A stretch of 39,877 nt of DNA, taken from assembly GCF_000420745.1 (NCBI RefSeq), contig NZ_ATVN01000025.1:1-39877 (forward strand), read 5' to 3'. This document shows positions 1 through 39,877 of the stretch, piece after piece; the stretch's first letter is position 1; every line of letters begins with the position of its first letter. The position numbers and the translations under genes are program-made. The notes under the pieces were generated by a model. That model searched no databases, was not told where the DNA came from, and was given only the letters and a program-made list of their open reading frames with translations. Origin of the DNA: Pseudorhodobacter ferrugineus DSM 5888 (GTDB lineage: Bacteria; Pseudomonadota; Alphaproteobacteria; Rhodobacterales; Rhodobacteraceae).

Positions 1-261
1 GTCGACATCGATTCCAATTTGGTCGAGAACGCTATCCGCAGCCCGGCGATGAACCGTCGAAACGCACTTTTTGCGGGGCACGATGAGGGCGGTCGTAATT
101 GGGCCCGCTTCGCCAGTCTGATCGGCTCCTGTAAGATGAACGGCGTCGAGCCCTATGCCTATCTGCGCGATATCTTCATCAGGCTCGCCAACGGCCATCT
201 CGACAAGGACATCGACGCGTTGATGCCATGGGCCTACGCCCAGCTGCCAGATGGCTCATAA
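1..261 (+). CDS. tnpC: IS66 transposase TnpC, C-terminal fragment
   Basis: This is an 86-residue open frame running in from the window edge. It matches the C-terminal tail of IS66 TnpC (DDE transposase, Orf3). The family hallmarks are visible: the N-x-V-E-N-A-I-R-like start of the tail, an FAGHDEGG-like turn, and the CKMNGVEPYAYLRDIF segment near the end. The catalytic core is outside the window. If the two window ends are joined directly, the frame is continuous with the tnpA frame at 39701-39877, which would make a 145-residue TnpA-TnpC fusion. This means either an internally deleted IS or sequence missing at the contig break. Confidence 0.88.
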   Translation, partial: VDIDSNLVENAIRSPAMNRRNALFAGHDEGGRNWARFASLIGSCKMNGVEPYAYLRDIFIRLANGHLDKDIDALMPWAYAQLPDGS

Positions 262-362
262 GGACCTCGTCTCGTAGTCCCTGACGAGCTACCAACAGAC
301 CTCAGCTTCACGCGATCAACCAAACGCAACTGAAAAATCAATGGCCCGCGGCCGCCGCTTAC
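1..362 (+). mobile_element. IS66-family element, right-hand end
   Basis: The segment holds the 3' end of tnpC and the right terminal inverted repeat, which ends at 362. Read inward on the minus strand the terminus begins GTAAGCGG and matches the left terminus at 39611 at 21 of 28 positions; GTAAGCG-like ends are typical of the IS66 family. It is flanked at 363-370 by the 8-bp target duplication CATTGATC, also present at 39603-39610. The element therefore continues from the right end of the window to the left end. Confidence 0.9.
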
Positions 363-370
363 CATTGATC
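363..370. repeat. 8-bp IS66 target-site duplication, right copy
   Basis: CATTGATC directly follows the right IS terminus. The same octamer sits directly before the left terminus at 39603-39610. IS66 elements make 8-bp duplications. Confidence 0.9.
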
Positions 371-600
371 GTCTGGATCACGTCTTGCAGATCACGAAGG
401 TCACGGGCAAGACGGTCGATCGAGTAAACTACAATACTGTCGCCATCCCGCACATATTCAATCATCTCCTGAAGGGCCGGACGGTCCGCTGCTGACTTGC
501 CTGACAGCTTCTCCTCAAAAGTCTTATCAACCTGACCAAGATCCTGACGATCAAGGTTCTGGTCGATCGTGCTTACACGCCGATAACCGATAATCGCCAT
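363..600 (-). pseudogene. Serine resolvase/invertase, N-terminal half, split by IS66
   Basis: This is the first 79 codons and one base of a small serine recombinase. It begins MAIIGYRRVST, with the presumed nucleophile Ser10 in the R-x-S-T motif. It also has the DRxAR-type segment (SIDRLARDLRDL) that lies in the catalytic domain. The frame is cut at 363 by the IS66 terminus, and the remainder is at 39298-39602 on the same strand. Joining 238 nt here to 305 nt there gives 543 nt, exactly 181 codons including the stop. ATG at 600 fits the family start better than the upstream ATG at 621. The family resolves transposon or plasmid co-integrates and multimers. It is inactive unless the IS excises precisely. 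Confidence 0.9.
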
Positions 601-610
601 TTTGCTCTCC

Positions 611-735
611 ACTAGTAACATCTGCCTCTAGAGTAGCACCGAAACAGTAACAAGTAAATCAATTATAGCCCTGTTGTTACCGTAAATCGAATTGGCTGTT
701 ACCGTAACATCTGGCTAGAGTTCATTGTAACTATT
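611..735. promoter_or_regulatory. Candidate res site upstream of the split resolvase
   Basis: Just upstream of the resolvase start there are direct repeats. TGTTACCGTAA occurs at 675-685 and 697-707, and a longer related pair GTAACATCTG..CTAGAGT occurs at 615-634 and 704-721. Further GTAAC/GTTAC words lie between them. Clustered short repeats next to a serine resolvase gene are what a res site looks like, and the promoter would lie in the same stretch. The assignment rests on position and repetition only. Confidence 0.4.
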
Positions 736-823
736 GAGTTCACTTATGATGATGCAGTGCTAGCCCCAAGCGAAGGCCACCGCACAGAAGAACAGGGTGA
801 ATATCAGGGATCATGAACTTCAT

Positions 824-898
824 TCAACTTCTAACGCTGTCGGAGTGATCCAGGAACCAGCGGTATGTCTCGGCAATGCCGCCTTCAAGCGAGAAGCT
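824..898 (-). pseudogene. fcl: GDP-L-fucose synthase 3' fragment (copy 1)
   Basis: The minus strand encodes a 24-residue C-terminus, SFSLEGGIAETYRWFLDHSD and then SVRS, followed by a stop. It is nearly identical to the tail of the GDP-L-fucose synthase fragment at 36184-36318. That enzyme (WcaG/Fcl) makes GDP-L-fucose from GDP-4-keto-6-deoxymannose, and its C-terminus typically reads GI.xTY.WFL. No in-frame enzyme sequence is seen upstream on this strand. It is a relic that was too short for gene calling. Confidence 0.7.
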
Positions 899-1008
899 TA
901 AAACCGCAAAGCTTGGTATGCACATTGTAGGCGCTTCTCGTCGGAAATTCTTGGCCGCAAAATCACCCGCGAAACCGATACTCACGGGCCGAGCAATACT
1001 CGGAATAA

Positions 1009-1392
1009 TTAGGTTTTTTGGTCAACCACATACCTCAGCCAGTGCGCAAAATCTTCTGCTTCCAGCTTGCCTTGCGCCAAAAGAATTATTCGATCCGCGA
1101 CGCCCTCAACAGCCCAGTTAAGTGCGATGCCGTTGACATCGAGGCAGACGTCCATGGATTGGAATGCTGTACGTTTGTTGCCGTCATTGAAGCAGTGGCC
1201 TTGAGCGATCGCCTCGGCATAACAAGCCGCCAGCGCAAACGCGTCCTCAATCAATCCATACGCAAGGCGGTTGTCCACACGCGACAGCGCGCCCTCGAGC
1301 GATTTGTCACGCGCGCGTCCCACAAGATCGCCAGGGTTCAGAACTTCGTCATGAATGAGCTCAATAAGCTCTGCAGACAAGAGTCTGAACAC
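1009..1392 (-). CDS. doc: Doc-type toxin of a Phd/Doc system
   Basis: A 127-residue Fic-fold toxin. The motif HCFNDGNKRT at residues 66-75 matches the Doc signature HxFx(D/N)GNKRT. Doc kinases of this family phosphorylate elongation factor Tu and halt translation. The length fits the family (about 125 residues). The likely start is GTG at 1392, two bases after the antitoxin stop, so the pair is probably translationally coupled. The partner at 1395-1643 is a Phd-like antitoxin. A real toxin-antitoxin pair is the natural reading. Confidence 0.9.
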   Translation of the reverse strand: MFRLLSAELIELIHDEVLNPGDLVGRARDKSLEGALSRVDNRLAYGLIEDAFALAACYAEAIAQGHCFNDGNKRTAFQSMDVCLDVNGIALNWAVEGVADRIILLAQGKLEAEDFAHWLRYVVDQKT

Positions 1393-1394
1393 GC

Positions 1395-1643
1395 CTATTT
1401 GTCCTTAAGGTAGTCAAGAACGGGCTGGTTAACATCTTTCCGGCGCTTGAGGCTTCCCAAGACTTCGTCGCGTGTGGCAACACGGCTTTCGGTTTTCTGA
1501 ACAGCCTCGGCGGGTACAAAATACCCCACCAGAGCCGAATTCTTTAAAACCGCAACCGGATTGCCGCCGGAACGTTCAAGCACTTTATGCGGCTCGCGCA
1601 TTTCGGTCATTGTGGCAATGTGGGGTGTGAGGAGTTTGGTCAT
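1395..1643 (-). CDS. phd: Phd-type antitoxin
   Basis: An 82-residue protein with the usual YefM/Phd layout. The N-terminal DNA-binding part contains H-I-A-T-M-T-E-M-R-E-P-H-K and the stretch NPVAVLKNSALVGYFVPAEA, which corresponds to the family segment PVAVLxxNxPxxYxVP. A charged C-terminal tail would cover the toxin. It precedes doc in the same operon. The start at 1643 has a purine-rich GAGAGA box about six bases upstream. It probably represses its own promoter through the inverted repeat at 1664-1681. Confidence 0.88.
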   Translation of the reverse strand: MTKLLTPHIATMTEMREPHKVLERSGGNPVAVLKNSALVGYFVPAEAVQKTESRVATRDEVLGSLKRRKDVNQPVLDYLKDK

Positions 1644-1663
1644 GATGATCTCTCTGATGCATA

Positions 1664-1681
1664 TTGTAATATATACTGCAA
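1664..1681. promoter_or_regulatory. Probable Phd operator
   Basis: An imperfect 18-bp palindrome (TTGTAATATATACTGCAA) about 20 bases upstream of the phd start, with an AT-rich centre that could overlap a -10 element. Phd-family antitoxins bind such palindromes. Confidence 0.5.
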
Positions 1682-1796
1682 TGCGCGTTCATATGCAAGA
1701 ACGCCCGAATCTTCATACCATCTCCTGAGTAGATCCCCCCCAAAGCCCAGCGGTGAAACCCGCCGGGCTTTCCCACCGGGTCTTAGCAGCAGTTTC

Positions 1797-2096
1797 TCAG
1801 CCGTTGGGAAACAGGATCGCCTCTATGTCCATTGCGCCGTTCAACACGTGCAAGACGACGGTTCGGTCAGCTTCAACGCGACAGAAAATCAAATACCGAC
1901 CATGAACCCGGCGGCGAACACCGTGGCTCTCATAACGTGGGACGATGGGCCATGCCTCGGGCATATCAGCCAGTTCTGTGCAACTGCGGAATAGCTCCCG
2001 CACGAAGCTCAGGGCCCGGATCGGATTATCTTGTGCGATGTAGTCGCCAATCGCTTCGAGATCAGCCTCTGCCGCAGCCGTAAGTTCGACTATCAT
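1797..2096 (-). CDS. parE: ParE/RelE-superfamily toxin (pair 1)
   Basis: A 99-residue protein of the ParE family. It begins with the usual beta strand and long helices (MIVELTAAAEADLEAIGDYI). It has the central G-V-R-R-R-V-H-G-R-Y-L-I-F-C-R strand seen in ParE toxins and ends in L-F-P-N-G. ParE proteins typically poison DNA gyrase and RelE relatives cleave mRNA; the sequence alone does not separate these. The ATG at 2096 overlaps the antitoxin stop (ATGA), which implies coupled translation. Confidence 0.9.
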   Translation of the reverse strand: MIVELTAAAEADLEAIGDYIAQDNPIRALSFVRELFRSCTELADMPEAWPIVPRYESHGVRRRVHGRYLIFCRVEADRTVVLHVLNGAMDIEAILFPNG

Positions 2097-2350
2097 TTAG
2101 CAGCGCGACCCATGGCCTCATACTTGGCTTCAAGCCGTGCGAACACATCGCCTGCAGGGTTGGTACGCCCAGCCTCTGCGTCTGCAATCCCTTTGGCGAG
2201 TGCGTGGTCAAGTAAGGCGAGCCTTGCCTCGCGCTCTTGAATCAGGCGTATGCCCTCTCGCAGAACTTCGCTCTTGGAATTGTAACGCCCAGTCTCGACA
2301 AGTTTCGCGACGAAGCCCTCAAGTTGAGATCCAAGGTCTGCGCTGATCAT
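2093..2350 (-). CDS. parD: ParD-type antitoxin (pair 1)
   Basis: An 85-residue ribbon-helix-helix antitoxin. The N-terminal part (ISADLGSQLEGFVAKLVETG, then RYNSKSEVLREGIRLI) is the standard ParD DNA-binding and dimerisation region. The C-terminal tail would wrap the toxin. ATG at 2350 is chosen because a strong GGAGGGG box sits five bases upstream; the alternative ATG at 2362 lies on top of that box. It is followed by parE with an ATGA overlap and preceded by a perfect inverted repeat. Confidence 0.9.
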   Translation of the reverse strand: MISADLGSQLEGFVAKLVETGRYNSKSEVLREGIRLIQEREARLALLDHALAKGIADAEAGRTNPAGDVFARLEAKYEAMGRAAK

Positions 2351-2385
2351 TGTCCCCTCCAAAGCATCTAGATTTAAGAATACTA

Positions 2386-2408
2386 GACTTGATAATAGTT
2401 ATCAAGTC
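2386..2408. promoter_or_regulatory. ParD operator, perfect inverted repeat
   Basis: Ten-base arms GACTTGATAA and TTATCAAGTC separated by TAG, 36 bases upstream of the parD start. The position and symmetry fit a self-repressed toxin-antitoxin promoter. Confidence 0.65.
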
Positions 2409-2560
2409 CGATGCCCCAAATTTCGACGCCGTAAAGCCAGACCTCCGATAAATCCTGTTCTGCCTTCGAGCGGATCGTCCAAGACTTATAACGACCATGG
2501 GAGAGCGATCTTTTATGAGTGACTATGCCGATCGTTTCACGGCACTGAGTCCGCTTCCTC

Positions 2561-2597
2561 GATATTAGGTAGTTTTCAATTTATGGGTACCGCCCCC
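2561..2597 (+). repeat. Dispersed repeat, copy A
   Basis: The 37-bp unit GATATTAGGTAGTTTTCAAT...ATGGGT..C.GCCCC also occurs at 4044-4080 (copy B) and 39212-39249 (copy C), all in the same orientation. Copy A is the most diverged and includes TTTATGGGTACC. Read from the other strand each copy begins GGGG and ends near CTAATATCG. It resembles a solo transposon or IS terminus. No transposase for it is in the window. The rest of 2409-2688 holds no gene that I can recognise. Confidence 0.6.
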
Positions 2598-2688
2598 AGA
2601 GACCAAGCCAGATCCGCGCACACCTTCATGTCCGCCATCGCAATCGCCGCCATCGTCATCTTCTAGATATAATCAATGGCTCTTGACA

Positions 2689-3864
2689 CTAGTCCGCCAA
2701 CTTCCAATTCCGACGAATATAATCGTCGAACATTGGAACGGTGAAATCGATGTCGCCATACTGCGGACTGTAAATCATACCTTTGGCGATTATCTGCGCC
2801 CGACGAGGCCCTAACTTAGATGGTGCTTCACCCAATCGTTCGGCCACTTCTGATGACCGGTACGGTCCCTTTCCGATTCCTGACATCGCAATCACGTACT
2901 CACGTTCTTTTGGAGTTAGCCTGTCAAAGCGGACTTGGAAAAACCCGTCATCCAGCCTCATTAAGGCATTTTCTGTTGCCTTATTGATATCGCTTTTATC
3001 AATTGGCGATTTGTCAGCAGTATTCCAGGCTTGGAATCCCCATTCCTGCAAAAAGTATGGGTAACCCTCAGTAATTTTAAGAATTTCATTTAGAGCTTCG
3101 GAGGTTATTTTTTCCTCCTCGTCCTCTATCGGCCCCTTGATTGCTTTGATTGCAGCTTCAGCATCTAGCGGACCTACTTTCGGGTAGGAAAAGAGCCGTT
3201 CTGCATATGACTTGGCATCCCCTGAAAGACCGGCTAACTGCGGAAGACCAGCCCCGAAAAAAATGACTGGAAGTTGTTTTTGACCGACTTTGTGGATTGC
3301 TACTATTAGCGCTGCTAGTTCGGCTTCTTTTAGATATTGGACTTCATCAATTAGTAGACACCACCCCTTGCCTGCGGCTTTGGCCGCAGTACCAATGGCA
3401 ACAAACATATCAGGAAGATCATACTCCAAATTTCCACTATCTGCCACGCCGGGCTCTGGATCGACTGAGACTGACAAGTCACCGATCTGTACTTTGAATA
3501 CACTTGCAAAGCTCCTCAACGCTTTCATCGCATCATGCGTTTTCACTTTGGCAGACTCTATCAATGAGAGTTTGCGAAGTACTTGCTGCATTCTGGGATA
3601 CAAAAGTTCTGCCAGCGGCTTTTCCTCTGGAGCCTCAATAACAGATGTCAAATATCCTTCTTCCTCTGCTGCATTTTCAATAGTGTTTAACAGCACAGTC
3701 TTCCCTGTTCCACGTAATCCTAGCAACAATTGCGATCGCGCATGCCGTCCAATCCTTGTTCTTTTCAACGCGGTGAGAGCATCTTTGATTATCTCGTCTC
3801 GACCAGCAAGTTCTGGTGGCTGTGAGCCCGCTCCGGGCGCAAATGGGTTTCTCACAGGATCCAT
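2689..3864 (-). CDS. AAA ATPase with C-terminal winged helix, function unknown
   Basis: A 391-residue protein of the Orc1/Cdc6-like AAA (AAA_16) kind. Walker A is GLRGTGKT at residues 49-56, Walker B is CLLIDEV around 169-175, and a sensor-1-like strand (PVIFFGAG) is near 200. The C-terminal third looks like a winged helix (LTPKEREYVIAMSGIGKGPY, then RSSEVAERLG). Such orphan ATPases occur singly on mobile DNA and have no settled role. Candidates are replication, DNA remodelling or stress signalling. ATG at 3864 is preferred over GTG at 3876 because AGAGGT lies ten bases upstream. An inverted repeat upstream suggests self-regulation. No operon partner is seen. Confidence 0.8.
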   Translation of the reverse strand: MDPVRNPFAPGAGSQPPELAGRDEIIKDALTALKRTRIGRHARSQLLLGLRGTGKTVLLNTIENAAEEEGYLTSVIEAPEEKPLAELLYPRMQQVLRKLSLIESAKVKTHDAMKALRSFASVFKVQIGDLSVSVDPEPGVADSGNLEYDLPDMFVAIGTAAKAAGKGWCLLIDEVQYLKEAELAALIVAIHKVGQKQLPVIFFGAGLPQLAGLSGDAKSYAERLFSYPKVGPLDAEAAIKAIKGPIEDEEEKITSEALNEILKITEGYPYFLQEWGFQAWNTADKSPIDKSDINKATENALMRLDDGFFQVRFDRLTPKEREYVIAMSGIGKGPYRSSEVAERLGEAPSKLGPRRAQIIAKGMIYSPQYGDIDFTVPMFDDYIRRNWKLAD

Positions 3865-3884
3865 AGTTCTACACACCTCTAACT

Positions 3885-3910
3885 AGTTATACTAACAATG
3901 AGGTATAACT
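3885..3910. promoter_or_regulatory. Inverted repeat in the promoter of the AAA ATPase
   Basis: Perfect arms AGTTATAC (3885-3892) and GTATAACT (3903-3910) with a 10-base spacer, about 20 bases upstream of the start codon. It is probably an operator for a dimeric regulator. Confidence 0.45.
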
Positions 3911-4043
3911 TAGCAGAAGTCCATACAACTAGACCATAACATCCAAAAAAGTCGAAACCCGCCATTCGTGCCCTGCGCGGCATCGGTCAGCCTTGGGCTC
4001 GTTTATGCCGTTCGCTGTGGGATGAACCAAGGTCCGCTTCGGC

Positions 4044-4080
4044 GATATTAGGTAGTTTTCAATCTATGGGTCCTGCCCCT
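4044..4080 (+). repeat. Dispersed repeat, copy B
   Basis: The second copy of the unit at 2561 and 39212. Similarity to copy C extends leftward to about 3960 through ATTCGTGC...GGGCTC...TGAACCAAGGTC, at roughly 70-75 percent by eye. The repeated unit is therefore longer than 37 bp. Confidence 0.65.
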
Positions 4081-4100
4081 TAGGCATTCAATCACCGCTA

Positions 4101-5207
4101 TTAAGCCTCGCCCAGCTGGATCTCGTAATGCGTACTCCGCCCGCCTGCGCCCCCTCGGCATAGCAACCCAATATCAATCAGTGTGGCGATATCGCGCCCT
4201 GCAGTATCTTGAGAACAGTCTGCAATATTCGCCCATTTCGAAGACGTCAGCCTCCCATCAAACCCATCAAGGAGGCGGTTCAGGACTTTAACCTGGCGCG
4301 CATTCAATGCCATCTGCGATGCCCGATTCCAGAAACGGGCCTTGGCTAGAATCTTCGCCACTGCGGTCTCTGACTCCTCAATCGCGCGGCGCTGCAAAAC
4401 CAGAAACCACTTGATCCAAGACGTGATGTTCAAATCACCCCTCTGCGTCTTCTCAAGCAGATCATAATAGGCCTTCCCCTCTTTCTGGATCTGGGCAGAC
4501 ATAGAATAATAGCGATGTGGCGTACCCTCGGATCGCGCAAGCGCAAGGTCCGCAATCGCACGAGCGACACGACCGTTTCCGTCTTCGAACGGATGGATCG
4601 TCGCGAACCAGAAATGGAGAACTGCCGCTTTGAGAACCGGGTCCAGATTGGGAGGTGCGTTTAGCCAGTCCAGAAAACGCGACATTTCATGCGCAACCCT
4701 GTCTGCGGGTGGCGCCCTGTAATGGACACGCTCCCGGCCAAAGGCGCCTGAAATAACTTGCATCGGGCCACTATTATCGTCGCGCCACTGACCGACGCAG
4801 ATCTTGGAAAGGCCACTCCGCCCTGTCGGAAACAGGGCGCCATGCCAAGCAAATAGTCGCTCAGCCGTCACAGGCTCTTGGTACTGGCCTGTCGCATCCA
4901 GCATGACGTCAACAATCCCCTCAACGTTTCGGTCAACGGGGGGAAGTGCACCAATATCGATCCCGAGACGACGCGCGATTAAAGAGCGAACCTGTTGGGT
5001 GTCGAACTTTTCCCCTTCAATTTCACTGGTTTTTACAACGTCTTGTGTAAGAGCCTGAAGCATCGCCTCTTCACGCAAATCAAAGCCAACGGCCTCCATC
5101 TTCCCGAGTAACTTACCCTGCTCATGCCGGACTGCAGCCAGAAGTGTAGCAAGCGGGGCCTCGTCGAAAGTAAGCTCTGGCCAGTTTGGGTGTTCCCAGA
5201 TGTACAT
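4101..5207 (-). CDS. Fic family protein, class II, with inhibitory helix
   Basis: A 368-residue Fic protein with a DUF4172-like N-terminus (MYIWEHPNWP). The catalytic motif HPFEDGNGR is complete at residues 205-213, which predicts AMP transfer to a target protein. The segment TSEIEG at 60-65 fits the class II auto-inhibitory motif (S/T)xxxE(G/N), so activity is probably held off by its own Glu64. The C-terminal part (about 310-368) looks like a winged helix (LTSSKWANIADCSQDTAGRD), suggesting DNA binding or self-control. ATG at 5207 has GGAG upstream; the longer frame to 5261 lacks such support. Targets cannot be read from the sequence. Confidence 0.9.
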   Translation of the reverse strand: MYIWEHPNWPELTFDEAPLATLLAAVRHEQGKLLGKMEAVGFDLREEAMLQALTQDVVKTSEIEGEKFDTQQVRSLIARRLGIDIGALPPVDRNVEGIVDVMLDATGQYQEPVTAERLFAWHGALFPTGRSGLSKICVGQWRDDNSGPMQVISGAFGRERVHYRAPPADRVAHEMSRFLDWLNAPPNLDPVLKAAVLHFWFATIHPFEDGNGRVARAIADLALARSEGTPHRYYSMSAQIQKEGKAYYDLLEKTQRGDLNITSWIKWFLVLQRRAIEESETAVAKILAKARFWNRASQMALNARQVKVLNRLLDGFDGRLTSSKWANIADCSQDTAGRDIATLIDIGLLCRGGAGGRSTHYEIQLGEA

Positions 5208-5293
5208 GATATTCTCCGCACAATATGCGGTGGTATAGCCGTATATTCTCCGCAAAAGCAACAGTTATCACCGCATTTAGTGCGAAGAATATC
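5208..5293. promoter_or_regulatory. Repeated operator-like boxes upstream of fic
   Basis: The word ATATTCTCCGCA occurs at 5209-5220 and 5243-5254, and a near-inverted copy GCGAAGAATAT occurs at 5282-5292. Their spacing of 34 and about 39 bases across the promoter region suggests binding by a dimeric regulator, possibly the C-terminal domain of the Fic protein itself. Confidence 0.45.
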
Positions 5294-5374
5294 GGATGCT
5301 TTCTCAGGATCCAACCAAAGCAGAGTGCAAGCCAACTTTGAATTTGACGCCATTTAGTGATTGATCACAGGCAG

Positions 5375-5485
5375 TTACGCCATTCTCTACTGGCTCAACA
5401 TCGCCGAAATGCCCGAGCTTCAAATACCGCAATCGACCGGTAATCTTGGCTCGCACGCGCAAAGGCCTAGCCGCTGCAAGAAAGT
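5375..5485 (-). pseudogene. HigB/Gp49-like toxin fragment
   Basis: The minus strand encodes RVRAKITGRLRYLKLGHFGD followed by VEPVENGV. This is the core of phage-derived Gp49/HigB toxins, whose consensus is close to RAKI..RL.RLxLGNFGDVKPVGxGV. The N-terminal strand is not in frame and the match ends where the essential ELRI..GPGYRVY part should begin. It is a broken relic of a further toxin gene. Confidence 0.5.
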
Positions 5486-5674
5486 GCGGCTGAATCAGTG
5501 GCAGACCCCCCCTGCCCTGATCCAAGCCCATAGGTCCGCCGCCAGACGTATGCGCGATAACGAAGCGCGTCGTATTTCAAAATAGATCATCAGCTTGAAG
5601 TGAGCCAAAAAAACCATAAGTTGAGCAGAGTGCAATCATCACACAAAAATTCTGTAGAATTCAAAATTAAGGGA

Positions 5675-5703
5675 TTGACACATCAAACGATCTCGCCTAA
5701 AAA
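5675..5703 (+). promoter_or_regulatory. Sigma-70-like promoter pointing into the palindrome region
   Basis: TTGACA, a 17-base spacer and TAAAAA. The -35 is perfect and the -10 is weak (four of six). No gene follows for nearly 1 kb, so a transcript would be non-coding. Confidence 0.35.
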
Positions 5704-5851
5704 TAGGCTTCAGCCTTTCAAAATTAGGATTGGTATATATATACTATATAAGTATATAATAGTATTCTTTATATATACTATATCTATATATACCTTTATA
5801 TAAGATAGTATCCTTCTAGTACTCTATATATAAATACCTCCTTCTTTCTAT

Positions 5852-5897
5852 ATAAGCATAATCCACTGCTCCTTTAGGAGCAGTGGATTATGCTTAT
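5852..5897. repeat. 21-bp perfect hairpin, 4-base loop
   Basis: The arms at 5852-5872 and 5877-5897 are exact reverse complements around the loop TTTA; the inner arm reads CCACTGCTCC. There is no T-tract on either side in a terminator position, although AT-rich DNA surrounds it. Confidence 0.8.
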
Positions 5898-5912
5898 TAA
5901 GTATATACTTAA
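5897..5912. repeat. 16-bp perfect palindrome
   Basis: TTAAGTATATACTTAA, immediately after the 21-bp hairpin. A possible dimeric protein site. Confidence 0.7.
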
Positions 5913-5943
5913 GACTCTTACTGTACCTAAATAAGACTCCTTA

Positions 5944-6023
5944 CTCATCAAGCATGGGTCATAGCCTACAAGGAGGAGCCGTAGGCGACGACGCAGTAAA
6001 GGCGTTGACCCATGCTTGATGAG
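5944..6023. repeat. 18-bp long-range inverted repeat with inner hairpin
   Basis: The arms at 5944-5961 and 6006-6023 (CTCATCAAGCATGGGTCA and its exact complement) enclose 44 bases. Inside, GCCTAC (5964-5969) pairs with GTAGGC (5981-5986), and the purine-rich loop between them reads AAGGAGGAGCC. The folded form would be a branched stem. Confidence 0.8.
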
Positions 6024-6029
6024 ATATAA

Positions 6030-6620
6030 ATAGCAAACAACAATATCTCCTAATTTTTGACAAAGAGACCTAAACCAGAATCTGAGACCCTAAGATTCAA
6101 GTAACCAAACCCTACCATCCATGCGAGACCCAAGCCCCCTACCCCACCGATGCGACTTCCTTGGTTCCAAATTACCTTGGCTCCAAGTCCAACCCGTTCG
6201 GAATACCAAAATGACGAGGTGAACCACCGTTCCTTGGTTCCGCCACAGCGAACATCCCCCTGCACAATGCTCGGAGATCTGCCTCACAGCCCTGAACCAC
6301 CAGCCAAGACAGAGGCTATGAGCAAAAAGTCGCACAGGAGGCCCGCTAAGGGCTTTTGTGACTCGAGGTAGGCATTGGGTAAGTAAATCACGAGATGGCC
6401 ACTCAGTGAGGCTCGTTGAGCCTGTGATGGGCATTCTGAATGCATATCATCGCCGCTTATGCTGCCTGCCCCTGAGTGGATCACAGCCAAAGCCGAAACC
6501 ACGGCACAATTTGGAGACAGGGTTTTCTTTATTGGATCCCTGCAAAACCACAGCGCTCGAGAGATAGCATGAACACAGATGCTGCATCACAGCTGGTTCA
6601 CCGCTGGATATCAGATTCCA
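6030..6620. other. Non-coding stretch before ParDE-2
   Basis: I see no recognisable gene. Frames on both strands lack family resemblance and good start signals. CCTTGGTTCC is present twice, at about 6160-6170 and 6231-6240. A short GCCC-GGGC stem with TTTTGTG at 6341-6360 could be a weak rightward terminator. Confidence 0.4.
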
Positions 6621-6663
6621 TTGACCCAAATTGTGCATTGGCATATATTGCCAATAAAGGAGG
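6621..6663 (+). promoter_or_regulatory. Promoter, operator and RBS of ParDE-2
   Basis: TTGACC (6621-6626), a 17-base spacer and TATATT (6644-6649) form a good sigma-70 promoter. The inverted repeat ATTGGCA-TATAT-TGCCAAT (6637-6655) covers the -10, so an antitoxin bound there would block RNA polymerase. AAAGGAGG (6656-6663) is a strong ribosome site eight bases before the ATG. Confidence 0.75.
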
Positions 6664-6671
6664 CCTGACCC

Positions 6672-6929
6672 ATGGTGACACGCAACGTTGTCCTGACCGA
6701 GACCCAAGACAATCTGGTTCAAGCATTGGTCGCGTCCGGGCGCTACCAGAACGCAAGCGAAGCGATGCGCGCGGGCCTGAGACTGCTCGAGCAGGAAGAA
6801 GCACAGCTTGCCGAGATAAGGAAGGGTCTTCTTGAAGGCTTGGCCCAGACCAAGGCGGGCGATTTTGCGGAGGGTAGTGGTGAAGATGCCATCCGTCGTG
6901 CCTTTGCGAATGCTCGCGCTTCCTCATGA
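6672..6929 (+). CDS. parD: ParD-type antitoxin (pair 2)
   Basis: An 85-residue ribbon-helix-helix protein of the ParD/CopG kind. The segment QALVASGRYQNASEAMRAGL followed by RLLEQEEAQL is the standard family core. It is different in sequence from the ParD at 2093-2350 although the length is the same. It overlaps parE by ATGA. A very clear promoter-operator lies directly upstream, so negative self-control is likely. Confidence 0.92.
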   Translation: MVTRNVVLTETQDNLVQALVASGRYQNASEAMRAGLRLLEQEEAQLAEIRKGLLEGLAQTKAGDFAEGSGEDAIRRAFANARASS

Positions 6930-7261
6930 GCCGATCCTTCCGGCTGACACGTCTTGCAGAAAAAAGCCTTACCGAGATCGCGCGATGGACTATCAAGAAT
7001 TTCGGACTGCGACAGGCTGAGCTCTACGAGGCGGAATTGCTCAACCGCTGCAAAGGAATTCTGAACGGCCAGACACATAGCCGGAGTTGTGCAATCCTGC
7101 TAGATGATGCAGATGACCTGCGGTTCGTTAGGACAGGGGAGCATTTTTTGGCCTTTTTGGACCAGCCAGACGAGGTTATCATAGTCGACATCCTGCACTG
7201 TCGTAGTGATCTGCCCCGTTATTTGGCAGCGCTGATGGCGCTGAAAAACGAGGGCATCTGA
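6926..7261 (+). CDS. parE: ParE-type toxin (pair 2)
   Basis: A 111-residue ParE-superfamily toxin. The N-terminal part (RLTRLAEKSLTEIARWTIKN-F-G) and the C-terminal strand (DEVIIVDILHCRSDLPRYL) match the family. The ATG at 6926 overlaps the parD stop. The stop at 7261 lies within seven bases of a transposase relic on the other strand, so DNA downstream has been rearranged right up to the gene. The toxin frame itself looks intact. Confidence 0.9.
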   Translation: MSRSFRLTRLAEKSLTEIARWTIKNFGLRQAELYEAELLNRCKGILNGQTHSRSCAILLDDADDLRFVRTGEHFLAFLDQPDEVIIVDILHCRSDLPRYLAALMALKNEGI

Positions 7262-7267
7262 TTTGCG

Positions 7268-7415
7268 TCACAACCCCGCCGCTTTGGTGAGGTTCACGCG
7301 GAACTTCTTGCGGCGGCGTTGGTAGCGCCGGGTCACCGCGCCCGTCTGCCGCCAAAGCAACCGCTATCGTATCTTTGTGAACATCCAAACCGATGTAGGT
7401 GATATTCTTGTCCAT
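7268..7415 (-). pseudogene. IS110-family transposase relic
   Basis: From ATG at 7415 the frame reads MDKNITYIGLDVHKDTIAVA. This is the N-terminus of IS110-type DEDD transposases, with the first catalytic Asp in GLDVHKD. Family likeness stops after about 28 residues near 7340. Another frame then continues to a stop at 7268 with an Arg/Lys-rich tail (VTRRYQRRRKKFRVNLTKAA) that I cannot place. It is an inactive fragment. Confidence 0.75.
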
Positions 7416-7592
7416 GGCCCGCCTTCTATGCAAGAGGCTCTGCGCAAGGACATCCGGCGCAACCCTCGAACCAACATACTGTGAGACGGGTCGCCCTATC
7501 TCAGGCGAACATGTGGTCTAGGTGCTGTAAAATAAGCAAATGCCCCAAACCTAAAGGCTAGCGAATTGATGTGGGTTTGAACCAAAAGTTGT

Positions 7593-7622
7593 GTTTAGGC
7601 CCTGAGTAAACAGGGCCTAAAC
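7593..7622. terminator. 12-bp hairpin after the leftward gene set
   Basis: GTTTAGGCCCTG (7593-7604) and CAGGGCCTAAAC (7611-7622) pair perfectly around AGTAAA. It lies just beyond the stop of the last leftward gene (7627). On the minus strand it is followed after a few bases by CTTTT, so it may end leftward transcription. Confidence 0.55.
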
Positions 7623-7626
7623 CTCG

Positions 7627-7824
7627 CTAACCTTTAGGGTGTCTATAGGTTACTTTACGGTCTTTGATCTCGTCACTCTTGGATTTTAGTGCGCCAATTC
7701 CAAACATGACCAAAATGGCGATTAATCCGATGTGAAGGACAACGACCCACATCAAACTGAATAGATTTAGAACCATGAACAGAAGCAAAGCGAGATACGC
7801 GACAACTCCGAAGAACCAATTCAT
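7627..7824 (-). CDS. Small membrane protein, unknown
   Basis: A 65-residue protein. Residues 3-22 and 26-46 are strongly hydrophobic (VVAYLALLLFMVLNLFSLMW and VVLHIGLIAILVMFGIGAL), giving two predicted membrane spans and a short charged tail (KSKSDEIKDRKVTYRHPKG). It overlaps the preceding gene by ATGA, so it is the last gene of the leftward set. No family is recognised. The coupling supports real translation, and a holin-like role is only a guess. Confidence 0.6.
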   Translation of the reverse strand: MNWFFGVVAYLALLLFMVLNLFSLMWVVVLHIGLIAILVMFGIGALKSKSDEIKDRKVTYRHPKG

Positions 7825-8111
7825 GTTGGATCTCCTTTGGCTTTGGCGATTGCAGCTCGGGCAAATTCTATTCGCCTACTGGCCTCGATGCCCATCATAG
7901 GCACTCCGTCATTCACCTGTAGCAACAACACCAAAGCCTCAAGCAAATCAGGAGCAGCAGCGATTAGGTGGGCGTCATTGTTGCCATTGACTACGCGGCA
8001 ATCGGCAACCGTAATCCCACGCTTACCAACTGATTGTGCTACATCTTTGCTGCATTGCACATACTTGCCGTCCACCGTCCAAGGACCAGGCGTGTGTTTG
8101 GCGTCTGTCAT
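7821..8111 (-). CDS. Phage-type HTPGPW protein
   Basis: A 96-residue protein of a type common in alphaproteobacterial prophages and plasmids. Hallmarks are HTPGPWTVDG near the start, NNDAHLIAAAPDLLEAL in the middle and an AIAKAKG-type tail. The function of the family is unknown. ATG at 8111 is chosen because AAGGGGAA lies five bases upstream. Its stop overlaps the start of the small membrane protein. It marks this block as phage- or plasmid-derived. Confidence 0.75.
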   Translation of the reverse strand: MTDAKHTPGPWTVDGKYVQCSKDVAQSVGKRGITVADCRVVNGNNDAHLIAAAPDLLEALVLLLQVNDGVPMMGIEASRRIEFARAAIAKAKGDPT

Positions 8112-8124
8112 TTGGTTCCCCTTT

Positions 8125-8322
8125 CTATCCAATGGTCATGAGGGCAGAACGACTACCCTTCTCAAATACATAGAGGCGGTAACGTCCAAAATTGGTGGAA
8201 TACGGTGGCTTCCAGATCAAACCTGTCCGACGTTCCACTTCGTCTTGTCTGCCGTTGTACGTCTCTGTGTAGACGTTTTCTTTTGATGCAATTTCACGCA
8301 CCACGATCTTGTATTCAGCCAC
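8125..8322 (-). CDS. Small hypothetical protein
   Basis: A 65-residue protein, AEYKIVVREIASKENVYTET with the end GSRSALMTIG. No family is recognised. The proposed GTG start at 8322 has GGGGAGA four to five bases upstream; a longer frame reaches 8388 without such a box. The tail of the next gene begins 13 bases downstream, so the two are likely co-transcribed. Confidence 0.5.
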   Translation of the reverse strand: MAEYKIVVREIASKENVYTETYNGRQDEVERRTGLIWKPPYSTNFGRYRLYVFEKGSRSALMTIG

Positions 8323-8393
8323 GGCTCTCCCCTTTCGTGAGATGGTGGTGGTCAGCCTTATGCGAGGATACTCCCCACATAAGGCCAATCAGA

Positions 8394-8954
8394 TCACCCA
8401 GCTTTCGCTTTGGAGAAGATCGAACGAGGTGGTGGAGCATCAGATGTCTTCACCGTTTCGTTCATCGGTGGCTCTTCTTCACGCGAAGAGGAAGCCATCG
8501 AGTTTTCAACTTCATCGTCTGCGCCATCATCTTCGCCGGTATAGGCTGTGTTGGTAACCTCAGGCTCAGCTTCTGGCTCAGCATCAGCATCAGCTTTTGC
8601 TTTCAACAGCAGGCCTGAAGGCTTCTTTGGCTCCGTGGCAATACCGAGAGTCGCTTTGGCAACTGGCTTTGGAGCCATGGTCGCTGCGAGCTTGTTTGCT
8701 TCGGCGGTCTTGATGGTCAGAGCTTCGGTCTTTTCAGCCAAAGCTTCATCCAGCACCGCAGCCATACCACCTGCACGAGGCATAATGCCCAAAGTGGCTG
8801 TGTAACCGTTTGCACCACGAGTGGCTTGCAGCTCGATGGTGATTTCCTGGTCAGTGGAGATGTTGATCTGGCGGGACACGAAGTCTGTGATTGCCGTCTC
8901 AATTTCGACTTCAGCGGTGTGTTTAAGCCACGCATCATTCGTAAACAGTTTCAT
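8394..8954 (-). CDS. Hypothetical protein with acidic low-complexity tail
   Basis: A 186-residue protein. Residues 1-70 look globular (MKLFTNDAWLKHTAEVEIET, ITDFVSRQINI). Residues about 85-110 are Ala/Lys-rich and probably helical. From about 115 the chain becomes acidic and repetitive (KADADAEPEAEPEV, DDGADDEVE) and ends in PPPRSIFSKAKAG, likely disordered. ATG at 8954 is preferred; ATG at 8963 is also possible. The composition resembles phage structural or DNA-mimic proteins, but no function can be assigned. Confidence 0.6.
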   Translation of the reverse strand: MKLFTNDAWLKHTAEVEIETAITDFVSRQINISTDQEITIELQATRGANGYTATLGIMPRAGGMAAVLDEALAEKTEALTIKTAEANKLAATMAPKPVAKATLGIATEPKKPSGLLLKAKADADAEPEAEPEVTNTAYTGEDDGADDEVENSMASSSREEEPPMNETVKTSDAPPPRSIFSKAKAG

Positions 8955-9295
8955 GGATCCCATCCGTGTGGATACGATCTTGGTAAAAACGTACTTTGCC
9001 TAGGCTGTTAGGGGCTAGGGGTTCTATAGGTGGTCTAGGGGGTCTAAAACTGAAATAGTCTTTAGGTAGTAGAGTTCTGAGTAGAGTTCGCGTGAAGCCA
9101 CCGATAACTGGCTTTTATGGACCTTTTTTGCCCGCGAAACCTAAAGATAACCTAAAGCCAAATAGTACATGTGAGTAGAATGGGAGCCCTCACCGTGGTC
9201 AGTTGCCTCAATTGCGGACGGGCCAATTGACCAATACCAGACCAGCATGTCCCTCAGTCGCCATCCCCCAGCGATACGTTGACGATAGGCCTGCA
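8955..9295. other. Intergenic stretch with short repeats
   Basis: No gene is seen. Between 9005 and 9065 the words CTAGGGG, CTATAGGTGG and CTAGGGGG recur, and CCTAAAG occurs twice near 9142-9160. It probably holds the promoter of the 8394-8954 gene; the repeats could be operator or iteron-like, but there is no replication gene beside them. Confidence 0.4.
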
Positions 9296-10198
9296 CTATC
9301 TAGCAGGAAGTATTTCCGCATCACCAAAGATGTAAAATCCACGTCGCTTCGGGATATGCCTTGCCTTGATACTGTCTCGATACAGGTCATTTGTCACGAT
9401 TGGTGCTGAGTGTAGCTCTGCTAACTCGACAATCCTGCGGTCAGCAACTGTTCCAGAGGCAACAATCTCAACGTCACAGCTAACACTCATCATTTCCCTG
9501 ACTTCTTCAAGTGAAAGATGCCGTCCACAGACTTTATAACCAATGTTTGCGTCGAAAACGACGATGGGCTTAACGCCCTTGCACTCTAAAGTCTCAACGA
9601 CCTCCGAAACGGGCTTAAAGCTTGGCTTAACAACACTTTCCCAGTGGGCGACATTCGAACCATCGACGATATTGATCTTTTCGTTCCACTTTCGAGGCGA
9701 CTGGTCAACTTCATTCTTAGGAACCGCTAAGCACGCCAAAGCCTCCCAATATTTCACTTTCCGATGTTTGACGCGAGGCTTCCCATTAGCATATTCACCA
9801 GCACTATATTCCTCATCATTCAAGCCGTGAGTGAGTTTAACAATCACATTCGCCTTCGGATATTTCTGCGCGGCAAGTATAATTAATCGCTTTTCAGCTT
9901 CACTTCTCTCTTCACCGATGTGCTTGACCCACCCAAGTTCTGTGAGATGGTAACCGTTCATCGAACTTCTTGTTGTGACTTCAAAAATTGACCCGCGCAC
10001 AGAAAACTTCTCTGCTTCCTTTCGCGCTTCATCAATAGCAGTCGCTCGTGCTTCTGCGGCACGTATTTTTGCGACTTCTATTTTCTCGCGCTCTTCGCGC
10101 GCAAGTCTTTGTTCCCGCTCTTCGGGAGTTTCCTTGTTTGCAAAATTTTTAGTGACTACGGCAAGCAGAACAATGCCCCCAATGATCCAAGGCAGCAT
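9296..10198 (-). CDS. Membrane-anchored protein with Regnase-like NYN nuclease domain
   Basis: A 300-residue protein. Residues 2-17 form one membrane span. Residues 22-65 are a charged helix rich in E, R, K and A, probably a coiled coil. Residues about 70-160 form an alpha/beta region of unknown family. Residues 175-300 resemble the NYN/PIN-like domain of Zc3h12a (Regnase) ribonucleases: IVDGSNVAHWE (D179, N182), VVFDAN (D216), GTVADRRIVELA (D253) and IVTNDLYRD (D271, D275). These acidic residues match the metal-binding set. ATG at 10198 has GGGGAA upstream and lies two bases after the preceding stop. RNA cleavage at the membrane is inferred. Confidence 0.7.
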   Translation of the reverse strand: MLPWIIGGIVLLAVVTKNFANKETPEEREQRLAREEREKIEVAKIRAAEARATAIDEARKEAEKFSVRGSIFEVTTRSSMNGYHLTELGWVKHIGEERSEAEKRLIILAAQKYPKANVIVKLTHGLNDEEYSAGEYANGKPRVKHRKVKYWEALACLAVPKNEVDQSPRKWNEKINIVDGSNVAHWESVVKPSFKPVSEVVETLECKGVKPIVVFDANIGYKVCGRHLSLEEVREMMSVSCDVEIVASGTVADRRIVELAELHSAPIVTNDLYRDSIKARHIPKRRGFYIFGDAEILPAR

Positions 10199-10200
10199 AG

Positions 10201-10566
10201 TTAGTTCCCCATTGCCTGTCGTTGCGCCCGCTTGAACCGACATGCCCCAAGTGGCCTGCCGTTTGATGGCAAGTTCGCCTGATCTTGCCGCCGGATCAAG
10301 TGTTTTTCTCTCCTAGCCTCGTTTGCGCTTGCCGGAACGCTCCAATGTGGGTGGATCGGGCCGCGATGCTGTGTCAGCTTGGTCGGACAAACACGTTTTT
10401 TAGCGCGGCGGACAAACCTGTCCTGCCGCTTGCGTTCGGTCTCGGGCAGTTTCAGCTTCACGCGTATGACGGTGGCGCTCGCAATCGGCGGCCCTTGCGG
10501 ATCAGCTTCCGCCTCATATGCCGCGGCAATCGCTTCTAACATCGATTGGAAAAGATCGGGCTGCAT
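10201..10566 (-). CDS. Hypothetical protein upstream of the NYN gene
   Basis: A 121-residue basic protein that begins MQPDLFQSMLEAIAAAYEAE and then has a Lys/Arg-rich middle (KLPETERKRQDRFVRRAKKR). It belongs to no family that I recognise. The Arg-rich C-terminus may be out-of-frame extension. It ends two bases before the NYN gene start, so the two are probably one transcription unit. The ribosome site is weak. DNA upstream (10592-10728) encodes only an unplaced fragment. Confidence 0.45.
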   Translation of the reverse strand: MQPDLFQSMLEAIAAAYEAEADPQGPPIASATVIRVKLKLPETERKRQDRFVRRAKKRVCPTKLTQHRGPIHPHWSVPASANEARREKHLIRRQDQANLPSNGRPLGACRFKRAQRQAMGN

Positions 10567-10728
10567 GGTGTTTCTTCTCGGGTCAGCGGCTTTATGACGC
10601 AAATAGGTTACTCCTTGCCCTCTCGAATTGGGCGTTCAACTGTTTGCGCGGTCTATGCACAACCAGCTGATAGCACCGGCGCTCTTTCAGCCAAAGAACA
10701 TCCACCCAGATGAACGCCCGTGTAATAT

Positions 10729-11208
10729 TCAGCCCGGTGTTGCCGAGAAACGGTATTCGACATCGGAAAATGCGCCTTCTGCGAAGCCATATGTCATGCG
10801 CAGACCGCATGATCCGGCAAGCACGCCGTGTTCGGCATTGGCGGGCACATAGACAGCGATGCCTGCTGCGATGCGATGGGCCACGCCGTCGATGGTGACA
10901 ATTCCGTCGCCTTCGAAGCCAAGATAAAATTCCGCAGGGTCGTGGCGATGCAGCGGCAGCGTGCCATGTGGTTCAAATTCTGCAATGCCCAGCACAAATT
11001 CGCGTTTGGTCTGCGCGTCGCCGCTGATCAGCGTACGCCATCGCACTGTACCATAGGCCGGATCCGTGCCGCCTTCCAACGGTGTGGTCGCCGCATCGAC
11101 GGTGAAAGCTATGCCTGTTGGGGCAAAGGGATCGTTGTCGGCCTGCGGCAATAGGTCGATATAAGGTGCTTCAAGCGTGTCGATGGTGAGAATGGCTGCT
11201 GCGGACAT
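10729..11208 (-). CDS. Cupin-domain protein
   Basis: A 159-residue single-domain cupin. Motif 1 is present as PLHRHDPAEFYLGFEGDG (the His-x-His and Glu metal ligands). Motif 2 is VYVPANAEHGV, with the fourth ligand His. Such proteins bind a metal and act as small dioxygenases, isomerases, lyases or sensors; the substrate is not evident. ATG at 11208 has GGAG six bases upstream. It is divergent from the LysR gene at 11307, and this pairing usually means that the regulator controls it. Confidence 0.82.
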   Translation of the reverse strand: MSAAAILTIDTLEAPYIDLLPQADNDPFAPTGIAFTVDAATTPLEGGTDPAYGTVRWRTLISGDAQTKREFVLGIAEFEPHGTLPLHRHDPAEFYLGFEGDGIVTIDGVAHRIAAGIAVYVPANAEHGVLAGSCGLRMTYGFAEGAFSDVEYRFSATPG

Positions 11209-11241
11209 TGTAATCTCCATCAATGGCTCGTAGCTTTTTGC

Positions 11242-11302
11242 TAACCTCGGTTTTGCTGTCCCGCAATATCGATAAGATGATTAAGATTATACCTTGAGGT
11301 TA
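11242..11302. promoter_or_regulatory. Divergent cupin/lysR promoter with widely spaced inverted repeat
   Basis: TAACCTC (11242-11248) and GAGGTTA (11296-11302) are exact inverses 47 bases apart, one next to each gene. AT-rich ATAAGATGATTAAGATTAT lies between them. This could be the binding region of the LysR protein; a T-N11-A core cannot be fixed with certainty. Confidence 0.4.
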
Positions 11303-11306
11303 TGTT

Positions 11307-12200
11307 GTGATGTTACTCCCTTCCTTTTCGGGCCTGACAGCCTTTTACGCCGCTGTGCGAAACGGCACGCTCACCGGTGCGGCAGCAGAACTCAATGTGT
11401 CGCAGCCCGCAATAAGCCGCCGGATCGCAGCGCTGGAAGCCGATCTTGGCTGTCGGTTGTTCGATCGCACCCATAAACCCGCACGATTGACCGAGGAAGG
11501 GCGCGTTTTGCTGCTTGCCTTGCGCAGCGGCTTTGGCCAGATCGAGCAGGCGGTCGACGTGTTGCGGCAAGGGGTCAGCAAACAGACGATTACCATAAGC
11601 GGTCCATCGGGTTTTGTGGCGTTTTGGTTGATCCCCCGGCTGGAGGATCTGAAAGTGGCCTTTCCCGCACTGACAATCCGTATCATGAGCCATGAACAGG
11701 GCGAGGCGATGCCCACCGCAGAGGTATCGGTTCGCTTTGGTCTCCCCGACCCAGCTTTGCCGAGCGAAACCCGGATCCTAAGCGAAGATGTCTTTCCAGT
11801 CGCAAACCCACTTTACCTCGCGCGCAAAGGGATGAGCGCCAGTGATGTCGACTATGCCAGCTTGGTGTTGCTCACCATGCAATCGGGGCGGCGCCATTGG
11901 TATGATTGGCCGGCTTGGTTGGAAGCCGCGGGCAAACCCAAACTGGAGTCCGCACAGTTCATGGACTTCAACAACTACGCGATGCTAGTGAATGCGGCGA
12001 TGGCAGGACAGGGAGTCTGCCTGAGCTGGGCGGGATTGCTCGATAGCTTCCTTGAATCAGGCGCTCTTGTTCGGATTGCCGGTCCCAGTGTTACATCGCA
12101 GCGTGGCTATTTTGTCGCCGCGCGTGATGGGCATGCCGCACGGCCCGATGTCATTGCAGTTTTAGGCTGGATCCAATCGCATGACGGACTGGGTACCTAG
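11307..12200 (+). CDS. LysR-family transcriptional regulator, GcvA-like
   Basis: A 297-residue regulator with an N-terminal winged helix-turn-helix (residues about 8-65: GTLTGAAAELNVSQPAISRR then IAALEADLGCRLFDR) and a C-terminal effector-binding domain. The later segment NNYAMLVNAAMAGQGVCLSW is typical of the GcvA/AmpR branch. The start is GTG at 11307 or ATG at 11310, a few bases after TTGAGGTT. It is divergent from the cupin gene and probably regulates that gene and itself. Confidence 0.9.
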   Translation: MMLLPSFSGLTAFYAAVRNGTLTGAAAELNVSQPAISRRIAALEADLGCRLFDRTHKPARLTEEGRVLLLALRSGFGQIEQAVDVLRQGVSKQTITISGPSGFVAFWLIPRLEDLKVAFPALTIRIMSHEQGEAMPTAEVSVRFGLPDPALPSETRILSEDVFPVANPLYLARKGMSASDVDYASLVLLTMQSGRRHWYDWPAWLEAAGKPKLESAQFMDFNNYAMLVNAAMAGQGVCLSWAGLLDSFLESGALVRIAGPSVTSQRGYFVAARDGHAARPDVIAVLGWIQSHDGLGT

Positions 12201-12249
12201 TGTTCTGAATCTGATGCTTGCTACCTGTTTTATTTGATTTTATCGCGGT

Positions 12250-12399
12250 TGGCCAAGCCATGGCGTGCGATGTATTCGGCAGTTCCTCAATCGAGACGCC
12301 AGCTTTGATGCGGCTAACGTTGGACTGGCTCAACACCAGCTTGTCCAAGGCGATATCGTGCGATGGCGAAAGAGTTATTTTATGGGCAACCTGAGCCAT
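12250..12399 (-). pseudogene. Second ParB-like gene, frameshifted 5' fragment
   Basis: ATG at 12399 opens a frame reading MAQVAHKITLSPSHDIALDK, then LVLSQSNVSRIKAGVSIEEL. This is the N-terminus of a ParB/Spo0J-type plasmid protein (consensus near LSPSRDIPFDKLVLSQSNVRRIKAGVSIEELAEDIARR). After EEL one base is missing: in the next frame the sequence continues as A-E-Y-I-A-R-H-G-L before a stop. The rest of the gene is absent. It is unrelated to the repB of this plasmid and points to an earlier or second replicon. Confidence 0.7.
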
Positions 12400-12480
12400 C
12401 AGTTAGTCACTATGACGGGTGTCAGAAGCCATTCTCCAAATATCATTTTCCGCCACATTCAAAGCAACATATCTTTCACT

Positions 12481-13590
12481 CTAAGTAATTGTCCGCGGAC
12501 AATCCCACGCTGTTCTGTGTTGTTTGCGAAGTTGCTGTATCAGAATGAAGGGATCAAAATTGGTACTTTTTGAGCCGCTGGTTAAACTGCGAAAATAGGC
12601 GCCGACGCTGCGAATGCGGTTATGATACTGCAATAGCGACCATACAGTTATTGCTGCGCCTAGTGGCCCTACATGAGCTTGAGCGGTTTTGTAGTTGGCA
12701 CTATCGATCCCCAGCATTGGTGCAAGTGTTTGGGCATGTGCCAGAACGTCTTCTACTGTTTCAATTGGGCTTACTGCATATTGCATCGCCTCTGGGCATG
12801 CTGATTTTAGATCTGTTAGTGTAAACGCAGTTCTCTTAGTATCAGTACCTTCTTTATTTGAGTTATGATGGTGCCGGACATATTGGCCGTTTGTGGCGGC
12901 CGTTTCATTTGGTTTGCTCTCTGGTGCGGGCACAGATGGCTGATCGCTTTCAGCCTCTAGACGCATTTCAGGCAGTTCTGACAGGATGAATTTGAGGGTG
13001 GCCACGTCCGTCTTGCGGCGCAAATATTTAGCAGCCTCTAGAGCCATTGGATGTTCGGGGTGCGCGTGGAGCGTGGACCTTAGGAGGCAGCGCAGGTAGC
13101 GGACCTGCTCTTGCTCTGCCGTGGCTTGGCTGGCGAGGGCTGAAAATTCCGCAAGGCGGGTAAAGAGGGGTGCAAGGTCGAGCCCGAACCGAAGGGTGGT
13201 GCCCTCTGTCGTGTTATGGCGGGTGAACCGTTTCCGATTCGGGCTATCACGTCGCTCTAAAAGCCCGGCGTCTCGGAGCATTTCAACATGCCGCCGCAAT
13301 GTGCGATCGGTGATGCCATTGCGGCGAAACGCCAGTGTGGCGTTGGACGCAAATACAACGTGATGGTTTCTCTTTGGGGCCAGGCACGACAGCATTGCAT
13401 CTAATGTAGTCAAGACCGATGGCTTTATCCCAAGCAGAGGCGCCGCTTTTCGCAGCGTTTCAATCAGAACGTGCCGCTCGGGTAGGGAATTGTCCGCGGA
13501 CAATGGCAGGGGGTGCCGCTGCCCTTGGGACGCGGTTACTTGTATGAAGGCCATGATGTCATCACGACAGGCCGATAGGCGAAGCGCCAC
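12481..13590 (-). CDS. repC: RepC replication initiator of a repABC plasmid
   Basis: A 369-residue protein with the RepC layout. The N-terminal winged-helix region (about 50-160) includes the conserved segments KPSVLTTLDAMLSCL, VVFASNATLAFRRNGITDRT and RDAGLLERRDSPNRKRF. A variable linker follows around 230-260, then the C-terminal block (AQAHVGPLGAAITVWSLLQY, then IRSVGAYFRSLT). RepC starts replication at an origin usually inside its own gene. The start is GTG 13590 (AGGCGG upstream) or ATG 13554. It is third in the repA-repB-repC order, after a 187-bp gap that should hold the antisense RNA. Two identical palindromes lie near its ends. Confidence 0.93.
   Translation of the reverse strand: MALRLSACRDDIMAFIQVTASQGQRHPLPLSADNSLPERHVLIETLRKAAPLLGIKPSVLTTLDAMLSCLAPKRNHHVVFASNATLAFRRNGITDRTLRRHVEMLRDAGLLERRDSPNRKRFTRHNTTEGTTLRFGLDLAPLFTRLAEFSALASQATAEQEQVRYLRCLLRSTLHAHPEHPMALEAAKYLRRKTDVATLKFILSELPEMRLEAESDQPSVPAPESKPNETAATNGQYVRHHHNSNKEGTDTKRTAFTLTDLKSACPEAMQYAVSPIETVEDVLAHAQTLAPMLGIDSANYKTAQAHVGPLGAAITVWSLLQYHNRIRSVGAYFRSLTSGSKSTNFDPFILIQQLRKQHRTAWDCPRTIT
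12488..12503. repeat. Candidate parS palindrome, copy 1
   Basis: ATTGTCCGCGGACAAT, a perfect 16-bp palindrome within the last codons of repC. The identical sequence recurs at 13489-13504. Palindromic partition sites in or near repC are known for repABC plasmids. Confidence 0.7.
13489..13504. repeat. Candidate parS palindrome, copy 2
   Basis: The same ATTGTCCGCGGACAAT as at 12488, 1,001 bp away inside the 5' part of repC. RepB is the likely binder. I did not find a third copy. Confidence 0.7.
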
Positions 13591-13635
13591 AACAATTGCC
13601 GCCTAAATGCACAAATTTGCGCATAAAATATCATT

Positions 13636-13650
13636 CAACCGAATCGGTTG
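13636..13650. repeat. Inverted repeat in the repB-repC gap
   Basis: CAACCGA-A-TCGGTTG: seven-base arms around one central base, 46 bases upstream of repC. It could form a hairpin in the repC leader or bind a protein. Confidence 0.5.
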
Positions 13651-13653
13651 TTG

Positions 13654-13750
13654 TTGACTGGCGGAGGAAAGCTGGTAAACCTGTTTGTGCAAACGACAGA
13701 TTGGGCCTTCCGGGAAATTTTCTTGGGGGCTCTTTCTTTTTCGGGCTGTG
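13654..13750 (+). ncRNA. Possible counter-transcribed RNA (inc-alpha) between repB and repC
   Basis: repABC plasmids carry a small antisense RNA in this gap that limits repC translation. On the plus strand TTGACT (13654-13659) with TGGTAAAC 16 bases later could be an extended -10 promoter. The following 60 bases contain the stem GTTTG-TG-CAAAC (about 13683-13694) and a GC-rich stretch ending in TCTTTCTTTTT. The exact ends are guesses. Confidence 0.4.
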
Positions 13751-13777
13751 TTCGTGCTCCTTGATTGAGGGTTGAAG

Positions 13778-14704
13778 TTAGTTTGTGGTGGATTTCCACG
13801 CCTGATAGATGCGTGTCAGCTCTGCCGTTGCATTATAGTGCAGCCAGCGGGTAAACTCGGGGGCGCTCGATTTCGACAGCTTCAACGTCACACTGCGGGC
13901 GGTTTCAACCACCTCGGCAAGCGGCGTGCCGTCATCCGCGATGATCGCCAAGGCAGGCGTGGCGTCGTTGTCATTTATGGCATCACTCACCAACGCAAAT
14001 CGCTGATCAGAATTGAGAGTGTTGAAATCGAGTGTTTTCAGCAAAGCAATAAGATCAATTGCGCGGTCACGGGTGGCATCGGCCAATGCTTCCCACCGCC
14101 TGCGACCAATGCCATGGGCGGAACCAATGGTTTGGATTACGGATTGAGGCAGGCTGCGCGCAACCTTGGTCATGCGTGACAGCATCGGTTTGTCAATCGC
14201 AAGCGCGTCCATGATGATAGTGGCGTCATAGCCAGTATCAGCCAATTCTGCAGCAAAAAGCGCCTTTTCGATAAAGCTTGGATCTAATCGTTGCGCGTTT
14301 TCTTGGCCTTGGGCCAGTATTGCTTGTTCGTCAGTCAGTGAGCGAACAAGCGCCTTGGCGGGAATGGCCAGCAGTCGCAGCGCGCGCAAGCGGCGGCGAC
14401 CATATACGATACGATAGTGGTTGGGGCGGCCAGGAATGGAACGCACCATGATTGGTACTTGCTGACCGTGCGCGCGGATGCTTTCGGCCAGCTGCGCCAC
14501 ATCGGCATCGCTAAAAACAAGCCGATCAGTAGGACCGTCATCTTCTATCAAACTGGGGTCAAGGTCGCGGACAGCATTGCTGGACAGGTCTTTGAGCGTG
14601 GATTTCACGCCACTCATCGCGCCAGTATTCGGGAAGCGCGGCTTTGCCTCTGCCTGTGTTTCACTGGGCGGGGGAGGGGGCTGAAATATATTCCTGCGGG
14701 CCAT
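13778..14704 (-). CDS. repB: RepB, ParB-type partition protein of repABC
   Basis: A 308-residue centromere-binding protein. It has an N-terminal leader (MARRNIFQPPPPP), the ParB domain (ESIRAHGQQVPIMVRSIPGR with the GRRRLRALR box around residues 107-115) and a helix-turn-helix near 165-190 (IIMDALAIDKPMLSRMTKVA). The ATG at 14704 directly abuts the repA stop, so translation is coupled. It should bind the palindromes at 12488 and 13489 and, with RepA, segregate the plasmid and repress the operon. Confidence 0.93.
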   Translation of the reverse strand: MARRNIFQPPPPPSETQAEAKPRFPNTGAMSGVKSTLKDLSSNAVRDLDPSLIEDDGPTDRLVFSDADVAQLAESIRAHGQQVPIMVRSIPGRPNHYRIVYGRRRLRALRLLAIPAKALVRSLTDEQAILAQGQENAQRLDPSFIEKALFAAELADTGYDATIIMDALAIDKPMLSRMTKVARSLPQSVIQTIGSAHGIGRRRWEALADATRDRAIDLIALLKTLDFNTLNSDQRFALVSDAINDNDATPALAIIADDGTPLAEVVETARSVTLKLSKSSAPEFTRWLHYNATAELTRIYQAWKSTTN

Positions 14705-15904
14705 TTAGCTGGTCTCCCTTCCCCATGCGTGTTGAATGGTCTGTTCAAATTCATCAGCAACGCTATTTACGCTTTCCAGAATACGATCGAGCGTTTTGCG
14801 CACGACTTGCGCCGGGTCCAATTCGTAAATCGTCTGTTGGGTCATGCCCGCATCCGAAATTGCTGTCGATTTAAGCATGGGCGTGGTCAGCACTTGATCC
14901 AGCAGAATAGAGCGCAGAAAGCCCGACATCTGAGACTGCGGCACGTCCATCGGTTCATACCGTGCGACAAGGTATTTCAAAAACGCCCAGTCGGTCGGGC
15001 CCGTCGCCTCTTCCAAGGTCCGCACAGTCTCGCCAGCCATTTCCAAAAATTGCGCCATTGAGGCGACGTCAAGCATGCTTGGAATCACAGTGATCAACAG
15101 CCCAGTTGACGCCAAGAGCGCTGTCATTGTCGTAAAGCCCAGCTGTGGTGGACAATCAATAATGACCAAATCATAGTTTGCCTCAACTTCATCCAGCGCA
15201 ATGGCAAGCCGTTGGGTAAACGGCGGGTCCACGCGCTGCTGCAGGGCATAAGCGGTTTCGGTTTCGTACTCACTTAGCATAAGGCCAGCGGGTGCTAGAT
15301 CCAATTTGTGGAAATAGGTTTTGCGGATCACAGTGCTTAGGGGTAGCGGATTTTCATACCGCAGCGCGTCATAGATCGTGCCACCCTCTGCGAATTCAAG
15401 TTCCGGACGGTATCCAAACATGGTGGTCAAGCTGGCTTGTGGGTCCATGTCGAGCGCCAAGACACGATAGCCGCGCAGGGCATATCGTTGAGCCAGATGA
15501 ATGGCGGTCGTGGTTTTGCTGGAGCCGCCTTTGAAGTTCACAATCGAGATCACCTGCAGCCCGTCGCCCTGTCGACGACCGGGAAGATATGTCTCACCAT
15601 TCCGGCCCGTGCGGGCCATAACATGGCGGATCTCGTCCATTTCCTCAGCGGAATACAAGCGGCGGCCACGGCTGTCGGTTTCAACGTCGGGAAAATCACC
15701 CTCTTGATGCCGAGTCCTTAGGTTAGACATGCTAATCCCAGTAAGTTCGGACACTTCAGACGGGTGAAATTTGCGCAATGACTTGCGGCTCTCAGGTTGA
15801 AAACTATTGCGCATATGCGTGTTGAGCGCCTCAGACAGGCGGGCAGCGTTTGCGCTAATGGTACTGGCAATTGACCCTGGAACGGGTTTTGTGATGTCTA
15901 TCAT
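14705..15904 (-). CDS. repA: RepA, ParA-type partition ATPase of repABC
   Basis: A 399-residue protein. The N-terminal 110 residues carry a MerR-like helix-turn-helix (HPSEVSELTGISMSNLRTRH), which lets RepA repress its own promoter. The ATPase domain has the deviant Walker A KGGSSKTTT at about 125-133, Walker A' LDMDPQASLT and Walker B VIIDCPPQLG. With RepB it positions plasmid copies. ATG at 15904 follows GAGGGCAGACGT. As first gene of the operon its promoter lies in 15905-16100. Confidence 0.95.
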   Translation of the reverse strand: MIDITKPVPGSIASTISANAARLSEALNTHMRNSFQPESRKSLRKFHPSEVSELTGISMSNLRTRHQEGDFPDVETDSRGRRLYSAEEMDEIRHVMARTGRNGETYLPGRRQGDGLQVISIVNFKGGSSKTTTAIHLAQRYALRGYRVLALDMDPQASLTTMFGYRPELEFAEGGTIYDALRYENPLPLSTVIRKTYFHKLDLAPAGLMLSEYETETAYALQQRVDPPFTQRLAIALDEVEANYDLVIIDCPPQLGFTTMTALLASTGLLITVIPSMLDVASMAQFLEMAGETVRTLEEATGPTDWAFLKYLVARYEPMDVPQSQMSGFLRSILLDQVLTTPMLKSTAISDAGMTQQTIYELDPAQVVRKTLDRILESVNSVADEFEQTIQHAWGRETS

Positions 15905-16514
15905 ACGTCTGCCCTCATGGCCTCTTGCTGGGCCTTAGTTGTTTCGTCGCTAAAGCACGCATATTGCGCAGTCTTGCGACGACTGCACTTGTGCCACGCA
16001 ACTTGTCGTCAAACAACAGTTTTTTTCCGCCCTTATGCGACTGGGCCGCATCGACAACCGCCGATGTCTTGTAACCTATTGTTTTTATATATTTACCAAT
16101 GGATCTAGTAGAACAAGTCTATATATTGTGCTTCTTGAGGTTGTTGGCACAATTGAAGCTTTTGATACTAAGTTGCGAATCAAATTCTGGTTTAACTTAG
16201 CTCTCAGGACGCCGCATCGATCTAGCTGAAACCATGAAAATAGCGTCTTTTTGGAGGTGATGGTTCTCCATTTTGAATTTGAAAAGTTCCACCGGGTTGT
16301 CGGAGTGTGCTATTTTCAGTTCATTTCAAAGGTTGATGTAGACTGGTGCTACATACCCCAAAATCAGTTGGATCTACCGCACATGCAGTGTTTGTGGCTA
16401 CCTAACTAATGGTTCTTTGGTTACCTCACTTACTGAAGTTTTTTTAGGTTATCATCCGTTCTATTCACCCAAATAGGCGACCTGACTATCTTGAAAAAGT
16501 AATGCGATTGCGCC
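15905..16514. other. Intergenic region upstream of repA and vapB
   Basis: No gene is seen. It must contain the leftward repABC promoter. Sequences near 15975-16010 repeat GTCGT/GACGAC words (TGCGACGACTGC, CTTGTCGTCAAAC) that could be a RepA operator. The part from 16050 to 16500 is AT-richer and holds nothing recognised. Confidence 0.4.
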
Positions 16515-16529
16515 ATATGTAATGCATAT
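16515..16529. promoter_or_regulatory. Probable VapB operator
   Basis: ATATG-TAATG-CATAT palindrome 25 bases upstream of the vapB start. GGAGGG (16544-16549) is the ribosome site. Confidence 0.5.
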
Positions 16530-16553
16530 TCGACATTTGACGCGGAGGGCGCT

Positions 16554-16793
16554 ATGCAGGAATCAACCATCACAACGAAAGGTCAGACGACCTTGCCGAA
16601 AGATGTGCGGCAGGCGCTGGACCTGAAACCTGGGGATAAGCTGCGCTATCTGATCCTCGATGACGGGGAGGTGCGGATTATCCGCGCACGGTCGGCGCGT
16701 GACTTGGCCGGAGCGCTACACCCTCTAACGCAGCGGGTTGTAACGCTTGACGAGATGGATGCGGCCATTGCGGCCGGAGCGAAAGGCCAGTGA
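16554..16793 (+). CDS. vapB: AbrB-type antitoxin VapB
   Basis: A 79-residue SpoVT/AbrB-fold antitoxin. The swapped-hairpin DNA-binding domain is evident: TITTKGQTTLPKDVRQALDL then KPGDKLRYLILDDGEVRI. The C-terminal tail would neutralise the toxin. The stop TGA overlaps the GTG start of vapC (GTGA). It is expected to repress the operon together with VapC. Confidence 0.9.
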   Translation: MQESTITTKGQTTLPKDVRQALDLKPGDKLRYLILDDGEVRIIRARSARDLAGALHPLTQRVVTLDEMDAAIAAGAKGQ

Positions 16794-17200
16794 TCGGCCT
16801 TGATACCAATGTGCTTGTGCGGTTCTTGGTGCAGGACGATCCTGCACAAGGCGCGCAGGCCAGTGACTGTGTGGCCAGCCTGTCTGAGGCGGCGCCCGGG
16901 TTTATCGCGCGCGAGGTCATGGTTGAAACGGTTTGGGTGTTAGAGCGGGCATACGGCCTGTCGCGCCCGCAGATTGCGGCGGCGCTGGAAGGCTTGTTGG
17001 AGGCCCGGGAATTGGTGGTTGAAGCAGCGGACCGCGTCGCCATAGCGCTCAATCGCTATGGTAAGGGCGGGGCAGGGTTCTCGGACCAAATGATCGCGTT
17101 GGCAGGCGTTGAGGCGGGCTGTAAGGTCACAGTGACCTTCGACCGCAAAGCCGCGCAAGGGCCGGGGATGCAGCTTGTAGGCGCGTCTCAGGACCACTGA
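16790..17200 (+). CDS. vapC: PIN-domain ribonuclease toxin VapC
   Basis: A 136-residue PIN nuclease with all four acidic positions: D5 (GLDTNVLVR), E46 (VMVETVWVLE), D99 (GFSDQMIA) and D118 (TFDRKA). VapC toxins cut tRNA or rRNA. The GTG start overlaps the vapB stop. Length and motifs are complete, so the pair is probably functional and serves plasmid maintenance next to the rep genes. Confidence 0.93.
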   Translation: MIGLDTNVLVRFLVQDDPAQGAQASDCVASLSEAAPGFIAREVMVETVWVLERAYGLSRPQIAAALEGLLEARELVVEAADRVAIALNRYGKGGAGFSDQMIALAGVEAGCKVTVTFDRKAAQGPGMQLVGASQDH

Positions 17201-17698
17201 TTTCGACGTAAATTAGAGATCTATTCACCGGGATTTATGGAGATTTCCCTTTAAATCGATTACTCATGATAAGGCGGACTTATCGTGAATTATAGGGGAT
17301 TGAACGGCGTCCTGCAGTAATCCGCAGTTGCTGCTTTTTCTGCGGATCGTAGGTGCCAAGCGGGATTGGGTATTGAAATAGTATTGTTATTCATCACTGT
17401 GGAATGTCCCAGCATCCGCTAAAATTGTCACCGAAAACTGACCCATCTCAAACATTGCTTCTGCTTGACACAGATGGGGCTCTTGGCGTGAGAGACTTGG
17501 GAGCTTTAAGGGCTACTCGGACATCGGCATTGCGCGTTTTCCAATTGTTTGTGAAGTTTAGCATGCGATAGTGGCCCATACCCTAAACCTACATCAGGGT
17601 TTTTCTTTGCATGCCTAAATCCTTTTCTCGACAGAGAATTGCGGCGTGCGAACACCGCCATGATATGCCGCCCTTCGGGCTATCACCAACTTTCAGCC
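17201..17698. other. Intergenic region between VapBC and the polysaccharide locus
   Basis: No intact gene is seen. TGTCACCGAAAACTGACCCA at 17426-17445 resembles the ends of some IS21-family elements. The following bases to about 17560 give only broken frames. A GCCC-TTC-GGGC stem near 17661-17672 could end leftward transcription of the gene at 17699. Confidence 0.35.
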
Positions 17699-18802
17699 TT
17701 ATCCCCTCATCTGCACACTCAATGGCCAATTATGGACTGCTTTTACGCCCAAGAAATAGCTGAAGACAAAGAGAATGGAGAATGCCAATAAGGCTGCGCC
17801 TGCTTCAAATGGCTTGTCCCAAAATAGAACGCCGGCCAAGATTGGGGCGGCTATACACGGCGAAAGGACAATTATCGTTAGCGGATTTGAAAGCTTTCTG
17901 CGATTTCGCCCCAAAAACATTATCTCAAGGCCACGCATAACGAGTTGGTGGAAATGTAGGCGGTCAGGTTGGCCTATTGGCCGTCCTGCTCGTTTACGTC
18001 GGTATATAGAAAAAAACGTATCGGCGATGGGCCAGAAGAACAATAGCGCTACGGCTGTCCCAGCAACGTCTGCGTTTCGCTCCAAAAGAAAAATGCCAAT
18101 CCAGGCACAAGTATGCCCGATCGTATATGCCCCTGCATCCCCCAAGAAAATCTTTCCAAACGGCCAATTGAGAATGACAAAGCCTAGGATAGCGGGAATT
18201 ATCAAGGCAACATGGCCCGTTATTGCGCTATCTCCGGTAGCGTGGCCGACGCTAAGCAGACCGCCCAAGGTCAATATGGACGTCACGCCGCACAGGCCGT
18301 TGACGCCATCGATTATATTAAACGCATGACAAATCCCGGATGCCAAAAGCACTGTGAAGGCAAAGCCGAATATAGAAAACCCAAGCGCCCAATCTAGTCC
18401 ATACAAATCGATCTTTGTGAGATAAACGCCGAAGAATACGATGGTTAAAACTGATGAGAATACCGCTGCGAGAAGCCGCCAACGTGGACTTACGTTCCCA
18501 AAAATATCCTCTTTTGCACCTGCTATGAACACAGGAAGCAAGGCTATTAGAAAAATTGGGAGGACACCTTCATACCCTTCCGGTGGGAACATCCACAAGC
18601 CTAGGGATGTAGCTATCACCACCGAGATGCCGCCCAACCTCGAAGTTTGAACCAAATGTGCGGATTGTACGGTTCTTAAATCACATCCACGCTTGCGCTG
18701 CATCCAGCGAGAAACGTCTCTACGCATTAAGAATAGGCTGATGCTGAATGAAATAATCAACACAAAGGCGTACCCACCCAAAGTTGTCACAATATTGCTC
18801 AT
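17699..18802 (-). CDS. Polyprenyl-phosphate sugar-1-phosphate transferase, WecA/WbpL type
   Basis: A protein of about 367 residues in the polytopic MraY/WecA family (Glycos_transf_4), with some ten membrane spans. Motifs are clear: AFNIIDGVNGLCG (the catalytic Asp-rich loop), KIFLGDAGAY and the cytoplasmic RPDRLHFHQL-like HxHH loop (here QPDRLHFHQL). It should put the first sugar phosphate (GlcNAc-1-P or a 6-deoxy-HexNAc-1-P) on undecaprenyl phosphate and so start the repeat unit. ATG at 18802 follows GGTG; frames to 18808 or 18832 are possible. It is transcribed apart from the rest of the locus. Confidence 0.88.
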   Translation of the reverse strand: MSNIVTTLGGYAFVLIISFSISLFLMRRDVSRWMQRKRGCDLRTVQSAHLVQTSRLGGISVVIATSLGLWMFPPEGYEGVLPIFLIALLPVFIAGAKEDIFGNVSPRWRLLAAVFSSVLTIVFFGVYLTKIDLYGLDWALGFSIFGFAFTVLLASGICHAFNIIDGVNGLCGVTSILTLGGLLSVGHATGDSAITGHVALIIPAILGFVILNWPFGKIFLGDAGAYTIGHTCAWIGIFLLERNADVAGTAVALLFFWPIADTFFSIYRRKRAGRPIGQPDRLHFHQLVMRGLEIMFLGRNRRKLSNPLTIIVLSPCIAAPILAGVLFWDKPFEAGAALLAFSILFVFSYFLGVKAVHNWPLSVQMRG

Positions 18803-19013
18803 GTGCATCACCAGAGTCTGAGAAAGCGCCACTTAAAGTGTCGTAGCGATACCTACCTAGTCGCTTTTGAGAACTGTATTGTCAATGTGATAAATATCAG
18901 TATGATAATTTTACGTTTAAAAGGTAGATATGAGAGAGTTAAGATCAACCAAGCTTTGGGCATTTCCCCAGCCGTGGACGATGCTCTTGGCAAGATACCT
19001 GAGGAGATTTTGA

Positions 19014-19167
19014 ATGAAGATGACCAGATATAGCGAACCCCAGATCCTTTCGATCCTGCGACAGGCTGAAGGTGGCATGGGCATTGGCGGCATCACACCC
19101 GCCCAGAAACTGAAAATAGCCGCGTAAGTTCTACGAATGCACCCCGTTAAAAATGGGGGGGATTACC
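19014..19167 (+). mobile_element. IS3-family relic, internally deleted
   Basis: ATG at 19014 opens MKMTRYSEPQILSILRQAEG, the N-terminus of an IS3-family OrfA. After GMGI it jumps to GITPAQKLKIAA and a stop at 19127, which looks like the end of OrfB. The bases CACCCCGTTAAAAATGGGGG with GATTACC (19140-19167) are the element's right terminus and recur at 36457-36483. It is a deleted element of about 150 bp. Flanking sequence 18833-19013 and 19168-19443 contains no recognised gene. Confidence 0.7.
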
Positions 19168-19458
19168 CGCGACTTGTCTTAAGATGCTCCGCGATCTTTT
19201 GAGTAAAGGACAATGCTTCACGATGTGTTGTACAAATGGAGAATAGCGCACGCCGGTCAGGCCACACACAATGTCCAAGGGGTATTAAACACTTTCGTAG
19301 CGCCACATTGGCTCTCGCCCCTTCTGAAGGCGACCTTATTTTGGCTGCGACGCCCCATTGAGGACTCGCTATAAACCCAAATAGTAATTCTCTAACCACG
19401 GCTGTGCATTTAGACGAGCTCAGATTTTTCTTATTGAGCGTATTTGGAGACGACCGCT

Positions 19459-19761
19459 TTGAATAAACTATCAACACTCTCTACACTGCGCAGGATGCTG
19501 CGTGAAATGGAAAGGGATTTTGGCCTACACGACTTGAGCGCGTCAGAACTAGACGTATTTCTTGCTGCAAATGCGTTAGCAGGAAATGAGGGAGCGTCCG
19601 TTACATCCGACGATATCCATCGCCATGAACTTGCGTCTGGCCTCGCGCAAGCAACCTACCACCGAGCACTGAAATCACTTTTAAGTCGCGGCCTGCTCGA
19701 AACGGCTGATGGTTACAAGACTACGCTTTATAAAGTCCGAACAGACTTGATCGTTGAATGA
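19459..19761 (+). CDS. Small winged-helix regulator
   Basis: A protein of about 100 residues. The C-terminal half looks like a winged helix-turn-helix of the MarR type: SVTSDDIHRHELASGLAQAT, then YHRALKSLLSRGLLE. The N-terminal part is helical. No ATG lies at a good place; TTG at 19459 (GGAG nine bases upstream) or TTG at 19444 is possible. It sits at the head of the polysaccharide module beside a membrane protein, so control of this locus is a reasonable inference, not shown. Confidence 0.6.
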   Translation: MNKLSTLSTLRRMLREMERDFGLHDLSASELDVFLAANALAGNEGASVTSDDIHRHELASGLAQATYHRALKSLLSRGLLETADGYKTTLYKVRTDLIVE

Positions 19762-19859
19762 ACCGATCTTATGGGATCATCCCCAGTCTATTGGCTGGGC
19801 CTTGCGTACCACACTCTCCTCGTGCTTTAAATACCAAAACACACGCTTAGGTATTTGCC

Positions 19860-20429
19860 ATGCGCTTTTTGAGTATTGTTATAGCTTACGTTACAGCTCA
19901 CGGAGTGACAGCTTTGGTTGTTACTCCGGTGCAGAGCATCTTTTTGCCCCAGTACACGGTGTTCGCCAGCCTGATCTATCTTCCGCACGGCGTGCGGGTC
20001 TTGGCGACATGGGCATTTGGTTGGAAGGCGATACCTGCGCTTATTATCGGCCCGTGCATGTCTGCATGGCTTTTTTATCCGACCCAAGATCTGGATTTTC
20101 TGAAGCCCGCATTGATAATGGGAATGCTCGTTGGGGCCTTCGCTGCGTTTTTCTCGTTCGAACTGGCTCGACGTGCTGGTTACGACTGTTATTTTGGTCG
20201 TTCAAAAAATCTGAACTGGAAAGGTATGATCATCATTGGGGCTATATCTTCGATCATTAACTCTGTCGGGCAATCGCTCGTTTATTCTGGGCTTATAGGG
20301 CTAGGGAAAGCTCCTGCTACCATGGTCTTTTATGCCGTGGGCGACCTCGTTGGCCTTATTGTCTGCTTGGTAGTGCTAATGTTCGGCTTTCGTTGGGCCC
20401 GTGCGTTCAGTCTGCCTGATCGTTATTAG
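19860..20429 (+). CDS. Polytopic membrane protein, MASE1-like
   Basis: A 189-residue integral membrane protein with about five hydrophobic spans (for example FASLIYLPHGVRVLATWAFG, PALIMGMLVGAFAAFFSF, MIIIGAISSIINSVGQSLVY). The IYLPHGVRVLATWAFGWKA part recalls MASE1-type sensor domains, but no kinase or cyclase output domain follows. It lies 98 bases after the winged-helix gene and converges with wzc. A membrane sensor or scaffold for the export machine is possible; the role is unknown. Confidence 0.6.
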   Translation: MRFLSIVIAYVTAHGVTALVVTPVQSIFLPQYTVFASLIYLPHGVRVLATWAFGWKAIPALIIGPCMSAWLFYPTQDLDFLKPALIMGMLVGAFAAFFSFELARRAGYDCYFGRSKNLNWKGMIIIGAISSIINSVGQSLVYSGLIGLGKAPATMVFYAVGDLVGLIVCLVVLMFGFRWARAFSLPDRY

Positions 20430-20492
20430 TAAAGATCTTCTGGATGATGTGTGCTGCCGAACGTAGAACAAATACCCTCGTAGATTGAACGC

Positions 20493-22691
20493 TCAAACAG
20501 TCTCATCGCTTCGACTTTTGTAATCGTATCGATAGCTGTAGCCGTAACTATAGCCACCTTGGCCACGGGCCCTCCGAGGGTCAAAACCGTTAAGAATGAC
20601 GCCGTTCAGGCGCACACCGGCGGCATCAAGCGTGCGGCGCATTGCAATGACCTCGGCAATCGGAGTTTCGGCATAGCGTATGATGCCAATTGTTGCGCCA
20701 ACCGCCCGTCCGATGATCACTGGATCAGTCACTGCCAGCACCGGTGGGGTATCACAAATTGTCAGATCGAACCAACTATCGAGCGTATTAATCACTGTGC
20801 TAAACTCGGATCGCATCAAAAGCTCGGATGGATTTGGCGGGTAGCGTCCCGACGGGAGAAACATAAGGCCGGGCACAGGGCCCTCGACCAAGACGTCATC
20901 AAGGGTCGCCTCACCAGAAATAACCTCGGAAAGCCCGGGTTGGTTCTTTGCAACACCGAAATATTGCCGTAAGTGTCCACGCCGCAAATCGGCGTCCATT
21001 ATGCAAACGGTTTGCCCCGATTGTGCTGCGACAACTGCAAGGTTTACGGCTGTGAATGATTTCCCGGCGTCTGGTGCAGTACTCGTCAAAGCGATTGAAC
21101 CCGTTTTTGCGTCCAGCATGCCGAAGTGCAGGCTCGTGCGCAGAGAACGAAACGCCTCGGTGGTAAGGTCGTCAGGATGGGTCAGCGCATGTATAGGCAG
21201 ATCTCCCTTTCGGCCCATGTTCTTAGAAGGCGGGGCAAGGTTAACTGTCGCGAATACCGAGAGGCTAAGTTGCTCTAACTCATCCACGCCTTGCACGCCG
21301 CGCCGCATCCAGTGTCGCAAGAGAACAAGGCCGATACCAAATAACGTGCCCAAGACAAGTGAAAGCGCAAGAATTGTGGACTTGCGTGGTGCAATTGCAT
21401 TTTGGCCAGTTCGTGCGCTGTCAATAATCCGTACATTACCGATGTTGCTCGCACGAAGCACCTGCAGTTCCTGACGTCGGTTCAACAACTGGGTGTAAAC
21501 AGTTTGAGCGACTTCAAGAACACGAGTGAGGTTGATTATTTCGCGCTGGGTTTTGGGTAGGGCATCAACCTCTGTGCGTAACTCAGCAAGGCGGTTTTCA
21601 AGGATAGCACGGTTGTTGAGCAAAACCTGATAAACTGGGTGATTGCTTTTATAGCGCTGCGACACCTCATCTTCTTTTAGCTTAGTCGCTTCAATTTCGC
21701 TTTCCAAACGCGTGACCTGGGTCAGCAGGCTTTGCGCCTCAAGCGCAAGGTCCACCGATTGCTGGGCCTGCCGGTATTGGTTCAGGGCCGCCTCTGCCTC
21801 GGTGACGGCACGCTCTGCCTCGGGCAACTGGTCTGCAATGAAGCCAAGGCTGCTTTCTGCCTCGGCAGCACTCCGCGCGACGTTCTGCCTCAAATATGAA
21901 CCAGAAATGGCCCCAAGGATTTGTTGTGCTCGCTCAGGGTTTTGATCGGTAAAGCGAAGTTCGAGAATGCCAGACTGACGCCCCTTTTCTGAAACGTTGA
22001 GGTTGTCTCGGAGACTGGCAATAGCACTACTTTCGCTGCGCTGACTGATGATAAAACTGCGGCCCTGTTTTCCAACCAGTTCGCCAATCTTCAGCGCGAA
22101 TTTGGCCTCAGCCACGCGCAATGTCTGTCCCACTTGGCCGTCGATTTGTCGTCCATCAGGCAGGGTGGCAACATACCCTCCGTCACCATTGGATATGACA
22201 TCAATCTCTTTACCAACCCATTCTGGAGGCGATTCCAGCAAATCCAAACGGATGCGTTCCTCTGTCCGTGCATATGGCTCAAGCAGGCCAATTTCTGGGA
22301 TAGGCAGTGCATAGTGCTGGAGCGCATGTCCGATCAGGGGTGCAAGACGGGGCTCAGCCTGCCAGTCCAGCTTGAGGTCGGCAACAGCCTGTCCCAACAC
22401 CATCCGCGAGCGAGCTATCTCTATTTCCGCGACACTTTTAGGAGTTTCACCCGCCAATCCAGCCAATGCGTCTGGAAGAGCAAGCTGGCCGCTTTTTTCT
22501 TCGAGCTGCAGAAGGCTATCGGCTTGATACGTGGGGGGTGTGATCAACACATAGGCAACACCAATCATCGAGAACAGAACCATGCTCAGGAAGATCAAGC
22601 CTTTTCCGGCCCAAAGCCGTGTCACCAGCTGTCCAAGGTCTATCTCATCATCTTCGGGCTGCTGCATTTGGGGTGCGGGAAGATTGCTCAT
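20493..22691 (-). CDS. wzc: Wzc: polysaccharide co-polymerase and BY-kinase
   Basis: A 732-residue inner-membrane protein. The N-terminal Wzz domain has its first span near 30-50 and PPTYQADSLLQLEEK. A long periplasmic coiled-coil region follows (about 270-400), with the PRKSTILALSLVLG second span near 430. The cytoplasmic tyrosine kinase has Walker A APDAGKS (539-545), Walker A' CIMDADLRRG (563-572) and Walker B TICDTPP (644-650). The Tyr cluster YSYGYSYRYDY at 714-724 has six tyrosines for autophosphorylation. It sets chain length with Wzb and Wza. It starts one base after the wzb stop, in the operon wza-wzb-wzc. Confidence 0.95.
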   Translation of the reverse strand: MSNLPAPQMQQPEDDEIDLGQLVTRLWAGKGLIFLSMVLFSMIGVAYVLITPPTYQADSLLQLEEKSGQLALPDALAGLAGETPKSVAEIEIARSRMVLGQAVADLKLDWQAEPRLAPLIGHALQHYALPIPEIGLLEPYARTEERIRLDLLESPPEWVGKEIDVISNGDGGYVATLPDGRQIDGQVGQTLRVAEAKFALKIGELVGKQGRSFIISQRSESSAIASLRDNLNVSEKGRQSGILELRFTDQNPERAQQILGAISGSYLRQNVARSAAEAESSLGFIADQLPEAERAVTEAEAALNQYRQAQQSVDLALEAQSLLTQVTRLESEIEATKLKEDEVSQRYKSNHPVYQVLLNNRAILENRLAELRTEVDALPKTQREIINLTRVLEVAQTVYTQLLNRRQELQVLRASNIGNVRIIDSARTGQNAIAPRKSTILALSLVLGTLFGIGLVLLRHWMRRGVQGVDELEQLSLSVFATVNLAPPSKNMGRKGDLPIHALTHPDDLTTEAFRSLRTSLHFGMLDAKTGSIALTSTAPDAGKSFTAVNLAVVAAQSGQTVCIMDADLRRGHLRQYFGVAKNQPGLSEVISGEATLDDVLVEGPVPGLMFLPSGRYPPNPSELLMRSEFSTVINTLDSWFDLTICDTPPVLAVTDPVIIGRAVGATIGIIRYAETPIAEVIAMRRTLDAAGVRLNGVILNGFDPRRARGQGGYSYGYSYRYDYKSRSDETV

Positions 22692-22692
22692 G

Positions 22693-23136
22693 TCAGGTGG
22701 TGCCTTTTGCTGCCAAACGCGTGGCCCAAGCCTTGGCAGCGGTTGAGATCAGATCGAATGTATTTTCGTGAAATGCGAGTGGGAGCTTGTAGGGATCAGG
22801 GATACCTGCGCCTCCACTCCAATGATCAAATAGCATGATCCGACCGCGAAGATGTGGTGCCTGTTTGGAGATTTCGCGGCGGTGGCCTTCTTCCATCACG
22901 AGGATCAGGTCGTTTTCTTCGCCTATCCGGTTGGTAAATTGACGCGCAACATGCCCATCGAGCGAGACACCGTGAGATTTTGCAACTTCTGTCGCAGTGC
23001 TGTCAGCGCTATGTCCTACCAAGGCGCCAATTCCTGCAGACGTCACTTTCACTTTTGGAAGCAGGCTCGCCAGAATGCGTTCGCCAACAGGCGATCGGCA
23101 AATATTGCCAACACACACGACTAGGATACTATTCAT
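22693..23136 (-). CDS. wzb: Wzb: low-molecular-weight protein tyrosine phosphatase
   Basis: A 147-residue phosphatase. The P-loop CVGNICRS at residues 8-15 fits C-x5-R-S, with Cys8 as nucleophile, and IPDPY near 110-115 holds the general acid Asp. It removes phosphate from the Wzc tyrosine cluster and so lets the export complex cycle. It lies 12 bases after wza and one base before wzc. Confidence 0.95.
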   Translation of the reverse strand: MNSILVVCVGNICRSPVGERILASLLPKVKVTSAGIGALVGHSADSTATEVAKSHGVSLDGHVARQFTNRIGEENDLILVMEEGHRREISKQAPHLRGRIMLFDHWSGGAGIPDPYKLPLAFHENTFDLISTAAKAWATRLAAKGTT

Positions 23137-23148
23137 TAAAACCTCTTC

Positions 23149-24210
23149 CTAGTTTCCGACAGCATCTACGGCCGCAACGCCTTGCACCGACGGAAGAAGC
23201 CCGCTGATTGTATCATTCCAACGTTGAAGCGGCGACCGCGTGATATAGACGACGTCACGTGGTTCCAGCACAAACTGGGTGCCCAGAAGGAAACCCATAG
23301 GTGACGATGTCTCAAGCTGGAAGACCGTCATTCGGGATCCAGTTGCGCGGAAAACAAACACACCTCGCGCATCGGCACGCTGCTCATCCAGTCCACCTTG
23401 TCGGGTCAAGGCCTGTGTTAGTGTTACTGGCTCAACGGACAAATCAACTGGGGCAGGTTTCTTGACCTGCCCTAGGATAAACGCCTCTTCTGCCTTGCGG
23501 CGAGGAACTGTTACAATATCGCCCGAACGTAAAACGGGATTATTCTTGCTAAGGCCCGAGGCGAGGAACCCTTCATAGTCCACCTTGTAGAGCGTCCCGT
23601 TGCGCTGCACAGTCACGCGCCTCGCGTCGGCTGTCTCTTTCAGCCCACCCGATGCATTGACCGCTTCGACCAAAGTCAAAGGCGTTGTTGTCAGCGCATG
23701 TTTGCCAGGAGCCTCTACCTGGCCGGAGACGACGACGCTTTGGGAATTGAACGCGGCTATGCGGACATCAACCTGTGGATCAGGAATAAATTCAGCAAGC
23801 CGTTTTGCCACTTCGTCGCGGATGGCGGCAATTGACTGACCACGCGCTTGAACCTGGCCGATGTAGGGATAGAAAAAATTTCCATCGGCCTGCACCAAAA
23901 TCCCACTTTCCTCAGCGCTGCGCTGTGGTCCAGCGGGCAGTGTTAGTTCAGGATGATCAAAGACAATAATGTTTAGGACATCGCCCACACCAACACGGTA
24001 CTCCCATCCACGGCTGCCAGGCAAATTGGTTGGGCCGGCAACATGGCTAGGGCTGGAAAAGCTTGCGATGTTAGTGGCGTCAAGTTTGATGATGGTAACA
24101 TCTTGTGAAAGGTTTTTCTGAGCCGATTCAGTTACCGGAAATCTTACAAACCCCTCAGTACAGGCGGACAGCAAGAATATTGCCGAGAGAAGGCTGATGC
24201 GAAGTTTCAT
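23149..24210 (-). CDS. wza: Wza: outer-membrane polysaccharide export lipoprotein
   Basis: A 353-residue protein. The start at 24210 gives a lipoprotein signal with lipobox LLSAC (Cys17); the longer frame to 24264 would spoil it. The Poly_export domain follows (WEYRVGVGDVLNIIVFDHPE). Then come SLBB-type repeats (VVVSGQVEAPGKHALTTTPL and AFILGQVKKPAPVDLSVEPV). A C-terminal stretch (LQRWNDTISGLLPSVQGVAA) could be the membrane-spanning helix. It forms the exit channel and docks on Wzc. First gene of wza-wzb-wzc. Confidence 0.93.
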   Translation of the reverse strand: MKLRISLLSAIFLLSACTEGFVRFPVTESAQKNLSQDVTIIKLDATNIASFSSPSHVAGPTNLPGSRGWEYRVGVGDVLNIIVFDHPELTLPAGPQRSAEESGILVQADGNFFYPYIGQVQARGQSIAAIRDEVAKRLAEFIPDPQVDVRIAAFNSQSVVVSGQVEAPGKHALTTTPLTLVEAVNASGGLKETADARRVTVQRNGTLYKVDYEGFLASGLSKNNPVLRSGDIVTVPRRKAEEAFILGQVKKPAPVDLSVEPVTLTQALTRQGGLDEQRADARGVFVFRATGSRMTVFQLETSSPMGFLLGTQFVLEPRDVVYITRSPLQRWNDTISGLLPSVQGVAAVDAVGN

Positions 24211-24561
24211 CGTCCACCCGAATTTTGCTAAATTCAGACCTAAGCCACTCGCTCGATAAGTCATCGCTGTACCATTCGTGTTTATGCTGGATCATTTGGA
24301 AGTGTTCGAATGATGCAGATTGTCATGTGAAAAGTCGGGCTTCCAACTGCAGGCCACTGATTGAGCACCTGCAGCTAACTTGGAGAGAGATAACATTACC
24401 GAACTGACAATTTCCAGTAGCATTTTTGAGATTGAGAAAGCGATATTTTCAAGTGGTTCCACCCTGCGCTGATTTTGCAACATTAATGCCCTGCCCGAAA
24501 ACAACTTTTGCGCCTAAACCGCGCCTTAATGGCAGGCGCCGTCTTTCCATGTGGCTGAGCG
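24211..24561. other. Gap between the nusG-like gene and wza
   Basis: No credible gene is present. It should hold the wza promoter. The hairpin GCGCCT (24521-24526) / AGGCGC (24534-24539) lies just beyond the nusG-like stop and may be its terminator, although the T-run is weak. Confidence 0.4.
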
Positions 24562-25095
24562 TCAGGGGCATCGATCGACCATGGTAGGGTCCACTAGCAC
24601 CTTCGTTGGACGTCCCATCAAATCCAAAAGGACATGGAGGCGACGATCAGGATCAATTTTTTCAATGGATGTGATAAAGTTGGCGAAAGGTCCCCCGATA
24701 ATCCTGACCGTGTCTCCTGCGGAGAAGTTTTCGACGGTTTCCTGGAGCAGCCCGTCACGGTCGCAGCGCTGCAACAACCCTGCAATGATATCTGGAGGTA
24801 CGACCGAAGGGCCGCCTGTGCTGTGCCCGATAATCTTCGAGACACCCGAGGCGGTTTTTGCATCATACCATCGTGGCTCTGACGGGTTCATGTTCAAAAA
24901 CAGATACCCACCGAAAAGAGGACGCAGTTCGGTCAATGCGCGACCTTTGACGCGGCGTTCGACCAGGTGGCGGGGCATGAAGAGACCAAAGCCCAACCTC
25001 TTTAGGTTGCGAAAAGCGATATGGTTCTGGTTTGGCTTGCACAGCAACAAGTGCCATTGTGCGGCCGTAAAATTATCAGGATGGTATGATAGCAT
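24562..25095 (-). CDS. NusG/RfaH-like transcription antiterminator
   Basis: A 177-residue NusG paralogue. The NGN domain covers about residues 10-110 (AQWHLLLCKPNQNHIAFRNL, FMPRHLVERRVKGRA, LFGGYLFLNMNP) and the KOW domain about 120-177 (FSAGDTVRIIGGPFANFITS then IEKID). Such specialised paralogues (RfaH, UpxY, LoaP) keep RNA polymerase going through long polysaccharide operons. ATG at 25095 has GGGGG six bases upstream. It is placed between the export genes and the 10-kb sugar gene run, which is the natural target. The recruiting DNA element is not identified. Confidence 0.88.
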   Translation of the reverse strand: MLSYHPDNFTAAQWHLLLCKPNQNHIAFRNLKRLGFGLFMPRHLVERRVKGRALTELRPLFGGYLFLNMNPSEPRWYDAKTASGVSKIIGHSTGGPSVVPPDIIAGLLQRCDRDGLLQETVENFSAGDTVRIIGGPFANFITSIEKIDPDRRLHVLLDLMGRPTKVLVDPTMVDRCP

Positions 25096-25596
25096 TGCAG
25101 CCCCCTAGGCTCACAAATGAACGCAAGTATCAGTCTGAGCAAGAAAAAAGTTTCATATATTACTACCCTAAGGGGCAATTTATCTCTCGCACTAGCAATC
25201 AATTTGAGGTATTCGGCCTTGTGTTTTGGGCTATTTCTAACGTTTTCCTGTGTCTTGCTAAGTCACTTAAGGGGTTCGATCACTTCGAATGGCCGTGCGT
25301 GAGCCTGTCCGATAGCCACACTAGATTATGAAATTATCTTATTGATAGTTTTCAATTGACAGTAGTGATGCTCAAAGAACTAAACTGGCCATTGGGATGG
25401 CACGGTGTTTGGTGCTGTCTCGTATTTGATCAGTTCTGCCCCGGTCCAGTGCTCCCACTCTTCCTTATGGCTGGGGCAATTTACAAGAACCACACCGCAT
25501 AGCGGATATTGGTCCATTGAGCCGCCAGACCGCTTTGGCCGCTCATCGTGCCAGACAAGGCCGTCGGAGTGGCAGACCTAATACATTAGGAGCCTC
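25096..25596. other. Divergent region between nusG-like and galU
   Basis: It probably holds both promoters; TTGACA at 25357-25362 with weak CTAAAC downstream is a rightward candidate. On the minus strand 25380-25517 an open 45-codon frame starts MDQYPLCGVVLVNCPSHKEE and contains EHWTGAELIKYETAP. It may be a small gene or a relic, and its family is not recognised. Confidence 0.35.
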
Positions 25597-26475
25597 ATGC
25601 ACTCAACAATCCGAAAAGCTGTCTTTCCCGTCGCAGGCATGGGCACGCGGTTTCTTCCCGCCACCAAGGCCATGCCGAAGGAACTTCTGCCCATCATAGA
25701 CAAGCCGCTCATCCAATATGCCGTGGAGGAAGCCATCGAGGCGGGTATCACCCAGCTGGTCTTTGTGACAGGCCGAACCAAGCGGGCTATTGAGGACCAT
25801 TTTGACACGAACCCTGCGCTCGAGCGCGAGCTGCGCGATACCGGCAAAGATGCTATTGCAGATATGGTCCACGCGATCGTTCCTGATCATGTCAGTTGTA
25901 TTTATATCCGGCAGCCCGAGGCATTGGGTTTAGGCCACGCGGTGCTCTGCGCAGAGCCAGCCATCGGTCACGAGCCCTTTGCTGTTCTGCTCGCGGACGA
26001 TGTAATACGGGCCAGCGTGAAACCAACCGCAGCTTTAGTTGCGGCTTATGCAAAGCAAGCAGGCACGTATCTGTCGGTGATGGACGTGGCCCGCAGTGAA
26101 GTCTCGGGGTATGGCATGATTGTTCCCGGGGCGACGCTTGGCTCCGTTGGGGGCCTCGTTGAAAAACCGCTAGCCAGTGAGACACCATCGCTGCGGGCCT
26201 CAATCGGGCGGTATGTACTTGAGCCAGATATTTTTGACCTGTTGCGCGATCAGCGGCCTGGGGCAGGTGGTGAGATCCAACTTGCGGATGCCATTGATAG
26301 CCAGGCGCGACAGGGCCGTGTCTTCGCAGAGCTGCTGAACGGGCAGCGCTATGATTGCGGCTCGAAGTTTGGCTACCTAAAAGCCATCGTCGATTTCGCC
26401 CTTGCGCATGAAGACTACGGATCTGATTTCCGGCGTTTTGTTTTGGACCGCACGCAACAGCAGGCGGCGGAGTGA
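25597..26475 (+). CDS. galU: UTP-glucose-1-phosphate uridylyltransferase
   Basis: A 292-residue enzyme that makes UDP-glucose from UTP and glucose-1-phosphate. The nucleotide-binding signature GMGTRFLPATKAMPKELLPI is at residues 14-33. Further family segments are LVFVTGRTKRAIEDHFD, EALGLGHAVLCAEP and GRVFAELLNGQRYDCGSKFGY. The length is normal for bacterial GalU. ATG at 25597 follows AGGAG. It supplies UDP-glucose directly and, through GalE at 33916, UDP-galactose for the polymer. Confidence 0.95.
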   Translation: MHSTIRKAVFPVAGMGTRFLPATKAMPKELLPIIDKPLIQYAVEEAIEAGITQLVFVTGRTKRAIEDHFDTNPALERELRDTGKDAIADMVHAIVPDHVSCIYIRQPEALGLGHAVLCAEPAIGHEPFAVLLADDVIRASVKPTAALVAAYAKQAGTYLSVMDVARSEVSGYGMIVPGATLGSVGGLVEKPLASETPSLRASIGRYVLEPDIFDLLRDQRPGAGGEIQLADAIDSQARQGRVFAELLNGQRYDCGSKFGYLKAIVDFALAHEDYGSDFRRFVLDRTQQQAAE

Positions 26476-26732
26476 GATGCGCAAGGTCCTGTGTAGGCTA
26501 CATCAATTCGTCAGAGGCGATCGTCCAAGCCCAATGAATGAGAATCCAAAATAGCCGTCGCGGGAGTGTGGCGTGTCGGCAATTTTTTCGCGCGGCGGCG
26601 CAGGATCGGGCTGCAACCCCCAAGCGTTCTTTGGTTACTAGAAATGTCGTAATTGCGCCCATCAGATGGATTTAAAGCTCGAAGTCGCGAGTTGATCAGG
26701 TCCAGCTGCTAGTAACACTAGAGGAGTCATCT

Positions 26733-27722
26733 GTGGAAAAGTTAGTTGTGATCGGTGGTTCTGGCTTTATCGGGACCCGGTTGTGCCAAAGGCTTTCGGA
26801 TCATCAGATCCCGTTCGAGATTCTCGATCTCAAGCCTAGTCGGCGTTTCCCCGACAAGAGCCGTATCACGGATATCCGAGATCTAGCGCAATTGCGTGCC
26901 GCCGTCTCAGGCGATGTGATCATCCACCTTGCCGCCGTGCATCGTGATGACGTGACTAATCCTGACGACTATCAGACCACGAATGTAGACGGCACCGCCA
27001 ATGTCTGCACTGTTGCTGCCGAAAAAGGCATCAATCGGATAGTCTTTACAAGCAGTGTTGCGGTCTATGGATTTGCGCCTTTGGGTACCGACGAAAGCGG
27101 AGCGATTGCTCCCTTTAACGCCTACGGGCGCACCAAATACGAGGCAGAAGGCAAGCTGGAGGCCTGGCTATCTGCGAATGCTCAGGCATCGCTGATGATC
27201 GTGCGGCCGACCGTCGTCTTCGGGGAAGGCAATCGCGGCAATGTCTTCAATCTGCTAAATCAGATCGCTTCAGGGCGGTTTTTGATGATTGGCAACGGAC
27301 GAAACCGCAAGTCTATGGCCTATGTCGAGAATATCGCCGCCTTCCTGCACCATGCCAGTGGCATCCCCACGCGCCGCGTCGTGGTGAACTATGTCGACGG
27401 CCCCGATTTTGACATGAACAGCCTCGTCTCGCTGGTGCGCCAAAAGCTGCGCGGAAAATACGGCACCGGCATGCGCCTGCCTTATTGGCTCGGTCTCGCG
27501 CTGGGATATGTCGCCGACCTCGTGACTAGGGTGACCGACAAAAAGCTTCCTGTCAGTTCGATCCGTGTGAAGAAATTCTGCTCCGATTCCGCGTTCCTGT
27601 CCGCCAAAGAGTCGATCTGCGGGTTCAAGGCCCCCATTTCGCTTCAGGATGGAGTGTTACGCACGCTGGAGGCCGAATTCATCTCTCCCGATCTCGGACG
27701 CGAAATCTTCTTTACCGAATAA
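26733..27722 (+). CDS. NAD-dependent sugar-nucleotide epimerase/reductase
   Basis: A 329-residue extended short-chain dehydrogenase. The Rossmann motif GGSGFIG is at residues 8-14, the T-S-S strand is FTSSVAVYG, and the catalytic pair is YGRTK (Tyr and Lys). The segment GNGRNRKSMAYVENIAAF recalls the WbpV/WreQ-type C4-reductases that make UDP-QuiNAc. This would fit a WbpL-like primer enzyme at 17699, but plain 4-epimerase action is possible. The start is GTG at 26733. The 257-base gap after galU holds no gene. Confidence 0.85.
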   Translation: MEKLVVIGGSGFIGTRLCQRLSDHQIPFEILDLKPSRRFPDKSRITDIRDLAQLRAAVSGDVIIHLAAVHRDDVTNPDDYQTTNVDGTANVCTVAAEKGINRIVFTSSVAVYGFAPLGTDESGAIAPFNAYGRTKYEAEGKLEAWLSANAQASLMIVRPTVVFGEGNRGNVFNLLNQIASGRFLMIGNGRNRKSMAYVENIAAFLHHASGIPTRRVVVNYVDGPDFDMNSLVSLVRQKLRGKYGTGMRLPYWLGLALGYVADLVTRVTDKKLPVSSIRVKKFCSDSAFLSAKESICGFKAPISLQDGVLRTLEAEFISPDLGREIFFTE

Positions 27723-27880
27723 ACGCCGCTTCCCGCGGATCACAGGATATCGATAAACCGTGCGTCACGGCTCCAAACATAGCAAAGTTTGTGGACTGGT
27801 ACCGTAAATATTATGTTGATTGGCAAAGAAATAGTGCGTCATAGCATCAGGCTTTGGCACAATAGGTGTTTTGAAACCTG

Positions 27881-29164
27881 ATGGTACGTCGTTTATCTTC
27901 TCCTCTATTGCGGAACGTCTTTGCCGTCGCCTCTGGCACAGCCTTGGCGCAGGTCATCGTCTTCGCCTTTTCGCCGCTGATCACACGCATTTACAGCCCC
28001 GAAGTTTTCGGCTTGCAAGGTGTGTTCATGTCGCTGGTGAGCATCCTTAGCCCTGTCATCTCCCTGCGTTACCCCATGGCGATCGTCACCGCCGAAACGG
28101 AAGACGAGATGCTGCAATTAGCCCGGCTTTCGCTGATCGTAACTGCTGTGCTCTCATGTGCATTAGGGCTATTGTTGGTCGCGGGTGGTGCGCCACTAGC
28201 AGCCGTTTTCGGGGCTGAAGGTTTAGGTTTACTGATTTATCTATTACCGGTAGCGACCTGTTTCGTTGCGATACAAGACGTAGCGGACTACCGTGCCGCC
28301 CGCTTGGGCGCTTTCCGACTGGTGGGTAAAGTGACGGCCATCGTCGCCTTCGTCACCAGCTTGGCAAAGGTGCTCAGCGGGCTCGCCGCTCCGGTTGCTG
28401 CCACGCTTATTGTTTTTAATGGGCTTGCGCCAGCGTTCAAAGCGGCGTTGTTGCAGCGTGGCACCAAAAGCCTTCCAGTGCGCGTGCCGCGGCTGGGACG
28501 CGCCAAAATGTTCACACTGCTCAAAAAATATCGCGATTTCCCGATCTACCGAGCGCCGACAGATTTGCTGAATGCGGTGTCGCAGGCGCTACCAGTTATT
28601 TTGCTTGCAGCGCTTTTTTCACCCTTAGTGGCGGGCTTCTTTGTGCTGGCGCGGAGCGTTACCAACCTGCCAATGAATGTTTTAGGGGTTGCGATCGGCA
28701 ATGTCCTGTATGCAAAATTTGCCGATATGGAACGTTCAAAACAACCGTTGTTCCCGTTGGTATTCAAGATCACGGTAGTCCTGCTATGCGTCCCAGGCAC
28801 CGCCTTGGCCGCCGCCGCGCTATTTTTCCCCGCCCTCTTTTCCTTTGTTTTTGGTGAGGTTTGGCGCGCATCAGGCGAATATGCCATGTGGATGAGTTTG
28901 TGGCTGATCTGTATGCTTGTAAATATCCCAACGGTCCGAGCATTACCGGTTATCCAAAGGCAGGGCCTGCACTTAGTGTTCAATATTGTTATTTTTGGCG
29001 CTGGGGGCATGAGTTTTCTGGCTGGCTATATGATTGAACAGACACCATTGGCTGCGGTTATCTGGTTTTCAATTGGGACAGCTTCAGCCTTGGTCATACA
29101 GATAATCACTTACTTGGTCGTAATCCTACTGCATGACCAGATTGCATTGGGATCAAAACAATGA
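27881..29164 (+). CDS. wzx: Wzx-type polysaccharide flippase
   Basis: A 427-residue membrane protein of the MOP/MATE superfamily with about 12 predicted spans. It begins RNVFAVASGTALAQVIVFAF then SPLITRIYSPEVFGLQGVF, the usual Wzx/RfbX start. It moves lipid-linked repeat units across the inner membrane. Wzy and the glycosyltransferases follow in the same direction. Confidence 0.88.
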   Translation: MVRRLSSPLLRNVFAVASGTALAQVIVFAFSPLITRIYSPEVFGLQGVFMSLVSILSPVISLRYPMAIVTAETEDEMLQLARLSLIVTAVLSCALGLLLVAGGAPLAAVFGAEGLGLLIYLLPVATCFVAIQDVADYRAARLGAFRLVGKVTAIVAFVTSLAKVLSGLAAPVAATLIVFNGLAPAFKAALLQRGTKSLPVRVPRLGRAKMFTLLKKYRDFPIYRAPTDLLNAVSQALPVILLAALFSPLVAGFFVLARSVTNLPMNVLGVAIGNVLYAKFADMERSKQPLFPLVFKITVVLLCVPGTALAAAALFFPALFSFVFGEVWRASGEYAMWMSLWLICMLVNIPTVRALPVIQRQGLHLVFNIVIFGAGGMSFLAGYMIEQTPLAAVIWFSIGTASALVIQIITYLVVILLHDQIALGSKQ

Positions 29165-29218
29165 GCAAAAAAATTTGCTAACAAAGCTGCAGCAAGACAA
29201 GACTGCGAGGATTTACCC

Positions 29219-30394
29219 ATGCCCGAGATAAACCAACCCGACATTCAGGCTGAAGAGGTATTCGAAGGTCTTCGCATTGTTCTTTTGGTACACAGCTTGC
29301 TTGGCGGCGGGGCAGAGCGTGTGACCGTGAACCTTGCGACTGATTGGGCTGACTGCGGCGCCCGGGTGAGGATTGTTATCCTTGGAAACGCTGATCAAAA
29401 ACAATATGATCTGCCAGAAAATATAGATTTCACTGCGCTCGGGCTTGCAGCTACAAGTCGGGGACCAGTGCAGGCGATGATGAACAATATCAAGCGGTTA
29501 TTGGGTATGCGTAAGTTCCTTGCGCGCGAGAAACCTGACGTCGTGATCGGTATGGGCACAACTATGGCAACGTTACTCGCGTTGATCAGGACGAAGCGTT
29601 ACATCGCCATCGGATCGGAGCACAACCATCCACCAATGCAACCGATTGGTCCTGTCTGGTCCTTTTTGCGACGGTGGAGCTATACGCGCCTCGACAGTGC
29701 CACTGTTCTGACGGGGCAAACGCGTGATTGGATTGCCGCGAATACTCGTGCAAAAAAAATAGCAGTGCTGCCTAACGCGATTAGCCTGCCGCTGCCATTA
29801 AATGCGCCGTTTCTGCCGTTGGAAAAAGTTATGGTATCGGGACGGAAGATGTTGCTCGCCGTCGGGCGACTGCAGAAGGTGAAAGGTTTCGATTGTCTGA
29901 TTGAGGCATTCGGTGAGGTGCATGTAGACCACCCCGACTGGGATCTGGTGATACTGGGCGAGGGTACAGAACGCACTGCGCTCGAGGCACAGATCCGTAC
30001 AGATGGGCTTCAAAACAGGATCAAAATGCCGGGTTGGGCCGGCAACATCGCCGACTGGTATCAGGCCGCCGACCTGTTCGCAGTAACTTCTCTTACCGAA
30101 GGCTTTCCAATGGGGCTCGTCGAAGCCATGGCGCATGGTTGCGCCGCCGTCAGCGTCGATTGTGATACCGGACCGCGTGACATAATCGACCACAATCGCA
30201 ACGGAATATTGGTACCGCAGGATGACCCTGCCGCATTAGTCGGTGCGCTGGACCGGCTAATGCGGGATGAAGACCTGCGCGCAAAGCTGGGGCATGCTGC
30301 CACCGAGGTAACGGACAGGTTTTCGCCCGCGCGCATCAACGCCCGGTGGGCAACGCTTCTTCAGCCGACGGCGCAAGATCAGGGGCTAGACTGA
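29219..30394 (+). CDS. GT4-family glycosyltransferase 1
   Basis: A 391-residue GT-B enzyme. The N-terminal domain has the GGGAERVTVNLA loop (residues about 32-43). The donor-binding domain has AVGRLQKVKGFDCLIEAF, VILGEGTE and the E-x7-E motif EGFPMGLVEAMAHG. The preference could be a hexose or HexNAc; the sequence does not decide. ATG at 29219 has GAGG eight bases upstream. The stop TGA overlaps the ATG of the next gene. Confidence 0.9.
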   Translation: MPEINQPDIQAEEVFEGLRIVLLVHSLLGGGAERVTVNLATDWADCGARVRIVILGNADQKQYDLPENIDFTALGLAATSRGPVQAMMNNIKRLLGMRKFLAREKPDVVIGMGTTMATLLALIRTKRYIAIGSEHNHPPMQPIGPVWSFLRRWSYTRLDSATVLTGQTRDWIAANTRAKKIAVLPNAISLPLPLNAPFLPLEKVMVSGRKMLLAVGRLQKVKGFDCLIEAFGEVHVDHPDWDLVILGEGTERTALEAQIRTDGLQNRIKMPGWAGNIADWYQAADLFAVTSLTEGFPMGLVEAMAHGCAAVSVDCDTGPRDIIDHNRNGILVPQDDPAALVGALDRLMRDEDLRAKLGHAATEVTDRFSPARINARWATLLQPTAQDQGLD

Positions 30395-31479
30395 TGGCGC
30401 ATATAGCCCTGTTTTTACCGTCGCTACGGGGTGGCGGCGCTGAGCGTGTTATGGTCACGCTGGCCAATGGCTTTGCCGCGCGGGGGCACCGAGTCGATCT
30501 GGTTCTTGCAAGGGCAGAGGGACCATACCTGTCAGAAGTGGCAGACAATGTTCGCATCGTAGATCTGGACAAAGGCCGGGTTCTGGCTAGCCTGTTGCCG
30601 CTCGCCCGCTATCTGCGGCGCGAAAGGCCCGATGCAATGCTGTCGGCGCTGAACCATGCCAATATCATTGCGATCCTTGCCCGAAAACTGTCTCGGACAC
30701 AAACAAGGCTGGTGGTCAGTGAGCACAGTACACCATCACAGAGCCTTCGCGGGTCAGGCATGAACGGGCTCCTGCGACGACTGATAAGCCTGGCCTACCC
30801 TTGGGCAGATAAGATCGTCTGTGTCTCTAAGGGCATGGAAAAAGAAATGCACAGCTATCTGGGGCTTCCAAAGCACAAACTTGAGACGATCTATAATCCG
30901 ATTGATATCGACAAAGTACAAAGTGCCATGGTCGAACCGGTCGACCACTCGTGGTTCACTAATCGGGACGCCCCCGTTATTCTTGCTGTCGGGCGCTTGA
31001 CCAAAGCAAAAGATTATCCGACGTTGCTAGCTGCCTTCGCGCAGCTGCGCATGAAACGGCCCGCAAATCTGATCATACTGGGGCACGGGGAAGAGAAAGA
31101 CGCGCTGTCCAGCCTTGCTGACCGGCTTGGCATTAGTGCAAACGTCGATTTCGCCGGATTTAAATCGAACCCATACGCATGGATGGCAAAATGCGATCTT
31201 TATGTAATGTCATCGGCGTGGGAAGGTTTGCCCGGCGTTTTGCTTGAGGCGATGGCCTGTGGAGCGAAGATTGTCAGCACAGATTGCCGAAATGGACCAA
31301 CCGAAATTCTTGAGGGTGGCCGCTGGGGGCGACTGGTGCCTGTTGCTGACGCGAGCGCGTTGGCGAAAGCGATCACAGAGGCACTGGAAGATGAAACACC
31401 ACCCAATGCGAGAGCGAGGGCGCAGGTGTTTCGGAGTGAAGAAAGTATTGAAAGCCATCTTTTTGTGCTGACACGATGA
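30394..31479 (+). CDS. GT4-family glycosyltransferase 2
   Basis: A 361-residue GT-B enzyme. It begins MAHIALFLPSLRGGGAERVM and has AVGRLTKAKDYPTLLAAFAQ, NLIILGHGEEKD and the E-x7-E motif EGLPGVLLEAMACG. ATG at 30394 is chosen because it overlaps the previous stop and lies at the conserved N-terminus. It is a close relative of the upstream enzyme, possibly an old duplication. Confidence 0.9.
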   Translation: MAHIALFLPSLRGGGAERVMVTLANGFAARGHRVDLVLARAEGPYLSEVADNVRIVDLDKGRVLASLLPLARYLRRERPDAMLSALNHANIIAILARKLSRTQTRLVVSEHSTPSQSLRGSGMNGLLRRLISLAYPWADKIVCVSKGMEKEMHSYLGLPKHKLETIYNPIDIDKVQSAMVEPVDHSWFTNRDAPVILAVGRLTKAKDYPTLLAAFAQLRMKRPANLIILGHGEEKDALSSLADRLGISANVDFAGFKSNPYAWMAKCDLYVMSSAWEGLPGVLLEAMACGAKIVSTDCRNGPTEILEGGRWGRLVPVADASALAKAITEALEDETPPNARARAQVFRSEESIESHLFVLTR

Positions 31480-31511
31480 AATCTTCCCCCGATAGCCGAG
31501 AGTTCGGCTAA

Positions 31512-32756
31512 ATGATTGTAAATTATCGCTTGACTGCAGGCCGTCTGTCGATCGGTTCCTTAATCTTGGGCCTTTTCATACTTTATTTCAGTAGCTATCA
31601 CTTCTACTCAACGCCCGTAGTAAAACAGCTATATTTTCAGCTTGCCTTCGTGGTGTTTGCAGTTTTGTGGATCACAAGCTTCTTCAAGGATATTTTAATT
31701 AAAGATAACAGTGTTGTCGTAATTCTGATATGGAACTATTTATACGTCATTTATGTGATACTTTCATACCTTAATTCAGCACAAACGGAAATTCCGACAC
31801 AGATTCTGATTTCATACTTAAAGACCCCTGTTTTTTTGGTTCTATTCATTTTCCTTTTTATGAAACGGTCGACGACCTCGGTGACTGGCAAGTTTAACGT
31901 AATATTTATGCTTGTTGCTTTATTTGCAGTAATTTCAAATTTTTATGACTTCATAAGCCCATCGTTTAGCTCTGTTCTTGGTCGAGCAGCAGGTTATTAC
32001 GTTGATCCAAATATTTCTGGGGGCGTAATTTCATTCATGATGGTAGCTGGATTTTTGGCCGTCCCGCGCGGATTTCGTATTTTGTTTATTTTAATATGCG
32101 GATTGGGTGTGTTGATCACGTTCAGCAGAGGCGCATGGCTCGTCTGGGGGATTGGTGTTTTGTGCTTGGGGTGGATAACTCATAGGGGTTCAAATAAACG
32201 AAAACTCCTTTCATTACTGGGACTATTTGCGGCGGGATTATTCGCGATGACCCTTCTTTTCTCTGGGGCAATCGGCAGGATTGCAGATGGCAGCCCTTTA
32301 TCTAGGTACTTGACGCCTGACACAAGCGCTCGCCTAGGAATCGGTGGATCGCAGTTCGCAGATCATTCTGCAAATGAAAGATGGGATGTTAGTTTTGCTG
32401 CGTTAGATGCAGGATTGGAATCCCCCTTATTCGGTAACGGATTGGCTTTTACCAGAGAACAGTTTGGCTGGACATTTGATGTTTCCACACACAACATGTA
32501 CCTGTTGTTCTGGGCAGAAGGCGGAATAACTGGCCTTTCTATTTATATATCGTTTCTATATATTATTTTTTATTATAGTAGTAATGTGGGCCGTATATTT
32601 ATTTTGCAAATGACAGTCTATAGTCTTTTTTCACATACACTACTCGAGTGGCCGTTGACCGCAATTTTGGCCGCATATTTCGCAACTAATGGTGATAGAA
32701 ATTGGAGTCAATGTCGTGCCAATCTAATTTCGAACAGAAACTTAGCACAAAAGTGA
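31512..32756 (+). CDS. wzy: Wzy-type polysaccharide polymerase
   Basis: A 414-residue membrane protein with about 10-12 spans and one larger loop. The loop region (SARLGIGGSQFADHSANERW) followed by SPLFGNGLAF and STHNMYLLFWAEGGITGLSI is typical of the O-antigen ligase/polymerase superfamily (Wzy_C). It joins repeat units in the periplasm. The gene is visibly richer in A/T than its neighbours, which is usual for wzy. It overlaps the next gene by 46 bases. Confidence 0.85.
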   Translation: MIVNYRLTAGRLSIGSLILGLFILYFSSYHFYSTPVVKQLYFQLAFVVFAVLWITSFFKDILIKDNSVVVILIWNYLYVIYVILSYLNSAQTEIPTQILISYLKTPVFLVLFIFLFMKRSTTSVTGKFNVIFMLVALFAVISNFYDFISPSFSSVLGRAAGYYVDPNISGGVISFMMVAGFLAVPRGFRILFILICGLGVLITFSRGAWLVWGIGVLCLGWITHRGSNKRKLLSLLGLFAAGLFAMTLLFSGAIGRIADGSPLSRYLTPDTSARLGIGGSQFADHSANERWDVSFAALDAGLESPLFGNGLAFTREQFGWTFDVSTHNMYLLFWAEGGITGLSIYISFLYIIFYYSSNVGRIFILQMTVYSLFSHTLLEWPLTAILAAYFATNGDRNWSQCRANLISNRNLAQK

Positions 32757-33919
32757 CCGTCCTGCACATCATAACCGGCCTGCATGACGGTGGCGCCGAG
32801 GCCGTTCTATTCCGGCTCTGCACGCAGGATCAGGCGTACCAGCATCACGTTGCCTCTTTGAGGGACGCAGGTAAATACGGCCCTCTGCTGGAAGCACAGG
32901 GCGTGCGCGTGACCTGCCTTAGTATGCCGCGCGGGCGTGTGACGGTCTCGGGGCTATGGCGGCTTTGGTGTTTGATACGCAAGGAACGCCCCGCTGTTAT
33001 CCAGACATGGATGTATCACGCCGATCTGGTGGGTGGCGTCATCGCCAGACTTGCCGGACACCGTAATATTGTCTGGGGTATTCGTCACACGACACTCGTG
33101 CCGGGGCAAAGCCCACGGACTACGATCTGGGTCGCGAAGGTCTGTGCGCGCCTGTCGCGTATCGTGCCAAGGCGTATCGTGTGCTGCGCTGAAAAGGCGC
33201 GCGAAGTGCATGCAAAGCTTGGGTATGACCGTGACCGTATGCAGGTGATCCCAAATGGCTACGATCTTTCGGTGTTCCAGCCCAACCCATCGGCAGGGCA
33301 GCAGGTGCGGCACGCGTTGTCGCTGGATAAAGCGGAGGACGTCATCGGCTTTGTGGCGCGCTACGATCCGCAAAAAGACCATGACAACCTTCTGCGGGCG
33401 TTGGCGATACTGAACGGCCAAGGCATATGTCCGCAATGTTTGTTGGTGGGAACCGGGCTTGTTGCCAGAAATACTATCCTAGTGGAACGTATTTCAGAAT
33501 TGGGGTTGCAGGATCTTGTTCACCTGATTGGCTGCCGTAACGATGTTCCAGCGTTGATGAACGCGCTAGACCTGCATGTCATGTCATCGGCATTCGGAGA
33601 AGCCTTTCCAAACGTGCTGGCCGAGGCGATGGCCTGTGGTACGCCCTGTGTGTCGACTGATGTTGGCGATGCTGCCGAAATCGTTGGCCCTACGGGCCGT
33701 ATCGTCCCGCCCCGCAATCCTGAAGCGCTTGCCAAAGCGATTAGAACGATGCTGGCCGAGAAAGTCGGCCCTGATTGGACCGTCCGCCGCGAAGATGCTC
33801 GCCGCCGAGTAAGTGAACGTTATTCGCTTTCGCAGATGGTGGACAGTTACCACGAAGTGTGGGTCGGGCATGGACAACATGGCATGGATCGCAAAAGTAA
33901 TGACGAGGACGTAAAATGA
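32711..33919 (+). CDS. GT4-family glycosyltransferase 3
   Basis: A 402-residue GT-B enzyme: VTVLHIITGLHDGGAEAVLF at the N-terminus, GFVARYDPQKDHDNLLRALA and the E-x7-E motif EAFPNVLAEAMACG. ATG at 32711 has GGAG close upstream and lies inside the end of wzy. The 3' end overlaps galE by ATGA, so the genes are coupled. Confidence 0.9.
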   Translation: MSCQSNFEQKLSTKVTVLHIITGLHDGGAEAVLFRLCTQDQAYQHHVASLRDAGKYGPLLEAQGVRVTCLSMPRGRVTVSGLWRLWCLIRKERPAVIQTWMYHADLVGGVIARLAGHRNIVWGIRHTTLVPGQSPRTTIWVAKVCARLSRIVPRRIVCCAEKAREVHAKLGYDRDRMQVIPNGYDLSVFQPNPSAGQQVRHALSLDKAEDVIGFVARYDPQKDHDNLLRALAILNGQGICPQCLLVGTGLVARNTILVERISELGLQDLVHLIGCRNDVPALMNALDLHVMSSAFGEAFPNVLAEAMACGTPCVSTDVGDAAEIVGPTGRIVPPRNPEALAKAIRTMLAEKVGPDWTVRREDARRRVSERYSLSQMVDSYHEVWVGHGQHGMDRKSNDEDVK

Positions 33920-34935
33920 AAATCTTGTTGACTGGTGGGGCAGGTTACATCGGCTCTCACGTTCTGGTGTGTTGTTTGCAAGCTGGCCACGATGTCTGCG
34001 TCCTCGATAATTTCTCAAACAGCTCGCCCGAAGCTATTACGCGGGTTGAGGCCCTTTGCGAGCGAAAGGTGCATGTCGAGCGCGGTGATATCCGCGATAT
34101 TGCTCTGCTGCGCCGGATTCTTTCCGAAGGTGGCTTTGACGCTGTGCTACATTTCGCGGGCGTCAAAGCGGTCGGCGAAAGTGTCGCAAAACCGCTGAAA
34201 TACTACGACATCAACGTCGCGGGCAGCATCACTTTGGCGCAAGCTATGCAGGAAGCTGGGGTCTACCGGCTTGTGTTTAGTTCGACGGCAGCAGTGTATG
34301 GCGATCAGTCCGCGATGCCCTTGACTGAAACCAGTGCATTGGGTCAGGCGGCTAGCCCCTATGGTCGTTCGAAACGGATGGTTGAACAAGTGTTCGAGGA
34401 TTTGCAGATGTCCGATCCCCGTTTCGGCATCGCGATCCTGCGGTATTTCAATCCTGTCGGTGCGCATCCCAGCGGCCGTATCGGTGAAGACCCCCGCGGC
34501 GAGCCTGCTAACCTGGTTCCGTATGCCATGCAGGTGGCCGTTGGTCAGCGTGAAGTTCTGTCGGTTTTCGGCGATGACTATCCAACCTCCGACGGAACCG
34601 GGGTCCGCGATTACATTCACATCATGGATTTAGCGCAGGGCCATTTGGCAGCGTTGGACTACCTTGTTTCAACTTCAGAATATCGCGTCTGGAACCTTGG
34701 CACAGGGCGGGGACATTCGGTCAAAGAAGTCATCAATTGTCTGAATGAAGTGACAGGTAAGGTGTTACCTTTACGCATTGTAGAGCGCCGCCCAGGTGAT
34801 ACGGCGCAGTGCTGGGCGGATCCATCAAAAGCTGTTGCTGACCTTGACTGGCATGCGACGCGTGGTTTGCATGATATGCTTGCCGACCATTGGCGTTGGC
34901 AGCAGCAGAACCCGGACGGCTATGGAAAGCGTTGA
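33916..34935 (+). CDS. galE: UDP-glucose 4-epimerase
   Basis: A 339-residue short-chain dehydrogenase that interconverts UDP-glucose and UDP-galactose. It has TGGAGYIGSH (residues 6-15), DNFSNSSPEA, HFAGVKAVGESVAKPLKYYD, FSSTAAVYGD and the catalytic YGRSK. The tail GVRDYIHIMDLAQGHLAAL and YNLGTG-like WNLGTGRGHSV are classic GalE. It is coupled to the GT before it. With galU it gives the locus its own UDP-galactose supply. Confidence 0.95.
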   Translation: MKILLTGGAGYIGSHVLVCCLQAGHDVCVLDNFSNSSPEAITRVEALCERKVHVERGDIRDIALLRRILSEGGFDAVLHFAGVKAVGESVAKPLKYYDINVAGSITLAQAMQEAGVYRLVFSSTAAVYGDQSAMPLTETSALGQAASPYGRSKRMVEQVFEDLQMSDPRFGIAILRYFNPVGAHPSGRIGEDPRGEPANLVPYAMQVAVGQREVLSVFGDDYPTSDGTGVRDYIHIMDLAQGHLAALDYLVSTSEYRVWNLGTGRGHSVKEVINCLNEVTGKVLPLRIVERRPGDTAQCWADPSKAVADLDWHATRGLHDMLADHWRWQQQNPDGYGKR

Positions 34936-36070
34936 ACTTATTGAAATAGTGGAAAGTTCAGAAATGAGAGTCAAACCTCGCATAATGATCCTCAGCACGA
35001 ATAGCGATGAAGCTGGTGCCCCACTACATGTTGAGATGCTTGTCCAAGCGTTGGCGCATGATGTAGATTTCACTATTTTATTTGGTAAGGATGGCCCAGT
35101 GTTGCGCCGCCTCAAAGATGCGGGTTTCGATGCACGCCTTTTGAGCGGGATGCGAAGCGCAATCAGCCCACTTGCAGATTTGAAGCTGCTGCGCCGAATT
35201 GACTTCTTGATCGCCGAGATCAAGCCGGACCTTATCCATTGTCACAGTTCTAAAGCTGGGCTTTTGGGACGATTAGCTGGTCGCCGTAGACGAGTGCCAG
35301 TTCTGTTCAGTATTCATGGCTGGAGTTGGTCAAGCGTTTCCGGTCCGAAGTCACAACTTGCTTTGATGATCGAGCGGATGGTTGCAACACTTCGCGGCGT
35401 TCACTTCTTATATGTCTGCGAGGCGGTCGAAACGACAGGCTATCGTATGCTTGGGTTACGAGCAGATCAAGGCACCGTCATTTGCAACGGCGTTCAGGAT
35501 CTGAGTTACGGTAGTCGGCCGCGGAATCGGACGCCGCACTTCATTATGCCAGCGCGGGTGAGTTATCCTAAAGATCATGAAACCCTCGTCCGAGCCTTTG
35601 AAAGCTTACCAGAGGAAAGTCGTTTGGTGCTTTGCGGCACTGGTACCGATAGTGAGGAATTTTCTGCCTTGGTGCGGCAATGGGCACCTATGCGGCACAC
35701 GGCAATAGACTGCCTTGGCCCGCGCAGTGATATTCCCGATTTGCTGCATCAGGCAGATGTCATGGTGCTGTCATCGGCATCAGAGGCGATGCCCCTGTCG
35801 ATTATTGAGGCGATGAGTACAGGTTTGCCTGTCATAGCCAGCGATGTAGGCGGCATTCCTGAACTCATTGCACCGGAGTTTAACGGTTATCTTGTTCCTG
35901 CGGGCGATATTACATCATTTGCCCTAGCGATGACGAAGTTAATAGACCCGCAGAGGCGCGAAGACTTTGGGCGGCAAAGCCGCCTTCGCTATGAAACAGC
36001 TTTCACTGTATCAATTATGGCGCAGCAAACGCTCGCCTGCTATCGCCGCCTTATAAAAATTTCCACTTAG
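34922..36070 (+). CDS. GT4-family glycosyltransferase 4
   Basis: A protein of about 382 residues of the GT-B type. It has IMILSTNSDEAGAPLHVEML, LIHCHSSKAGLLGRLAGRRR, ARVSYPKDHETLVRAFESLP and the E-x7-E motif EAMPLSIIEAMSTG. The KAGLLGRLA part resembles WcaA/PglA-like enzymes that act early on lipid-linked sugars. The start is ATG 34922 (overlapping the end of galE) or ATG 34964. It is the last intact gene of the rightward run; a broken fucose-synthase gene follows. Confidence 0.88.
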   Translation: MESVELIEIVESSEMRVKPRIMILSTNSDEAGAPLHVEMLVQALAHDVDFTILFGKDGPVLRRLKDAGFDARLLSGMRSAISPLADLKLLRRIDFLIAEIKPDLIHCHSSKAGLLGRLAGRRRRVPVLFSIHGWSWSSVSGPKSQLALMIERMVATLRGVHFLYVCEAVETTGYRMLGLRADQGTVICNGVQDLSYGSRPRNRTPHFIMPARVSYPKDHETLVRAFESLPEESRLVLCGTGTDSEEFSALVRQWAPMRHTAIDCLGPRSDIPDLLHQADVMVLSSASEAMPLSIIEAMSTGLPVIASDVGGIPELIAPEFNGYLVPAGDITSFALAMTKLIDPQRREDFGRQSRLRYETAFTVSIMAQQTLACYRRLIKIST

Positions 36071-36183
36071 ACGAGTTCATCTTCCATCGACGTTAGGATC
36101 ACGTCTGGCCGTGTCAAGCTATGCGGGAATTTAGGTGACGGCGCAATTTAAAGGCCGTATTAGCACTGACTCGAGCAAGCTAG

Positions 36184-36318
36184 GACGGCACCCACCGCAA
36201 ACTGATGGATGTCTCGCGTCCTGCAAATATGGGCTGGCGCGCAAGCATTTCGCTTGAAGACGGAATTGCCGAGACCTACCGCTGGTTCCTAGATCACTCT
36301 GACAGCATTAGAAGCTGA
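36184..36318 (+). pseudogene. fcl: GDP-L-fucose synthase 3' fragment (copy 2)
   Basis: A 44-residue C-terminus: DGTHRKLMDVSRPANMGWRA, then SISLEDGIAETYRWFLDHSD. This is the well-conserved end of WcaG/Fcl (family: DGTPRKLMDVSRL..LGW...I.L..GI..TY.WF). About 15 bases upstream read as S-S-K in another frame, so a frameshift precedes the fragment. The rest of the gene is missing. A related tail lies at 824-898. It shows that the locus once had, or was joined to, GDP-fucose synthesis. Confidence 0.8.
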
Positions 36319-36437
36319 AAGATATTCATGGCCCTGATCGAAGTGCAAATCAGCAGCGACCCTGGTGAAGATGACATCATCCGCTACGAAGATGTCTATG
36401 CCCGTGGACAAGGGGCTAAAGGATAATTGGAAAAGGC

Positions 36438-36483
36438 TGCGTAAATTCTAATGATACACCCCGTTAAAAATGGGGGGATTACC
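36438..36483 (+). mobile_element. IS3-family right terminus, second copy
   Basis: GCGTAAATTCTAATGATACA and CCCCGTTAAAAATGGGGGGA with TTACC match 19121-19167 at about 80 percent by eye, in the same orientation. Only the end of the element remains; the upstream bases 36329-36437 contain a 32-codon frame (MALIEVQISSDPGEDD) that I cannot place. Confidence 0.7.
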
Positions 36484-36513
36484 GATGCAGGTCAAAATCT
36501 TAAGGAGTAATAC

Positions 36514-38151
36514 ATGAACATTAACATAAAAAGCCTGAACTTCTGGCCGCATTTTGGACCATTTGCTTTAGCGGCATCTGTATCACTGCTTCACGCGGGT
36601 ACCGTCGCCGCAGAAGAAATCTCTTTGATTTCCGAGCTTCCAGATAGCTTTGTTGGAATGACCAATGGCACGCTCCAACCTAAAAATACGTTCCAACCCT
36701 ATATTGGCTTTGCCCAAGCGCCATCTCGCGGGCAAACTGGGCTTCAAGTTTACTACGGCGGCTTGCGTTATCGTGGCAGCGGGCCGTGGCAAATTGGTGC
36801 GAGTGTTGCAGTCTTCGATGACTTGCCCGCGATGCCGATCAATGGTCGCGGCGATAGCGTGACATATGTCGGAACCGGCTTGGACTTGAAGTACCAATTT
36901 CACGACAGCGGCAGACTGTCCGCAGCCATACTCCTCGGGGTAGAAGCAGCCTATTATAGCCGTGGTTTTGGCCTGACGACCCAATCTTCTGTACCAGCAG
37001 GAGACAAGGAGTGGTTTCTGGCAAGCACTCTCAGCTTACCCGTCACCTATCAACTAAATGACCGGTTTTGGGTCACAGGTGAAGTCGGGTACACACATGC
37101 AGCCAAAACTATAATTGGCCAGCCGGGGTTAGGGGGTCGTGCATTCGCGTCGGCCGGAGCGGCATATCGTGTCTCAGACCGGTTCTTCGCCTATGGCGCG
37201 GTAAAGGGTCTTGCACGCCAGATAAGCGGCGGGATCGATGCGCCAAAACCGGGCGGCATGAATTATCTCTACACCCTTGGCGGGCAATTTGCACTGACGC
37301 CACAGAGCGCGTTGAATTTCTACGTCACAAATGCTTTCAGCCCAACCCCCACCGGCAACAACGTCCTGTTCTTTCCACACAAGGACAAGCCGGTGTTTGG
37401 GGCACGGTTAACTTATACACCTAGCGGCAAAGGCGTTGGCGAAGGCGCTATGACGTTCCGCCCTGCAGTACGGCTTAACGAAAAGAGCACGCGGTTTGCG
37501 GACGGGTTCACCATCAATTCACCCCATACGCTCGCGTCCGATAGGATCCACACGCGCCTCTCCTACGGCTCTGCGGACCAATCTGCACTCTCAGTTTACT
37601 ACACTACCGACCCAGATTTCCAAATTGAGTTTTCCGTCGAAAACTACGCCCTAGACTCTGGAACCAATTTCCGAACAGCAGCCGATGAAGACCTTCGCTT
37701 CTTTATTGGCGGGCGTTGGCAAGCCATGGACGAAGCTTATGGGCAACCGTTCAACCTCGGATTTGGCATATCCGCCGGTCGTGACTTTAAAAAGCCGTCG
37801 ATTGGCTCCTTGTTTGCCTATGCGACTGCATCAAAGTCCTTTGGCTGGGGCGAGGCCGCAGTAAACGCCCGTAGTGCTGTCTATGCGTCTGAAACTCTGG
37901 CGGGCGTTGGCATGTCTCTCACCCGTAACTTCGGCGAGCGTTTTTCAGTGATCGGTGAATATACAGCCGTCATGAACGACCAGCCCGTATGGGCGTTTGG
38001 TTTGCGACATTCGGCGAAGACTCTACCTTTCTCGATCGACCTCTATTCGACAAATGCGGCAGGGATGAACGGCCTCGGATCACTTTTGAGTCGCGATAAG
38101 CCGCGCGTTGGCATCTCAATCAATTGGGAAGGCGGACTGGACTTGCTCTGA
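36514..38151 (+). CDS. Outer-membrane beta-barrel protein, polysaccharide-associated
   Basis: A 545-residue exported protein. The signal peptide ends near residue 33 (TVAAEE). The rest is rich in alternating hydrophobic strands and Gly/Tyr/Phe turns (YYGGLRYRGSGPWQIGASVA, LYTLGGQFALTPQSALNFYV, AYATASKSFGWGEAAVNARS), as in large outer-membrane barrels. The C-terminus resembles the YjbH family seen in some exopolysaccharide loci, but the likeness is partial. ATG at 36514 follows AAGGAG. It lies beyond the IS3 relic, so it has its own promoter. Confidence 0.65.
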   Translation: MNINIKSLNFWPHFGPFALAASVSLLHAGTVAAEEISLISELPDSFVGMTNGTLQPKNTFQPYIGFAQAPSRGQTGLQVYYGGLRYRGSGPWQIGASVAVFDDLPAMPINGRGDSVTYVGTGLDLKYQFHDSGRLSAAILLGVEAAYYSRGFGLTTQSSVPAGDKEWFLASTLSLPVTYQLNDRFWVTGEVGYTHAAKTIIGQPGLGGRAFASAGAAYRVSDRFFAYGAVKGLARQISGGIDAPKPGGMNYLYTLGGQFALTPQSALNFYVTNAFSPTPTGNNVLFFPHKDKPVFGARLTYTPSGKGVGEGAMTFRPAVRLNEKSTRFADGFTINSPHTLASDRIHTRLSYGSADQSALSVYYTTDPDFQIEFSVENYALDSGTNFRTAADEDLRFFIGGRWQAMDEAYGQPFNLGFGISAGRDFKKPSIGSLFAYATASKSFGWGEAAVNARSAVYASETLAGVGMSLTRNFGERFSVIGEYTAVMNDQPVWAFGLRHSAKTLPFSIDLYSTNAAGMNGLGSLLSRDKPRVGISINWEGGLDLL

Positions 38152-38424
38152 GCGATCCGGATGAGCTGAGTTCTCTCTCAGTTTGTGCCGCCTTTCGTTC
38201 CAAAAACCCCGACGACGGACAAGATAAATGTAACAAATTGAGGCTGCCAGACAAAGCAGAGAAGCGGGTACATTCCCTATATTGAAGGGTAATTCTCTGT
38301 GAGGCGCTCCGCTACTTTCCAAGTGCTGATGGTACTAAGCTTTCGTAGATCACTTGCTCAGATAAGCGCTGGCAATGCCTCTCCATTAAAGGTAGTATAA
38401 AGTATCACTAATAGAGGAAAAGCC
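38152..38424. promoter_or_regulatory. Intergenic region with the ParDE-3 promoter
   Basis: No gene is seen. TAGTATAAAGTATCACTA at about 38393-38410 is AT-rich with weak symmetry and could be the -10/operator of the pair downstream. AGAGGAAA (38414-38421) is the ribosome site. Confidence 0.4.
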
Positions 38425-38703
38425 ATGCCAACTCCGGTTGCGGTCAAACTGGACGCAGACGTCCATAGCCGTATGAAAGCACTTGCGGAGGCGCGGGACA
38501 GATCTCCGCATTGGATGATGCGTGAGGCGATTTACCAATATATCGAGCGCGAGGAAAAGCGTGAAGCGTTCCGCCGTGATGGTATCCGCTCGTGGGAGGC
38601 TTATCAGGAGACGGGTCTGCATGTGACACATGCCGAGGCAGATGCTTGGCTTGCCCAGCTCGCCGCTGGTGACGATCAGGAGCCGCCTGAGTGCCACAAC
38701 TGA
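38425..38703 (+). CDS. Ribbon-helix-helix antitoxin (pair 3)
   Basis: A 92-residue CopG/RelB-like antitoxin. The N-terminal ribbon-helix-helix reads PVAVKLDADVHSRMKALAEA then RDRSPHWMMREAIYQYI. The C-terminal tail (HVTHAEADAWLAQLAAGDDQ) would bind the toxin. It overlaps the toxin gene by 13 bases. It differs from both ParD proteins at 2093 and 6672. Confidence 0.9.
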   Translation: MPTPVAVKLDADVHSRMKALAEARDRSPHWMMREAIYQYIEREEKREAFRRDGIRSWEAYQETGLHVTHAEADAWLAQLAAGDDQEPPECHN

Positions 38704-38990
38704 TCTGGTCGCCCGAGGCGCTGGCAGATGTTCAGCGCCTTTACCGGTTCCTTGCCCAGAAGAGCCCAGATGCTGCCAGACGTGCGGCAAGTGCGATCCG
38801 TGACGGGATGCAGATCATTGCAGACCACCCTGATATCGGCCGCCCCGTCGACGACATGGACCCAGAGTTTCAGGAATGGCCGATCAGCTTCGGTGCCAAC
38901 GGGTATGTGGCGCTCTACCGTTTGCACAAAGACGTGGCTCTGGTCGTCGCGGTGCGTCACCAGAAAGAGGTTAGCTATCAACCTTCATAG
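38691..38990 (+). CDS. parE: ParE/RelE-superfamily toxin (pair 3)
   Basis: A 99-residue toxin: LIWSPEALADVQRLYRFLAQ, then PDIGRPVDDMDPEFQEWPIS and YVALYRLHKDVALVVAVRHQ. This is the ParE/RelE fold order of helix hairpin and beta sheet. The start is GTG at 38691 inside the antitoxin gene. It is probably functional. Confidence 0.9.
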   Translation: MPQLIWSPEALADVQRLYRFLAQKSPDAARRAASAIRDGMQIIADHPDIGRPVDDMDPEFQEWPISFGANGYVALYRLHKDVALVVAVRHQKEVSYQPS

Positions 38991-39211
38991 ACCTTCAGAG
39001 CTGTTCCACAAACGGTCGCTTTTGGCATTTGCCACTCTCGGACCAATAACATTGAAAATTCTAGTTTCATAAACCTTTGGCAGAACCTACGTTGATTTTG
39101 TCACGTTTTTGGCCGCACCTAAAGGAGCGACATTCGTGCTCCACGCAGCAACCGTCAAAGCGGGCTCTTAGCATGCCATTCGCGGCGGCTTGAACCAAGG
39201 TCTGCGATTGC

Positions 39212-39249
39212 GATATTAGGTGGTTTTCAATCTATGGGTCCTGACCCCT
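39212..39249 (+). repeat. Dispersed repeat, copy C
   Basis: The third copy of the unit at 2561 and 4044 (GATATTAGGTGGTTTTCAAT with CTATGGGTCCTGACCCC). On the opposite strand it begins GGGGTCAGGACCC and has GAAAAC near position 21, reminiscent of Tn3-family termini. It sits 49 bases beyond the resolvase stop. The stretch 38991-39211 contains no gene. Confidence 0.65.
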
Positions 39250-39297
39250 AGGTCAAACTGGCACCTGCTCAAAGCCATTCAAGGAAATTGGACTGCC

Positions 39298-39602
39298 CTA
39301 CTGGTTCAAGATACGATGGACGCTCATACGGCTGATACCCATAGCCTCTGCAATCTTGTAGGTGGACAGACCTTCACCCTTGAGTTGGTGGACCTTGTCC
39401 CTATTGATCACCTTCCGGCCACCCTTGTAGATGCCCTTGGCCTTCGCCTTGGCAATGCCCTCAGCCTGACGCTTGCGGATGATATTCCTCTCGAACTCAG
39501 CGAATGCGCCCATCATCTGCAGTTGTAGCTTGGCGAAAGCATCCTCAGCATCCGACGAGAACGTCAGGCGCTCTGATAGGAATGTAATAGCCACACCCTT
39601 GT
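39298..39602 (-). pseudogene. Serine resolvase/invertase, C-terminal half, split by IS66
   Basis: This is the continuation of the gene cut at 363. It reads DKGVAITFLSERLTFSSDAE, then LQLQMMGAFAEFERNIIRKR, the long E helix of serine recombinases. It ends in a helix-turn-helix (STYKIAEAMGISRMSVHRIL) that binds res DNA. The first codon is completed by the last base of the N-terminal half (G plus AC). Together they give 180 residues, a normal resolvase length. Confidence 0.9.
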
Positions 39603-39610
39603 CATTGATC
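39603..39610. repeat. 8-bp IS66 target-site duplication, left copy
   Basis: CATTGATC, identical to 363-370, directly before the left IS66 terminus. Confidence 0.9.
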
Positions 39611-39877
39611 GTATGCGGTGGTTCCAGCCCATTGATTTGATGTATTCCTGACGCGTGATGCGCCTGCGAGAAGGTCTGCGGTAGCAGATGGAGGTTTTGC
39701 ATGGCGGATGGTGGTGAGGGTTTTGTGGGGCGGTGCGAGGTCGTGGAACCTCGACGGCGCGGCAAGCGGCATTGGCCGGATGATGTGAAAGCGCGGATCG
39801 TGGCTGAAAGCCTGCAGCCCGGTGCCCGGGTCGTGGATGTCGCGGCGCGCTACGACATCCTGCCTCATCATTTGTCG
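39611..39877 (+). mobile_element. IS66-family element, left-hand end
   Basis: The left terminal repeat begins GTATGCGGTGG at 39611. Its inner part shares CCATTGATTT with the right terminus. About 60 bases of leader then precede tnpA. The element runs off the window end and re-enters at position 1. Confidence 0.9.
39701..39877 (+). CDS. tnpA: IS66 TnpA (Orf1), N-terminal fragment
   Basis: 59 codons from ATG at 39701 to the window edge. The segment [20 protein letters not shown] followed by [20 protein letters not shown] is the start of IS66 TnpA, a small helix-turn-helix protein of the IS3/IS66 OrfA type. The window ends exactly on a codon boundary, in frame with the tnpC fragment at position 1. 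Confidence 0.88.

Follow-up and report, generated by a model that had tools for sequence, protein, structure and literature searches.

Both ends of contig C25 from Pseudorhodobacter ferrugineus DSM 5888 carry part of an IS66-family element and, next to it, part of a small serine resolvase gene. Do the two ends form a single locus, split by one insertion, and is the contig the greater part of a circular plasmid? The window analysed here is the entire contig C25 (39,877 bp), which belongs to a draft assembly of 42 contigs (3,430,274 bp).

One IS66-family element at both ends of the contig

C25 starts with the 3' end of an IS66-family element and finishes with the 5' end of the same element, and both adjoin the octamer CATTGATC (Table 1). 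The preliminary description had placed the IS termini at 362 and 39611 beside the same octamer, and this was confirmed: the 3' end reads ...GCTTAC up to 362 and is followed by CATTGATC, while the 5' end begins GTATGCGG... directly after the second copy. In the whole 39,877 bp, the octamer occurs on the + strand at these two places only, and once on the other strand. The IS ends form terminal inverted repeats (21 of 30 terminal bases agree with the inverted other end). The match to the IS66 transposase (TnpC, DDE_Tnp_IS66) comes from the C-terminal 86 residues only.

Seven of the 84 contig ends of the assembly bear this IS (400 bases checked per end; whole-genome searches gave the same seven). 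Three are right ends (C25 start, C34 start and C8 end) and four are left ends (C25 end, C30 start, C30 end and C19 start), all identical across the stretches present. The C25 3' end, for instance, is found at the C34 start and the C8 end with 100% identity over 332 and 315 bases respectively. An 8-bp target duplication was seen at all three right ends, the pairs being C25/C25 (CATTGATC), C34/C19 (GGTTTACC) and C8/C30 end (TCTTCAAA). Three shared octamers among 3 x 4 = 12 possible pairings compare with approximately 0.0002 expected by chance (12 x 4^-8). Every right end thus has exactly one partner, and this is strong internal evidence that both ends of C25 come from one insertion. One of the four left ends, at the C30 start, was partnerless, its octamer (CAAGAAGC) being absent within 150 bp of all 84 contig ends. 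C30 has a left IS end at both of its contig ends, in opposite directions (1-267 at its start).

The body of the IS was sought in the assembly and not found; the sole other IS66 transposase match, on C20, is unlike the C25 IS ends, and the assembled part of the C25 copy amounts to 629 bp only. A related Ensifer element measures 2699 bp from end to end, with 77% DNA identity to the C25 3' end and 71% between its head and the C25 5' end. Against plasmids, identity to the 3' end was 74.7-77.1% across its full length among the 20 matches listed; outside these, 69 of 227 plasmid records reach 80-90% identity at some place. The IS66 elements of Alphaproteobacteria (ISRm14-like; ISPpa5a and ISPpa7 of Paracoccus) resemble the C25 element in terminal repeats, 8-bp duplication and transposase C-terminus. 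In the tabulated part of one study, Paracoccus IS66 elements measure 2731 and 2829 bp and carry the value 8, which we read as the length of the target duplication (PMC3281130). By likeness to known IS66 elements, the C25 copy is expected to be approximately 2.7-2.8 kb long.

Table 1. Features of contig C25 (positions in the 39,877-bp window)
Feature	Position	Strand	Remarks
IS66-family 3' end (transposase C-terminus 1-261 and terminal inverted repeat)	1..362	+	PF13817 6.7e-18, PF03050 1.8e-07
8-bp target duplication CATTGATC, left copy	363..370	.	borders IS 3' end
Resolvase N-terminal part, catalytic serine region	363..600	-	PF00239 positions 1-89, 1.3e-18; alternative start 621
Putative res site, five exact TGTTAC/GTAACA words	615..709	.	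upstream of resolvase start
Fic/Doc-domain protein	1009..1392	-	PF02661 2.5e-10
Small ORF upstream of Fic/Doc gene, antitoxin by position only	1395..1643	-	no Pfam family
ParE/ParD toxin-antitoxin pair	1797..2362	-	PF05016, PF03693
AAA ATPase	2689..3876	-	PF13191; homologue precedes intact resolvase in P. antarcticus
ParE-like toxin ORF	6926-7261		PF05016
repA-repB-repC replication/partition module	12481..15904	-	PF03428, PF07506, PF13614; TIGR03453 and NF040974 over cut-off
Wzy-type polysaccharide gene cluster, cargo	17699..36070	.	Glycos_transf_4, Wzz, Poly_export, Polysacc_synt_3, Wzy_C, glycosyltransferases
NusG-domain protein, before polysaccharide genes	24562-25095		
545-codon ORF after polysaccharide genes	36514-38151		no Pfam family
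RHH / RelE-ParE toxin-antitoxin pair	38425..38990	+	85.7% DNA match to Sulfitobacter plasmid so annotated
Resolvase C-terminal part, end of catalytic domain and HTH	39298..39602	-	PF00239 positions 90-143
8-bp target duplication CATTGATC, right copy	39603..39610	.	borders IS 5' end
IS66-family 5' end	39611..39877	+	100% identical at both C30 ends and C19 start

The two resolvase pieces are parts of one gene

The N-terminal part (600-363) has 238 nt and the C-terminal part (39602-39298) has 305 nt. Their remainders modulo 3 are 1 and 2, and therefore the frames of both pieces are in register. The open frame of 543 nt claimed earlier was reproduced, with 180 codons and a stop, by arithmetic on the two separate pieces. 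The HTH family PF02796 scored 22.5 bits in the C-terminal piece, just below its cut-off of 23.8. At E 0.001, PF00239 matched three stretches in the whole genome: the two C25 pieces and one on C33. The same search found no second, intact copy of the split resolvase in the genome.

Each half was then queried separately in 394 genomes, the strain's own included, which is an independent test of the one-gene reading. Family-wide, at E 1e-12, the C-half matched in 75 of the 394 genomes and the N-half in 67. Among the 14 other genomes with a C-half match of at least 57% identity, the N-half abuts the C-half in one frame in 11, and the other three (G099, G249 and G084) had no N-half match at the limit used. 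Twelve relatives were fetched; in all of them both halves lie within one unbroken frame, with a start codon in 11. The half-matches overlap by two codons in 11 of these and by one codon in the twelfth (L084), the two-codon overlap being what the shared octamer predicts. In a larger set, 67 of 68 loci hold both halves in one frame (the exception is L172), a count that is partly so by construction, as the 80-locus search behind it was seeded with intact relatives. From the 80 loci, 67 plus L015 made up the 68 used for DNA and neighbour comparisons, and 63 went to the word count described below. Loci L173-L185 are more distant, include an Acinetobacter resistance plasmid and were left out of the locus comparisons; L106-L172 repeat records of several loci from the earlier relative search, so the two sets are not independent.

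The clearest case is Pseudorhodobacter antarcticus (NZ_FOCO01000069.1, locus L109), where an uninterrupted gene matches both pieces. DNA identity to this locus was 93.5% for window positions 363-765 and 94.4% for 39295-39615, and the two matches meet in it at the insertion point with a 13-base overlap, of which the duplication accounts for 8. The P. antarcticus site equals the octamer at six of eight bases and differs at two. The intact protein is 96.5% identical to the N-terminal piece and 99% to the C-terminal piece, and with the ATG at 621 as start the reassembled C25 resolvase would be 187 residues long, as is the frame in P. antarcticus. An ATPase homologue (57% identity, L109:422-1579) lies upstream of the P. 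antarcticus resolvase, in the same order and direction as in the window.

Both pieces are thus parts of one small serine resolvase disrupted by the IS. Had the halves matched two different genes, the preliminary description would have failed; the 11 of 14 genomes, the 12 relatives and P. antarcticus all point to one gene. Its claim that the two contig ends are one locus was borne out by the C25/C25 octamer pairing together with the single split resolvase. The candidate explanations by unrelated IS copies at the two ends, or by a pair of resolvase genes, were rejected on the octamer, the PF00239 copy count and the one-frame relatives.

A putative res site upstream of the resolvase

The five exact words of the putative res site are one third of the 15 TGTTAC/GTAACA words in the window. 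Among 200 windows simulated from the neighbouring-base frequencies of C25, none had more than three words in any stretch of 95 bp. The relatives show 10.5 words per kb in the 200 bp ending just past the start; over the 260 bp that adjoin this stretch, the density falls to 0.27 per kb. At least two words were present upstream in 36 of 58 loci, and the other 22 had fewer than two (63 loci entered the count, five being too short upstream). Among the first 12 relatives, seven had at least two exact words and five had none, one of these having only 84 bp upstream. When the window was aligned with 23 loci, the words fell at corresponding places; these loci were hand-chosen, mostly for having words, and the alignment therefore speaks for arrangement and not for frequency. 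The P. antarcticus upstream stretch is nearly the same as that of the window. From these comparisons we read the TGTTAC cluster as the likely res site used by this subfamily of resolvases. The cluster is not part of the IS and has survived the insertion whole.

A profile of 11 intact relatives matched 2r0q (4.5e-40) and 2gm4 (6.8e-35) across its length. In this full-length match and in the upstream cluster of half-site words, the C25 system is like the small serine resolvases of the gamma-delta/Tn3 and Tn552 (Sin) types. It differs from gamma-delta, Tn3 and Sin in that its resolvase is broken by an IS and its half-site word is TGTTAC. A Pfam scan of 40 ORFs or ORF pieces from the window turned up no Tn3 transposase.

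Circularity of C25 and alternative explanations

Since the resolvase halves sit at opposite ends of the contig, C25 very probably comprises almost all of a circular plasmid. The duplication and the split gene together imply that the ends of C25 were adjacent before the insertion; as the IS adds only itself, the sequence right end, IS, left end closes the circle. The simplest reading is a repABC plasmid of approximately 42 kb with polysaccharide genes. Its missing part, between 39877 and 1, would be approximately 2.1 kb, a value derived from the Paracoccus IS66 sizes and the Ensifer copy. The cumulative GC skew has its minimum near 8-12 kb, beside repC, and returns to about zero at the far end; such a course is compatible with a complete circle, but gene direction yields an identical curve, so we do not count it as evidence. 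A search for a sister plasmid among public plasmids gave three matching records, the best covering 4% of the 15.6-kb query.

We consider the following sequence of events highly probable. A repABC plasmid of a Rhodobacteraceae bacterium would once have possessed both a res site and the gene of a small serine resolvase. Into this gene a single IS66-family element, approximately 2.7 kb long, would have inserted, duplicating CATTGATC. The resulting circle of approximately 42 kb would then have been read as a 39,877-bp contig that starts and finishes in the same IS copy, because several copies of the IS share identical ends and the repeated IS body was left unassembled. Of the preliminary description, which proposed a whole repABC plasmid opened inside the IS, the adjacency of the ends at the time of insertion stands, while the present-day circle is the simplest reading of the contig. 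Its concern that the two ends might continue into different flanking DNA is answered in part: the other two IS66 right ends pair elsewhere by their own 8-bp duplications.

A once-circular plasmid with the IS in its resolvase could since have become integrated by recombination between IS66 copies, or could form a tandem multimer, so that C25 would now lie between two IS copies. The contig would look identical, and the genome does have two more paired IS66 insertions and one more left end, all with identical ends. The repABC module, however, argues for an autonomous replicon, and nothing in the contig sequences calls for integration; we regard this course of events as unlikely. That the ends are separate IS66 insertions in two similar resolvase genes, matching by coincidence, would draw on the fact that related resolvases are fairly common in the family, as the E 1e-12 counts given above indicate. 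Against this, the genome has only three PF00239 stretches, the third being 40% identical to the N-half, and the coincidence would have to extend to the octamer, the register of the frames and the same P. antarcticus gene as nearest relative of both pieces. Its probability is practically negligible, and the earlier argument that two unrelated IS copies would not share a duplication and split a gene in register held. A chimeric joining of contig ends by repeat collapse at the IS might be suspected in a 42-contig draft in which many contig ends share repeats; yet the resolvase halves beside the IS are single-copy in the genome and the octamers match, whereas a random chimera would yield no matching duplication. 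Such an artefact is very improbable.

On this reading, what was a draft contig becomes a defined and almost complete plasmid of approximately 42 kb with a repABC module and polysaccharide cargo. Matching IS ends across all contig ends through their target duplications is a way of closing contigs without reads. In the same genome, contig C17 (78,454 bp) has an exact 65-bp overlap common to both of its ends and is possibly a circular replicon of approximately 78 kb.

Consequences for resolution

The split resolvase is probably inactive. From established knowledge of resolvases, resolution should be lost on C25, because the part with the catalytic serine is cut off from the DNA-binding domain. 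Insertions of IS elements in plasmid genes are common, and the event is an ordinary IS disruption. For comparative work, the locus provides a naturally occurring plasmid in which the resolvase is broken and the res-like site is whole, together with a close relative that is intact.

The intact system would most likely have resolved multimers or cointegrates, and we lean towards a role in multimer control. The plasmid role of this resolvase is uncertain, because its relatives are often on very large contigs and repABC genes are not near them: several of them sit on contigs measuring 2.7 to 4.3 Mb, which are probably chromosomes, and RepA, RepB and RepC were absent near the resolvase in all 68 loci (flanks of at most approximately 6 kb per side). 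When 13 window proteins were tested across the 68 loci, only P. antarcticus had any, namely its ATPase.

By analogy, losing the resolvase while keeping the res site might be non-neutral, favouring multimers or IS66-mediated fusion of replicons while the plasmid relies on repABC partition and its toxin-antitoxin genes; we think this distinctly improbable. In SGI1, a genomic island found in Gammaproteobacteria, a Tn3-like resolution system is reported to be disabled by an insertion, with direct repeats left behind; concatemers are more numerous and longer-lived when resolution is missing, and the authors suggest a non-neutral effect of this kind for their island. Both cases are insertions into a resolution system; in SGI1 a resistance cluster interrupts the res site (PMC12217951), whereas in C25 it is the resolvase gene itself that the IS has split, leaving a whole res-like site.

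Other genes of the plasmid and of the genome

Several toxin-antitoxin genes are present on the plasmid. The Pfam scan of 40 ORFs or ORF pieces from the window revealed no drug-resistance genes. In the parCBA-parDE region of RK2/RP4, a resolvase and the ParDE toxin-antitoxin are close together on a plasmid, as on C25; RK2/RP4 differ in replicon type, and C25 has a broken resolvase and further toxin-antitoxin genes. The NusG-domain protein is, by its position, presumably RfaH-like. The 545-codon ORF had no match in the eight other genomes of its genus. Across 393 other family genomes the closest RepC was 55% identical, and in the wider contig collection 18 pattern stretches were obtained for RepC, none of them confirmed.

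Three direct repeats (2557-2588, 4032-4084 and 39210-39252) are 92.5-93% alike over 29-43 bp and share the core TTAGGTDGTTTTCAATYTATGGGT. Across the C25 junction, the ATPase and the block of resolvase and toxin-antitoxin genes lie between these copies. The core was not found elsewhere in the 3.43-Mb assembly at up to two mismatches, and a 56-bp query gave no match in the plasmid collection.

Contig C33 (8.9 kb) carries a second repC together with a serine recombinase frame of 308 codons (1110-6137, in part locus L087), the recombinase being the third PF00239 match mentioned above. The strain probably has another repABC-type replicon, since both genes are borne by C33.
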